From: a virus
Length of the DNA: 46,731 nt
Direction: 5' to 3' (one strand)
Virus record (IMG/VR): IMGVR_UViG_3300037063_000012
Location: 1 to 46,731 of that record
Under the pieces are notes generated by a model, which worked only from the letters and a program-made list of their open reading frames with translations, was not told the DNA's origin and searched no databases. The number at the start of each line of letters is the position of its first letter. Within the stretch, counting starts at the first letter, position 1. Below, one piece after another: positions 1 through 46,731 of the stretch. Position numbers and translations under genes: made by a program.

Positions 1-82
1 CGATGAACTGGATGTGGTGAGCGTGGCTGTCGGCAACACTGCACTCATCGCACGTTCTGGTGGTGCGTTCAGTTACGGTCAT
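1..82 (-). CDS. Partial small protein, runs off left edge
   Basis: The N-terminal 27 codons of a gene that continues beyond the window. It reads MTVTERTTRTCDECSV and then DSHAHHIQF. AGGAG lies 7 bases before the ATG. The Cys-x2-Cys pair and the following His residues suggest a small zinc-binding protein, but too little is present to name it. It is the first gene downstream of the promoter at 160-195, with a leader of about 70 bases. Confidence 0.7.
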   Translation of the reverse strand, partial: MTVTERTTRTCDECSVADSHAHHIQFI

Positions 83-159
83 GGTGTAACTCCTGTAGGT
101 TTGAGCGTGACGATACGGCCACGCGAATAATGTTTTTCACGGAGCTATCTCTACCCCAT

Positions 160-195
160 ATTTTACTACAGCCTTTCTAAAAATCCACTCTTTAG
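160..195 (-). promoter_or_regulatory. Phage promoter, CTAAAGA family
   Basis: Minus strand: CTAAAGAG at 188-195, -35 TGGATT at 182-187, 16-bp spacer, -10 TAAAAT at 160-165. It matches five other sites in the window. It should drive the gene at 1-82. The upstream element overlaps the stop codon of the zinc-ribbon gene. Confidence 0.6.
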
Positions 196-311
196 TCGCA
201 ACAAGAGTCACGCCAACCACAGGTCTGACACCTGTAGTGAGCATGTTCTGCGGACATTTCCCCGCCGCAATGGGGGCATTCGGTGAAGATCGCGAGTGGA
301 CAATTGTCCAT
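192..311 (-). CDS. 39-residue zinc-ribbon protein
   Basis: A short gene of 39 residues with CPHCGGEM, then YRCQTCGWRDSCC. The two CxxC pairs form a classic zinc ribbon covering most of the protein, and the C-terminal cysteines are a further possible ligand. I recognise this as a small conserved protein often seen in actinobacterial phages, function unknown. Its ATG overlaps the stop of the upstream HNH gene as TAATG, so translation is probably coupled. Likely nucleic-acid binding or a structural zinc module; this is inference. Confidence 0.8.
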   Translation of the reverse strand: MDNCPLAIFTECPHCGGEMSAEHAHYRCQTCGWRDSCCD

Positions 312-784
312 TACGAGGCTGAAATGAGACCCTTGACGAATTTCTCAGCTTCCCAATCACTCGCGGTAGCCGTGTGCGCACCACCAGCAGCACGGTGATG
401 AAATACGCAAAGCCACTCGAAGTTTGTGGCTGATTCTACCCATGCTCCAAGATCGTTGGGGTCTGACACGCCTGGGTACACCGATTCCAAAGCAGATAGG
501 TTGATGCCATTCTGCAATGAGAACTCTATGTGGGAATGGTGAAGCTCCAGACCAGACTGCTGGCCGTTCTCATCGATCACGAGAAGCTGTCCCTTAACAT
601 CACGGCAGTCATCGAACCCAGCGATCAGACCAACGGCGCAACGGGCTGTCGGACGTGTCTTTGTGTGGTAATGATTGAAGTCAACGTAGTGGGGGTCGTC
701 AGTTCTGGCTGGATGCTCTGGGAAGTGGACCACGTAGTGATGCGAGATTGTCTGGTCGTGTGCTGCTACATCGGTACTACTCAT
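311..784 (-). CDS. HNH endonuclease-like protein
   Basis: 157 residues when started at MSSTDVAAHDQ. AAGGAG lies 6 bases before this ATG, and the preceding reading frame belongs to another gene's region, so I prefer it to an upstream in-frame start. The region ELHHSHIEF (residues 80-88) and the later WLCVFHHR form a His-Me finger/HNH core: the first pair of His residues would bind metal and activate water, the second set closes the site. The family is common in actinophages as a stand-alone gene. It is followed by the 39-residue zinc-ribbon gene in a TAATG overlap. Role in packaging, host DNA cutting or homing cannot be decided from sequence. Confidence 0.8.
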   Translation of the reverse strand: MSSTDVAAHDQTISHHYVVHFPEHPARTDDPHYVDFNHYHTKTRPTARCAVGLIAGFDDCRDVKGQLLVIDENGQQSGLELHHSHIEFSLQNGINLSALESVYPGVSDPNDLGAWVESATNFEWLCVFHHRAAGGAHTATASDWEAEKFVKGLISAS

Positions 785-944
785 GGGAGGCTCCTTGGGA
801 GGTAGGAAGGTTGACGTAGTTAGGCCACACCGTGGCGTCGTAAACGTGAACGAGGGAACCCTCCGCGTCAGGGTATTCATCTAAAATCTCACGAGCCCAT
901 GCAATCAAATCTGGGATGCGCTGTCCTTTTGGCTGTTTCGTCAC
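777..944 (-). CDS. Small hypothetical protein (55 aa)
   Basis: A GTG-started frame of 55 residues beginning TKQPKGQRIPDLIAWAREIL. GGAG lies 6 bases upstream of the GTG. Its TAG overlaps the ATG of the HNH gene by eight bases, the same tight packing as the neighbouring genes. An amphipathic helix is likely at residues 11-22; the rest is mixed. I do not recognise the family. It fills what would otherwise be a 190-base gap. Confidence 0.65.
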   Translation of the reverse strand: MTKQPKGQRIPDLIAWAREILDEYPDAEGSLVHVYDATVWPNYVNLPTSQGASHE

Positions 945-978
945 CCACAACTCCAAATTTTATTTGATTTCTCGGTTT

Positions 979-1530
979 TCATTCTTCAATTTTAGACTTT
1001 TTAAGGTCTTCAACTAGCGCAACCCAACCCTCGTCGGGGAAGATGTTGTAGATATCAATCCACTCGTGGTACCAGCCACCGAACCGCATCCCTTCATTGA
1101 CTAGAGCGGTGCAGATGAACGAGTTCTTGCGAGCACCTCGAAGGGCTGGTACCCACTGCCACGAAACGACATCGATTGCCATAGCCGCTATGGTCAGGAC
1201 ACCGTACTTGACCCCCACCTGCTGGCGGCAGAAGAAGAGGAACTTCTCGATATCAACTGAAGATGGAGGAGGTAGAAGTACGTAGAGGCCATCGGGAGCC
1301 ACTTCGTCCAGACGCATGGAGTCTGTCACGCCATGAATGGTGGCTTGAATGACGTAGGGTACACCATCGACCACTCGATCAACGACGAACTGGTGATTGA
1401 AGGTTGCCTTGTCAAACTTCAGCCGTGTACCGAGACGGATGAGTGCCCCCATCTCGCCGTGAGGAGGGAAAAGCGTCAGTTTGGTACAGGCGAAGCCCAC
1501 GTCTCCTGGCTGAGGGATGTGTATCGTCAT
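979..1530 (-). CDS. Permuted papain-fold (YiiX/NlpC-like) hydrolase
   Basis: 183 residues. An N-terminal PGDVGF start, then His46 in FNHQFVV, and late in the protein Cys140 in FICTALV. Having His before Cys is the order seen in circularly permuted NlpC/P60-like enzymes of the YiiX group, where the Cys sits in a C-[ST]-x-L helix. Such enzymes cut amide or ester bonds; here a peptidoglycan or acyl substrate is possible. The gene starts immediately after the stop of a papain-like peptidase (TAA-ATG with no gap) and belongs to the lysis/entry cassette. The catalytic call is inference from motif order. Confidence 0.6.
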   Translation of the reverse strand: MTIHIPQPGDVGFACTKLTLFPPHGEMGALIRLGTRLKFDKATFNHQFVVDRVVDGVPYVIQATIHGVTDSMRLDEVAPDGLYVLLPPPSSVDIEKFLFFCRQQVGVKYGVLTIAAMAIDVVSWQWVPALRGARKNSFICTALVNEGMRFGGWYHEWIDIYNIFPDEGWVALVEDLKKSKIEE

Positions 1531-2400
1531 TTAGAGGTGACGCAGCACGTCTTCAGCGTCGGCCAGTGTGACCTCGGCTACGTGTTCCACGCGAGCAGCG
1601 AGAGAATCGGTCGTCACGGTGGTCATGTCGTGGTTTTGAGTGAACTTGGGGAGATCGGCCTGTAGAGCTACCAGGTCAACGTTGTCGAACTTGCCTTTTG
1701 TCGCTATTGCGGGAGCGATAAGTGCCCACGCCTCGTCAATGTACTTCGCGATGAAAGCGTAGGTTGCCTTGAAGACCTGACCCCACGATACGATGTAGAA
1801 CACACCTTCCGCGTCGTCGTAACCCACGATGATGATGCAGTGACCACCCTCGATTGGCGAACCGGGCACGACGCTCCAGGTCTCATCGTTCATGGCCTGC
1901 TGCTGTGCGCTTGCAGGACACTGGATGCCGATGTACACGACCCCGAAGGTCGCCACTACCTGCTTGATCAAGGACTGATTGTTGTGGTCGAAGACGCCGT
2001 AGCCGTCGATCTTCTGACCGAAGGCACCTACGTGGTACGCCTTTTGCAGAACGTCTCCACACGCCAACCCGGTGTCTTGGCCTCCCGATTCCGCGAAGTA
2101 CGCGGACACAACCTGGTTAGATGATGGGTGGTGAAGAGCCTCCTTCAGGCCCTCATCCCAGGTGAGCGCGTCGTAGGCGTGAGCCTCGCCAGCTTTCGTG
2201 CAGTCACCGCAACCCTGCGAATTATCGAAGCCATCGCCGGTCCATGTGACTGATGGGTCAGGACCATTGCCCAGCATCCCCCAGTTCTTAACCCCAGGTG
2301 GCTTGACCGCTGCGGGTGGTGCAGGCAGTGGCGAGGTGAAGTAAGCGTCAAGGTCCTTTAGACCAGCAGGGCGGACGGGTGCAAGCTTTCCATACTTCAT
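1531..2400 (-). CDS. Papain-like (C1 family) cysteine peptidase
   Basis: 289 residues. Q62-G-C-G-D-C67 matches the papain oxyanion Gln and catalytic Cys region. GGH187 followed by CIIIVGYDD matches the catalytic His strand, and SWG (205-207) matches the strand that normally carries the third catalytic residue, although Asn there is replaced by Ser. Residues 1-55 are Pro-rich and could be a linker or prosegment. In phages such proteins act as virion-associated or lysis enzymes; the adjacent NlpC/P60 gene supports a cell-wall role. The next gene upstream appears to be a degenerate relative. Confidence 0.75.
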   Translation of the reverse strand: MKYGKLAPVRPAGLKDLDAYFTSPLPAPPAAVKPPGVKNWGMLGNGPDPSVTWTGDGFDNSQGCGDCTKAGEAHAYDALTWDEGLKEALHHPSSNQVVSAYFAESGGQDTGLACGDVLQKAYHVGAFGQKIDGYGVFDHNNQSLIKQVVATFGVVYIGIQCPASAQQQAMNDETWSVVPGSPIEGGHCIIIVGYDDAEGVFYIVSWGQVFKATYAFIAKYIDEAWALIAPAIATKGKFDNVDLVALQADLPKFTQNHDMTTVTTDSLAARVEHVAEVTLADAEDVLRHL

Positions 2401-2972
2401 TAAAAGGTCTCCAGTGTGTCGTAACGGATGTACTGCATAGAAGGGTGATCGGATTCGACCATGATGGTCGGTATGACTACGTAGACTTCGGTGAGTTCAA
2501 GGTTTCCAAATTGAATTCCAGCGGTGCAGCCAAACTGATGCAATCCTAGATTGCGATGGAACCCACAGAGAGTGCCCGCTGCCGACTTGCCATCGTAGGC
2601 GACGACGAACCCGAAGAGAGCAATGGCACGAAGTATCGAATCAGTATCGCGAGCGTCAAGGGTGAACCATCCCTCGATGTTGGTACCGAAGAGGCCATAG
2701 TTGCGCCACTTAGAGAGTATGTCTGGAATCGTGTGCTTAACGTCAGCCCACTCGACCTCCATCTCTTCTCGATGGGGGGCCGGATAGATTTCGTTGCACT
2801 GTCCCCACGCCAAGGTGTTTACCTCAGCGACGAAGTTAAGGCCATTGAAGTCCTTCGACTGAGATGGGTGCGAAACACCCTCAGCGCTATCAAAGCAGAT
2901 CGGAAGAGCCGGGGGCGTAGATATATGCTCGTGTAACGCACCCCTAGTAGGTGCGGCTGATTCAACGTTCAT
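2400..2972 (-). CDS. Probable degenerate papain-fold paralogue
   Basis: 190 residues from ATG at 2972, preceded by GGGAGG. A TTG four codons upstream is a poorer start. Residues with the pattern YGLFGTNIEGWF and ALFGFVVAYDG align by eye with HVGAFGQKIDGY and ATFGVVYIGI of the C1 peptidase next door. A GQC motif remains near the expected Cys, but no GGH...GY catalytic-His strand is seen. It could be an inactive partner or inhibitor of that peptidase, or a structural protein. Gene order and TAATG coupling support co-expression. Confidence 0.5.
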   Translation of the reverse strand: MNVESAAPTRGALHEHISTPPALPICFDSAEGVSHPSQSKDFNGLNFVAEVNTLAWGQCNEIYPAPHREEMEVEWADVKHTIPDILSKWRNYGLFGTNIEGWFTLDARDTDSILRAIALFGFVVAYDGKSAAGTLCGFHRNLGLHQFGCTAGIQFGNLELTEVYVVIPTIMVESDHPSMQYIRYDTLETF

Positions 2973-2986
2973 TTCCCCTCCCAAGG

Positions 2987-3355
2987 TTATGATGTTCCAA
3001 CTTCTGCTGCGGTAATCGACTCCAAATGCTCGATACGATTTTGCAACTCTTTGAGTTCAGAGTCCTGAGTGATGTTCTCGGTGTCCTTAACGAACTTCTG
3101 ACCCAGCTTTGCTCCGTACCAGTTACCGACCAGGGTGCCGACAGTTACGAAGCCAACGATGGCCACCTTCTGGCTCCAGGCACCACCATGAAAAGCGAAG
3201 ACAGCGATGGTGGTGCCGGTTATCGTTGCGCCCCACAGGAACGTGTCAATGATGCCACCCAAGAAGCCATGGTTGCGGCTAAGTGCCTGAACCTTAAGGG
3301 CGTTGAGTGTGTCCTGTACGGCCATGCACAGACCGGCAAGCATTGCTAGCAACAT
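2987..3355 (-). CDS. Membrane protein with C-terminal coiled coil, holin candidate
   Basis: 122 residues. A hydrophobic N-terminus, then two likely transmembrane segments at about 39-58 and 64-85, and a charged helical tail at about 95-115 (KELQNRIEHLESI) that could form a coiled coil. GGAGA precedes the ATG, which overlaps the stop of the upstream gene (TAATG). Its place between peptidase genes makes a holin or spanin-like lysis role reasonable, but there is no family match I can name. Confidence 0.5.
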   Translation of the reverse strand: MLLAMLAGLCMAVQDTLNALKVQALSRNHGFLGGIIDTFLWGATITGTTIAVFAFHGGAWSQKVAIVGFVTVGTLVGNWYGAKLGQKFVKDTENITQDSELKELQNRIEHLESITAAEVGTS

Positions 3356-3963
3356 TACAGTGTCTCCGCTTCTGTTTCTACTTTCGCTACTTCACCACTC
3401 TGAACCGCAACATCGTGATGGTGAGCAGGGACGACGGTTGTTTCCGTTGCAACCTCTGGGTGGATTGCAGCGAGCACGTCGTGTAGATCGAGAACGTTAG
3501 CGACAGAAAGCGGTGGGACTCCTTCGTGATCCCACACACCCAACTTCTTAGCGACACGCTGCATGACATCCGGGCCACTGTCGGTGTTGCCACCATTGGC
3601 TGTGACTTTGAGGTTGGTATTGGCGGAGATGCGCAGAGCTAGGGCCATCATTTCCTTTATTTCATAGATGGCTTTATTTTGATCCCTGATGTCTGAACGC
3701 GCTTCTTTGAGGTCATGCTCAAATCCCCCTAGTCTGTCGGGAAGAGGAGGAAGGGCGGGAGAAACACCAGGAATCTCAGCGCGGCCCTCGATGAGAGTCA
3801 TGTAATTCCTGCGACGGACCCAGCCTTTGTGGACTATTGGCCAAACCCACTGAAAAAAGAATCCCCCGACGACGGCAGCAGCAGCCGCTCCCTCCCAGAA
3901 GTGGGGTGTCAAGAAGAAATAGTGGGCATTGGTGTTGTAAGGTAATTGGGAGGAGAAGAACAT
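3355..3963 (-). CDS. Membrane-anchored hypothetical protein
   Basis: 202 residues if started at MFFSS, five bases after the NlpC/P60 stop. The longer frame would overlap that gene heavily. One transmembrane segment at about 24-45 (GAAAAAVVGGFFF), then a basic stretch, a helical region around residues 80-115 and a His-rich acidic tail with HHHD. Lysis-cassette position suggests a holin-like or accessory lysis protein. The start lacks a clear ribosome binding site, so it may rely on coupling. Confidence 0.5.
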   Translation of the reverse strand: MFFSSQLPYNTNAHYFFLTPHFWEGAAAAAVVGGFFFQWVWPIVHKGWVRRRNYMTLIEGRAEIPGVSPALPPLPDRLGGFEHDLKEARSDIRDQNKAIYEIKEMMALALRISANTNLKVTANGGNTDSGPDVMQRVAKKLGVWDHEGVPPLSVANVLDLHDVLAAIHPEVATETTVVPAHHHDVAVQSGEVAKVETEAETL

Positions 3964-3967
3964 GGTT

Positions 3968-4606
3968 TTAATGCGTCTTTGGGCTAGGGTGCTGCTTGGG
4001 GGTGTGGAATTCAACCGGAGCGTACTTGACAACGCCTACTGCGACACCATTCAAGGGGAGCGGAACAAAGGTCGAGCCGTCAAACCCACGAACTACGTAG
4101 CCATTGCGTAGAGCAAGGGTCTCAGCGGCGGCGCTGTCGAGATGAACCAGGCCATTGGCCTTGATCTGTTCGGCAGTCGGGGCCTCAATGACCGCACCGT
4201 AGAAGTTGGCCGGGCGAGTGGCGTACACGTACACATCGGTGTTGTAATCGTAGACACCACAATTTTCGCCGGTAAAAGGAGCCTGCAACACCTTGCCAGG
4301 TGAGTGGTACATCATCACGTGACCCGGTTCCGCCTCGGTTCCGTCTGAGCCGGGAATAAAGAGGAGATCTCCGGGAAGCAGCGGCGTGCCCCGACCTATG
4401 GGGAACTCCTTGAACTGCTCTTGACTTGTGCGGAGAAGCGGAACGCCGACAGTAGCGTACGACCACATAACAAGTCCGCTACAGTCGAAGCCGATCCCCG
4501 GCGACGTACCGCCCCACTCATAGGGCACGCCGTCTTGTGTAAGACCATGCTTCAATGCCTCGGCACCAGCATTCTCTCTGTTGTAGATTGAATAGAATTC
4601 AGTCAT
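3968..4606 (-). CDS. NlpC/P60 peptidoglycan hydrolase
   Basis: 212 residues. Residues 26-110 are a typical NlpC/P60 domain: PYEWGGTSP, FDCSGLVMW with Cys42, PGDLLFI, then GHVMMY with His96. These enzymes cut gamma-D-Glu-diamino acid bonds in peptidoglycan stem peptides. The third polar residue lies in the VLQAP strand. Residues 125-212 are a different region of unknown fold, possibly wall binding. It is the strongest endolysin candidate here, and could also be a tail-associated lysin. Confidence 0.85.
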   Translation of the reverse strand: MTEFYSIYNRENAGAEALKHGLTQDGVPYEWGGTSPGIGFDCSGLVMWSYATVGVPLLRTSQEQFKEFPIGRGTPLLPGDLLFIPGSDGTEAEPGHVMMYHSPGKVLQAPFTGENCGVYDYNTDVYVYATRPANFYGAVIEAPTAEQIKANGLVHLDSAAAETLALRNGYVVRGFDGSTFVPLPLNGVAVGVVKYAPVEFHTPKQHPSPKTH

Positions 4607-4616
4607 TTGTAGTTCC

Positions 4617-4856
4617 TTATTTGACCGCTTCCACGGTTCCCCATTTTCCCACTGGGCACACAGCGCCAGCGAGTTTGACTTTTTGTGGCATTACACAGCC
4701 ACATTTTTTGCACTGTCCGATCTTCTTTCGGTAGAAGGGGCAGTCGGCACAGATGGCTAAACGTGCTGCGGCGTCTTCATCGGATGCACGGCTCGGAGCA
4801 GCGCCGGGAAGATGTGCCTGTAGCAAGTCCCATGGCCTCGTTTTTCTATCGGACAT
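4617..4856 (-). CDS. Small Cys-rich zinc-finger protein
   Basis: 79 residues. ICADCPFYRKKIGQCKKCGC followed by a later CPVGKW gives six cysteines arranged as a zinc-ribbon-like cluster (resembles the DUF6171 type seen in phages). The ATG overlaps the preceding stop (TAATG). Function unknown; small proteins of this type sit near tail genes in many phages. Confidence 0.7.
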   Translation of the reverse strand: MSDRKTRPWDLLQAHLPGAAPSRASDEDAAARLAICADCPFYRKKIGQCKKCGCVMPQKVKLAGAVCPVGKWGTVEAVK

Positions 4857-5116
4857 TAAATCTCGAACTCTTTCGCCTGTTCGGTGGTACCGTCAGGGTG
4901 TGTGAATGTCTTGGTCTCGGGGTCATACGTGCTCTCCCCGACCACGACGTTGACACCATTGGTGTAAGTGATTACGGGCTCGCTCAAGAGAAGCGCCGCG
5001 AAGCGGTCTGGCACCCAGATGCGCTCTTGCACCACACCGTCAATCACGAATGCGATCTCGTGTTCCGGCAATTCCGTAGGTATGATGAATCTCAGTGATT
5101 CTTTTTCGTCGCTCAT
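4856..5116 (-). CDS. Hypothetical protein (86 aa)
   Basis: Started at MSDEKES, with AAGGGAG 7 bases upstream; the longer frame begins inside the previous gene. The C-terminal half (YDPETKTFTHPDGT) looks like a beta-hairpin-rich domain. No recognised family. It sits directly after the tail-fibre-like genes and may be an accessory tail or assembly protein. Confidence 0.6.
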   Translation of the reverse strand: MSDEKESLRFIIPTELPEHEIAFVIDGVVQERIWVPDRFAALLLSEPVITYTNGVNVVVGESTYDPETKTFTHPDGTTEQAKEFEI

Positions 5117-5129
5117 AGTGTCTCCCTTG

Positions 5130-6050
5130 CTAACTCGCGGTGAACGGCCCAACAGTTGTGCCCTGTTGCGCAGGGCTTGGTGCTAATAGAATGCCAACCC
5201 CGGTGCCCGTGGGCGTCGGGGAAGCGGTGTCGTTGATGGTGGCCAGAAGATCTGCGAATCCGGTATCGCTATAGGCATTCGCGGTGATGAGGGTTCCAAG
5301 GGTGACCACATTGAGAGAGTTGACCAGCGGCCCTGGGTAGGTACCCGTGGTGTTCGTAAGGGTTCCTAGGTTGGAACTTGTTATTATGGTCGATACGGTA
5401 CTCGCCACTGATTGCAAGATAGTCAAGAAGTGTGACCACACGTACGTGGTGTACTCAATATACGTGGAGCAACAAGGGTTGGAGATGCAACTCATGGTGC
5501 AGCAAGAGTTAGATACACAGCACCCCGTATAGTGACAGGTAAGGAGTCCGCCCCCTGTATTCTGCGAAGATAGGGTCCCGCCGTTGTAGGTTGCTGGGCA
5601 GGTCGCCGGGGTCGCGAAACTTTCTTGACAGTTGGCAGTGGTACAGCAAGAGTTGGCCACACATTGGGTGGTGCAACACGAGTTTGAGATGCAGCCGTAC
5701 GTTGGAGTCGAGGTCTTGGTCACATAGGTGGAAGCTCCCCACCAATCACCGGAGTCAGTCTCCCACATCATGATGCCCGCTCCCGGAGCGGGTGAGACCA
5801 CCGAGGCCGTAGCATTCGCAGCTATAGTGAATCCTGCTGCCGGGTAGCTAGCGGGGGATGTGGCAGTCGTCGCTACCCCACTGTTTGCGCTCCACACTCC
5901 AGTAATCGCGGACCAAATCTGCCCACTCGTAGCGGTACCCAACGATCCGCTAGTAACGCGGGCAAAGCTGTCATAGATCTTTACCAAGGCTGAAGAAGCC
6001 CATCCTAGGGCACGAGCCGATAGACCGGCAAAGGAGGTTGACAGTGGCAT
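5130..6050 (-). CDS. Cys-rich minor tail protein
   Basis: 306 residues from ATG 6050, which follows the upstream stop by one base. Residues 20-115 resemble a beta-jelly-roll seen in actinophage minor tail proteins (YDSFARV, GQIWSAITGVWSANSG, MMWETDSGDWWG). Residues 120-194 hold 16 cysteines in repeats of CISNSCC, CVANSCC, CVSNSCC and CISNPCC. The C-terminal 110 residues are Ser/Thr/Gly-rich. A surface tail or fibre protein, probably disulfide-stabilised or metal-binding, is likely; the binding partner is unknown. Confidence 0.65.
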   Translation of the reverse strand: MPLSTSFAGLSARALGWASSALVKIYDSFARVTSGSLGTATSGQIWSAITGVWSANSGVATTATSPASYPAAGFTIAANATASVVSPAPGAGIMMWETDSGDWWGASTYVTKTSTPTYGCISNSCCTTQCVANSCCTTANCQESFATPATCPATYNGGTLSSQNTGGGLLTCHYTGCCVSNSCCTMSCISNPCCSTYIEYTTYVWSHFLTILQSVASTVSTIITSSNLGTLTNTTGTYPGPLVNSLNVVTLGTLITANAYSDTGFADLLATINDTASPTPTGTGVGILLAPSPAQQGTTVGPFTAS

Positions 6051-6051
6051 T

Positions 6052-7062
6052 TTAGAACTGAGTGAGGGCCGCGAATACCGAGTAGGTGTTCGTCGAGGTC
6101 TTGACAATGTTGATGGTGTAGACGTCGAAGCCAGAGGCGTAGCCGAAGGACGGAGCTGCCCCACCCTGCCAGTTTACGGTCTGTCCGGTGCCGTCGATGT
6201 TGATGGCAGTGCAGTAGTACGGCGTCGATCCCTGCTTGACCCTAATCGCAATGGTTATTTCAGAGTTGATTGCCATCAGGCTGTTTAGTGTTGCGCCCGA
6301 GGTGGCCGCGACGTTGAAGACCCAGTTGTTGGCGGCGTTAGTGGTGACCAACACAGAGGTCGAGTTCGTAGTCACATAGATGTTCGCCGTTGCCGCAAGA
6401 GCCGTGCCCAATACATACGTTGGCTCCAGTGAAGAGGTTAGGGTTGCGTTGTTGTTATTGTACGGTATAAGCAGGGCAACCGCTGCTGTCCATGCTGTGG
6501 TGATGGCGTCGGCGTAAGTCTTGGTCGCCGGGTTGAGGCCAGTTGTTGGAGCACCCGAGAGGATGATTGGGCCGGTCATTGTGCCACCGGAGATAGGCAG
6601 GCCGGTGCCAGAAACGGTACCCCAGGCGATGCCGCTACCAGTGTTGATGAGGGCCTGTCCGGTTGAGTTTGATCCAGGAAGGATGATCAGCCAGGTAGGC
6701 GTACCACCACCGGCTGTACAGATCTGAAGCTGGGTGCAGGTGAAGGACGTGTTGACCCATAGAAGACCTGGGTAGCACGCGCTTGATGCTGGCGCAGTAG
6801 ATCCGATGTACTGAGGGCCGCTGAGGAGGTTCCACCAAGAAGTACCGTCGTAATAGTTGTAGCCGAATGTTGACGCAGTAGTCGTGGGATTCCACCACAC
6901 TTGACCCGACACGGGGGTCACAGGGGCACTCGTTGCTTGCGTCCACGGCATCATCTCAGCATCAACGCCATCAGCCAATCCCTGAACGTCAGTAGGGATA
7001 GCCGCTGGGTCAGTGCCAACGGGGTATTCGAATTTGAGTCTTGAGGTTGTGCCGCTACCCAT
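6052..7062 (-). CDS. Tail fibre protein
   Basis: 336 residues. Residues 155-190 carry the tail-fibre signature LPISGGTMTGPI, then NPATKTYADA, found where fibres trimerise before their distal part. Residues 1-60 probably attach to the baseplate, with repeated WWN motifs (GQVWWNP, TSWWNLL). The C-terminal part is beta-rich. GGAGA lies 9 bases before the ATG. It lies directly downstream of the gpI-like/lectin gene, as expected for fibres. Confidence 0.8.
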   Translation of the reverse strand: MGSGTTSRLKFEYPVGTDPAAIPTDVQGLADGVDAEMMPWTQATSAPVTPVSGQVWWNPTTTASTFGYNYYDGTSWWNLLSGPQYIGSTAPASSACYPGLLWVNTSFTCTQLQICTAGGGTPTWLIILPGSNSTGQALINTGSGIAWGTVSGTGLPISGGTMTGPIILSGAPTTGLNPATKTYADAITTAWTAAVALLIPYNNNNATLTSSLEPTYVLGTALAATANIYVTTNSTSVLVTTNAANNWVFNVAATSGATLNSLMAINSEITIAIRVKQGSTPYYCTAINIDGTGQTVNWQGGAAPSFGYASGFDVYTINIVKTSTNTYSVFAALTQF

Positions 7063-7109
7063 GATAGTTGTCTCCGTTGTCCTTGACGACTTTTAGTATT
7101 AATTACCCA

Positions 7110-9470
7110 TCAGTACGCGCCCACATAGACCTCGATTCCTGCGGGGCGTTGAGAGTAAACGTAGTTGGAAAAAGAGTTGGCCGCTGAGGGAAGAGCCGAA
7201 GAGTTGAGGTTGTTGTATTGATTGGAGACTCCAAGCCCAGCAATGAATGAGTCCATCGTGGCGTACGTTATTCCCGAACCACCAGCGGCGACCAACAAAG
7301 AGTTGTACGTGTAAATGTTGAAGTATGTAGCCGGAACCAGCAGGGTGATTCCATATTGGTTGTACCCGTATAACGATGACGATGACACAAGGGATACCGT
7401 TGCTCCTGCTGAGTGTGTTGCCGGAGTTGTTCCACCGTAACCCCTAGAGGCATTGATTAATGGGACCGGCCCCGCACTCCAGTTGTACACCCCTTGAGGG
7501 ACGAGAATCTTCTCGCTGTCGATCTGAATGACAAAGCTACTGTTGGTACCAAGAGTGTTCCACGCAGAGTTCGTGTTGGCTAGAACTATCGTCGGGGAGA
7601 ATCCAAGACCACCGACACCAGTTGTTATAGTGGTGGGAGGGTTGGCGGTAGAGGTGTAGAGGGCAGTGACTTGTTGAGCAGATAGTGCGTAGTTGAAAAC
7701 CCCAACGTTAGCCACTTCTCCCGAGAAGAAGTTCGATGGCGAGGTTGGCTGAGGCTGATATCCAAGAGCCATATGGCCAAGAGTGCTGGAGTAGTAACCG
7801 CCAATTACACCTGTTATGCCGGACAGGGCTCCATCCACATAAGCACGTAAGTATGTTCCATCATAAGTAGCGACTATGTGGACCCATTGATTCGTAGTGA
7901 TGATTGGATTGACTGTTTGAAATGTTCCCGAACTGTTGCCGTATCTAATTTCCAACTCGTTTGAACTGCCGCCAACAAGTTGCGACACGTAGAACATGTT
8001 TGCACCGCCCGAAGTCTCTCGAAATCCGAACGCTCCACCATAGTTGGAGTTCGTTGTTGGGAAGTAGCACCAACCGGCAATACTTGCTGGTGTATTGCTG
8101 ATGAGTGGAGACATAACGCCACAGTCGATCCCACCAGTAGATCCATTAAACAGCACTGCGGTGTCGGCTGACAGTGCGGCAATTGGGCCGGTTTCGCCAA
8201 AAGTAACCGTACCAGTAACCGTACCGGTGTGACCATTGCCTGAGGAGTCAATAGCGGTGGTCGAGCTCACTGCATCAGCAGCCTTCCACCAGCCGAGAGG
8301 AGACAAAGAGGCCATAACTGCATCAAACGAAGATGAGTTCAGGGTCGCAGCGCTTGGTGCCAGTGGTGCCGTGTTCTCAAGGCACAAAATCTGCGAAGTG
8401 TTTACCGGTGTGGCGTTAGAAGGTATTGAGTCGTTGATGAATGCCGCGAGCGCACTTTGAAGAGAGGCCACGGTGCCACGTTCGAATCCGGGGCGAGACA
8501 GGATCTTCTGTACAGACTGTTCATAGGTCAGATCAGGGGTTTTGGTAAGGTCTACACCAACAAATTGGCCGAGCCAAGGAAGTGCGTATGATGGGCATCG
8601 ATTGATGTCGAGTATTTGTGACCAGCCCGGAGCGCCGAAGTAGTTGGTTAGATCGAACTCGCCAGTGGCACCTGAACTTGCTAGGTGCGGCGCGGGCGTA
8701 GTGTTGTCCCACCCGCGAGTGACGCCAGTAAGCGTAACCTCGTTGGCCGTCCAGTTGTAAGCGGTGCTAATGGCAGGGGTTCCCGGAGCCTGCCACAATA
8801 ATACCCCAGAAGACGATCTTTCTATAAAAGCACCACTATCTTGTAGGTACATAACGGCATAAGGATTTCCGTTCTGACCATTGGCCCATTGAGCGACGTT
8901 GCTAGAGCTGTAAACAACGAAGTTACCGTCGTCCTGAAGGATGGCATAGGACCCGGCTGACGACGTACCGGACTGCCAGATCGTAACAGAACTCAATGTC
9001 AGAACTAGATTGCCACCCGTTTGCATGGAAAGGAGGGCTTGACCGTGCGGGGATGATAGGTTGCCTCCCGAGGCAATGACGGTACCGGGAGATATGACGG
9101 TTTCGGTGGCCACTGAGTATCCGGGGACAAGAATCCTTTCCCCTTCTATCTCTATGGGAAAGTTGGACGCAGAGTTGATCTGATTCCACGTTGGGTTGGT
9201 GTTGAATAAGGTGAACGAAGTATCCGTTTCCGCAACGCTGGACTTCAGCATTGCTGGCGAATAGGCAATAGGTGCGGGGTCAACCGGGAACACCGTGGTG
9301 CCACCACCAATGGAGTCGAAGTAAAGGGCCGAGAGCGAGTCGAGTTCGCTCACCAGCGCCTGAATGAACCACCAAAGTTGGTATCCATTCGCAGCATCCT
9401 GTTCCTGGAGTGACTGAGGAAGCGTGTCGTAGACTTGTGCCGTGTAGTAGGAGGATGATGGGTTCGACAT
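7110..9470 (-). CDS. Mosaic tail protein: gpI-like part with B-lectin and LamG domains
   Basis: 786 residues. N-terminal 1-80 and part of 285-350 look like the tail protein I region that links baseplate J to fibres. Residues about 130-227 are a bulb-type (GNA) lectin: three beta repeats, one with the intact mannose-binding pattern QDDGNFVVY (179-187), the others altered. Residues about 391-610 are a LamG/concanavalin-like fold (NQWVHIVATYDG, LRAYVDGALSG). A module of about 60 residues occurs twice (ERILVPG...TRGWDNTTPAPH; EKILVPQ...SRGYGGTTPATH). It is the likely receptor-binding platform. The ATG overlaps the baseplate J stop. Confidence 0.8.
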   Translation of the reverse strand: MSNPSSSYYTAQVYDTLPQSLQEQDAANGYQLWWFIQALVSELDSLSALYFDSIGGGTTVFPVDPAPIAYSPAMLKSSVAETDTSFTLFNTNPTWNQINSASNFPIEIEGERILVPGYSVATETVISPGTVIASGGNLSSPHGQALLSMQTGGNLVLTLSSVTIWQSGTSSAGSYAILQDDGNFVVYSSSNVAQWANGQNGNPYAVMYLQDSGAFIERSSSGVLLWQAPGTPAISTAYNWTANEVTLTGVTRGWDNTTPAPHLASSGATGEFDLTNYFGAPGWSQILDINRCPSYALPWLGQFVGVDLTKTPDLTYEQSVQKILSRPGFERGTVASLQSALAAFINDSIPSNATPVNTSQILCLENTAPLAPSAATLNSSSFDAVMASLSPLGWWKAADAVSSTTAIDSSGNGHTGTVTGTVTFGETGPIAALSADTAVLFNGSTGGIDCGVMSPLISNTPASIAGWCYFPTTNSNYGGAFGFRETSGGANMFYVSQLVGGSSNELEIRYGNSSGTFQTVNPIITTNQWVHIVATYDGTYLRAYVDGALSGITGVIGGYYSSTLGHMALGYQPQPTSPSNFFSGEVANVGVFNYALSAQQVTALYTSTANPPTTITTGVGGLGFSPTIVLANTNSAWNTLGTNSSFVIQIDSEKILVPQGVYNWSAGPVPLINASRGYGGTTPATHSAGATVSLVSSSSLYGYNQYGITLLVPATYFNIYTYNSLLVAAGGSGITYATMDSFIAGLGVSNQYNNLNSSALPSAANSFSNYVYSQRPAGIEVYVGAY

Positions 9471-12127
9471 TAGGCGGTGCTTATTTGATCCAAGACTGAG
9501 ACGAGTATGGTTCCGGAGACAAGGTTGCCGATAGGCAATACGGCGATGCCCGTGAATGTAATGTCAGAGGTTCCATAGGAGCCCGAGATAGGCCAGCTAA
9601 CGCGAGTTGTGACCGTGACGACCGAACTGATACCCGGTACCTGAGCGATAACTGCACCGATGTCAAGGATGCGCACGGTGTTCTGTGACGGGTCCCAGTA
9701 AGGGGGTGCCGAGTCTCCCCCAGCCCACGTAGCGGGTGAGAGGAAGTTATAAATCGCTGCTGTAACAGCCGTCTGAACTGATGTGGCAGAGTACCCCGAA
9801 GATATGTATGCACTCCACTGAACATCAATGGGTGCGTACTGAGGCTCAAGAATGTTGTTGGTAAAGTTGACCTCACGACGACCTTGGAGATATGCGAAGA
9901 GCGCGTCCGACTGTGCATCAGAAACAGCCAATCCATTTACAGTGACCGGAACTACTCCAACGGTGCGGGCAAGAACAAAGTTCTGTGTCGAGTAGAATCC
10001 ACCGGGAGTGTAGGAATACCCCAGGTCGTTGTTTGCCACATAGTAGGCAGCGGTCTGGTTCCCATTCATAACCCCAAGTGAAGATACAATTACCGAGGAG
10101 TTAATGGGAACATTGAGTCCGGCCCCGAAGATGACCCTTACCTGAACCGCCTTAGGGGCCGTGAGTGTGAATGATGCAACGAGGTTTTGTATTCCTGGCG
10201 CAGATGGTACACACGAGACCAATACAGTGCTATCGGTAAGATCATATACCTCAACAGTGATGTCACCATAAGTCGCTCCGGTGTAGGAGGCATCAACTGT
10301 AGCGATAAGTGAATATGTTCGTGAGGTAGCGGTTCCGAGGTCAACAGCGGTATTATCCAGTATAAACGCCTGAGAAGACACCGTTAATGAACTTCCGAGA
10401 GCCGCCCCGGTTCCCGAGTACTGCATTCCATAACCAGGAAGCGCGACCACACCACTGTTCGGAAGGGTCCAGGAGAACGTATTGCAGTTGGAGTACCAGT
10501 AGGTATCCAAACTGGGGTCAGGAACGAAGTTGAAGAAGGAGGTAGACAGGTTAGGTTGATCGTCACCATTCAAAAGGAACAGCGGAGACTGAGCAACATT
10601 GGTGCCAAGGATTTTCTGTGTGTCACCAGGAGTTCCACCGGCCCACCCAACGAACATTGTTATCGAACAAATGGTCGGCTTGATTTCATTGAATAGCGAC
10701 GATGGGTTTGACCCGGCAAGGCTGTTCGTAGTGGTGTAGGTGTTTTGGCTTGCTACGTACACTCGCTTGGTTAGAGGCGTCCCGGAGGCGGGGGTGGCTG
10801 GAACCGGAGCAGACCAGAACGTAACGAATGAACCGTCGATGTACTGCGCCAATGCTGCGGTGACAATCGTTGCCCCGGAGTCAGATCCTGGTGTGGTCAC
10901 GATGGACGCAATGTAGTTGGGGGTGTTGGACGGCAATGTTCCAGCGGATCCAGGAGCAGCCCCGACAGTGGGAAGCATGACACCATCGTAAATAGTGACG
11001 GTGGCCGTAGTTGGGTGGGCGGCGCGGAGAGGAGACGCGAGTGTAAGGGTCTGGTAGCCGCCTGAAAGAGCCGTAGCGCCAATAGCAATTGCCACTTCAT
11101 TGCCGTTAGTAGTGTCCGTTATTTTGATGAGCGCAGGGTTAGACGAAGAAAGCGACGTTGAAAACGTCGGGGACGTAATGGCCACCTGCATCGTAGATGT
11201 TCCTTGCGACGCCGCAGCGTGCAACAATGCCCCACTTACGAGTGACGTTGAGGTACGGGTGACCTGCCCGTAAGCGATTGGCGAGGTTCCACCAAGACCA
11301 AATGTGTCGTTGTGGGTACCATCGCCAATTCCCGTCCAACCGCTAGGGGTAGATGCCACATCGGTTAGGTTCGAGTTGACTGCCGTTGCCTGATTGGTCA
11401 ATGGATTTATTCCATCATACGTAGTGGCTCTAAAAATTCCACTCACATTCTGCGAGAATGTAGAGTAGTCATTAGGGGTGATAGGACGAGGCGCAAGAAG
11501 TTGAAGCTCGTTAGCAAGACGATTTAGGTAGGCCGAAGTGCTTTCTGGATCGGTAGCTCGTGTAAGGGTAGGCAGCGTCGAGGGCGTCGAGATGATGAGG
11601 ATGGTAGAAATAAGCGGGTCCTGCGTCGAGGGCACTAGGTACTGACTCGTATTGAACGAGGAGTTCGTTGCTAGTGCGTCGAGGTCGTACACCGCTCCCG
11701 TCGCTACAGACTGCATGATGAGGTTCATGGATGACTGACCGTTAGCGATCACGTAGTCCTGAATGGTCTGGAACTGATACGCAGCACCCTGCCAGTAAAA
11801 ACCAGCGATAGTGCCTGCCGGTATCTGATAGCCAGCACCTGTGGCCGGAGAGACCAGAGTCCAGGTTACCTGCACTTGTTCGAAGTTGCCAGCGATTGGT
11901 GTAATGTTCACCAGTGTCCCGAAGTATTCAAATATCAGAGACGGAACATCACTGGCTGCCGTCGCGGCCTCTGCGACCAAGAGCGCGATTTGCTCAATCA
12001 GGGCTACTTCCAGGTTGCCTTCGCGAGGAACCCAGCCAGGAAAGTAGGCAGCCACATTGGACATGATCTGTTGCGTGAGCGCGTCGGCGTCAACTGGTAT
12101 TGGCAATTGGATGTAGCTATCAGCCAT
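9470..12127 (-). CDS. Baseplate J-like protein
   Basis: 885 residues when started at MADSYIQLPIP. The N-terminus (FPGWVPREGNLEVALIEQIALLVAEAA) and the C-terminus (PQYAPIDVQWSAYISSGYS, then AVIAQVPGISSV) match the baseplate wedge protein J family, which with gp25 forms the wedge that triggers sheath contraction. The protein is much longer than the usual ~300-400 residues: residues about 240-700 are an insertion of beta-rich domains. Start overlaps the gp25 stop by eight bases. Confidence 0.85.
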   Translation of the reverse strand: MADSYIQLPIPVDADALTQQIMSNVAAYFPGWVPREGNLEVALIEQIALLVAEAATAASDVPSLIFEYFGTLVNITPIAGNFEQVQVTWTLVSPATGAGYQIPAGTIAGFYWQGAAYQFQTIQDYVIANGQSSMNLIMQSVATGAVYDLDALATNSSFNTSQYLVPSTQDPLISTILIISTPSTLPTLTRATDPESTSAYLNRLANELQLLAPRPITPNDYSTFSQNVSGIFRATTYDGINPLTNQATAVNSNLTDVASTPSGWTGIGDGTHNDTFGLGGTSPIAYGQVTRTSTSLVSGALLHAAASQGTSTMQVAITSPTFSTSLSSSNPALIKITDTTNGNEVAIAIGATALSGGYQTLTLASPLRAAHPTTATVTIYDGVMLPTVGAAPGSAGTLPSNTPNYIASIVTTPGSDSGATIVTAALAQYIDGSFVTFWSAPVPATPASGTPLTKRVYVASQNTYTTTNSLAGSNPSSLFNEIKPTICSITMFVGWAGGTPGDTQKILGTNVAQSPLFLLNGDDQPNLSTSFFNFVPDPSLDTYWYSNCNTFSWTLPNSGVVALPGYGMQYSGTGAALGSSLTVSSQAFILDNTAVDLGTATSRTYSLIATVDASYTGATYGDITVEVYDLTDSTVLVSCVPSAPGIQNLVASFTLTAPKAVQVRVIFGAGLNVPINSSVIVSSLGVMNGNQTAAYYVANNDLGYSYTPGGFYSTQNFVLARTVGVVPVTVNGLAVSDAQSDALFAYLQGRREVNFTNNILEPQYAPIDVQWSAYISSGYSATSVQTAVTAAIYNFLSPATWAGGDSAPPYWDPSQNTVRILDIGAVIAQVPGISSVVTVTTRVSWPISGSYGTSDITFTGIAVLPIGNLVSGTILVSVLDQISTA

Positions 12128-12839
12128 TGAAAGATCCGACTCCAGAGTTGGTGTTATTGATGGCCAAGGCAATCGTTACGTTGGTATCGCCGCCCCCGAT
12201 CACGTCCTCATAAGTGGCGGTGATAGTTGGGTTGGCTCGCTCGTCCCAGAACTCGACGACACTAGCAATTCCATCTGTGTCTACGGGGTAGGTGAAGGTG
12301 GGATCGAGTATGCCAAAGTTAGGCAGCGCAGGTCTCTGGCCTATCTGCGTACCAACGATGATTTCTACTGAGTCTGCGATCTCAGCGTAGGAGTCTTGAT
12401 TGTTTACTAAGAATTGCCCGAAGGCGTCAAGGGCCGGAAGATTCTGTAGATGCGGAGGAGCAGTCGGGAATGTCTGAGCCGGTGCTATGGCGGATATAGT
12501 GACACCAGTGCCGGTGTTCCCCGAGCCATCGGATTGCACGACCTGGAATGCCAGGGAGTTGGGTGCCGCTACGGCGGTAGACCAGAGCACGAGAGCAGAC
12601 GCCCAGGGGTACTGGTATGAGGTAGCCGGAGGGAGGGCCACGATTCCTGTTGGACCATTAACGATCTCAGCACCGATGGTGGTCACCAGTGTCCACGTTG
12701 GCGTGACGGTGTTCACGTCCAGAAGAACGTACACAAGGTATGAAGAACTGTTCGTCGCGTCGGTAGCAGCGGTCCAGTCAAGTTCTATTCCTGTACCACT
12801 AATCCATGTGGCGGTGAGGTTAGAGATGGGATTGGGCAA
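12120..12839 (-). CDS. FN3-gp25 fusion, baseplate wedge protein
   Basis: 239 residues. Residues 1-115 form a fibronectin type III-like domain (NLTATWISGTGIELDWTAA, SSYLVYVL). Residues about 135-225 match gp25/W baseplate wedge proteins: TQIGQRPALPNFGILDPTF then IASVVEFWDERANPTI. The start is TTG at 12839, set by the beginning of the FN3 domain, with AGGA ten bases upstream. It has its own promoter (12861-12896), giving a leader of about 14 bases. An FN3 domain on gp25 is uncommon. Confidence 0.8.
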   Translation of the reverse strand: MPNPISNLTATWISGTGIELDWTAATDATNSSSYLVYVLLDVNTVTPTWTLVTTIGAEIVNGPTGIVALPPATSYQYPWASALVLWSTAVAAPNSLAFQVVQSDGSGNTGTGVTISAIAPAQTFPTAPPHLQNLPALDAFGQFLVNNQDSYAEIADSVEIIVGTQIGQRPALPNFGILDPTFTYPVDTDGIASVVEFWDERANPTITATYEDVIGGGDTNVTIALAINNTNSGVGSFNG

Positions 12840-12860
12840 AAGAAACCGATCCTATTGATA

Positions 12861-12896
12861 ATTATATCATCGAGTTGAGGAAAAGCAAGTCTCTAG
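12861..12896 (-). promoter_or_regulatory. Phage promoter, CTAAAGA family
   Basis: Minus strand: CTAGAGAC at 12889-12896, -35 TTGCTT at 12883-12888, 16 bp, -10 TATAAT at 12861-12866 with TGA in front (extended -10). It lies just after the spike-like gene and starts transcription of the gp25, J and receptor-binding genes. Confidence 0.7.
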
Positions 12897-13276
12897 GAGG
12901 AGGGTGCTACGCATCGAGCCACCATGCCGCCCCATCCCCCGACATAGAACACCTCGGGCGGGGCGGGTGTGTATATCGTCACGCAGATTGGAGTTCCGTT
13001 TGGAGTGAACCCCACGGCAACTTGAGTCCCTACCGCTGGGGCGACACCACCAGGATAAAGGATAGGCGTCGTTACGTAGTTGCTGCCCAGGACTGGTACA
13101 GAGACGGTCATCATGCCGGTCGGTATTGGACTCGTGGCTCCGACCGGGAGGATCGGTGCAATGGACACGTCTGTTTGCACGACAGTTCCGTAGAGGATGT
13201 TGGTGTATTGAGGGCGCGTGGTGTGTAAGCCCTGTTGCTTGAGTTGTCCTTGAAGAACGGTATTCGAGTCTGTCAC
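12893..13276 (-). CDS. Small baseplate protein, OB-fold/spike-like
   Basis: 127 residues, beta-rich. YGTVVQTDVSI, TVSVPVLGSN and GTQVAVGFTPNGTPICVTIYT look like strands of the OB domain found in gpV/gp5-type spike proteins. It lies between the hub gene and gp25, which is where the spike is encoded in contractile phages. No beta-helix or iron-binding tip is visible, so this may be an adaptor rather than the tip. Assignment rests on order and fold impression. Confidence 0.55.
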   Translation of the reverse strand: MTDSNTVLQGQLKQQGLHTTRPQYTNILYGTVVQTDVSIAPILPVGATSPIPTGMMTVSVPVLGSNYVTTPILYPGGVAPAVGTQVAVGFTPNGTPICVTIYTPAPPEVFYVGGWGGMVARCVAPSS

Positions 13277-13284
13277 CTAAACTC

Positions 13285-14505
13285 CTATTGCGCCAGGGTG
13301 GCCTTGAGCGGAATGCCCGCGTACGGCAGCGACGATGGCTCATAGAGGAAGGCGTACGGAGTTGGGACCTGCAATGTGAGTGTGGCCATGGGTGAGTATC
13401 CGTCTCTCTGCATGTCGTACACCATCCAGTTTCCGTTCGCCGGTCCTAGTTTTGCGACCCTCACGATCTCGCCTATCTCATAGGGGAACCCGTTGCCCCA
13501 GAGAACGGTGCCAGTAATCTGTCCGAATGGTGCCTCAACATCCCAGTCGAAGTCCATGTCAAGGGTCTGAGGAGTGAATTCTTGGAGTATCGGTAACTTA
13601 TTCCCGAGGGTGCCCATGGCCGAGTTGATGGGCGGTACCGCGTCTCCCACCCCGTTCTTGGTCAGCAGGCCGAGCCAGTACTCGTCCGGTCCAAAGTAGA
13701 AGGTGTTGTTGTTCTCCCAGAGACGCCACCCCACAGTTGAGGCTATGCGCTGGATACACGTCCATGAGTCCTCGTACGGGTCTGTGGTCGTACCGCGAGA
13801 CAGTTGCTCGGTCACGATAGGCACCCCGGCGTTGCCCGAAAGTTGTGACCAGATGGTGGCGTAGTCAGGACCGACGAAGCTGACCTTGGGATACTTCGAT
13901 CCGGGGTAGTTGAGCGCCAGAACAAGTCCCTGTACGAACTGAGTAACAGCAGTAGATGAGGTAGTCGTTGTTGACGCAACTCGTGAGACCTGCTGGCGTA
14001 GTCGATAGACAGCAAGCGCCTCACACGTAATCTGCAACTGGTCCCCGGCCTTGGCCGACTGAGAGAGAACGTAGTGCAGGATGCGGCCCTGATCTTTGAT
14101 GGCAATGGAGACACCCTGAGAGAACTGTTGATCTCTAGTGCCGAGCGTCGTTCCTTCCTGAGCTAGTTCTGAGTTCTCTATAGGTACCAGAAATTCGTTG
14201 AGCAACTTCCTCGTTGGATCGCTCATAGAGATGGTGAGCGTCGTGGCTCCCGCCATGTTCTTCTCGTACAGAACTTGCGTGATGGCTTCGGTATAGAAAC
14301 TCTTGAGAGCCGCGCCCGTGTTGGTGGCGAAGTCCCATACCTGTAGGTTCTGAAGTCCCAGCGAGCCGAAGCCTGGGGTTCCCTTGACCGCTGAAGAACT
14401 TATGTCCGGACTAAGGTCCAAGTTCTCGGTACCTTGCTTGGTTCCTAGCAGAGATGATGACGATGTTGCGCCGGAGTTCGCGGAGAGCGTGGTTGTCTTG
14501 GCCAT
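13285..14505 (-). CDS. Tail/baseplate hub protein (gpD/XkdQ-like)
   Basis: 406 residues. Segments such as LTISMSDPTRKLLNEF, QGRILHYVLSQ, ESWTCIQRIASTVGWRLWE-like (EDSWTCIQRIAS, GWRLWENNNTFYFG) and GEIVRVAKLGPANGNWMVYD match the hub family that caps the tail tube end (gp27/gpD/XkdQ). It is preceded by the LysM protein and followed by the spike-like protein, a standard hub order. ATG follows the upstream stop directly. Confidence 0.8.
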   Translation of the reverse strand: MAKTTTLSANSGATSSSSLLGTKQGTENLDLSPDISSSAVKGTPGFGSLGLQNLQVWDFATNTGAALKSFYTEAITQVLYEKNMAGATTLTISMSDPTRKLLNEFLVPIENSELAQEGTTLGTRDQQFSQGVSIAIKDQGRILHYVLSQSAKAGDQLQITCEALAVYRLRQQVSRVASTTTTSSTAVTQFVQGLVLALNYPGSKYPKVSFVGPDYATIWSQLSGNAGVPIVTEQLSRGTTTDPYEDSWTCIQRIASTVGWRLWENNNTFYFGPDEYWLGLLTKNGVGDAVPPINSAMGTLGNKLPILQEFTPQTLDMDFDWDVEAPFGQITGTVLWGNGFPYEIGEIVRVAKLGPANGNWMVYDMQRDGYSPMATLTLQVPTPYAFLYEPSSLPYAGIPLKATLAQ

Positions 14506-15264
14506 TTATGCCGCTGGAATTCTGAGAACGATTCCGGCCAGCGGCGCTAGATTGGTGGTGATCTTCGTGGTACCGATGGTGTGAGGATTAGCTTTCTTGA
14601 TGGCATTCTCGTTCGCGGTACTGGCCTTGCCCATTTGCGAGGCAGCAATCTTCAGGATCGTGTCACCGGGTTTTATGACGTAGGTCTTGGATGTCTTGTC
14701 AACAGCAGTCTGCTGCTGTGTCTTGGCTGGACTGGTAGAACCGTAGGGGAATGGGGGATTGAACTCGTAAAGGACGGCCACCCCAATCACCTGAAGCTGC
14801 CCACCGGATGGGGTGTAGAGGCGTGACTTCTCAGTAAGCGTAGAGAGCATCCACGAGCGCCCAGTTCCAGGGGTCGGCCCGGTGATCGTTAGGTAGGGGG
14901 GCTGAATGATGGTGCCCGCAGTGGACGCTGCTTCAAGCCATGACTGCATCTCTTCCATGTCGTTGATTGGCGTTGAGGAAGTGATGGTGGTGTCCATGAT
15001 GAAGTTGAGTGTCAACTGGAATGGCGAACGGTCGTACCACTGCGTTGCCGCGACTCGGCGGGGACGGTCAATCACCTGTAGGCCACCACTGCCCGAAACC
15101 TGATCCATCTCTACGTCACCCATCACCATCATGGTTACCTTGCGGTACGAGCCACCAGAAAGTGCGTGCGGGGTGATGACCGTGAGTTGTTTCGGATTTG
15201 CTCTACTGATCTTGGGCTGAAGCCATAGAAGAGAGCCGTTACCGAAGTTAGGTACTGTTGCCAT
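14506..15264 (-). CDS. LysM tail protein (gp53/XkdP-like)
   Basis: 252 residues. Residues about 192-250 are a LysM domain (YVIKPGDTILKIAASQMG ... IVLRIP). The N-terminal 190 residues (TMMVMGDVEMDQVSGSGGLQVIDRP, QWYDRSPFQLTLNFIMD) match contractile-tail initiator proteins that sit between tape measure and hub. LysM in these proteins joins sheath or tube to the hub rather than binding host wall. The gene is directly downstream of the tape measure gene. Confidence 0.8.
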   Translation of the reverse strand: MATVPNFGNGSLLWLQPKISRANPKQLTVITPHALSGGSYRKVTMMVMGDVEMDQVSGSGGLQVIDRPRRVAATQWYDRSPFQLTLNFIMDTTITSSTPINDMEEMQSWLEAASTAGTIIQPPYLTITGPTPGTGRSWMLSTLTEKSRLYTPSGGQLQVIGVAVLYEFNPPFPYGSTSPAKTQQQTAVDKTSKTYVIKPGDTILKIAASQMGKASTANENAIKKANPHTIGTTKITTNLAPLAGIVLRIPAA

Positions 15265-15266
15265 TA

Positions 15267-18200
15267 TTAACGACTACCCCCTGCTGCTGCTAGAGCATTA
15301 CCAACGTTTCCATTACCACCTGACACCGTGCCGCCCGTTCCTACCACTGTCGGTCTCTTCATGTACGGAGAAAGCGCGGTAGCAAGAGCGTTGGCAATAG
15401 CTAAAGGCAGTCCGCTGGCAACGAGTGCCGCAGCGTTATCCTTCGCTAGTTTCTGGATGCTTCCGTCATTCAACTTGGTATCGTCCGCCGCATGACGCAT
15501 TTCCTGAATGAGGTGGTCGGTCTTTTCGAGTTGAGCCTTGGCGTCACTTTTCTGTTCTTCAAAGGCTTTTCGGGCATCGCCAGTTAACTCATAAGCACCA
15601 CTGGCGGTCTTGGCTTGGAGCTCCCTTTGGTCGGCCATATAAATCTTGTGATACTCGCTGGCGTGCAGCGGAAGAAGTGCTACTGCGGCCTTCGGGCCTA
15701 TGTGCTTGTTGTTGAGAATGTCAGAAATCTCTTTGTGGTTTTCCTGAAGAGTCGAATTGTTATTGAACAACCCACCCGACAACATCGACGCGAGTACACC
15801 TACGTGGTCCTTCTTTAGAGATTGGATAGATTGTTGAGAGGCGTCACTAAAAACCTTTTCGTAATACTTGTGTTCATTACGAAGCGTGGGAGCAATAATG
15901 TCTTTGTAGTCCGAAGCAAAAGTAGTGCCGTGTGCCTTGATCTGATTCCAGATTCCCGTTTGCAGACTTCCTTGTGGTCCACCCGGAAGGGCAGCAATGT
16001 ACCTCTTCAGTGCAGCGTCTTGTTCCCTCGGACCATTGACACCGCCAAGTGCCGCTGCGTTTGCTCGTGTCTTATCTATATTGACGAGACGACTCCATAG
16101 ATCCTTTCTGTTGCCATACAGGTAACTTTCTGCCGTCATGTCAACCTTGTTGGCGTCTCGGAGGGCAACAGATCTCTCTCCTCCAGCCTTAATGTAAGCC
16201 TCGTGTGCAGCCCAGTAACCAGGCCCGTTGGCCAGAATGGAGTTTGCGTCGTTCTCCCATTCCTTCTTTCCGGCCTTGTTCTTGACAAGGTGTTGATATG
16301 CACGCAGATTCTTGGTTGCCGTTGCAAGTCTTGCGGAGGCACTGGTTACGTCAAGGGGATTTTTGATGTGCGGATTGTAAACGGGTGTCTTCCCGCCTCC
16401 GAACCAATCGCCAAGCAATGAGCCAAGTTTCCCGAGAGCAGGCGTCAATGCGCCGATCAACATTGGGGCCATCATCATGCCCATCATTCCGACCGGACCA
16501 CCCATGATTCCACCGGCCATTTCACCAATTCCAGACAGCATTCCGCCGCCAACAGCCTCGCCAGTGTCTAGTAATGCGGGCGCTGCAATGTCTTCGACCG
16601 CATCACTAGCACCACTAGCGGCTTCGGCAGCGTCAGTAGCTCCGCCCTCAGTAGTCTTGCCAAGATATCCAAGGTGACTACGGCCCTTACCCATGGACCC
16701 GTAGTAGTACGCTCCCATCTGAGAGGCATTCTCTTCCTCGGACATACGAGTAGACAGAGCAGCAGAGTCTGAGTAAGAAAGGAATTTTCCCGTCACAGGA
16801 TCTTTCAACTGAGGGGCGTACGTTGATTCACGCTCAACGGCACCAGCACCGCCGCCCCCACCGAACCTAGCACCACCAGTGCCACCTTCGGCATCCGAAA
16901 CACGAGTGTTGGTGGCAATCTCCTCCAAGAGATCGACCTGCTTCATTCCAGTGGTCTGAAGCGCCTTCCCGTCTGCACTCAGAGCAGCATCGGTAGCAGG
17001 AATGTTCCCAGAGCTGATGGCTTCGCCGCCTAGCTTGCCGAGAACCTTGCCCTTCTTCCCCTCGTAAATGTTGAGGTACTTGAATCGGCCATTGTTGGCC
17101 TTTTCTTCCATGGCGTTACCGAACGCAGAACCCTTGGTCATCAGACCGAGGCGATTGTACCCCGCACCTATGACTGGTCCTAGGTGACTAAGTAGCTGAG
17201 CGCCCTTCCCAATGGCGGCGGCACCAAGTAGGCCCATGGCTAGAGTGGCGAAGCCTATAAGGACACCCTTGAACTTAGAGAGTCCGTCGATCACGCCGGT
17301 CATGATGTGGCCGAATGTGAGGGCGAGCGGAGTAAGTGTCTTGCCAGCGTTCACCAAGTCAACGAGCAGGTTCTGTCCCATACGCTTGAACTGCTGCGAA
17401 GGAGTCGCTTCGGTACGGGCATACTGAGCCTTGAAGTAGGCCGCCGTGTCCTCGGAGCCGATGTGAGCCTCGATACCCTTGACCAGTCCCAGGTTGTTGA
17501 TGACGGCGGCGATGGTTGCGAACTGCTTGGATCCACCGAACGCCTTGGTCAAGATGAGGTCAGTCGCCTGAGTCTGTTCTTGCGGAGTGAGTTTGTTCGC
17601 TTCCCAGTTCTTGATGAACGTAGGAGAGAGTTCTCCAGCGGACCACGTTTGGAGTTTGGCAACGGCTCCCTGAAGCCCACTGCCACCAGGATACACTGCA
17701 CCGGCCTCGTGGAAGAAGTACTTCGCCATGCTGCTCGGGTTGAGCTGCTTCATACCTGTCTTCAAGGTTGACAGAGCAGAGACAAGTCCACCAGGACCTG
17801 ACATGAGGTTTTCCAACTCCCCCGGCTTGATGCCGAGCATGGAGAGAGCCTCAACACCTTGGGCGGAAGGGTGAGCCAGCAAGTTGACGCCGGTCTTGAC
17901 GTAGTTACCAGCGACAGAGGCGGTGGTGCCCTGCGACGTAAGGGTTGCCACCCACGCAAGGGCGTCCTTGGCACTCAGGTTGTTGGCGACGGCGGACGAA
18001 AGCAAACCACGACCGATACCCGGCACGAGGTCGGCAAGGCGCATGTCACCAGAACCAACGACAGCGTTAACAAGAGCCGCAGCCTGAAGCGAACTTCTTC
18101 CAACCCCTCGAATGTTCGAGTTAATAAGAGCGGTAATAACTCGCGATGCTTGTTCCGACTCAGCACCAGAGGCGATCCCACCAACGACGTTGAGTTTCGA

Positions 18201-19046
18201 AACGTTGGTAACGATGTCGGCAAGTTGCTTCTTGGTGGCACCGAGGCCGTCATTCCAAGCAGCAGTACCAGAAGCCGCGCGGTAGATCGTGTTGGCTACG
18301 TCATCAAGTCCTTGACCTGTAGACTTAGCGACGGACTCCGCAAGGCCGGAGAGGAAGCCCATCTTCGACGGCGCTTCACCAGCCTGGGTGATGGTCTGAG
18401 TGATGAGTTTGTTGAATGCAGAGTACTGCTTGATGCCCTCGTAGGCAAGTCCGGCAAGTCCAATACCAGCCCACGTTGCGGCCTTCATGAGGGCCGGGGT
18501 AGCGAGTTCAGCGGTGGTGGCTACTTTGACGTATCCGGTACCCATCGTTTCGATGGCGGCAGCGGCCTCCGTGGCACCAATAGCGGCTCTGGCTTCAGCA
18601 CTGGCTATCGCGTCACCCGTGGTAATAGCCTCGGTAGCAACTAGTTTTAGAGCACCACCCTGACGAACGATCTGATCAGTGGCTAGTTTGGATGAGTCGG
18701 TTAGAAGTTTGTTAGCATCGGTGGCCAGACCAACACCATCAGCTGCCTCTTTACCTGAGGCTCCCAGTTTCGTGAGAGTGCCCGCAAGGGCAGCAACAAG
18801 ACCATCGGTATCTTTGACCTCGATGCCAAAGTCCTCAAGGGTAGAGACCATGCGTACAGCCATGTCCTGCGCACTTGCACCACTCTTGGCGATACCGGAA
18901 AGAGCACCATCGAGTTCGTCTATCGAGTCAGAGACTGCCCCGACCTTCCCGGCAGTGTCAGAGAGAACCTTGGTGAAGTCGTCTAATGACGCGATTCCCT
19001 CTTGGGTAGCGACATCAATAAGAATTTCGATAGCGTTTTCGGCCAT
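15267..19046 (-). CDS. Tape measure protein
   Basis: 1259 residues, the longest frame. It is largely helical, with two hydrophobic Gly/Met-rich segments near residues 585-615 and 830-875 (GIMGGPVGMMGMMM) typical of tail tape measures that enter the host membrane. It sets tail length; at about 1.5 angstrom per residue a tail near 190 nm would be predicted. AGGAC precedes the ATG. A terminator lies between this gene and the tail chaperone gene. Confidence 0.9.
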   Translation of the reverse strand: MAENAIEILIDVATQEGIASLDDFTKVLSDTAGKVGAVSDSIDELDGALSGIAKSGASAQDMAVRMVSTLEDFGIEVKDTDGLVAALAGTLTKLGASGKEAADGVGLATDANKLLTDSSKLATDQIVRQGGALKLVATEAITTGDAIASAEARAAIGATEAAAAIETMGTGYVKVATTAELATPALMKAATWAGIGLAGLAYEGIKQYSAFNKLITQTITQAGEAPSKMGFLSGLAESVAKSTGQGLDDVANTIYRAASGTAAWNDGLGATKKQLADIVTNVSKLNVVGGIASGAESEQASRVITALINSNIRGVGRSSLQAAALVNAVVGSGDMRLADLVPGIGRGLLSSAVANNLSAKDALAWVATLTSQGTTASVAGNYVKTGVNLLAHPSAQGVEALSMLGIKPGELENLMSGPGGLVSALSTLKTGMKQLNPSSMAKYFFHEAGAVYPGGSGLQGAVAKLQTWSAGELSPTFIKNWEANKLTPQEQTQATDLILTKAFGGSKQFATIAAVINNLGLVKGIEAHIGSEDTAAYFKAQYARTEATPSQQFKRMGQNLLVDLVNAGKTLTPLALTFGHIMTGVIDGLSKFKGVLIGFATLAMGLLGAAAIGKGAQLLSHLGPVIGAGYNRLGLMTKGSAFGNAMEEKANNGRFKYLNIYEGKKGKVLGKLGGEAISSGNIPATDAALSADGKALQTTGMKQVDLLEEIATNTRVSDAEGGTGGARFGGGGGAGAVERESTYAPQLKDPVTGKFLSYSDSAALSTRMSEEENASQMGAYYYGSMGKGRSHLGYLGKTTEGGATDAAEAASGASDAVEDIAAPALLDTGEAVGGGMLSGIGEMAGGIMGGPVGMMGMMMAPMLIGALTPALGKLGSLLGDWFGGGKTPVYNPHIKNPLDVTSASARLATATKNLRAYQHLVKNKAGKKEWENDANSILANGPGYWAAHEAYIKAGGERSVALRDANKVDMTAESYLYGNRKDLWSRLVNIDKTRANAAALGGVNGPREQDAALKRYIAALPGGPQGSLQTGIWNQIKAHGTTFASDYKDIIAPTLRNEHKYYEKVFSDASQQSIQSLKKDHVGVLASMLSGGLFNNNSTLQENHKEISDILNNKHIGPKAAVALLPLHASEYHKIYMADQRELQAKTASGAYELTGDARKAFEEQKSDAKAQLEKTDHLIQEMRHAADDTKLNDGSIQKLAKDNAAALVASGLPLAIANALATALSPYMKRPTVVGTGGTVSGGNGNVGNALAAAGGSR

Positions 19047-19079
19047 GATGTCCTGGGTCGTAGGGAGGGGCTAGACACG

Positions 19080-19102
19080 AAAAAAACCTCCCCGAAGGGA
19101 GG
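19080..19102 (-). terminator. Rho-independent terminator before tape measure gene
   Basis: Minus strand CCTCCC-TTCG-GGGAGG stem-loop (19087-19102) followed by seven U (19080-19086). Six perfect pairs on a UUCG loop is a strong terminator. It sits between the chaperone and tape measure genes, so it probably lowers tape measure expression. Confidence 0.85.
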
Positions 19103-19147
19103 CGGTTTCGTCCGCCAGTGGAGACGGAAAGATTGGGTTGAGTGGGA

Positions 19148-20028
19148 CTACCTCATGACTTTGACCATAATCCCAGCTAGTTCATGTGCCGTGCGAGACG
19201 ACAGCGCCTTGATTTCCTCAACTTTCTCTTTCTGCACTTCTTCTCGGGCCGATCTAATGACGGCCATTGATATAAGGAAATCCTCATCGCCCTGATCGAG
19301 AAACTGTACTGGGTCTTGACCCAGTCGCATAGCGGCGGCTGCCCACTTTATATGCGGATCATCTTTCAGGGCCTCTAAAAAGCCGTGTCGGCCTCAGAGT
19401 TGGAGAGGTTAGAGAATTCGAGGAGGCGGTTGGTGAACCAAAGAAGGTCACCATCAATGTCGTTGAAGACGCCGCGCACGAGAGAGGCAACAGGATCGCG
19501 GAAATCAACAGTGATACCAAGGAGTTCAGCGGTGATAGGACCGGTGCTGCCATCGAACTTGGTCCACTTGGCAGAGTCGGTCGAACCGGTGACGGCGTAC
19601 TTGGTGGTGTCCTTTTCGTCCGCAAGGAAGTAAATGCCCTTGGTAGCCATGGCCACGAGGTCGGCATTCGCCTTCATGCCCGAGTCCTCTGGAGGAGTTT
19701 CCTTGTTCAGCACCTGCTGGTCGTACTCGTCCTTGCGCTTTCTGATGGCGGCGAAGAGTTCGGTCTGCTGGATTGGACGGATGCGTACGAATAGGTATGG
19801 GAGACCGTTCTCCGGAAGCCAGCGCGGGACGTGGATGTCCTTGTACATCTTGTCCATGAAACCGGCACGCTTGGCCTTGATGTTGCCTAGAGGCGACGTT
19901 GGCTCGTTCTCTTCCTCATCCGGCGTTAACGCCGGGAACACTGGAGCTAGATTCAGTGGCTCTGGTTCGGCAATAGTAGGCGCAATGGCCTCGTCATTAG
20001 ACGTGTCGGGTTTGATGTCAAGTGGCAT
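19148..20028 (-). CDS. Frameshifted tail assembly chaperone (gpGT-type)
   Basis: Predicted product of -1 frameshifting near the end of the gpG-type frame. Reading on from the slip in the -1 frame gives LEALKDDPHIKWAAAAMRLG and continues to a stop at 19148, adding 76 residues for a total near 293. The added part is acidic then helical (AREEVQKEKVEEIKALSS). Two overlapping frames directly before the tape measure gene, the upstream one ending at a run of five U, is the standard arrangement of gpG/gpGT chaperones, which bind the tape measure and recruit tube subunits. Frameshifting itself is inferred. Confidence 0.7.
19375..20028 (-). CDS. Tail assembly chaperone (gpG-type)
   Basis: 217 residues. 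Residues 1-60 are acidic and disordered; the middle (VPRWLPENGLPYLFVRIRPI, ELFAAIRKRKDEYDQQVL) is the folded chaperone domain; the end reads NSEADTAF then UAG. Located between the tube gene and the tape measure gene. Most ribosomes should stop here; a minority would slip to make the longer form. The stop directly follows the slippery U run. Confidence 0.75.
   Translation of the reverse strand: MPLDIKPDTSNDEAIAPTIAEPEPLNLAPVFPALTPDEEENEPTSPLGNIKAKRAGFMDKMYKDIHVPRWLPENGLPYLFVRIRPIQQTELFAAIRKRKDEYDQQVLNKETPPEDSGMKANADLVAMATKGIYFLADEKDTTKYAVTGSTDSAKWTKFDGSTGPITAELLGITVDFRDPVASLVRGVFNDIDGDLLWFTNRLLEFSNLSNSEADTAF
19376..19384 (-). other. Putative -1 slip site
   Basis: Minus strand GGCUUUUUA. In frame 0 it reads GCU UUU UAG. 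If the Phe tRNA slips one base back on the U run it still pairs fully, and the next codon becomes UUA in the frame of the 76-residue extension. The slow stop codon in the A site would favour slipping. Confidence 0.6.
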
Positions 20029-20068
20029 TCGTCCTCCCCGGAAGAATAGCTAGTTTGGAAAATACTGG

Positions 20069-20554
20069 TTAGTCAGCGACCGAAGAAACGGTGAACTTGG
20101 TGCTCCACGAGCGTACCGCGCCCGATTCAGAGTCAGTCGCACCGTCAGCGATTTCAGAGACCACACCGTAGTAGATGCGCTGTGATCCCCACGCTACACC
20201 ACCAGAGGTGAGGGGGGTGATGGAAACTACACCAGGGGCGAGGCCCGCCGAGTTACGAATGGCCTGCTGGAGGGCATAGTCGCCGCCGTACTTGTTGTTC
20301 TGGTCGTTATTGTTGTTGAATCCCTTGCTCAGCATGATGTCTGAGTAGACGGGAAGCGCAGCAACAATGACTTCGTTCAACATGCCCGAGGGACGATACT
20401 TCGTGTTGGACGAAGTGGCGTCACCACCAGAGAACTTGTCGAAGGTGACAGTCCAGACGGTGCCTGAGGCATCGGTGAACGTCAGTACGGCCTGCCACTG
20501 CTGCTCAGAAGCGTACTGTAGGTTGTTGGTGCCGGTGGCGTTAAAAGTAGACAT
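20069..20554 (-). CDS. Tail tube protein
   Basis: 161 residues, directly after the sheath gene. Mixed beta strands (WQAVLTFTDASGTVWTVTFDKF at the start, VRSWSTKFTVSSVAD at the end) fit the tube fold that hexamerises around the tape measure. Size and order match contractile phages. No closer family motif can be read by eye. Confidence 0.75.
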   Translation of the reverse strand: MSTFNATGTNNLQYASEQQWQAVLTFTDASGTVWTVTFDKFSGGDATSSNTKYRPSGMLNEVIVAALPVYSDIMLSKGFNNNNDQNNKYGGDYALQQAIRNSAGLAPGVVSITPLTSGGVAWGSQRIYYGVVSEIADGATDSESGAVRSWSTKFTVSSVAD

Positions 20555-20573
20555 CTAGTGGCTCCTCAGTGGA

Positions 20574-22124
20574 CTAGGCTGGAATAGCCGTGGTCAAGTT
20601 GTACTTAGTGATGTTGATGTTCACGTTCTCCGCAAAAGGCGAGAGCTTGACATTGATGTTGGCATTCACTTGGCCAGCGGCAATGGTGACAGCGGTGTTC
20701 ACCGATGGGCCGGTGTTCACCGAGAACGCCTGACCAGGAGTGGCTCCATAGAGCGATCCGTTCTGGTAGTAGCCGAGCATGAGGCCACCAAGTGCGCCGT
20801 TGAGGCGGGCAAAGAACTTACCCTTCGGGTCGATCTCTCCGAAGACGAAGGACTCGGCAAGGCTGCCAGCCTGGAACACGATCTGCATACGCATACGCAC
20901 GTTGTTGAGGTACGTCCACGCTGGGTTGAAGGCCGCAGAGCGGAAGCCCCACAGAACGTACTGACCAGTTGGAAGTTGCTTGATGACACATACGCCATCG
21001 GCGTTGAGGTTCGCAAGGTCACTCTGCACATATGTCTGAGTTACTCCAGTGATGTAGGTGGAGGCAAAGTTGGTTCCTGCGGCTGGGTTGTTGGCGTCAG
21101 AGTTAGCGTCATTGGAAGCAGCACAAGCAGCGGCGAACGCGCTTGGGGCAACCGTACGGTTGAACACCGGGCTCGTCAGCGTCGAAGCGTTGGTGTTGAC
21201 CACGCCGGGAATTACTACCCACGGAGCGAAGACAGCAGCGTACGAGGAGTCGCTGGCGACACCCTGGAAAGTAGCCACCTGAGTCTCGATGGTCGCAGCG
21301 GTCGCGGTGTTCGGAGCGTCAAGGTAGGCAACACGGTTGAACGCGATGGCGTGAGCCACGAGGTTGTTCCAGTCGGTAGCCGAAGTTCCACCAGGGTACG
21401 AAACCTGTCCCGGTCCCAGAAGGGCAGTGAAGGCCGTAAGAGCAACAGCAGCGTCAGCATCGGCAATGGCCACGTCAGTTCCACTGGTGAGGTAAATGGT
21501 AATGGTAGAACCAGATGATGGCAGCGTAGAGGTTCCAACCTGAGAAGCGGCGGTAATGAATCCACCACCCGAGCCAACCTGGAGGGACTGAACCCAGTTG
21601 ATGAAGTCGGTGTCGGTGAGGAGCCCGTTAGTGGCAGCAATTGCAATACCGTTGTAGGAAATCGTTGCGCTGTAAACGGTCTGCGATCCAACCGTGTAGC
21701 CAGTGATCGTTACGATCACACCAGAGGCGTTGGCGCTAGAGGAGTTGGCCCACGTTCCCTTGCCGTTAGCGGTAAGAATCCAAGCGTTCACTGAGTTCGA
21801 AGAGGCAGCAGCGACGCCAGTTGACGTTGGCTGAATACGCGAAACATATGCAGTGTTTCCACCGTCGTGGAAGAACTCATCAAGAGCGTCGTAGAGAGTG
21901 AGACTCGACATGTTTGCTGAGATGACGTAGCGACCGGTAACCTGACCGTTGACGATCTGGCCGAAGTACGTGGTGAAGTCGTTGATTGATCGGATTGGGA
22001 ATGCCGTGTTTGCGGGTCCGGCTGCTAGTCCGGCAACAAACCAGTTCCCCGTTGATGCAGGTAGCGTAGGGTTAGGGCCAGCGGCAGTTACGTTGACGTA
22101 TACACCTGGGGCAATGTTAGCCAT
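20574..22124 (-). CDS. Tail sheath protein
   Basis: 516 residues. It starts APGVYVNVTAAGPN, then VAGLAAGPANTAFPI and SLTLYDALDEFFHDGG, the pattern of contractile sheath proteins. The C-terminal third (LWGFRSAAFNPAWTYLNNVRM, FARLNGALGGLMLGYYQNGSL) is the conserved sheath core that forms the extended-arm mesh. A variable insertion lies at residues 100-280. This gene is the main evidence for a contractile tail. Confidence 0.9.
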   Translation of the reverse strand: MANIAPGVYVNVTAAGPNPTLPASTGNWFVAGLAAGPANTAFPIRSINDFTTYFGQIVNGQVTGRYVISANMSSLTLYDALDEFFHDGGNTAYVSRIQPTSTGVAAASSNSVNAWILTANGKGTWANSSSANASGVIVTITGYTVGSQTVYSATISYNGIAIAATNGLLTDTDFINWVQSLQVGSGGGFITAASQVGTSTLPSSGSTITIYLTSGTDVAIADADAAVALTAFTALLGPGQVSYPGGTSATDWNNLVAHAIAFNRVAYLDAPNTATAATIETQVATFQGVASDSSYAAVFAPWVVIPGVVNTNASTLTSPVFNRTVAPSAFAAACAASNDANSDANNPAAGTNFASTYITGVTQTYVQSDLANLNADGVCVIKQLPTGQYVLWGFRSAAFNPAWTYLNNVRMRMQIVFQAGSLAESFVFGEIDPKGKFFARLNGALGGLMLGYYQNGSLYGATPGQAFSVNTGPSVNTAVTIAAGQVNANINVKLSPFAENVNINITKYNLTTAIPA

Positions 22125-22132
22125 TAGATCTC

Positions 22133-22372
22133 CTAGGAGGGGTTGGAGTCAGCCGGGGCCGAGTCTTTGGTTGTTCGTGCAGGCTTCGAGTCAGCTACTT
22201 GTGCTGACTCTTCCTTGACAGGAACGAGTCGTAGAGAGTCGTCCGCAAGGAGCTGATGGATTACTGGCGCATCCTTAACGTCGTAGACAAATCCGGGAAC
22301 CAACTGAGCCCCATCGTCGTCCTGTACAACATGCGCGGCGGTCACAATGACCTTTAATTTTGAGAGAGCCAT
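22133..22372 (-). CDS. Hypothetical protein (79 aa)
   Basis: Residues 1-50 form a small domain (VIVTAAHVVQDDDGAQLVPGF then DSLRLVPV) similar in style to the start of the protein at 24728-25060; the tail is Ser/Lys/Asp-rich. The start overlaps the tail-terminator-like gene by 19 bases. Possibly a head-tail joining accessory. Confidence 0.55.
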   Translation of the reverse strand: MALSKLKVIVTAAHVVQDDDGAQLVPGFVYDVKDAPVIHQLLADDSLRLVPVKEESAQVADSKPARTTKDSAPADSNPS

Positions 22373-23103
22373 TCGGGATCCATTTGCACCGGAGTATTGG
22401 CCACGGTGACTTGTGAGGTTTCCGCCTCAGGGTTGGGCGGGATCGGAATAAACGTTGGAGCGGTTATGGAACCTTCGGCAAGATATGGATCCAGAGAAAT
22501 TGGAGGTCCATCGATTGACTGCACATTGTCTACGGTCACTGCAAAGTGAAGGAAGGTAATGCCAGTTGTTCGAGTAGACGTGTGCTCACCCTCGTAGTAC
22601 TCTTCTGATTCGAAGATGACCGAGCGCGAAAGTCCTCCCAGGTCTTGATTCTGTACCAGGATTGTGCGCACCATTGCGGCATAGGCCATGGTCATCGCCT
22701 GTGTCTCTTGCCAGTCAGTCGTGCCGTAAAGGTAGACTTCAATCGACAGACGCCAAGTGACCTGATAGGTTCGTCCCAGTTGGCCGACATCGCCAATGGT
22801 GTGAGGAACGGTCGCAATCAATCGCGGCTCGTTGCTATCAGCGCTCAGGGTGTCGTAGTCAGGAAGGATGTCGCGGTAAACCGGGGGACGAAGAATATCG
22901 GCACCTATCTGTCGATTGAATTCAACGACGTAAGTGGGCAACCACTTCTCCAGAGTGCGATAGCTGGCTTCTAGAACCGAGCCAGCGCCGTAGATCCTAC
23001 CATATTGGTCAGTGAAGTAACTGAGATTCCAGTTCTCCCACCACTTAGGTGAGTGTGGGCTGCGTGGATCGCCGGTCTGTCGAGAGGGTAGTCTTTCTGG
23101 CAT
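22354..23103 (-). CDS. Tail terminator-like protein
   Basis: 249 residues. Segments YRTLEKWLPTYVVEFNRQIG, WRLSIEVYLYG and AYAAMVRTILVQNQDLGG resemble tail-completion/terminator proteins that cap the tube and meet the connector. It lies between the gpS-like completion gene and the sheath gene, matching this role. A Pro-rich C-terminal tail follows residue 205. The ATG overlaps the upstream stop as TAATG. Confidence 0.6.
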   Translation of the reverse strand: MPERLPSRQTGDPRSPHSPKWWENWNLSYFTDQYGRIYGAGSVLEASYRTLEKWLPTYVVEFNRQIGADILRPPVYRDILPDYDTLSADSNEPRLIATVPHTIGDVGQLGRTYQVTWRLSIEVYLYGTTDWQETQAMTMAYAAMVRTILVQNQDLGGLSRSVIFESEEYYEGEHTSTRTTGITFLHFAVTVDNVQSIDGPPISLDPYLAEGSITAPTFIPIPPNPEAETSQVTVANTPVQMDPEWLSQN

Positions 23104-23996
23104 TACGGCTTACCGTCCCTCACGGAAGAAAAGAATTGGCGAGTGGATCTCACGGAGTTTCGATACTCTGATTCGCTACCGAAGGAAGACCAGTCGATTA
23201 TCCCGGTGCGTTCGGCGGGGTCTGGATACCTCGCATAGAGCGTGTTGACGATTCGCGTTTCGTTGTACTCGTCCCTGGCAGACTTGAACTCAGTGGTATT
23301 CCAGTGCATCCTGCCGTGAGTTTTCCACTTGGCGTATTCGAAACTCTGACGATCTTGCGGCATGTCCTTGAATCGCTTCATGCGGACTTCCATGTCGGAC
23401 TGTTCACGCATAGAGCGTTGACCAGCGCCTCGCTTGCCGCCCTTTGAGTGACGGTAACGTCTGTCGTCTTCTGTGCCGACTATATCTGAGTCCTTAGACT
23501 TCTTGTAGTCGTCAATGTCATCGCCCATCAAGTAGCGATCAACGAGTTCGTTGGCCATCTTGCGGAAGACCGGCGTGATCTCTACGAACTTGAAACCCTT
23601 TTGCATCAGGGCTTGGGCGTAGTCTCCGCCACCACCACCGTACCATCTACCGCCCTTGGGCTCGATTTTGATAGTCAGTTCATTGGAGAAGAGGTCAAAC
23701 GATGAGTATGTTGGAGAGACGTTAGCCGCTCGTAGATATCCTCGTTGCACCAGGCTCGGAGAGTTAGGGTTAGTGCCGGGGTTGTATCGACGGCGAGCGA
23801 TGGTGCTCTCTGTGATCTGGGGCCACTTACTGGTCCCAAAGACGGAGGTGCCACCATTGGCGAATCGCTCGGCCTGCATTGCTGAGAACATCATGGCGAT
23901 TTGCTGGATGACAGGACCCGGTTCTTCGAGGCGCTTCTTGAAGCGTCCCAAATAGTCCCTGACGTTGGACCAGCCCTTAACTTCAACCGGAGGCAC
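23103..23996 (-). CDS. Virion morphogenesis protein (gpS-like tail completion)
   Basis: 297 residues, GTG start overlapping the upstream stop (TAGTG). IQQIAMMFSAMQAERFANGG, then WPQITESTIARRR and LVQRGYLRAANV match the phage virion morphogenesis family (P2 gpS), which completes tails for head joining. Residues 150-297 are a charged extension not seen in the short members. Neighbours are the connector and terminator genes. Confidence 0.75.
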   Translation of the reverse strand: MPPVEVKGWSNVRDYLGRFKKRLEEPGPVIQQIAMMFSAMQAERFANGGTSVFGTSKWPQITESTIARRRYNPGTNPNSPSLVQRGYLRAANVSPTYSSFDLFSNELTIKIEPKGGRWYGGGGGDYAQALMQKGFKFVEITPVFRKMANELVDRYLMGDDIDDYKKSKDSDIVGTEDDRRYRHSKGGKRGAGQRSMREQSDMEVRMKRFKDMPQDRQSFEYAKWKTHGRMHWNTTEFKSARDEYNETRIVNTLYARYPDPAERTGIIDWSSFGSESEYRNSVRSTRQFFSSVRDGKP

Positions 23997-24712
23997 TACG
24001 GCCCCTTAACCCACGGGGCTACCAGCTTTGTTATCTGACGCTCTATCTCGTCAATGCTCATCTTGTCTCGAAGCTGTGGTTCGGATTCCATGATGAGGAA
24101 TTCAACCGCTTGCAGTAGGCAGGCTCGCTGTAGTGAGCCGGGTGTGTCGTAGACGTAGCCGCCGTTGTAGACGATGCGAACTCGTGATTCTTCGGGAGCG
24201 AAGAAACCAATCGTCAGCCATGCAAAGCCGTTCGTCTTTTCGAGGTCGATCAGTCCATTGGAGGAGAGAACGTCCTGGTAACTACCGTAGGTCGTCTGTA
24301 CCAACAGTTCGGTAACTTCGTATTCCCACATCTCGGGGTAGCGAGGGGCGTACTCGTCAAGCCAGAAGCGGCGAATGAGGCCGTTGATACCGAGGGCACT
24401 GGCGTACGACTGACCCAAAGAACCCTGAAGACTCATTGGCAGGTCATTGCCACCACCACCGTATTCATTCGGGTTCGTACCAACGAGGGCCATCTCTTCT
24501 AGATGTCCCGTGAAGGGAGCGATCCTGCGAGAGGTGCGGTCCTCGATCTCTCTGGTGGCGTCTACAAGAGCAGCGTAGAGAACGTCATCATCTTTTGCAT
24601 TGGTAAGAGCGGGCCAACGCTTGCGAAGGTCGGAAACTTTTGCCAGAGGGCGAAACTCAAAATTAGGAGTTGGGTTGTCATCGAAGTCAAGAGTGTCAAG
24701 CATGTCAGACAT
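23996..24712 (-). CDS. Head-tail connector (adaptor) protein
   Basis: 238 residues. Early part (VSDLRKRWPALTNAKDDDVLYAALVDATREIEDRTSRRIAPF) matches connector proteins of the HK97 gp6/SPP1 gp15 type, which bind the portal and open a channel to the tail. Later, RACLLQAVEFLIM fits the C-terminal helix. It lies just downstream of the capsid genes as expected. Confidence 0.75.
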   Translation of the reverse strand: MSDMLDTLDFDDNPTPNFEFRPLAKVSDLRKRWPALTNAKDDDVLYAALVDATREIEDRTSRRIAPFTGHLEEMALVGTNPNEYGGGGNDLPMSLQGSLGQSYASALGINGLIRRFWLDEYAPRYPEMWEYEVTELLVQTTYGSYQDVLSSNGLIDLEKTNGFAWLTIGFFAPEESRVRIVYNGGYVYDTPGSLQRACLLQAVEFLIMESEPQLRDKMSIDEIERQITKLVAPWVKGP

Positions 24713-24727
24713 TTCTACTCCGTTGAA

Positions 24728-25060
24728 CTATTCAGTGGAGTCAGTCTCCGTGGTCTTGTTCTTTGGTGGACGCCCTGGCTTCTTCTTGGCAGGCTCAGTT
24801 GATTGTTCCTCTGCGACAGGCTCCTCTGCGGGAGTCTCGACTACATTGTCAGCATCAGCAGCGGGGCCGTCTGACTCAGGAGTTTCGGCGGCAGGTGTTT
24901 CGGGTACGGGTTCGCCCTCAGGGACTATCTCATAGTCACCAGGAGCCAGTCTGACCAACTCATCTGCGAAGAGGGAGTTTACTTCCTTTACTTCACCAAC
25001 TTCCCAGTAGAGCCCAGCAGCACCACCCTCAGTGTTCTTTTTCAAATATACAGTCTTCAT
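24728..25060 (-). CDS. Small head protein with AT-hook-like tail
   Basis: 110 residues from MKTVYLKK, with AAGGGAG 6 bases before the ATG. Residues 1-50 form a compact domain (YWEVGEVKEV, ADELVRLAPGDYEIV); residues 50-90 are acidic and Pro/Ala-rich; KKKPGRPPK near the end resembles an AT-hook that binds the DNA minor groove. Its place right after the capsid gene suggests a minor head or DNA-associated protein. A strong hairpin separates it from the capsid gene. Confidence 0.6.
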   Translation of the reverse strand: MKTVYLKKNTEGGAAGLYWEVGEVKEVNSLFADELVRLAPGDYEIVPEGEPVPETPAAETPESDGPAADADNVVETPAEEPVAEEQSTEPAKKKPGRPPKNKTTETDSTE

Positions 25061-25097
25061 TTCTCTCCCTTGGGATTCAAGACGTTGCAAACCAAAC

Positions 25098-25144
25098 CCC
25101 CCGGTGGGCGAGGGAGGATTCTCTTACGAGACACCCACCGGGGG
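25098..25144 (-). terminator. Stem-loop after the capsid gene (attenuator)
   Basis: An 11-bp perfect stem (arms 25098-25108 and 25134-25144) with a 25-base loop, then UUUGGUUUG on the minus strand. The U tract is weak, so it is better seen as a partial terminator or an mRNA 3'-end stabiliser for the capsid transcript. Confidence 0.65.
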
Positions 25145-25160
25145 ACTTAGTGTTGTTGGA

Positions 25161-26705
25161 CTAGATAACTACTGGGTCAGACGAGTAGCTCGTCTGAGTA
25201 GGTACCTGACCGTTTCCAGCCGTTGCGTCCACCGCGAGGTTGACGTTAGCGAGGCGACCAATGTACTTCGGTGCTCGTACGGCAAGCGTGCAGTCCGTCT
25301 GGATGGCGAACGGCAAGGCGTCCGGCGTACCAGTGGTTGGGTACACGTCGATTGGGGTGAAGTCACGCACAACAGGACGGAGGATGTTGTCCGGGCTGCG
25401 CGAGAGCAGGTAGATGTTCTCAGCGCCGTTGGTCAAAGGCTTGAGGCCCGTGTTGGCGTAGAGGTACGTGGATGGAGTTGCTGCCGAGGCAGGCACGTTG
25501 GTGCTGTTGGCAGGAACAAGGGCGGCACCGTTGTCCACGATGGAGGTCGTGGTCCACGAGTTACCGGAGGCGTCCGTGAACGCAGCGGGAACGATACCTA
25601 GGAGGGTCTCGCTGTTCGATGCACCAGAGGCTGCCGTGCGGTAGACCTTGTAGTGGATCGGAGTCAACGCTTCTGACGTGAACGTAGGAACCGTGAACGC
25701 GAGGGACACAGCCGATGTTGACGGCGAGACACTTGCCTCGGCGGAAGCCTGAACTTCACCGAAGTTGGTGACGATGGCCGAAACCTTGTACTTGTAGGCA
25801 CCGTTCAAGGTACCTGTACCCGTTGCCGACGCCGTGACCGTTGGGAACACGTAGGTGCGAGGGGAAAGGAACGAGGTCTTGACAATCGGAACGCCCTTGT
25901 AGGTAGGAGCAATCAATCCAGGCGTGATCTCAACAGTGTTGAAGAAGCGCTGGTTGATGTACGCCAACTGGCTAAGTCGAGCTTCGGCTCCGGGGGAGCA
26001 AAGCAAGAAGTAGTCCGCGTTGGTGATTGGCTCCGCTACGTTGGACTCAACAAGCGTCATGAGCAAGTCGAGCATACCGTACGTGAGGTTTCCACTGTTG
26101 ATGGTCGAAGCGTCGATAGCGTTCTGATCAACACCCTGCGTCCATGGCGAGAACGTTGGGATACCCCACGTGGAGGCACCACCGTAGTTGTCGATGGTTC
26201 CAGAGCCGAGACCAGGGTTTGGGCCACCGGTCGAGGCAGTCGAGAACTGCGAGCAGATCACGTCGAGGCCGTCGAACTCAGGGTATGGGCCATACGCCGT
26301 AGGCGTACCAGCACCCCAAAGAAGGCTAGTCTCAATGGTGAAACCAAGCGACTTCGAAGCGCCCATCATTTCCTTCGCACGAAGCGAACCAACGGTTCCG
26401 CTGGTCACCGCCTCCGCGTAGCCGGTTACGGCTCCGAGGATCTGGTAGTGCTTCATCTGGAAGCTGTTCTGGACATAGGTGCTCCACGACACAGCGCGAG
26501 CTCCACCGTCAACGACAGCGCCACCCTGCGAGAGTGCGGTGCGAGTGTTGAAGTAGTACACCGACGATCCCCACTTCTCAGTAGGAAGGATTCCTACGAG
26601 TGGTGAGTAACGGCGCACGTACTCCAGCAACATCGGTGAGATGTTCTTCTGGACGAGGGCCGCAGCCCCCGCAGCGTCCAGGGCTTCCTGTACATAATCA
26701 GACAT
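25161..26705 (-). CDS. Major capsid protein with inserted beta domain
   Basis: 514 residues. The N-terminal arm (VQKNISPMLLEYVRRYSPLVGILPTEKWGS) and the core (TIETSLLWG, ADYFLLCSPGAEARLSQL, KGVPIVKTSFLSPR) fit the HK97 capsid fold. Residues about 285-390 form an Ig/FN3-like domain (YKYKVSAIVTNFGE, IHYKVYRTAASG) inserted before the last strands. AAGGAG precedes the ATG. The gene follows the protease-scaffold gene and ends at a strong hairpin, usual for the most abundant virion protein. Confidence 0.85.
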   Translation of the reverse strand: MSDYVQEALDAAGAAALVQKNISPMLLEYVRRYSPLVGILPTEKWGSSVYYFNTRTALSQGGAVVDGGARAVSWSTYVQNSFQMKHYQILGAVTGYAEAVTSGTVGSLRAKEMMGASKSLGFTIETSLLWGAGTPTAYGPYPEFDGLDVICSQFSTASTGGPNPGLGSGTIDNYGGASTWGIPTFSPWTQGVDQNAIDASTINSGNLTYGMLDLLMTLVESNVAEPITNADYFLLCSPGAEARLSQLAYINQRFFNTVEITPGLIAPTYKGVPIVKTSFLSPRTYVFPTVTASATGTGTLNGAYKYKVSAIVTNFGEVQASAEASVSPSTSAVSLAFTVPTFTSEALTPIHYKVYRTAASGASNSETLLGIVPAAFTDASGNSWTTTSIVDNGAALVPANSTNVPASAATPSTYLYANTGLKPLTNGAENIYLLSRSPDNILRPVVRDFTPIDVYPTTGTPDALPFAIQTDCTLAVRAPKYIGRLANVNLAVDATAGNGQVPTQTSYSSDPVVI

Positions 26706-26723
26706 TTAGTGTCTCCTTGGGGG

Positions 26724-27233
26724 TTAGCGGCTGTTCGCAGCGAAGCGCGGTGCGAAAGCCATTAGGTTGCGGTCATCGGATGCAACAGCACCGATCTGAC
26801 GCTGAAGTTCAGCGGTGCTGAGCTTGCCGAGGAACGTGAGCTGAGCCTCGTCACCCTCCTGGATCGCGTCGTAGTACGACGTAGCGGTCTCAGTGGTGTG
26901 GCCCGTGCGGTCGATAGCGCCACTACGACGTGCCTCTTCGAGAGCGGCAGCAGTAGCCTCAGAAGTCACAGACTCCTTGGTGGCAGCAACGATAGCCGCA
27001 ACTTCCTCTTCCGAGAAAGACTTTGGCTTGGCAGCCTCTTCAGCGGCAACGCGGTCGGCCTCAGCCTTAGCGGCCTCTTCGGCTTCCTTCTGCTGAGCAA
27101 GCATCTCGGTAGCGAGAGCCTTGTAGTCGATGGCAGGAGCAGCAGGGGCACCCTCGGTAGCGGCTACCACTGGGGCAGTCTCGTTAGCGGGTGCTGTGTC
27201 AGCCGTTCCAGCCGGGATGGTGGTGTCAGACAT
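26724..27233 (-). CDS. Nested scaffold protein (internal start)
   Basis: An in-frame ATG at codon 430 of the protease-scaffold gene has AAGGAG 9 bases upstream, as good as any in the window. It would give a 169-residue scaffold beginning MSDTTIPAGT with the coiled coil but no protease or zinc ribbon. This copies the phage lambda C/Nu3 design, in which free scaffold outnumbers protease. Expression is inferred. Confidence 0.7.
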   Translation of the reverse strand: MSDTTIPAGTADTAPANETAPVVAATEGAPAAPAIDYKALATEMLAQQKEAEEAAKAEADRVAAEEAAKPKSFSEEEVAAIVAATKESVTSEATAAALEEARRSGAIDRTGHTTETATSYYDAIQEGDEAQLTFLGKLSTAELQRQIGAVASDDRNLMAFAPRFAANSR

Positions 27234-28520
27234 TGAAGTCGTCTCCTTGTTGGTTGTTTCCTCGGTGTTGTCGGCTGACTCCACCTGAGATAGTGGTCCG
27301 GTGCAGTAGGGGCAGGAAGGAAGGAAAGCACTTACTCCGTTACCACATGCGGGGCACATGGTCTGCTGTTCTACTGATTCGGTCGATTCTTTTGATGCGG
27401 TCTTTGTCGATGGGGCCGTAGTGGCGGCAACGTCCATCGTGTCAATGTCGCCGTCCTGATCTGGGTCGATGAAGTACATACCCATGATTGCGGCGAGGGC
27501 AATACGGTGAGCCACCGCGAGGAGGTCTCCACCGTCATTCGCGTAACCGTTCGTCGTGACACTTCCGTCACCGTTCGAAACGGTCATCGAAGCGTACATC
27601 TCTCCGAAGCCCCCGAGTTCGAGGGTCTCCATGATGCCTGCTACGAGTTCCTCGTACCACTCAGCAATATTGACTCCGTACTTCTTGGCGGCACTCTTGA
27701 TCTTGCCCTTGATGCGAGCGAGTTGAGCGGACGAGTACTTGGCAGCGTTCTTAGCTACGTTGATGTAGCTCCAGGCGGCCTTGACGTGCTGTTCGGAGTC
27801 AAGTGGATAACGCTTCTTCTTGTCCGCCTGATAGCCAGGGTCAGCGTAGGTAACGTTGCCGTAGGGCTTCTTGGGGTCGTCGGCTTCCATGGCGTCGGAC
27901 AAGAATTCGAAAACCCTCTCCATGACATCTTCCGAGATCTCTGGCTTAACCTCTTCGTTGAAGGGAACAAGTTCCACGTCAACCGATTCGGTGATGTCCA
28001 TGAAAACAGCCGGGTTGAAGTTGCCATCGGACTCAACGAATGATTCGAGAAAGTCGATGCCTTCGATAGATGCACCTTCGACGCCGGGAGAAGCCGTTCC
28101 GTCTGCACCGCCGAGGCGAAGCGTGGGAGCAGTTAGTACCTGCTGGCCGTCGTAGTCTTCAATCGTTGGAGTCGAGCCCCAGCCACCACGAATAGAGATG
28201 GTGCGCTGGAACCCGCCGTCCGTGAGGTTGGCGTAGTCTCTACCAGTGGTGGTGTTAGGAACGTCGGCCTCGAACTTGAGTGAGCCGTCAGTCTCCTGCC
28301 ACACCTTGGTGAACTTGCCAACGAGAGCCATGGGATCGTCTTTCGCGGCAGCATCGTGAGTCGTGTACATGTTGAGTGTCTTGCCAGCGGCTAGGTCACT
28401 CTTAGCTGCCTCAGCGGCACTCTTGATGTTCTCTGCCGTGTACAGGCGACGGTTCTTGCTCACACCCACTTTGAGGAGGGTGCCGCGAATGGTGGCAACC
28501 TTAGTGTTCGTTTGTGCCAT
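26724..28520 (-). CDS. Prohead protease-scaffold fusion
   Basis: 598 residues. Residues 1-130 look like a prohead serine protease: NRRLYTAENI, then His55 in MYTTHDAAAKDDP, and Ser109 in RTISIRGGW. Residues about 215-290 match DUF6582 (YPLDSEQHVKAAWSYINVA, KGKIKSAAKKYG). A zinc ribbon follows (CPACGNG, CPYCTG), then a Glu/Ala-rich coiled coil at 460-545 typical of scaffolds. Protease and scaffold in one frame, directly before the capsid gene, is a known arrangement. AGGAG precedes the ATG. The protease subfamily is uncertain. Confidence 0.75.
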   Translation of the reverse strand: MAQTNTKVATIRGTLLKVGVSKNRRLYTAENIKSAAEAAKSDLAAGKTLNMYTTHDAAAKDDPMALVGKFTKVWQETDGSLKFEADVPNTTTGRDYANLTDGGFQRTISIRGGWGSTPTIEDYDGQQVLTAPTLRLGGADGTASPGVEGASIEGIDFLESFVESDGNFNPAVFMDITESVDVELVPFNEEVKPEISEDVMERVFEFLSDAMEADDPKKPYGNVTYADPGYQADKKKRYPLDSEQHVKAAWSYINVAKNAAKYSSAQLARIKGKIKSAAKKYGVNIAEWYEELVAGIMETLELGGFGEMYASMTVSNGDGSVTTNGYANDGGDLLAVAHRIALAAIMGMYFIDPDQDGDIDTMDVAATTAPSTKTASKESTESVEQQTMCPACGNGVSAFLPSCPYCTGPLSQVESADNTEETTNKETTSMSDTTIPAGTADTAPANETAPVVAATEGAPAAPAIDYKALATEMLAQQKEAEEAAKAEADRVAAEEAAKPKSFSEEEVAAIVAATKESVTSEATAAALEEARRSGAIDRTGHTTETATSYYDAIQEGDEAQLTFLGKLSTAELQRQIGAVASDDRNLMAFAPRFAANSR

Positions 28521-28529
28521 CGATTTCTC

Positions 28530-29102
28530 CTAGCGCGGGACCCAAATGTGGCCTCGGTGCGTCCAGTTCTTTAGGTGAGCCAATCGCTTCTTGCGAGGAC
28601 CCACAACTTTTACGAACCCAGATGATCTGTGGGATTTCACCCACGAGGTTCTGGAGTCGAAGTTCCCTGGTCCAATCTCTTTGATGAACTTGGGGAACCT
28701 TCCGGTGACTTTTGCTGCCTTAGGCGCTTTCGTTGCATCGTAAGCAATGAAGCGATCTCCCCTCGGGAGGGGACGAAGACCAGCCAAATAGGCACCGTCT
28801 TGAAAGCGAATGCCGGTTCCACGACCCCTCGATACTGCGGTCTTGTAGTAACCAGTCTTGGGAAGTTTGGTTTCGCCGTGATGGACTCGCTCCGCTTTCG
28901 TAACCTTGTTGATGTTGGTTACGGAGCCTCGGCTAAGTCGAGCAGCATTGGCGATTTCGAGGTTCGCTGTTTGCGCGGTGAGTTGAGCGGTAGTTTCGTT
29001 GCCCTTGGAGTACTGCGCATGAAGGGCACTCGATCCAGCAAGCGCTCGGTCGTGAGGACTAGATTTGCCTGTCACCCGAAAAGACGGGCTACGGCGAGTC
29101 AT
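28530..29102 (-). CDS. Basic hypothetical head protein
   Basis: 190 residues with many Lys/Arg (GRFPKFIKEIGPGN, GPRKKRLAHLKNWTHRGH). It lies between a beta-rich protein and the protease gene. The basic charge suggests DNA or RNA contact or interior head location. I do not recognise a family; a minor capsid protein is possible. Confidence 0.5.
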   Translation of the reverse strand: MTRRSPSFRVTGKSSPHDRALAGSSALHAQYSKGNETTAQLTAQTANLEIANAARLSRGSVTNINKVTKAERVHHGETKLPKTGYYKTAVSRGRGTGIRFQDGAYLAGLRPLPRGDRFIAYDATKAPKAAKVTGRFPKFIKEIGPGNFDSRTSWVKSHRSSGFVKVVGPRKKRLAHLKNWTHRGHIWVPR

Positions 29103-29108
29103 TGACTC

Positions 29109-29933
29109 CTAGCCGAGACCTTTGCCCACCAAGGCACTGAACTGGGCTGCCCCTGGAGTCGTTGGCGGGAAGAGTGGAATCGCGAGAGGTGAATCCACAA
29201 GTACCCACTCAGTAGCGTTGGTGCCGATAACTCCGTGATATCCGAGGACACCGGGAACATCGCCAACCGCATTAAGGTCTTGTACCGAAACGTAGTCCGT
29301 AGACCACTTGGCACCGAGGTTAAACGTCGCGGCAGTTCCGGGAGAGGTGGATGACAGCGTGACGAGGGCGTGAGTATTGAAACTCACCGCACCAGAGAAA
29401 ACGAACGTTTGACTAGCCTGGAATTCAATCGTCTTGGTGGACGACCCTGAAACGGTGAAGCCGGGGAAGGTGACAGCCGTTCCGTCGAGGATGACTGCAC
29501 CCGTTCCGCCAGAGGCAATCGAAAGGTTGTAGGTGCCGGTTCCTAATGCCAGGGTCTTGCTAGAAGATCCGGTGTCTGAGACCACGAGACTCACGGTGTC
29601 AAGGGTGCCAGCGGTGTATGACCATACCGTGCCTGAGGTGCCGTTGACAGTTACTACGTTACCACCGGTAGTCAGCGTTCCAGTAGTGGTAGCCACCTCG
29701 ATTTCGCCCGCTGAAATTGCGTGAGAAAGGGTGACTGTGTGTGCGAAGGCTGCTGCAATGTTGATGAGCGCACATGCCGGGTCAGCGGTAAAAGCGAGTG
29801 CGATAGAGTTGCCGTCAAAGATGATGGTGTCCGCAGAGGTCACTGCTGCAACCGTGGCGCTTCCACCAGTAGAAGTGGCGAGCGAATTGGTCGAACCATT
29901 GTACGTGGAACCAACAGCGTAGTAGGTAGTCAT
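29109..29933 (-). CDS. Beta-rich virion protein, capsid fibre candidate
   Basis: 274 residues, very rich in Ser/Thr/Gly/Val with short repeating strands (TGTLTTGGNVVTVNGTSGT, GTYNLSIASGGTGAVILDGT), suggesting a beta-solenoid or stacked beta domain. The last 50 residues differ. It is encoded between portal and protease genes, so a head decoration or head fibre is plausible. The start overlaps the upstream stop (TAATG). Confidence 0.5.
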   Translation of the reverse strand: MTTYYAVGSTYNGSTNSLATSTGGSATVAAVTSADTIIFDGNSIALAFTADPACALINIAAAFAHTVTLSHAISAGEIEVATTTGTLTTGGNVVTVNGTSGTVWSYTAGTLDTVSLVVSDTGSSSKTLALGTGTYNLSIASGGTGAVILDGTAVTFPGFTVSGSSTKTIEFQASQTFVFSGAVSFNTHALVTLSSTSPGTAATFNLGAKWSTDYVSVQDLNAVGDVPGVLGYHGVIGTNATEWVLVDSPLAIPLFPPTTPGAAQFSALVGKGLG

Positions 29934-30100
29934 TATTCGGCTAGGTCCGTGGAACTTAGAAGTACGCTGCCGCCAAGGTCGCCAGTGTAAAGAGGCTTGT
30001 CGTGCTTCGAGTTGTCAACCTCTTCAGCCGGAACCTCTACGGCAACCTCTTCAGTTGGCTCTTCGCTCTCGGTTTCGTCAGTCGTCTTCTTGGTTGTCAT
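29933..30100 (-). CDS. Acidic small protein (55 aa)
   Basis: 55 residues, rich in Glu/Thr/Val at the start (TTKKTTDETESEEPTEEV) and ending DLGGSVLLSSTDLAE. AAGGAA lies upstream and the TAA overlaps the next ATG, so it is packed like a real gene between portal and the beta-rich protein. No family recognised. Confidence 0.7.
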   Translation of the reverse strand: MTTKKTTDETESEEPTEEVAVEVPAEEVDNSKHDKPLYTGDLGGSVLLSSTDLAE

Positions 30101-30110
30101 TGTAAGTTCC

Positions 30111-31775
30111 TTAGGCGTTAGGTACAGGACCCATGATTGTCAGGTTGACGTAGTTCCCGTTTTCATCAAAGTAGGCATTCGACTCTTCGATGTCATCATC
30201 GAATTCTTCTGACTCGGAAGCCTTTGGTGGCTTCGGAGCTTTTCCTCCGGTAGGAGCAACCTTGGCCTTAGTAGCCTGACGCTGCTTCTGTGCCGGGTTC
30301 ATACGGTCCGGCTTGCCGGGGTTCGTAGGAGGATTGGTCGGAGCGTTCTTGGTCTTGCTCGTCGTGGTGTTGGTTTGTGCGGTGACGCCGACACCCTTCT
30401 GGGTGGCGTCTGCACCAGCAGCAGCCAATTGAACAACAGCGAGGTTCGCTTTGGAGAGGGCGTCAAGGTCGCGGATAACGACCATGTTCTGACGGTCAAC
30501 CAAAACAGCCACGTCGCCACCAGGAACCGGGGGTTCGCCAATGTCGGCACGGGCACGGTTCACAGACCAGGTACCGTTGCGGATACGCATGTCACGGATC
30601 TGCTCTAGTGTGTAGTCGTCTCGCCAGTCAACTGTACCAAAGTACAGTGCCCAGTCCTCCACCCCGTACGCTTGGTACAAGAGAGAGAACGAGAACTTCT
30701 CTAGGACGAGTTCCTGAGCGGGGCCGACTGTGTTGATGCGGAAGTTGCGGTCATCAGAGAGACCAACTCCACCACCAAGGCCCCCGGCCTGAGAGACTCC
30801 GGCCTTCGAACGGGGCACGCCCAGTCCTGACAAGATTTCATCACGGACATCGGCTTGGTTGCCACGCCATACTGCGATGTTGTTGGTGCCCAATTCCTGA
30901 ACAGTTGCCCCACCCTTGGTCTCTAAAAGAGACCCAATGTTGGCGAGTCCGAGGTTCTTGGTGCGGTACTGATCCTGGAAGCGCTGACGTTCAACGTCAG
31001 GCAGAGCGATGGGCCAGTCAACGTGCGCCTTCAGAGGGTCGCCCTTCATGAAGGTCATGCGTAGAAGCGAGGCACCGAAGATCCACGTGGTCACCGGAAG
31101 GATCAACTTCTCGATGGGACTCAGACCGTAGACGGTGTTGCCTGGGGAGTCGAAGCGACAGTGGATGACCTGGTTAAGAGCAAAACTCGCGGTCTTGTTA
31201 CGCTTCGTCTGCTGGTAGTACCCGGTTGGGTCGCCATGGTCGTTGGTGAGAACGGTGATGGTCGAAGGATCTAACGGGTAGAGAGCCAGAGGTGCGCCCT
31301 TGAGGTACACGATCTCGGTGAATGAGTCACCGTAGATGTACATGTCCGTGAGTACTCCGCGCATGAGCTGGCGAGAGTCCATACTTGGGTTCACGAATCG
31401 GAGCAACTTCGTCACAGCAACCACGCCCGGAGGGGGTGACTGCTTGATGTTGATCGGAGAGTTCATGTCGCGGATTGGTCGCGGTGTAAGTCCACCAGCG
31501 GTTGCCGTCTTGGCAATCACGTCAATCGCAACAGAGACCGGATAGCAGTTGACATAGAGACCAAGGAGTTGGTCCATGCGTGCCTGTCGGTTTGCGGAAT
31601 CCCCACCCCACGCATCTGCTGGCTGAGTCGCTGTGGCACCCCCGTTGGGAACGCCCTCGGCGTAACCGAGTCGTTGTGGTGCCTTGGGCTTACGCCCCTC
31701 TAGGACTAGTCCAGAATGAGAGTCGTGGCGTTCCTGAATATCGTCTAGTTTGGCTAGGAAAGATGGCACTACCAT
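30111..31775 (-). CDS. Portal protein
   Basis: 554 residues. The core LYVNCYPVSVAIDVIAKTAT, GDSFTEIVYLKGAPLALYPL, YGLSPIEKLILPV, then AKAGVSQAG matches HK97-type portals, the dodecameric ring through which DNA enters. Residues 460-554 are a basic-then-acidic tail typical of portals. It begins seven bases inside the terminase end, and is followed by small head genes. Confidence 0.85.
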   Translation of the reverse strand: MVVPSFLAKLDDIQERHDSHSGLVLEGRKPKAPQRLGYAEGVPNGGATATQPADAWGGDSANRQARMDQLLGLYVNCYPVSVAIDVIAKTATAGGLTPRPIRDMNSPINIKQSPPPGVVAVTKLLRFVNPSMDSRQLMRGVLTDMYIYGDSFTEIVYLKGAPLALYPLDPSTITVLTNDHGDPTGYYQQTKRNKTASFALNQVIHCRFDSPGNTVYGLSPIEKLILPVTTWIFGASLLRMTFMKGDPLKAHVDWPIALPDVERQRFQDQYRTKNLGLANIGSLLETKGGATVQELGTNNIAVWRGNQADVRDEILSGLGVPRSKAGVSQAGGLGGGVGLSDDRNFRINTVGPAQELVLEKFSFSLLYQAYGVEDWALYFGTVDWRDDYTLEQIRDMRIRNGTWSVNRARADIGEPPVPGGDVAVLVDRQNMVVIRDLDALSKANLAVVQLAAAGADATQKGVGVTAQTNTTTSKTKNAPTNPPTNPGKPDRMNPAQKQRQATKAKVAPTGGKAPKPPKASESEEFDDDIEESNAYFDENGNYVNLTIMGPVPNA

Positions 31776-33352
31776 CCTCCTCGGCTAGATGGATTATTTA
31801 GGTCCGTGGGGAAAATAAAGTCCTGACTGCTCATTCCAGTTTTCATCGGCTGCGAATAATCAACGGCAGGCTGATCGTTCATTCGTTCAAGAATCTGTTG
31901 AGCGGTTGGAGGGGTGTAGTCATCGTAGAAGAGCGGGCGGGCAAAGTGACCGGCGTACATATTCACATAACGCCAAGCGTCAGCCATGTGGTCTTCTACG
32001 TTGCGAGTTTTGGCATCATCGGGACGAATGTCATCGCGAGGAAGCGCCGGGATCGTCTCAATAAAGTTTGGGCACGCCGACTCAAAGACGTGGAACATTG
32101 GGCAGGTGTTTTCGTGCCAAAGCCCTAGGTCTTTCTGGTACTGGTGATATTCACAGATCGGCCCTTCATTGAGGCGCTCGTGACACAGCGACCAACCAAC
32201 TACTCGGTCGTTGTTTGCCTTGAGCAGTCCAACGCCTTCGAGGCCGTAGATGTCTGCAATGGAGTACGGAGTGCCGCGTTGCCCCCACATTGAAGGATCG
32301 GCAACGTGAACGACGCTGGTCTCTTTTGCGGCGACCTCGGCGGCAAGAATCAACTGCGCCTGCTGCGGAGCCATTACGTCAGAGAGACAGTATTCTCGGT
32401 AAGCCCACATGCGAGCATTGTTGTCGAGAGCGATCCAGAGGACGGCCCACGCATCGTGGATTCCATAGTCAATGCCAGCGTAACGCTGCCACTCAACCGG
32501 AATGTTGAACGTGTCTTCCTTGGGAATTACGTGACGGACACGGGAAAATTGAGTAAAGAAGGCCCCTTCGGACACATCCCAGTCTCCGTTAAGCATTGCG
32601 GCTCGTCGGGCAGGATCTGGAATAGCCATGAGGGTGGCTTTGTAGCCTGCATCCACGTATGGATTGTCATCAATTCTTGACCAAATAAATGCGTACTTAT
32701 GGATTTCCTGATAGTCGCCTTCTCCGACGACAACTTCATGAATTTTGCGTCCATAGTCGGTTGGCTTGATATAGGTATCTTTGTAATACTGAGCGCCTAT
32801 TCCACCGGGATTGGATCCTGCGCGACTTCCGAATACGGGAATCAGTGGTGTACGAGAACGAAGACGCTCTTCAAGCCGTTGAATGACCCTAGGGTCAGTC
32901 AAACTTGATTCGTCAAAGTACCACAGGTTATATTCGCCGCCTTGAATTTTTGAAGCATCCAAGAGCGTCTCGGCAAACTTGAAAAAGATGCCAGAACCAT
33001 TCGGGAACGTAAGTGACTTTGCGGTTTTATTCCACTTGCCACCGAGTTTTCGGGCATAGTCCCAGTTGGCCAATTCACGAATCAAAGACTCGTCTAACTC
33101 GGGGTATGACTTTCTATGCATCCCGATTCGGATCTTAGGGTAGTTCATGGCGAACCAAATTGCGTCCTGAATCATGGCGCTGGTTTTACCCCCGGACGCC
33201 GCTCCGCCCAGAAGAATTCGATTGATTCCGCCACGAGAGTATTCATGGAAGATTTTCTGGCGAGCATGAGGCTCATAGCCGAGAATCTTGAACGTGTCAA
33301 TTTCTTCCGGCGAAACCGCCGAGGCAAGGAAGTCACCTACATTGAGAGGCAT
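31769..33352 (-). CDS. terL: Terminase large subunit
   Basis: 527 residues. Walker A GGAASGGKT (49-57), Walker B LWYFDESS with Asp147-Glu148, and the nuclease domain beginning GIDYG (Asp295), with the later acidic site in DHMADAWRY. It pumps DNA into the prohead through the portal and cuts it. It directly precedes the portal gene. No small terminase subunit is recognised; the two small upstream genes are candidates. Confidence 0.95.
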   Translation of the reverse strand: MPLNVGDFLASAVSPEEIDTFKILGYEPHARQKIFHEYSRGGINRILLGGAASGGKTSAMIQDAIWFAMNYPKIRIGMHRKSYPELDESLIRELANWDYARKLGGKWNKTAKSLTFPNGSGIFFKFAETLLDASKIQGGEYNLWYFDESSLTDPRVIQRLEERLRSRTPLIPVFGSRAGSNPGGIGAQYYKDTYIKPTDYGRKIHEVVVGEGDYQEIHKYAFIWSRIDDNPYVDAGYKATLMAIPDPARRAAMLNGDWDVSEGAFFTQFSRVRHVIPKEDTFNIPVEWQRYAGIDYGIHDAWAVLWIALDNNARMWAYREYCLSDVMAPQQAQLILAAEVAAKETSVVHVADPSMWGQRGTPYSIADIYGLEGVGLLKANNDRVVGWSLCHERLNEGPICEYHQYQKDLGLWHENTCPMFHVFESACPNFIETIPALPRDDIRPDDAKTRNVEDHMADAWRYVNMYAGHFARPLFYDDYTPPTAQQILERMNDQPAVDYSQPMKTGMSSQDFIFPTDLNNPSSRGGW

Positions 33353-33655
33353 CTAACTAACCAGTGAGGTGATGAATGCCGCGAGTGAGTTCCAGAAGTT
33401 GGCACGACCAATCTGAGTGGCGACTTCAGCGCGGCGCAGTTCGAGGGGAAGAGTGAAGTTGTACTCATGCGCCATAGCGGCTATTTCAGAATCTACTGGG
33501 GTGGATTCTTCGGGCTTGATGCCACCGTTCAGCACGCGGTCGATGTTAGGATCACGCCCAGTCGATCCGGTGTCCGGAGCATAAATCGGAGCATCGTTTT
33601 GATATCCCGGAACGTTAAGTTCTTTGGCGGCGTACTCGTCAGGTGTCATCGGCAT
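33353..33655 (-). CDS. Hypothetical protein before terminase (100 aa)
   Basis: 100 residues starting MPMTPDEYAAKEL. The C-terminal part (YNFTLPLELRRAEVATQIGRANFWNSLAAFI) is helical. It sits directly upstream of terL with one base between stop and start. A terminase-associated role is possible by position only. Confidence 0.6.
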   Translation of the reverse strand: MPMTPDEYAAKELNVPGYQNDAPIYAPDTGSTGRDPNIDRVLNGGIKPEESTPVDSEIAAMAHEYNFTLPLELRRAEVATQIGRANFWNSLAAFITSLVS

Positions 33656-33849
33656 TAGAAGCCCAGCCCTGGAATCGCTCGATCTTCATCGTCGCTCATT
33701 GATCTGCGAATGGCCTCGCGGTACACGATCTCTCGTTGGTCGTCAGTAGCCTGTGAAAGATACGCGACCTGCCAGTCATTGAGGCCCGCCCAACGGAGGT
33801 CGGCATCTGAGAGCCGACTGGGCACAGTTCCTTCATTGTCTATAGACAT
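33655..33849 (-). CDS. Small helical protein (64 aa)
   Basis: LSDADLRWAGLNDWQVAYLS and QREIVYREAIRRS are two helices that could be a small DNA-binding domain; a terminase small subunit is conceivable. Its ATG lies inside the TATAATG of the promoter at 33848-33883, so a transcript from that promoter would start inside the gene; a start farther in (GTG at codon 9) may be used instead. The stop overlaps the next ATG. Confidence 0.5.
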   Translation of the reverse strand: MSIDNEGTVPSRLSDADLRWAGLNDWQVAYLSQATDDQREIVYREAIRRSMSDDEDRAIPGLGF

Positions 33850-33883
33850 TATACAGCCTGCCTAGTATAATTCCACTCTTTAG
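33848..33883 (-). promoter_or_regulatory. Phage promoter, CTAAAGA family
   Basis: Minus strand: CTAAAGAG at 33876-33883, -35 TGGAAT at 33870-33875, 16 bp, -10 TATAAT at 33848-33853. It is placed to drive the head-gene operon. Its -10 overlaps the apparent start of the first gene. Confidence 0.6.
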
Positions 33884-33895
33884 ATATTTTGCTCA

Positions 33896-34324
33896 TTACA
33901 GTTCCGTCACCAACGTGAGCCCTTCGCTATTCTTCGTCGCATTACAGAAGAGGACAAAGCGCGAACGGTCACATCCGATAGATCGCCACTCTGCGTAGTG
34001 TTCATCACAGAAGCCCGACTTCGATGCAGGCAACGGACAGTTGGCTTCGCAGGGAGCGGATGCTGTTTCTTTTTTCCTCTTTTCCTCGGCGTAAAAAAGA
34101 TAAGCCTGTCGTTCGACTATCTTGGTGGAAAGTGATTCGAACTCGAATAGCATCTTCTCCAAGTCCCGCAAGTCGTCGCGAAATGGGTCTCGTTCTTTTC
34201 TGCCAGTGCCGGGGAAGCCTGAGTTCCGCTCAGCTGCGCGCTCGGTCGGGGTCAGGTCGGAACTCCCACCACGAGAACTGGCTACGATGCTGGAGCCCGT
34301 ACCAGACCTGGCGTACGTGTCCAC
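33896..34324 (-). CDS. Actinophage-type conserved protein, start uncertain
   Basis: 142 residues from GTG 34324, but the frame stays open upstream to 34474 and the extra codons (RLTRASKSLEKVNENLSRI, DLDALAELFRRDQVG) look coding and resemble the N-terminus of a family I know from actinophages. No ATG/GTG/TTG lies there in frame. A GTG at 34478 with AAGGGAG is in another frame and hits a stop after 20 codons. The C-terminal region carries CEANCPLPASKSGFCDEH, a likely zinc site. Confidence 0.55.
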   Translation of the reverse strand: MDTYARSGTGSSIVASSRGGSSDLTPTERAAERNSGFPGTGRKERDPFRDDLRDLEKMLFEFESLSTKIVERQAYLFYAEEKRKKETASAPCEANCPLPASKSGFCDEHYAEWRSIGCDRSRFVLFCNATKNSEGLTLVTEL

Positions 34325-34487
34325 ACCAACTTGGTCCCGGCGAAAAAGTTCGGCTAGTGCGTCAAGGTCGATGCGACTGAGATTCTCGTTGACCTTCTCA
34401 AGGGACTTCGAAGCTCTAGTGAGCCTCTCCTTGGATCGTTGATTGATTGACTTTGCTTGAATTGACGGAGCGATTCACGCTTCTCCC

Positions 34488-34835
34488 TTACTGGCTTTCT
34501 TTTTCTAGTCGGTCCAACTCAGCCGCAATCGCTCTCGCGACGGGGACAAGTTGATCCAGTGGGAGGGTTACGTACGACTTGGCTATATTTTTGCGCGGAC
34601 GCTTGTGAACAATCGCATAGGGCAGTCGTGCTCTTTCCCCGGATCGTTCGGATTGATCGACCCAGGTTGACAAGGTGGTGGCCTTCTGGTTCTTTGCCTC
34701 AAGAACAAACGGAATGCCCAAAAAATCACCAAGGGGGGACGAAAACGGTGCTCTTTCTATCTGGGGAAAGTATTGCTGGAGATAGTCCCGAACCTCGACC
34801 TCATATCGCGTACCTTTTGCGCGGCTGACGCTCAT
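34488..34835 (-). CDS. PD-(D/E)XK nuclease, Holliday-junction-resolvase-like
   Basis: 115 residues. AKGTRYEVEVRDYLQQYFP, then GDFLGI and VLEAKNQK form the D...ExK metal site, followed by WVDQSERSG. This is the Hjc/PD-(D/E)XK pattern of small phage resolvases, which cut branched DNA before packaging. It lies close to terL, as often seen. ATG follows the upstream TAG directly. Confidence 0.7.
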   Translation of the reverse strand: MSVSRAKGTRYEVEVRDYLQQYFPQIERAPFSSPLGDFLGIPFVLEAKNQKATTLSTWVDQSERSGERARLPYAIVHKRPRKNIAKSYVTLPLDQLVPVARAIAAELDRLEKESQ

Positions 34836-35153
34836 CTAACAAGCATCCCTTTCGCGACCCCACTCCGTCAGTCCGTCGAAGTCACCGTCACCTGACTCGT
34901 AGATCGGGTGCAGGAACGAAACAGATGCACCACCAGGTGGTGTTGGATCTTCAGGGTCAGGAGAAGTACCGATCCATTGATGGTCACAAACAAGGCAGAA
35001 ATAGACGGCGATGGCGGTGCTGGAATTGGGTCGAATCCTGCCGTGATATTCCACACGGGACTCTCTCCCCGGTTCAAGGATTTCGATGGTCTTAATTTCG
35101 TCAGGATCTTGAGTGACTCCGCATCGAGGACACCTCCACAAGAGACCACCCAT
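34836..35153 (-). CDS. Zinc-ribbon protein (105 aa)
   Basis: Started at MGGLLWRCPRCG (ATG 35153), which overlaps the upstream stop as TAATG and has GGGAG in front; the longer frame runs into the previous gene. Two Cys pairs, CPRC and CLVC, about 50 residues apart could bind one zinc. Function unknown. Confidence 0.6.
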   Translation of the reverse strand: MGGLLWRCPRCGVTQDPDEIKTIEILEPGRESRVEYHGRIRPNSSTAIAVYFCLVCDHQWIGTSPDPEDPTPPGGASVSFLHPIYESGDGDFDGLTEWGRERDAC

Positions 35154-35398
35154 TACATGAGCTCCCTCAGGAATGAGTAGAGACCATCCCACAGTACGGT
35201 GATTGGCCAACTCGCAGCCGACTTCAGGATGTCCGGGAGGAGACGAAGGTAGGTGATCGGGCGTCCCGACTCATCATTGACAATCCCCCGCGTGACCCTA
35301 AGATCAATGCGCTTGCGATTGACCAGCACGGAGACGCGGAAAAACACTGCCGCGAAGACCGCGAAGTAAACAGTGAGTAGGTATTGCCACCAAGTCAT
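35153..35398 (-). CDS. Small membrane protein (81 aa)
   Basis: One N-terminal transmembrane segment (YLLTVYFAVFAAVFF, residues 6-20), then a cationic, amphipathic body ending FLRELM. No recognised family. It could be a host-envelope effector or accessory lysis protein. No clear ribosome binding site is visible upstream. Confidence 0.55.
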   Translation of the reverse strand: MTWWQYLLTVYFAVFAAVFFRVSVLVNRKRIDLRVTRGIVNDESGRPITYLRLLPDILKSAASWPITVLWDGLYSFLRELM

Positions 35399-35432
35399 TT
35401 ATGCCCCCAATGTACAACCGCTATTCAACTCT

Positions 35433-35639
35433 TTACGAAATGGTCTGGAGTTGACTCCGCTTGAAGTGCTGAAAGTCATATCCGCCCGGCGTCTTCACCT
35501 CAACGCCGTACTCCTGGTGGGGCTTCGTGCCGTTGCTCGACAGGACTATCTCTCGTACTATCCCAGTCTTCCCGCCCGTCTTGGGCTTGATGATGACTTC
35601 CTCGTCCATGCCAAATTCTGTTTCAAATATTTTGCTCAT
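35433..35639 (-). CDS. Small SH3/KOW-like protein (68 aa)
   Basis: Started at MSKIFETEFG (ATG 35639). The longer frame would run through a terminator and a tRNA. GMDEEVIIKPKTGGKTGIVREI then YGVEVKTPGG look like the small beta barrel of KOW/SH3-type domains. It is the first gene after the tRNA-array terminator. TACGCT lies six bases before the ATG, hinting at a leaderless start, but no -35 is clear. Confidence 0.55.
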   Translation of the reverse strand: MSKIFETEFGMDEEVIIKPKTGGKTGIVREIVLSSNGTKPHQEYGVEVKTPGGYDFQHFKRSQLQTIS

Positions 35640-35655
35640 GGGATCAGCGTAGCAC

Positions 35656-35687
35656 AAAAGAAAGAGCCCCCCGCCGAAGCAGGGGGC
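35656..35687 (-). terminator. Rho-independent terminator after tRNA array
   Basis: Minus strand stem GCCCCCUGC/GCGGGGGGC (35666-35687, one imperfect pair) on a UUCG loop followed by UCUUUCUUUU. It ends the long minus-strand tRNA transcript just after tRNA-Ile(UAU). Confidence 0.85.
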
Positions 35688-35688
35688 A

Positions 35689-35766
35689 TGGTCCTGAGTG
35701 AAGGACTCGAACCTTCGCATGGCTGTGTATAAGACAGCGTTTCTGTAGCCGCTGAAATAACTCAGG
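35689..35766 (-). tRNA. tRNA-Ile(UAU)
   Basis: Acceptor CCTGAGT/ACTCAGG, T-arm GAAGG-TTCGAGT-CCTTC, anticodon loop CTTATAC. 3' CCA is encoded. It would read AUA, normally handled by a lysidine-modified tRNA. Confidence 0.9.
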
Positions 35767-35852
35767 AAGGGAAGATGGTTATAAATCACCAGAATCCGAG
35801 GGTTAATGACTTCCTCCTGGGCCTCCCATCCTTACGGGCAGGGACATCTTCT
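35767..35852 (-). other. Spacer with tRNA-sized stem, no confident gene
   Basis: GAAGATG and CATCTTC arms enclose about 67 bases, the size of a tRNA, with a possible CAT in a middle loop. No usable T-arm is seen. It may be a decayed tRNA. Confidence 0.25.
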
Positions 35853-35929
35853 TGGTCGGAATGGCAGGATTTGAACCTGCGGCCTTGGGCCTATGAAACC
35901 CCTGCTCTGCCAAACTGAGCTACACGCCG
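35853..35929 (-). tRNA. tRNA-Met or Ile (CAU)
   Basis: T-arm GCAGG-TTCAAAT-CCTGC, D-arm TAGCTC, anticodon loop TTCATAG. CCA is encoded. Its 5' end overlaps the stop region of the HNH gene by 10 bases. Met versus Ile identity cannot be told. Confidence 0.85.
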
Positions 35930-36333
35930 ATGTTGTGCTGTCCCCTTTGCCTCGTTCGCATACGATGACAGTTAGAACAGACTAATTCACATTTTTCTAC
36001 TTCTGCAAGGATCCTCTTCTTTGAGTAACTTCCTCCCCAGGTTTCCCCTATATTGAAGAGTTTCTCGCCACGCTCCGGTATGTGATCGAAATCCATACAT
36101 TCGGGCGGGAAAGTGTTGCCGCAATCCACGCAAGGATGATTCTTGAGGTCATCCAAAAATTCACGCAGACTTACCCTGCGCTTGACTCTGCTAGCAGCAA
36201 TTTGAGCCTTTAGTTTTGTGCTGTTGGTTTTGTAGTAATCCTTTTTGTACTGTCGGTATTCCGGCGTAGCGCGTCGGGCCGCAGACTTTTTGCGATCATA
36301 CTCTTTCTGCTTTTCGGGATCCTTGAATGCCAT
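35920..36333 (-). CDS. HNH homing-type endonuclease in tRNA array
   Basis: 137 residues. A basic N-terminus (KSAARRATPEYRQYKKDYYK) for DNA binding, then Cys68-x2-Cys71, DFDH (81-84), and CSNCHR with Cys119/Cys122: a zinc-stabilised HNH/McrA-like nuclease. The gene's 3' end runs into the downstream tRNA. It has its own CTAAAGA-type promoter whose -10 ends six bases before the ATG, so the mRNA should be leaderless. Probably a homing endonuclease that spreads within tRNA clusters. Confidence 0.85.
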   Translation of the reverse strand: MAFKDPEKQKEYDRKKSAARRATPEYRQYKKDYYKTNSTKLKAQIAASRVKRRVSLREFLDDLKNHPCVDCGNTFPPECMDFDHIPERGEKLFNIGETWGGSYSKKRILAEVEKCELVCSNCHRMRTRQRGQHNIGV

Positions 36334-36339
36334 GGTCCA

Positions 36340-36375
36340 AGTCTAGCATGGTTCTAACACACGTCCAGTCTTTAG
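36340..36375 (-). promoter_or_regulatory. CTAAAGA-family promoter, leaderless HNH gene
   Basis: CTAAAGAC at 36368-36375, -35 TGGACG at 36362-36367, 16 bp, -10 TAGACT at 36340-36345 with TGC before it, then six bases to the ATG at 36333. Confidence 0.7.
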
Positions 36376-36384
36376 ACCACTAAG

Positions 36385-36457
36385 TCGAGATAGTAGGAAT
36401 CGAACCCACGTCTTGGAGGTAGAAACTCCGCGTCCTAATCCGTTGAACGATATCCCG
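36385..36457 (-). tRNA. tRNA-Arg(UCU)
   Basis: Acceptor CGGGATA/TATCTCG, T-arm GTGGG-TTCGATT-CCTAC, anticodon loop TTTCTAC. Discriminator A, no CCA encoded. Confidence 0.9.
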
Positions 36458-36469
36458 ATTGTACTCCGT

Positions 36470-36546
36470 TGGCTCAGAGAGGAGGCCACGATCCCCCAAC
36501 CTCCTGGTTCAGGGCCAGGTGCAACTGCCTCTTGTGCTATCTCTGA
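36470..36546 (-). tRNA. tRNA-Gln(CUG)
   Basis: Acceptor TCAGAGA/TCTCTGA, anticodon arm CCTGG-CCCTGAA-CCAGG (C at position 33). Discriminator G and CCA are encoded. Confidence 0.85.
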
Positions 36547-36550
36547 ATGA

Positions 36551-36606
36551 TTGCAATTCCAAGTTTTAAGGCCGAAACTTGCCCTAACGCTTGCAATTCC
36601 AAGTTT
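36551..36606 (-). repeat. 16-bp direct repeats with competing hairpins
   Basis: TTGCAATTCCAAGTTT (plus strand) occurs at 36551-36566 and 36591-36606. On the minus strand CAAGTTT between them can pair with AAACTTG of either copy, giving two mutually exclusive 7-bp hairpins. It lies between tRNA-Ser(GCU) and tRNA-Gln(CUG). Confidence 0.6.
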
Positions 36607-36612
36607 ACTACG

Positions 36613-36696
36613 CGGAAGACTAGATACTCGAAAACTACACCTTGCGGTGCTCACCGTTTAGCAAACGGGCCGAGAGACCTCTCTCGTTAATCTTCC
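36613..36696 (-). tRNA. tRNA-Ser(GCU)
   Basis: Acceptor GGAAGAT/GTCTTCC, anticodon loop TTGCTAA, long variable arm CACC-GCAA-GGTG, T-loop TTCGAGT on a partly mismatched stem. Discriminator G, no CCA. Confidence 0.8.
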
Positions 36697-36701
36697 ATCT
36701 G

Positions 36702-36746
36702 TGTGGGGATATCCCCACAATACTAAATGTGGACTTATCCCCACAT
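36702..36746 (-). other. Hairpins downstream of rnpB
   Basis: A hairpin ATGTGG/CCACAT (36727-36746) starts two bases after the RNase P RNA end and is followed by UUAGUAUUG; a perfect 18-bp palindrome TGTGGGGATATCCCCACA lies at 36702-36719. They may mark the 3' end or terminate part of the transcript. Confidence 0.5.
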
Positions 36747-36748
36747 CG

Positions 36749-37092
36749 AAACTGAGTCAACCTATAAGCGGAGTTCTGTACACCTCACGGTGTGGTAACC
36801 ATCCATCTCAGCGATCTACCTAGGGATGTCTTTCGACGGACGAGCAGCCGCGTTCCCAGCTTTGATCTTGCTACGGGTAGGGTTTACCTAGCAGACTTGT
36901 CACCAAGCCTCTGGTGCGCTCTTACCGCACCCTTTCAGCATCACCTGTGATTCCAACCCTCGCGGGGAAAAATCCATCGGCTGTCTACTCTCTGTTGCAC
37001 TTGCCTGCGCCTCACGACGACTCTTTCAAGTACCCTGCTCTTTGTAGCCCCGACTTTCCTCTCCGTAGAGCGGTTACCCGGTTAACTCAATC
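36749..37092 (-). ncRNA. rnpB: RNase P RNA, bacterial type A
   Basis: The catalytic RNA that removes 5' leaders from tRNA precursors. About 344 bases. The universal core is present in order: GAGGAAAGTC, then GTGCAACAGAGAGTAGAC with CCGATGG, AAAGGGTGCGGTAAGAGCGC (P8-P9 region), CAAGATCAAAG, GATGGATGG and ACAGAACTCCGCTTA near the 3' end. Helix P1 pairs bases 37092-37080 with the 3' end over 13 bp. P4 pairs AAG-U-CGGGG with CUCCGCUU, keeping the bulged U; relative to E. coli both strands changed together, so the helix is conserved by compensation. P3 is short and P18 seems absent. A -10 box TATAGT ends six bases before P1. It sits inside the tRNA array on the same strand. Confidence 0.93.
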
Positions 37093-37098
37093 GTTTCA

Positions 37099-37125
37099 AC
37101 TATACCACAGTCGTCTAGTCTTTAA
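37099..37125 (-). promoter_or_regulatory. rnpB promoter
   Basis: -10 TATAGT at 37099-37104 with TGG in front (extended -10), placing the start at 37092, the first base of P1. TTAAAGAC lies 12-20 bases upstream, but closer than in the CTAAAGA family, so the -35 is unclear. Confidence 0.6.
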
Positions 37126-37138
37126 GGGTACGAATTAG

Positions 37139-37211
37139 CTCTGGGCTGAGGTTATGATCCCCCTATTGCAGATTCAAAGTCTGCCGTGTTAGCCGATTAC
37201 ACTACCCCAGA
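37139..37211 (-). tRNA. tRNA-Gln(UUG)
   Basis: Acceptor TCTGGGG/GCCCAGA, D-stem GTGT/ACAC, anticodon arm GCAGA-CTTTGAA-TCTGC, T-loop ATCATAA. Discriminator G, no CCA. Confidence 0.85.
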
Positions 37212-37226
37212 ATGATTTACTTCTAG

Positions 37227-37305
37227 TACTCCCAGAGGGATTTGCACCCTCACGCCTAGGCACAGATTTTTGAGATCTGCGTGTCTGCTATTTCACCATA
37301 GGAGC
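37227..37305 (-). tRNA. tRNA-Leu(CAA)
   Basis: Acceptor GCTCCTA/TGGGAGT, anticodon arm CAGAT-CTCAAAA-ATCTG, enlarged variable loop, T-arm GAGGG-TGCAAAT-CCCTC. No CCA. Confidence 0.85.
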
Positions 37306-37354
37306 ATGTTACCACACAAACCTTACCAACGCAAATCCTTAGTAAGGTTTATCG

Positions 37355-37443
37355 CGGAAGGAGTAGGATTCGAACCTACGGTGGCCCTTTCGGACCACTC
37401 TTGTTTTCGAGACAAGCGCCTTTAACCACTCGGCCTCCCACAC
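37355..37443 (-). tRNA. tRNA-Ser(CGA)
   Basis: D-arm GCCGAGTGG, anticodon arm CTTGT-CTCGAAA-ACAAG, long variable arm, T-arm GTAGG-TTCGAAT-CCTAC. Acceptor pairing is imperfect (GTGTGGG/TCCTTCC). Confidence 0.8.
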
Positions 37444-37460
37444 CTCAGTGCGTCGAATTC

Positions 37461-37510
37461 CAAAGGCGTCAAAAGGTGTCTAAAGGTGTCTAAAGGTGTC
37501 TAAAGGTGTC
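37461..37510 (-). repeat. 10-bp tandem repeat, five units
   Basis: Plus strand units CAAAGGCGTC, AAAAGGTGTC and three TAAAGGTGTC. It overlaps the 3' end of the adjacent tRNA-Ser(UGA). Confidence 0.9.
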
Positions 37511-37577
37511 GAGCCTTCACCCGTGAGGATGTACTGGTTTTCAAGGCCAGGTGACAGTAGCCGCTGTCATACTCTCC
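37494..37577 (-). pseudogene. tRNA-Ser(UGA), 3' end overrun by repeats
   Basis: Acceptor 5' strand GGAGAGT, anticodon arm CTGGC-CTTGAAA-ACCAG and a long variable arm CATCC/GGGTG are good. The T-arm GAAGG-CTCGACA-CCTTT and the 3' acceptor strand AGACACC are made of the tandem repeat and pair poorly with the 5' strand. Probably decayed. Confidence 0.6.
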
Positions 37578-37589
37578 ATTGTTACTTCG

Positions 37590-37662
37590 AGGGAAGGTCC
37601 AGAATCGAACTGGAATAGCGGGTGTTGCAAGCCCGTGCCTGTGTCCATTCGGCCACCGACCC
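37590..37662 (-). tRNA. tRNA-Cys(GCA)
   Basis: Acceptor GGGTCGG/CCTTCCC (two mismatches), anticodon loop TTGCAAC, T-arm TCCAG-TTCGATT-CTGGA, discriminator T as expected for Cys. No CCA. Confidence 0.85.
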
Positions 37663-37861
37663 ATGTGAGTCATCAGCCTCGGTTTCCACCTGCCACGAGG
37701 TCTCCCGGTCCTCTGGCTAGGAGTTAGGGATCTTGTCGGTAGCCAACCGTACCCTCAACTAAACCGGTGTGCATTCTGTTGGCTTTTACTTCCCCGCCCC
37801 TTTACGCCGAAGCGTTTTGCGGATACCTCAACCACCATGTCTATACACCACTAATGAATCG
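37663..37861 (-). other. 199-base spacer with hairpins, no confident gene
   Basis: Contains ACGC-TTCG-GCGT, a GCCAAC/GTTGGC stem and a GAGG-ACCGGGAGA-CCTC hairpin whose loop could be a Pro(GGG) anticodon, but no T-arm or acceptor fits. Probably remnants of tRNAs. Confidence 0.4.
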
Positions 37862-37947
37862 TAGGCATAAAGAGACTCGAACTCTTATTCCCATTACAGG
37901 AACCGGACTCTCGATCCGGCGCGTCTAACCAATTTCGCCATACGCCT
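37862..37947 (-). tRNA. tRNA-Leu(GAG)
   Basis: Acceptor AGGCGTA/TATGCCT, anticodon arm CCGGA-TCGAGAG-TCCGG, long variable arm, T-arm AAGAG-TTCGAGT-CTCTT. No CCA. Confidence 0.9.
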
Positions 37948-38005
37948 ATGTGCAGACTACAGCCTGCGTTTTCACTTCAGAATGCAGCCTACAGACTGCA
38001 CTTCG

Positions 38006-38081
38006 TACTCTCTACATGATTCGAACATGCACGTTAAACGGGTCTAAGCCGTTCTCCTCTGCCTAATTGGGATAAGAGAGC
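38006..38081 (-). tRNA. tRNA with UAG anticodon (Leu), short variable loop
   Basis: Acceptor GCTCTCT/AGAGAGT, anticodon arm AACGG-CTTAGAC-CCGTT, variable loop only six bases, T-arm GCATG-TTCGAAT-CATGT. The anticodon reads CUA (Leu) but the body is class I. Confidence 0.85.
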
Positions 38082-38146
38082 AAGTGATGCGTCCGGGTCT
38101 CTAGTCCGATAAAGAAGCATCGGTCTGTCGATACTTCACCGCTTCG

Positions 38147-38219
38147 TACTCCTGGTCAGGAACGAACTGACACTAGCTACCGGTTTAAACGGCAGTCCTC
38201 TGCATTGGGATACAGGAGC
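38147..38219 (-). tRNA. tRNA with UAA anticodon (Leu), copy 1
   Basis: Acceptor GCTCCTG/CAGGAGT, anticodon arm TGCCG-TTTAAAC-CGGTA, six-base variable loop, T-arm GTCAG-TTCGTTC-CTGAC. One base differs from copy 2 at 39367-39439. Confidence 0.9.
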
Positions 38220-38281
38220 AAGCGCCGTCTTTCCGGCTGTCCATAGTCCTCGGGGGTCTTAAAACCTTAACCGAAGTTACG

Positions 38282-38353
38282 TGGAGATGCTGAGAATCGG
38301 ACTCAGGATTTCTGTTTGCAAAACAGATGTGTTGCCACTAGCACCACACCCCC
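38282..38353 (-). tRNA. tRNA-Ala(UGC), copy 1
   Basis: Acceptor GGGGGTG/CATCTCC, anticodon arm TCTGT-TTTGCAA-ACAGA, T-arm CTGAG-TCCGATT-CTCAG. No CCA. Confidence 0.9.
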
Positions 38354-38360
38354 ATTTCCT

Positions 38361-38438
38361 CACTGTTGCTGACACCGCTAAGTGTCTCCGCATGTTCCGA
38401 CTCGAACGGTTGCAGATGCCTTTCACGCGGAAACAGTG
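38361..38438 (-). other. Structured RNA element, three-way junction
   Basis: Closing stem CACTGTT/AACAGTG, inner stem TCCGCGT/ATGCGGA that encloses a T-arm-like CCG-TTCGAGT-CGG, and a hairpin GACAC-TTAGCG-GTGTC. It looks like a tRNA acceptor plus T-arm minihelix inside another stem. Function unknown. Confidence 0.45.
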
Positions 38439-38476
38439 AGTGATCCAATGCGCAGTTGCAACTACACACCTTCTCG

Positions 38477-38548
38477 TGGAGACAGGGAATTTCGAAATCC
38501 CGGCTTCCTGCGTGCCATCGTAGCACTCTACCTCTGAGTTACAGCCCC
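38477..38548 (-). pseudogene. Decayed tRNA-Ala(GGC)
   Basis: D-arm and T-arm are intact and loop ATGGCAC would carry GGC, but the anticodon stem CTACG/GCAGG has three mismatches. The intact relative at 39660-39733 has CCGGT/ACCGG. Confidence 0.7.
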
Positions 38549-38625
38549 ATGCCCGCTTTGAGGTCGAGGAACGGTACCTCGTGCTAGCGGCCACCTGCAT
38601 CCGAAGATGTCGTCAGTACCTCTCG

Positions 38626-38698
38626 TGGTTCCTTACCGGATCGAACGACAACCTAGGGCTTTTCAGACCCCCGTGCAGACCAACTACACCAAAAAACC
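38626..38698 (-). tRNA. tRNA-Phe(GAA), copy 1
   Basis: Acceptor GGTTTTT/AGGAACC, anticodon loop CTGAAAA, T-loop TTCGATC. No CCA. Confidence 0.9.
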
Positions 38699-38788
38699 AT
38701 GTGGCCGTATCCTTTGTCAGGCAGGTGGACCAACCTTTTCCCATTGACAGCGGGGGAAAGACCGCAAGAGGGGTGTCACTCCCAATCG

Positions 38789-38863
38789 TAGATCCTGACG
38801 GATTTGAACCGCCGCCACCTAGGGTGTAGACCTAGTGCTCTGGCCAGACTGAGCTAAGAATCC
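38789..38863 (-). tRNA. tRNA-Val(UAC)
   Basis: Acceptor GGATTCT/AGGATCT, anticodon arm CTAGG-TCTACAC-CCTAG, T-arm with TTCAAAT. No CCA. Confidence 0.9.
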
Positions 38864-38868
38864 ATGAT

Positions 38869-38913
38869 AGTGCAAAATACTGCACTCTTTATTGCAGTGC
38901 AAGATACTGCACT
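38869..38913. promoter_or_regulatory. Tandem palindromic sites, operator-like
   Basis: AGTGCAAAATACTGCACT (38869-38886) and AGTGCAAGATACTGCACT (38896-38913): two 18-bp sites with identical AGTGCA/TGCACT arms, 27 bp centre to centre. They lie just upstream of tRNA-Val(UAC) and look like binding sites for a dimeric repressor. Confidence 0.55.
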
Positions 38914-38919
38914 TCGTAC

Positions 38920-39002
38920 AAGTGAAGGGCTGATAAATTCCAACGCGGGTCAGTCAGAACTTTCGGTAATCACTCCGCATCACCTTCCACCCGCTCTTCA
39001 CT
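38920..39002 (-). other. tRNA-sized structured spacer
   Basis: Outer stem AAGTGAAG/CTTCACTT (8 bp) and inner stem GCGGGT/ACCCGC. About 83 bases, no readable T-arm or anticodon. May be a decayed tRNA or another small RNA. Confidence 0.35.
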
Positions 39003-39005
39003 TCG

Positions 39006-39089
39006 TAGGCATAAGGAGACTTGAACTCCTACTCCCTTTCGGGAACAGCCACCTCAAGGCTGCGCGTCTGCCGATTTCGCCATACGCCT
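39006..39089 (-). tRNA. tRNA-Leu(GAG), second gene
   Basis: Acceptor AGGCGTA/TATGCCT, anticodon arm CAGCC-TTGAGGT-GGCTG, variable arm TCCC-GAAA-GGGA, T-loop TTCAAGT. No CCA. Confidence 0.9.
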
Positions 39090-39154
39090 ATTGAACAGTC
39101 CGGGGTTTGCGAGACTTCCTATCCCCGGTTCGGGCGCTCATCTCCCTACCGTAG

Positions 39155-39237
39155 TACTCTTGGAGGGGTACGATCCCTCAATCCTCGCGGCATCAGCTTC
39201 TAAAACTGACGTGTATATCCATTTCCACCACAAGAGC
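39155..39237 (-). tRNA. tRNA-Leu(UAG), class II
   Basis: Acceptor GCTCTTG/CAAGAGT, anticodon arm TCAGT-TTTAGAA-GCTGA, long variable arm, T-loop ATCGTAC. No CCA. Confidence 0.88.
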
Positions 39238-39366
39238 ATGTTCCCGCCGAATCGTTGCGTTTCGCGGGGTAAAGAAAACCTGTACGTAGTACCCTCAAGG
39301 AGCACCAGAGTACACAAGCAATCGTTGTACACCGATCACAAGTTTAAGCAACAACAGGTCATAACG

Positions 39367-39439
39367 TACTCCTGGCCAGGAACGAACTGACACTAGCTAC
39401 CGGTTTAAACGGCAGTCCTCTGCATTGGGATACAGGAGC
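39367..39439 (-). tRNA. tRNA with UAA anticodon (Leu), copy 2
   Basis: Same as copy 1 at 38147-38219 except one base near the T-arm/acceptor junction. Confidence 0.9.
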
Positions 39440-39530
39440 ATGGTGGACATTCACTACGGTACCATAGATCGCGCTCCTGCTAGTCGCGACTCGCTGCTCA
39501 TGTTAATAGCAGACTCTGAATTTCCGTCCG

Positions 39531-39602
39531 TGGAGAAGCGGAGAATCGGACTCCGGATACCTGAGTGCAAAACAGGTGTGTTACCACTAGCACTACAACC
39601 CC
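39531..39602 (-). tRNA. tRNA-Ala(UGC), copy 2
   Basis: Anticodon arm CCTGT-TTTGCAC-TCAGG, T-arm CGGAG-TCCGATT-CTCCG. Acceptor GGGGTTG/CTTCTCC. No CCA. Confidence 0.88.
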
Positions 39603-39659
39603 ATGTGCCGGTCTATCCCGGCTGTTTTCGTCTCTCCGAATGTCTTTACCTTACGGTAG

Positions 39660-39733
39660 TGGAGAATGTGGTGTTCGAAACCACGGCCTCCGGTATGCCA
39701 TACCGGCGCTCTGACCAACTGAGCTAAATCCCC
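39660..39733 (-). tRNA. tRNA-Ala(GGC)
   Basis: D-arm GCTC/GAGC, anticodon arm CCGGT-ATGGCAT-ACCGG, T-arm GTGGT-TTCGAAC-ACCAC. No CCA. Confidence 0.9.
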
Positions 39734-39745
39734 ATCGTTACATCG

Positions 39746-39818
39746 TGGTTCCTTGTCGGATCGAACGACAACCTAGGGCTTTTCAGACCCCCGTGCAGAC
39801 CAACTACACCAAAAAACC
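39746..39818 (-). tRNA. tRNA-Phe(GAA), copy 2
   Basis: Nearly identical to copy 1 at 38626-38698, with changes only in the T-stem. Confidence 0.9.
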
Positions 39819-39892
39819 AAGTGATGCAGGCCCCTCTGTCCCCGAAGAGACTGGTTATGACAATGACCTCGCGATCAAAGTTTCCTGCTTCG

Positions 39893-39964
39893 TAGTCACC
39901 GTGAATTCTGCCATCACGACATCCGCTTTGTAAGAGCGGCGCTCTTCTTCTGAGCTAGGCGACC
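39893..39964 (-). tRNA. tRNA-Val(UAC), second gene
   Basis: Acceptor GGTCGCC/GGTGACT, D-stem GCTC/GAGC, anticodon arm CCGCT-CTTACAA-AGCGG. The T-loop GGCAGAA lacks the usual TTC, so function is less sure. Confidence 0.75.
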
Positions 39965-39973
39965 ATGGTGTGA

Positions 39974-40047
39974 TGCTTTCTGGCGGTACAGCGAACCGCC
40001 AACCTCCGGGCCTTCACCCGGCGCTCTACCATTGAGCTATAGAAAAC
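39974..40047 (-). tRNA. tRNA-like, anticodon uncertain (GAA?)
   Basis: Acceptor GTTTTCT/AGAAAGC, D-arm GCTC/GAGC, but the anticodon loop has only six bases (TGAAGG) between CCGGG and CCCGG, and the T-loop is enlarged. Possibly decayed. Confidence 0.55.
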
Positions 40048-40055
40048 ATCACATC

Positions 40056-40130
40056 GTCTCCCTACCAAGATTCGAACTTGGGACAATTGGTTCGTAGCCA
40101 ATCAGTTTAATCCACTAGCCTACAGAGAGA
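40056..40130 (-). tRNA. tRNA-Arg(ACG)
   Basis: Acceptor TCTCTCT/AGGGAGA, anticodon arm ATTGG-CTACGAA-CCAAT, T-loop TTCGAAT. It needs inosine at position 34 to read CGU/CGC/CGA. Confidence 0.9.
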
Positions 40131-40325
40131 TGCGGGCACTTTATTTTAGAGAGGAGAAATACCCGGCTCCTCATCACTTTATATGTGAGTACTGCTAACT
40201 CCCCCACTCGATTTTTACGGCGAGGGGGAAGACGATCTGTGAGGCTGACGGTTACAAGCCGCCGCATCCTCTGGCCATTCACTTCCATCTGTCGATGGCG
40301 TACCAGTCTTAACTTGCTTGCCTCG
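40131..40325 (-). other. 195-base spacer, hairpins and a Thr-like anticodon arm
   Basis: A GC-rich hairpin (CCCCCTCG/CGAGTGGGGG, 40200-40228), a GAGGAG/CTCCTC hairpin, and GGCGG-CTTGTAA-CCGTC, which would carry a Thr(UGU) anticodon. No T-arm or full acceptor stem, so no gene is called. Confidence 0.35.
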
Positions 40326-40399
40326 TAGTGATGAAGAGTCTCGAACTCCCGGCCTGCTCCGTATCAGGAAGCTGCTCTGACCAACTGAGCTACACCACT
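40326..40399 (-). tRNA. tRNA-Ile(GAU)
   Basis: Acceptor AGTGGTG/CATCACT, anticodon arm GCTTC-CTGATAC-GGAGC, T-arm GGGAG-TTCGAGA-CTCTT. No CCA. Confidence 0.92.
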
Positions 40400-40549
40400 A
40401 TGTAACAGATGCCGGGATTGCGCCGGACTCCCACGGAAGTAGCCGTGGAGTGCTTGCTACTTTGAAACCAGAACTTGCGGGCTCTGAGGTCGTTTCGCAG
40501 GACTTCACCGACCGCAATCAGTTGGTCCTTCTTTACACCACATCTTAGG
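40400..40549 (-). other. 150-base spacer with strong hairpin, no confident gene
   Basis: A long hairpin ACTCCACGG/CCGTGGGAGT and a T-arm-like CCGG-CGCAATC-CCGG are seen, but no acceptor at the right distance. Possibly a decayed tRNA. Confidence 0.35.
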
Positions 40550-40621
40550 GGTGAAGGACGTGAGTTGAACACGCGCCAGAGGGGTCACAATCCTCTGCTC
40601 TACCGTTGAGCTACCAACACC
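40550..40621 (-). tRNA. tRNA-His(GUG)
   Basis: Anticodon loop TTGTGAC, T-arm GCGTG-TTCAACT-CACGT. An extra G at -1 faces discriminator C, the His identity feature. No CCA. Confidence 0.88.
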
Positions 40622-40656
40622 ATGTGCCGGTCTTTCCCGGCTGTCACCTTTTTTAA

Positions 40657-40739
40657 TGACGGACTAGGCTTGCGCCGACTTCACCGTACAGGTCTTTTCG
40701 GTTAGACCTACTGTGAAATTAGACTACCACACACCGTCA
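40657..40739 (-). tRNA. tRNA-like element, possible Arg(CCG)
   Basis: Acceptor TGACGG/CCGTCA at tRNA distance, D-stem TGTG/CACA, a hairpin AGGTCT-AACCGAAA-AGACCT with an eight-base loop, ten-base variable loop, T-loop CGCAAGC on a weak stem. Noncanonical; may be decayed. Confidence 0.4.
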
Positions 40740-40761
40740 AGTCTGTCAAGTCAATTCTTTG

Positions 40762-40832
40762 CAGATCGTGTAGGTACCGCCCCCACGCCAGAGGGTTTGG
40801 AAGCCTCTGTGCTACTATTACACCAACAATCC
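40762..40832 (-). tRNA. tRNA-Trp(CCA)
   Basis: Acceptor GGATTGT/ACGATCT, D-stem GTGT/GCAC, anticodon loop TTCCAAA on GAGGC/CCCTC (one mismatch), discriminator G as in Trp. Gly(UCC) is possible if the loop is shifted one base. Confidence 0.75.
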
Positions 40833-40851
40833 ATGTCACACTTTGTTACGT

Positions 40852-40929
40852 TTATCGCCCCCGGCCAAAAATCCAACTGCCGACAACGAGTATTGCAACA
40901 ATAATCACAACAAATTCTAGGATACCCAT
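40852..40929 (-). CDS. 25-residue membrane peptide
   Basis: A frame starting MGILEFVVIIVAILVVG, then SWIFGRGR. It is one transmembrane helix with an acidic residue before it and basic residues after. AGAGGAG lies 6 bases before the ATG. It sits alone between tRNA-Trp and tRNA-Tyr. Such single-helix peptides can be holin-like, toxin-like or membrane effectors; I cannot tell which. Confidence 0.65.
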   Translation of the reverse strand: MGILEFVVIIVAILVVGSWIFGRGR

Positions 40930-40959
40930 GGGTACTCCTCTTACTGCATATTTACTGCT

Positions 40960-41043
40960 TGGTCCAACGAGTAGGTAACGCTCCCACTTTATCCGAAGAC
41001 GCCGAGGTTACAGCTCGGTGCATCACTTCTCTGCCATCGTTGG
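40960..41043 (-). tRNA. tRNA-Tyr(GUA)
   Basis: Acceptor CCAACGA/TCGTTGG, anticodon arm CCGAG-CTGTAAC-CTCGG, long variable arm with TTCG, T-loop AGCGTTA. CCA is encoded. Confidence 0.9.
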
Positions 41044-41057
41044 ATGGTTACTACTAG

Positions 41058-41129
41058 CTCCAAAGGTAGGTCCTGCCCCCACAACTTCCTCGTTAACGGC
41101 GAGGCACTCTGCTATTGAGTTACTCTGGA
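41058..41129 (-). tRNA. tRNA-Asn(GUU)
   Basis: Acceptor TCCAGAG/CTTTGGA, anticodon arm CCTCG-CCGTTAA-CGAGG, discriminator G as for Asn. Overlaps the 3' end of the HNH gene by 18 bases. Confidence 0.9.
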
Positions 41130-41876
41130 ATGTTTACCGCGATTTGTTGCCGTTGTCATGGGATTGACAATTCCCCGGCGTTTTAAATACTTCTTTACCG
41201 CATTATCGGAAACTCCAAGTTCTTTGCCAACCTGCCTAAAGTTAGACGCCTCAAGCATCCTAAGGATTTCATCAACTTCCGGCCACTCGATCTTAGCCTT
41301 GGCACCCGATCTCTGAAGACAGTTTGTACAATATCCGGTAATGCTGGCATGGTAAATTCTTTTGGAGCACGTAAAACAAAGTCTTGGCTGCACTTCACGC
41401 CTAAATGCCAAGGTTCTCTTCTTTTTTCGTGTCATAGTTTGCGTATGACAGTTTGGACAAAGAAACCTCAAATTCTCAATTCTGTCGTCCCACCAATCGC
41501 CGCTAATGTGGTCAATCTGTAAAACAAGTGGCTCGTCATTCCACCGGTCGTTTTGTCCACACAGAGAGCACCTATGCTCTACCCCTAAGAATAGAATTGA
41601 TCGCCGGAGTATCTCCGTAGACTGTCTTCCGTCCTCAGGCTTTCTAAGAGTAAGAACATCTTCCGGAGAACGCTTCCGCATCGACTTTTTACGACGCCCA
41701 TCTGTATGAAAGAAATGGTCGGTAGAAACCCCTAGTTGAGCAATGCGGTTGGTGAAGTGTTTGTGTACTCCACCGTGAGGCGTTCTTCCTAGTTTCCTTA
41801 GTGCTTCAGTGACGGATTCCGATGATGCAACGGCGCTTCTTAATTCTTCGTCTGATATTTTCGTTGGTCGAGTCAT
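41112..41876 (-). CDS. HNH homing-type endonuclease with HTH ends
   Basis: 254 residues. N-terminal helix-turn-helix (ISDEELRSAVASSESVTEAL), then the HNH core: Cys103-x2-Cys106, IDHISGDWWDDRIENLRFLC with the catalytic His, and CPNCHT. A second zinc ribbon (CFTC, CTNC) and a C-terminal HTH (NFRQVGKELGVSDNAVKKYL) follow. This is the build of tRNA-cluster or intronless homing endonucleases. Its stop lies inside tRNA-Asn. The promoter -10 is six bases before the ATG, so the mRNA is leaderless. Confidence 0.88.
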   Translation of the reverse strand: MTRPTKISDEELRSAVASSESVTEALRKLGRTPHGGVHKHFTNRIAQLGVSTDHFFHTDGRRKKSMRKRSPEDVLTLRKPEDGRQSTEILRRSILFLGVEHRCSLCGQNDRWNDEPLVLQIDHISGDWWDDRIENLRFLCPNCHTQTMTRKKKRTLAFRREVQPRLCFTCSKRIYHASITGYCTNCLQRSGAKAKIEWPEVDEILRMLEASNFRQVGKELGVSDNAVKKYLKRRGIVNPMTTATNRGKHSRVTQ

Positions 41877-41882
41877 ACGTCA

Positions 41883-41918
41883 ATTATAGCATCGAACTAG
41901 AAAAAGTCAAATCTTTAG
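41883..41918 (-). promoter_or_regulatory. CTAAAGA-family promoter, best copy
   Basis: CTAAAGAT at 41911-41918, -35 TTGACT at 41905-41910, 16 bp, extended -10 TGC-TATAAT (hexamer 41883-41888), then six bases to ATG 41876. Confidence 0.8.
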
Positions 41919-41947
41919 ATTCTGCATTGCCAATGCTTTACTTCTAG

Positions 41948-42021
41948 TCCTCCCGGAGGAACTCGAATCCCCACCATCGGGGTAAAAGCCCGACACGCTT
42001 GTCCAGTTACGCCACAAGAGG
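41948..42021 (-). tRNA. tRNA-Lys(UUU)
   Basis: Acceptor CCTCTTG/CGGGAGG, anticodon arm TCGGG-CTTTTAC-CCCGA, T-arm GGGGA-TTCGAGT-TCCTC. No CCA. Confidence 0.92.
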
Positions 42022-42022
42022 T

Positions 42023-42098
42023 TGGTTGGCCCCGAGGGAGTTGAACCCTCCTAAACGTGGTTAAGAGCCACGCGCATCTGCCGATCTGCCAGAAGCCA
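42023..42098 (-). tRNA. tRNA-Lys(CUU)
   Basis: Acceptor TGGCTTC/GGGGCCA, anticodon arm CGTGG-CTCTTAA-CCACG, T-arm GAGGG-TTCAACT-CCCTC. CCA is encoded. Confidence 0.92.
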
Positions 42099-42200
42099 AT
42101 GAACTGTATTCGTTGTGCTTACCCCATGTTACACCACCCCTCCGCGTTACGTACCCGCTATTGAGGGACCAAGTATGGACTTGGACCTACTACTACAGAG

Positions 42201-42274
42201 TCTGGATAGCCGGATTCGAACCGACAACCCCGTGCTCCCAGGGCACGTGCGCTACCAAATTGCGCCACATCCAG
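42201..42274 (-). tRNA. tRNA-Pro(UGG)
   Basis: Acceptor CTGGATG/TATCCAG, anticodon arm CGTGC-CCTGGGA-GCACG, T-loop TTCGAAT. No CCA. Confidence 0.9.
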
Positions 42275-42277
42275 ATG

Positions 42278-42364
42278 ACGGGTGCTCTGCCAATTGAGCT
42301 ACCGGCGACCTACATTCCCCGAGGGGAAAAGCACCGAGAACGATTCGAACGTCCAACCACCCGT
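42278..42364 (-). tRNA. Circularly permuted tRNA-like gene B
   Basis: Order on the minus strand: 3' half first (ACGGG, variable TGGTT, T-arm GGACG-TTCGAAT-CGTTC, acceptor TCGGTGC), a 22-base linker with a CCCC/GGGG hairpin, then the 5' half (acceptor TCGCCGG, TA, D-arm GCTC/GAGC, CCCGT). Anticodon stem CCCGT/ACGGG pairs perfectly and the acceptor pairs 6 of 7. The anticodon loop is missing; identity unknown. Confidence 0.7.
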
Positions 42365-42368
42365 ATTT

Positions 42369-42443
42369 GTAGGTGCTCTACCAGACTGAGCTACACCGGG
42401 GATTTTCACCCCGCTGGCAGGATTTGAACCTGCGACCTCCTAC
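42369..42443 (-). tRNA. Circularly permuted tRNA-like gene A
   Basis: 3' half: GTAGG, AGGTC, T-arm GCAGG-TTCAAAT-CCTGC, acceptor CAGCGGG; nine-base linker; 5' half: acceptor CCCGGTG, TA, D-arm GCTC/GAGC, CCTAC. Anticodon stem CCTAC/GTAGG is perfect; acceptor pairs 6 of 7. The unit begins four bases after the end of tRNA-Asp and ends four bases before unit B. Confidence 0.72.
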
Positions 42444-42446
42444 TCG

Positions 42447-42518
42447 CGCCGCTAGGGGATCACGATACCCCAACCTCGTGGCTGACAACCACGCGCTCTT
42501 CCTTTGAGCTATAACAGC
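42447..42518 (-). tRNA. tRNA-Asp(GUC)
   Basis: Acceptor GCTGTTA/TAGCGGC, anticodon arm CGTGG-TTGTCAG-CCACG, T-arm GGGGT-ATCGTGA-TCCCC, discriminator G as for Asp. No CCA. Confidence 0.9.
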
Positions 42519-42531
42519 ATTGCATGAGAGG

Positions 42532-42601
42532 AGAGGAGTGCTGACATTACACCAAACCGAGAAGTGTCCCCGGCTCAAGGGATTGAACCTCATCTCCCTC
42601 T
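42532..42601 (-). tRNA. Circularly permuted tRNA-like gene C
   Basis: 3' half: AGAGG, GAGA, T-arm TGAGG-TTCAATC-CCTTG, acceptor AGCCGGG; seven-base linker GACACTT; 5' half: acceptor CTCGGTT, TG, D-arm GTGT/GCAC, CCTCT. Acceptor pairs 7 of 7 (with wobbles) and anticodon stem CCTCT/AGAGG is perfect. It starts four bases after tRNA-Glu(CUC). Confidence 0.72.
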
Positions 42602-42604
42602 CCG

Positions 42605-42678
42605 TAGTGTAAGCGAGGATTGAACTCGCGGCCTCAGGATTGAGAATCCTGCGTCCTAACCAACTAGACCATTACACC
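42605..42678 (-). tRNA. tRNA-Glu(CUC)
   Basis: Acceptor GGTGTAA/TTACACT, anticodon arm CAGGA-TTCTCAA-TCCTG, T-arm GCGAG-TTCAATC-CTCGC. No CCA. Confidence 0.9.
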
Positions 42679-42689
42679 ATGTTACTTCG

Positions 42690-42762
42690 TACTCTATATC
42701 GGTACTGACCCGATCTCCTCCAGGGTGAAAACCTGGCGTCCTTTCCACTAGACCAATAGAGC
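42690..42762 (-). tRNA. tRNA-Glu(UUC)
   Basis: Acceptor GCTCTAT/ATAGAGT, anticodon arm CCAGG-TTTTCAC-CCTGG, T-arm ATCGG-GTCAGTA-CCGAT. No CCA. Confidence 0.9.
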
Positions 42763-42769
42763 AAGTTGC

Positions 42770-42847
42770 CACTAAGGCCGGGAATCAGACCCAGCCGAAC
42801 GGCCCTATTCAGAGAACCGCCCACATCAGTAGTCCGGGTTAATTAGA
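42770..42847 (-). tRNA. tRNA-like, identity uncertain
   Basis: T-arm CTGGG-TCTGATT-CCCGG, a GGTTC/GGGCC stem with an eight-base loop TCTGAATA (UGA or GAA anticodon), D-stem CCC/GGG, but only four acceptor pairs. Probably decayed. Confidence 0.45.
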
Positions 42848-42868
42848 CCAAGACTTCTTCATGGCGTG

Positions 42869-42904
42869 ATGTGAGTTCGAGTTTCGAACCTCTTGCTCAC
42901 TTCG
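42869..42904 (-). other. tRNA minihelix-like remnant
   Basis: AGTGAG and CTCAC arms enclose a T-loop-like TTCGAAA with a GAG/CTC stem: acceptor plus T-arm without D and anticodon arms. Confidence 0.35.
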
Positions 42905-42975
42905 ACGGGTAGACGGGGATCGAACCCGCGACACCTACTTGGAAGGAAGGTGTTATACCACTTAACTACAACCCG
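42905..42975 (-). tRNA. tRNA-Gly(UCC)
   Basis: Acceptor CGGGTTG/CTACCCG, anticodon loop CTTCCAA, T-arm GCGGG-TTCGATC-CCCGT, discriminator T. No CCA. Confidence 0.88.
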
Positions 42976-43090
42976 ATGCTGTGCCGGAGGAAGCAGCATA
43001 CCCTGAAGGGTGCAACTTTCATTTACTTCCACCGACTTGAACACTGTATCACAGGTTTCCCCGGAACAATGTTACGATATGTTACAATCG

Positions 43091-43161
43091 AGTCTCAGGC
43101 GGGAATCGGACCCGCGCCTCCACCTTGGCAAGGTGGAATTCTGCCGCTGAACTACTAAGAC
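43091..43161 (-). tRNA. tRNA-Gly(GCC)
   Basis: Acceptor GTCTTAG/CTGAGAC, anticodon arm CCACC-TTGCCAA-GGTGG, T-arm GCGGG-TCCGATT-CCCGC, discriminator T. No CCA. Confidence 0.92.
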
Positions 43162-43228
43162 CAGTATCAACAGGAACCCCAGCCTGCCAACATATCGGAC
43201 CCACAATACCTACGTCCGACTTCCTTCG

Positions 43229-43300
43229 ATCCGCAAGAAGGTCACGATCCTTCTCCTCCACGTTACCAACGTGGCGTGCTGCCATTATCACTATCACGGA
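43229..43300 (-). tRNA. tRNA-Thr(GGU)
   Basis: Acceptor TCCGTGA/TTGCGGA, anticodon arm CCACG-TTGGTAA-CGTGG, T-arm GAAGG-ATCGTGA-CCTTC. No CCA. Confidence 0.9.
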
Positions 43301-43315
43301 ATGCTTACTTCTTCG

Positions 43316-43387
43316 ATCCCCGGAAGAGATTTGAACTCTTACCGCTGGTTTACGAAACCAGGATTCTGCCAGTTGAACTACCAGGGA
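43316..43387 (-). tRNA. tRNA-Thr(CGU)
   Basis: Acceptor TCCCTGG/CCGGGGA, anticodon arm CTGGT-TTCGTAA-ACCAG, T-arm AAGAG-TTCAAAT-CTCTT. No CCA. Confidence 0.92.
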
Positions 43388-43399
43388 ATGCTTACTTCT

Positions 43400-43469
43400 T
43401 GGAGCCAAATCCCGGTACCGCCCCGGATCATTCTCGTTACAAAGGAGAAGTCGCACTTCGCGATAAGGC
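43400..43469 (-). tRNA. tRNA-Thr(UGU)
   Basis: Anticodon loop TTTGTAA on TCTCC/CGAGA (one mismatch), short D-arm, T-arm TCCGG-GGCGGTA-CCGGG. Acceptor GCCTTAT/ATTTGGC with two mismatches. CCA is encoded. Confidence 0.75.
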
Positions 43470-43563
43470 TTGTTAATGCAAGAAATCCGACTTCCAAGTT
43501 TTCCCTCCCAAGAGAACTCTTCTGCCGGACTTCAAGACTTTTACCTGTCTGACCAGGTATTAG

Positions 43564-43637
43564 TGGCGCATCCGGGAACCGCCCCCGGCCTATTTCTGTT
43601 AATGAGACAGATGACTACACTTGCAGTCTCATGCGCA
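43564..43637 (-). tRNA. tRNA-Met(CAU), first of the array
   Basis: D-stem GACT/AGTC, anticodon arm TCTGT-CTCATTA-ACAGA, T-arm CCGGG-GGCGGTT-CCCGG, acceptor TGCGCAT/ATGCGCC with an unpaired first position. No GGG/CCC initiator pairs, so elongator Met or Ile2. Confidence 0.85.
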
Positions 43638-43642
43638 CGGGG

Positions 43643-43906
43643 TTACTTCACTTCTTTACTTCCTACTGCTTTCGGTTGGGGAAGAGCTCCTAACAACCAC
43701 CCGAGACTCGGGAAATGCTTTTCTGCCCAGGCTACTGCTGCGTAATACGCACCAGCGGCGGCGGGGCCGATAAAGGCAAACGTCCCCACGTCCACTTTGC
43801 CGAAGTGGGCCGACAGATAGGCTACTATTGAGCCCACTGTCGCTGCGACGAAGGCTCGAATCCATGCTCGGACCTTTGTCGTGGTAAGTGTATTAGAAGT
43901 CGTCAT
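43643..43906 (-). CDS. Two-helix membrane protein, holin-like
   Basis: 87 residues. Two transmembrane segments at about 14-34 and 42-60 (GPAAAGAYYAAVAWAEKHFP), then GWLLG and a basic tail. This YY...E...P..GWLLG end is familiar from small membrane proteins of actinophages often annotated as holins. It is the first gene of the minus-strand transcript; the -10 ends six bases before its ATG, so it should be translated from a leaderless mRNA that then runs into the tRNA array. Confidence 0.65.
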   Translation of the reverse strand: MTTSNTLTTTKVRAWIRAFVAATVGSIVAYLSAHFGKVDVGTFAFIGPAAAGAYYAAVAWAEKHFPSLGWLLGALPQPKAVGSKEVK

Positions 43907-43912
43907 GCAAAA

Positions 43913-43949
43913 ATTGTATCACACGTTCTGGAGAAAATCCACTCTTTAG
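43913..43949 (-). promoter_or_regulatory. CTAAAGA-family promoter heading the tRNA array
   Basis: CTAAAGAG at 43942-43949, -35 TGGATT at 43936-43941, 17 bp, extended -10 TGA-TACAAT (hexamer 43913-43918), six bases to ATG 43906. It likely starts the membrane-protein/tRNA transcript. Confidence 0.7.
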
Positions 43950-43953
43950 GAAT

Positions 43954-43982
43954 GTGACACCGGACGGGATCTGTGCTAAAGT
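43954..43982 (+). promoter_or_regulatory. Divergent plus-strand promoter
   Basis: -35 GTGACA at 43954-43959, 17 bp, -10 TAAAGT at 43977-43982 with TGC before it. It would drive the winged-helix-like gene with a leader of about 33 bases. Confidence 0.5.
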
Positions 43983-44022
43983 TGTTTTGTCCCCCGGATG
44001 GGCCGGGAGAGAAGGGAATCAC

Positions 44023-44304
44023 ATGGCTGGATACAACATTGAGCGTGACTCAGCAAAAATGCTGAAGTATCTCGATCACTCACGACTGGTTGACATTGGC
44101 AATAGACATCAATATCTGTCATACAGGACCGCAACGGTTGAAGACTTAATGGCTGAGTTTCATTGGATGCGCTCTAGGGTCACCACGACACTGGAACACC
44201 TGGTGTCCAAAGAACTCGTTGCCAAAGCTGGGTTTCGGCTCAACCTGAAATTCAATGGCACTGATTCAACTACTTATTGGCTTGCCGGTCGTGAAAGGAC
44301 TTGA
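44023..44304 (+). CDS. Winged-helix-like regulator candidate
   Basis: 93 residues from MAGYNIERD; GAAGGGAA precedes the ATG. The middle (TATVEDLMAEFHWMRSRVTTTLEHLVSKELVAKAGF) reads as a winged helix: helix, turn, recognition helix, then beta wing ending TTYWLAG. It lies directly before a promoter with two palindromic operators, whose first -35 overlaps its stop, so it is a good candidate to bind them. No catalytic residues. Confidence 0.6.
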   Translation: MAGYNIERDSAKMLKYLDHSRLVDIGNRHQYLSYRTATVEDLMAEFHWMRSRVTTTLEHLVSKELVAKAGFRLNLKFNGTDSTTYWLAGRERT

Positions 44305-44356
44305 CATGATCCGGATTTCCGGATTAGTTGACATGAACCGGATTTCCGGTTACACT
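44301..44356 (+). promoter_or_regulatory. Promoter with duplicated palindromic operators
   Basis: TTGACATGA then palindrome ATCCGGATTTCCGGAT (44309-44324), repeated as TTGACATGA with AACCGGATTTCCGGTT (44336-44351). The second has -35 TTGACA (44328-44333), 17 bp and -10 TACACT (44351-44356), so the operator fills the space between -35 and -10. Confidence 0.8.
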
Positions 44357-44389
44357 GTCCCCATGAACGAAAATGACAACGGAGGAAAT

Positions 44390-45325
44390 ATGGAACTGAA
44401 GACTTCAACAGACCCCAAGATCGTCAAGATGTTTCGGAGACTCGAAAAGTTCTTGGATCAGGAGGGGCTGGCAACGCTGGGGAGGTCCGTCGATTTTATG
44501 AACGCAGAGACGGGACGTGTATTTGCCGTCTTTCTTTCCCCGGACTCGCGGCGAGAACTGACCAAGGAGCGTGACGCACTTCTGGATCAACTTACTGCTG
44601 CCAACGTGACTCTCGAAATCCTCGAAGACGACAACGCTCTGCTCGCTCTCATTGATGCACAGAATAATGTGCTGATGGGGCGAGCTACTACCGGCGATGA
44701 GGTTTCCGAGTTCGATCCCTATGCGGCCATGGGCGAGATACTTGGTGGAGACGATTTTGACCTTCCCCCGGACGAGGATCCCGATATGACGGTGGTGCTC
44801 AAGAGGAGCGAATGGGAGATAGTGGTAGCGCCATTCTACGAGCCCGTAAAGGCGTCCCCTCTCAACAAGGTCCGTGCGCAACTTGGAGGCCTACGGGCTG
44901 GTTGGAGTTTCGCCCCCGTAAAAATCGCTGAGGATTCTCCTGGGGTCTTCATCACAGAGCAGGAGTACGAGGAACTTATCAACCTCCGAGTGAAGCGTGC
45001 TCGCGACAAGGAAACCATTACCGGACTCAATGCCACGGTCAAGGAGAACAAGAAGGGCGCGGAGACTCTTCAGCGTCAGCGCGACTCGTATCTCGCTCAA
45101 CTCCTTGAAGAGAAGGCTCGTTTTGAGAACTTGGTAAACGACCTCTTCTATGGGAACAAGATCACTCTCAACGAAGCTCGTATCTTCAACGGAGACGTAG
45201 CTATTCCAGGTGGAGATGCCTACTACAATGACGCCACACGAGACCACGCCCCTCGTCACGCCTTCACATCGGATGCTATCCGTGACAGTGACTTCTTTGG
45301 CTACAAGCCGGAGGACTTCCGTTGA
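44390..45325 (+). CDS. Coiled-coil hypothetical protein
   Basis: 311 residues from MELKTSTDP, chosen because GGAGG lies just upstream. An in-frame ATG at 44363 is six bases after the -10 and could be used on a leaderless mRNA, adding nine residues. Residues about 55-105 and 210-260 are helical and likely coiled coils (RKRARDKETITGL-like, TLQRQRDSYLAQLLEEKARF). An acidic middle (GGDDFDLPPDEDPDM) follows. No family recognised. It overlaps the next gene by four bases (TTGA). Confidence 0.65.
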   Translation: MELKTSTDPKIVKMFRRLEKFLDQEGLATLGRSVDFMNAETGRVFAVFLSPDSRRELTKERDALLDQLTAANVTLEILEDDNALLALIDAQNNVLMGRATTGDEVSEFDPYAAMGEILGGDDFDLPPDEDPDMTVVLKRSEWEIVVAPFYEPVKASPLNKVRAQLGGLRAGWSFAPVKIAEDSPGVFITEQEYEELINLRVKRARDKETITGLNATVKENKKGAETLQRQRDSYLAQLLEEKARFENLVNDLFYGNKITLNEARIFNGDVAIPGGDAYYNDATRDHAPRHAFTSDAIRDSDFFGYKPEDFR

Positions 45326-46209
45326 CTAAGACGATCTACGTTTCAGGTCCCATGACGAATTATGAAAATTTCAACTATCCGGCTTTTCACGCGAACGCGG
45401 CCTTCCTGCGTGAGGGCGGATGGAACGTCATCTCCCCCGCCGAACTAGACGCCGATCTAGGTATCGATGAGACCACGGTTATGACCGAGGCGCTGTATCT
45501 CGACATCATCAAGCACGACTATGCCGCGCTCTTGAAATGTGACGCCATCGCTTTCATTCCCGGATGGGAGAAGTCGCGTGGTGCCAAGTTGGAGAGTGAC
45601 TTTGCGAACGTACTCAAACTTGAGCGCTACCGAGTTGATGCGAGCAAGTCGTACTTGGAGCAAGAAAAGATATTGGCGTTTACCGGTTTTGCTGGTAGTG
45701 GGAAGGATTCTGTTGCTCAGCAGTTCGTGAAGAACGATGGCTATGAGCGCATCGGCTTCGCGGACCCGCTGAAGAAAATGCTCTACGCTCTCAATCCCCG
45801 TATCGAACTTTTCAACGACGACTTCATTGGGCACTGGCACATCAAGAACATTGTCGATATCAAGGGATGGGACGAGGCCAAGAAAGAGCCCGAGATTCGT
45901 CAGTTGCTTCAAAAACTTGGGACAGAAAGTGGGCGCGCCGCACTGGGTGAAGACATCTGGGTTAAGACACTCTTCAATGGTCCTCACGGTGCTCGTATCG
46001 TCATTCCGGATGTGCGCTTCAGGAACGAGGCCGTCGAGATTAGCCGTCGCGGCGGAAAGGTAATTCGGATTGTTCGTCCCGGCGTTGGTCCGGTGAACGA
46101 CCATGCCTCCGATCAAATCAACTTCGAGGCTGACTACGTTTTGGTCAACGACGGTACGCTAGAGGAAGCGTACGCTACTCTGAAGTCTTACTTGGAGCCA
46201 CCGTTCTAA
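45322..46209 (+). CDS. DUF4406-dNMP kinase fusion
   Basis: 295 residues, TTG start with GGAGG seven bases upstream. Residues 1-105 match DUF4406, a nucleoside 2-deoxyribosyltransferase-like fold (IYVSGPMTNYENFNYPAF, LKCDAIAFIPGWEKSRGAKLE). Residues 115-295 match phage deoxynucleoside monophosphate kinases: P-loop GFAGSGKDS (122-130), RIGFADPLKKML, QKLGTESGRAALGEDIWVK, VIPDVRFRNEAV, DHASD. It would raise dNTP supply, and the first domain may hydrolyse or transfer nucleosides. The fusion is discussed in the findings. Confidence 0.8.
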   Translation: MTKTIYVSGPMTNYENFNYPAFHANAAFLREGGWNVISPAELDADLGIDETTVMTEALYLDIIKHDYAALLKCDAIAFIPGWEKSRGAKLESDFANVLKLERYRVDASKSYLEQEKILAFTGFAGSGKDSVAQQFVKNDGYERIGFADPLKKMLYALNPRIELFNDDFIGHWHIKNIVDIKGWDEAKKEPEIRQLLQKLGTESGRAALGEDIWVKTLFNGPHGARIVIPDVRFRNEAVEISRRGGKVIRIVRPGVGPVNDHASDQINFEADYVLVNDGTLEEAYATLKSYLEPPF

Positions 46210-46715
46210 TGACCTATCAAGTTGCTAACGGTACCATAAAGGGTGTTCACTCTCCAGCGGTTTGTGCTGGCTCAATCTGCTGCATTCACAACCCCTCTGC
46301 ACACTCAATGCTTTCCTTCCCGCAACATTTCGGGCGCAGAGGAACTGTGCTCATGGAGCGCGAATGCCCTCATGGATTCTTTCACCCGGACCCTGACGAT
46401 CCCAAGACGCAAGACTGGGTTGTCCGTCGTCATCACTGCGACGGGTGCTGCAAGGGCTGTTACACCGGCTATCCGGGGAAGCCGGACTGGTGGGGAGACG
46501 AGCAACACACTCCCGACCGCCGCCTGCTTGTTAACAAGGCGCAATGCAGGGCTTGTGGGGACATCATCGAGTCCAAGAGTGTCCATGATTTCGTTGAGTG
46601 TAATTGCGGGGCCATCTTTGTGGATGGCGGACGTGAGTACCAGCGATTCGGCGCAGATTTCTTGGAGAACTTCATCGACCTGAGTGAATACGAAGAGATT
46701 AACAATGACAATTAG
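46209..46715 (+). CDS. Zinc-ribbon protein (168 aa)
   Basis: ATG overlaps the kinase stop (TAATG). The N-terminal part has many Cys/His (CAGSICCIHN, RECPHGFFHPD, HHCDGCCKGC). The C-terminal part CRACGDIIESKSVHDFVECN then CGAIFVDGGREYQRF is a zinc ribbon module I recognise from phage proteins of unknown function. Co-transcribed with the dNMP kinase gene. Confidence 0.7.
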   Translation: MTYQVANGTIKGVHSPAVCAGSICCIHNPSAHSMLSFPQHFGRRGTVLMERECPHGFFHPDPDDPKTQDWVVRRHHCDGCCKGCYTGYPGKPDWWGDEQHTPDRRLLVNKAQCRACGDIIESKSVHDFVECNCGAIFVDGGREYQRFGADFLENFIDLSEYEEINNDN

Positions 46716-46731
46716 CGAAGCACTCGACACC
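46705..46731 (+). CDS. Partial gene at right edge
   Basis: Nine codons, MTISEALDT, start within the last codons of the zinc-ribbon gene (11-base overlap) and run off the window. Nothing more can be said. Confidence 0.5.

Follow-up and report, generated by a model that had tools for sequence, protein, structure and literature searches.

A class A RNase P RNA gene within the tRNA array of a contractile-tailed phage

Phage ribozymes, phage translation genes and RNase P RNA

RNase P RNA is among the few RNA enzymes that are nearly universal in cellular life, and it is viewed as a housekeeping gene. The P6 pseudoknot and helices P16/P17 are features of the class A RNAs, as opposed to class B, and P18 is common in class A RNAs but not universal. 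Among archaea, Pyrobaculum relatives have a minimal RNase P RNA, type T, in which the specificity domain is lacking. T-type RNase P RNA is also named in a previous publication (PMC7191817). Ribozymes next to phage tRNA genes have been described in gut phages, in which HDV-like theta ribozymes adjoin the tRNAs and have been proposed to act in phage tRNA maturation (PMC10879173). The study of huge phages (PMC7162821) describes phage-encoded tRNAs, synthetases, a CCA-adding enzyme, tmRNA and bS21; RNase P is absent from its main text (Al-Shayeb 2020), and pipelines confined to tRNAscan-SE and ARAGORN, as used there, would miss a phage RNase P RNA. The application of Rfam to megaphages is reported to have yielded nothing beyond tRNAs and a tmRNA (Lui 2021, PMC8172020). 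In the open-access papers searched, we found no description of an RNase P RNA encoded by a phage; the priority of the present finding is not certain.

We analyzed a stretch of 46,731 nucleotides, hereafter called the window, which covers positions 1 to 46,731 of the IMG/VR virus record IMGVR_UViG_3300037063_000012. On its minus strand, positions 36749–37092 encode a bacterial RNase P RNA of class A that is carried by a phage. It shares CR I, CR V, the bulged U in P4, P6 and the GGU in L15 with the bacterial class A RNAs (RF00010, rnpB/M1 RNA), but unlike cellular rnpB it is located on a tailed phage, in a tRNA array and with no detectable protein gene, and it is about 72% identical to the nearest cellular RNA found. 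Both this RNA and the theta ribozymes (PMC10879173) are phage-encoded ribozymes beside phage tRNA genes, but the latter are small self-cleaving RNAs proposed to act on the 3′ side of the tRNA, whereas RNase P RNA is the multiple-turnover 5′-end enzyme of cells. Like the huge phages of PMC7162821, the phages considered here supply translation parts of their own, being rich in tRNAs and in some cases encoding a tmRNA (e.g., L011, L017).

Identity, fold and bacterial relatives of the RNA

A type A RNase P RNA of 344 nt on the minus strand had been proposed in the first-pass annotation, which named a low covariance-model score as a ground for refuting it. In our scan the match obtained 203.9 bits (E = 9.9e-65), as compared to a gathering cut-off of 100 bits, and it covers the model from end to end (model positions 1–367; 36749–37089 in the window), which bears out the assignment. 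With the extended P1 included, the gene covers 36749–37092. Here, the 5′ strand at 37080–37092 pairs with the 3′ strand at 36750–36762, and all 13 base pairs (37092–37080 with 36762–36750) are canonical, in agreement with the 13-bp P1 recognized earlier.

In total, 85 of the 93 pairs in the RNA are canonical. P2 consists of seven canonical pairs, and P1 and P2, which close the catalytic domain, are thus both present. The 5′ strand of P4 (AAG-U-CGGGG, 37048–37056) forms eight of eight canonical pairs with the 3′ strand CUCCGCUU in CR V (36766–36773) according to the helix check, and P4 keeps its bulged U, which is located between CR I and CR V. The 5′ strand of the P6 pseudoknot, GAGCAG (37035–37040), has its complement, CUGCUC, at 36842–36847, giving six perfect pairs by direct sequence reading, while P16/P17 are present in the model alignment with several non-canonical pairs. 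The helix check also identified the GGU in L15, the motif that binds the 3′-CCA of the tRNA, at 36818–36820. P3 is short, with a UACG cap (37070–37061), and P18 is absent, with 24 positions of the RF00010 model skipped; both features had been noted before. As P18 is also absent from most of the nearest Actinomycetota RNAs, its absence does not disqualify the RNA from class A. The P19 hairpin CACC-GUGA-GGUG (36792–36781), which the first-pass annotation did not mention, is also found in the nearest Actinomycetota RNAs. All of these elements are on the minus strand. A single-sequence fold of the RNA was modestly better than those of shuffled sequences (z = −1.7).

We searched for bacterial relatives by phylum. 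The best match among 396 Actinomycetota genomes was 72% identical over 309 nt and scored 164 bits, as compared to 113 bits over a partial length for the best match among 398 Pseudomonadota genomes, and the nearest bacterial RNA found is 72–73% identical to the RNA in the window. A gamma- or beta-proteobacterial source was considered since these groups form the majority among the pattern matches listed, but the phylum searches point instead to the Actinomycetota. Likewise, the RNA groups within the Actinomycetota RNAs in trees of the 5-row set (99/97 and 95/97), on a long branch of 0.45–0.61 changes per column. P18 is missing in nearly all of its Actinomycetota relatives, and the CR V of the nearest ones inspected reads CCCGC, with the same P4 change as in the window. 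The shared P18 loss and P4 change were thus inherited from the bacterial source and do not represent compaction in the phage, as had been suggested for P3 and P18. For P4, it is correct that both strands changed together with the bulged U kept, but the change is not specific to the phage. Judged from these similarities, the RNA was most likely captured from an Actinomycetota-type host.

Comparisons with the four nearest bacterial RNAs (L290, L291, L292 and L295) identified 13, 14, 15 and 15 pairs, respectively, in which both positions had changed and still pair, although some of these changes took place in the bacterial lineages after the split. These doubly compensated pairs amount to 57 in total, as compared to 1–11 when the partners were slid by 1–3 positions. 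Because 13–15 pairs are doubly changed and still pairing in each comparison, the fold is under selection.

Genomic setting and comparison with related phages

The window contains genes for the large terminase subunit (31769–33352, minus strand; PHROG 2, E = 4e-32), which marks a tailed phage, and for the sheath protein of a contractile tail (20574–22124, minus strand; PHROG 17610, E = 3e-21), as well as genes for portal, major head, head protease and tape-measure proteins. Since these structural and terminase genes are located on an IMG/VR virus record, the window is a fragment of a contractile-tailed phage.

The position inside a tRNA array, as recognized in the first-pass annotation, was confirmed by ARAGORN and RF00010: the array consists of 33 ARAGORN tRNAs at 35689–43387, all on the minus strand, and it holds the RNase P RNA on the same strand as the surrounding tRNA genes. 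The neighbors are tRNA-Gln(TTG) at 37138–37211 and tRNA-Gln(CTG) at 36470–36546. A tentative tRNA-Ser(GCT)-like sequence at 36607–36694 on the minus strand aligns as a homolog to tRNA-Ser(GCT) of two related phages (L025 and L019); neither ARAGORN nor cmscan calls a tRNA there. Most tRNAs in the window have no encoded CCA, and a contact between CCA and L15 would therefore need prior addition of CCA. Directly after the RNase P RNA are two near-identical palindromes of 18 nt, TGTGGGGATATCCCCACA and TGTGGACTTATCCCCACA (36702–36719 and 36728–36745), for which 0.01 matches are expected by chance and which may represent hairpins or a protein site. Elsewhere in the array, the tRNA block Leu(GAG)-Leu(TAG)-Leu(TAA)-Ala-Phe is seemingly duplicated (37861–38698 and 39005–39818), with the copies of Leu(TAA) and Phe being 94–100% identical.

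Upstream of P1, the motif count identified an extended −10 element, TGGTATAGT, at 37099–37107 on the minus strand, which is a putative promoter of the RNase P RNA itself and from which transcription is predicted to start approximately where P1 begins. The motif TGNTATANT occurs four times in the window, as compared to 1.85 times expected, and by our own arithmetic the chance of an extended −10 element at exactly this position is about 2e-4. The −10 box described earlier before P1 was thus recovered, but a two-hexamer sigma-70 scan identified no recognizable −35 element upstream of it. The minus strand has two more such elements, one at 41883–41891, directly upstream of an HNH gene, and one at 12861–12869, directly upstream of the ORF at 12120–12839.

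A second, independent assembly (L016/G015; 28,205 bp) matches the window with 99.7% identity across 28.1 kb and contains an identical RNase P RNA at the same junction, which shows that the RNA is not the product of an assembly join. A chimeric contig, in which bacterial rnpB had become attached to phage DNA, is a concern with viral collections in which some records do resemble host DNA beside prophages (L002, L005, L026), but for this locus it has a negligible probability: the second assembly, at 0.3% divergence, has the same join, both flanks consist of phage tRNAs that have homologs in related phages, and the nearest bacterial RNA found is no closer than the 72–73% given above.

We also compared the locus to those of related phages. 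No RNase P RNA was identified in the examined sequence of the nearest relatives by terminase (79–88% identical), and four of these relatives, which have long tRNA arrays (L018, L019, L020, L025), gave no RF00010 match even at E 0.01, so that no degenerate copy was found at their empty sites at this threshold. In L025, tRNA-Gln(TTG) and tRNA-Ser(GCT) are only 1 nt apart, as compared to about 440 nt between tRNA-Gln(TTG) and the tRNA-Ser(GCT)-like sequence in the window, and it is these approximately 440 nt that contain the RNase P RNA and the palindrome pair. Judging by this arrangement, the RNA reads as an insertion in the lineage of the window, although it may instead have been lost in the four relatives. 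The first-pass annotation had coupled two grounds for doubt, absence from related phage genomes and an assembly join at this site; the absence holds for the closest relatives but the join does not, and because the second assembly has the same junction, the absence is to be read as a recent gain or patchy loss. The four closest array-bearing relatives do without the RNA, and this group of phages therefore does not depend on it.

The absence from close relatives would also fit a passenger, that is, a host rnpB that the phage acquired accidentally and on which no selection acts there. Two HNH endonuclease genes are located within the array, at 35920–36333 (weak match) and 41112–41876; they might mobilize tRNA genes and rnpB and could have moved such DNA in. 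We nevertheless consider an unselected passenger unlikely, since the pairs have remained canonical to the extent of 85/93 in spite of the long branch (0.45–0.61), with many double compensations, and since similar captures are seen in many unrelated phages, as described below.

RNase P RNAs in other phages and the proposed function

Searches of IMG/VR for sequence patterns yielded 16 stretches with the CR I pattern and 110 stretches with the CR IV–CR V pattern. Among 100 CR IV–CR V records tested, 28 passed the RF00010 gathering score and 58 passed E 0.001; as these records were chosen by pattern, the 28/100 is not an estimate of prevalence. Clear phages with the RNA, each with a terminase, are G101 (267 kb, 280 bits), G095 (340 kb, 255 bits) and G120 (497 kb, 247 bits). 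Two phages of 94 and 102 kb (G010/G016) contain RNase P RNAs of 262 and 259 bits along with tmRNA and large tRNA arrays. Of 47 records, 18 contain the PHROG 2 terminase, including the host-like G005, and ribosomal protein S12 was identified on none of 36.

Several candidates were rejected. Many of the first matches on viral contigs (among them L002, L005, L008 and L026) look like host rnpB beside prophages, the match in an Acinetobacter “phage” is host DNA next to a prophage, and “Microcystis phage MaAM05” (MW495066.1, L171) carries the bacterial chromosome genes fliM, fabI, engB and glyS and is apparently mislabelled. Some of the pattern records (G005, G062, G063) are also prophage-adjacent or host-like and have no tRNA array. 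When five phage RNAs were used as blastn queries, 50,697 phage records yielded no clear phage case, with no match at all to the reduced L142 RNA. RF00010 likewise gave no match in nine cultured phages, among which are Bacillus phage G, Atu_ph07, XacN1, RaK2, phiKZ and T4; eight of the nine are jumbo phages, and XacN1 is rich in tRNAs.

After removal of host-like and duplicate cases, 46 RNAs were analyzed for their tRNA context. A tRNA on the same strand was located within 500 nt of 31 of them, a tRNA starts at most 10 nt from the RNA 3′ end in 18, and both sides are tightly flanked in 8. An alignment of 20 longer phage RNAs contained 62 consensus pairs, of which 53 show at least one double change; CR I (GAGGAAAGTC) and CR V (ACAGAA..GCTTA) are invariant, and the second pair of the P4 core (columns 68/497) is C-G in half of the RNAs and G-C in the other half (10/20 each). 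A single phage clade was rejected (p-AU = 0.0005), which indicates that phages captured RNase P RNA more than once.

We consider it probable that the RNA in the window is a functional phage RNase P RNA from an Actinomycetota-type host, which relies on the protein of its host in processing the pre-tRNAs of the phage. It would be transcribed either from its own extended −10 promoter or within the transcript of the tRNA array. The folded RNA would then take up the RNase P protein of the host, the phage having no detectable gene for one, and together they would cleave the 5′ leaders of at least 33 phage pre-tRNAs, which would allow the maturation of tRNAs to keep up during the shutdown of host transcription. 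The gene for the RNase P protein (rnpA, PF00825) was identified in none of the 47 records, which may be fragments, in a search that was positive in 10 of 14 control genomes; for the window fragment, it may be located elsewhere in the genome. If the protein must be obtained from the host, the phage RNA has to compete for it, and the RNA could then be a decoy that titrates the host protein and starves host tRNA processing with no need of catalysis, as the loss of the specificity domain in some phage RNAs might also suggest. A decoy would, however, not require a catalytic core (the P4 bulged U and CR V) or the GGU in L15, both of which are kept, and the setting in an array points to the phage tRNAs as the substrate, which together make this alternative improbable.

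A different purpose could be to replace a host RNase P that has been disabled as a defence, or to process phage transcripts other than tRNAs. Phages are known to repair tRNAs cleaved by the host, G010 encodes an RtcB-like ligase and GroEL, and in some phages with reduced RNAs (e.g., G081, G061) the examined stretch contains hardly any tRNAs or none. We regard such a role as highly improbable for the window, given that 31 of the 46 RNAs are within 500 nt of a tRNA on the same strand. The processing of phage pre-tRNAs by the phage RNA together with host protein would extend the viral takeover of translation to the tRNA-making ribozyme itself, and why a phage needs its own RNA while still borrowing the host protein is a testable question.

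Some of the phage RNAs are reduced to 156–210 nt, of which a few (e.g., G045) are truncated because the contig ends there or were only partly matched. The reduced RNAs of 158–207 nt are located in L105 (8982–9139), L142 (482–672), L163 (1545–1710) and L128 (10596–10802). In L105 (158 nt) and L142 (191 nt), the specificity domain is skipped, while P1, P2, P15 and the CR I/CR V strands of P4 are kept. Both RNAs share about 1 nt with the tRNA that follows, and those in L163 and L155 likewise overlap the next tRNA. Loss of the specificity domain is a similarity between L105 and L142 and the type T RNAs, but the latter are archaeal whereas the phage RNAs are recognized by the model for bacterial class A RNAs, and the RNA in the window is not of the reduced kind. 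In phages where the RNA touches tRNAs on one or both sides, its 3′ end could be generated when RNase P cuts at the tRNA that follows, and where it touches its neighbors, its ends could come from tRNA processing. For mostly large tailed phages in general, we see evenly balanced prospects that there were many captures and that the RNA excises itself from polycistronic tRNA transcripts with a borrowed host protein, in some cases at about 160–190 nt and with no specificity domain. Phage copies would supply many naturally evolved RNase P RNAs, some very small, for structure-function studies. As a minor observation, the G010/G016 phages (L047 894–1227; L046 5292–6941, 10632–12044) encode tmRNA, with GroEL and the RtcB-like ligase being additionally present in G010.
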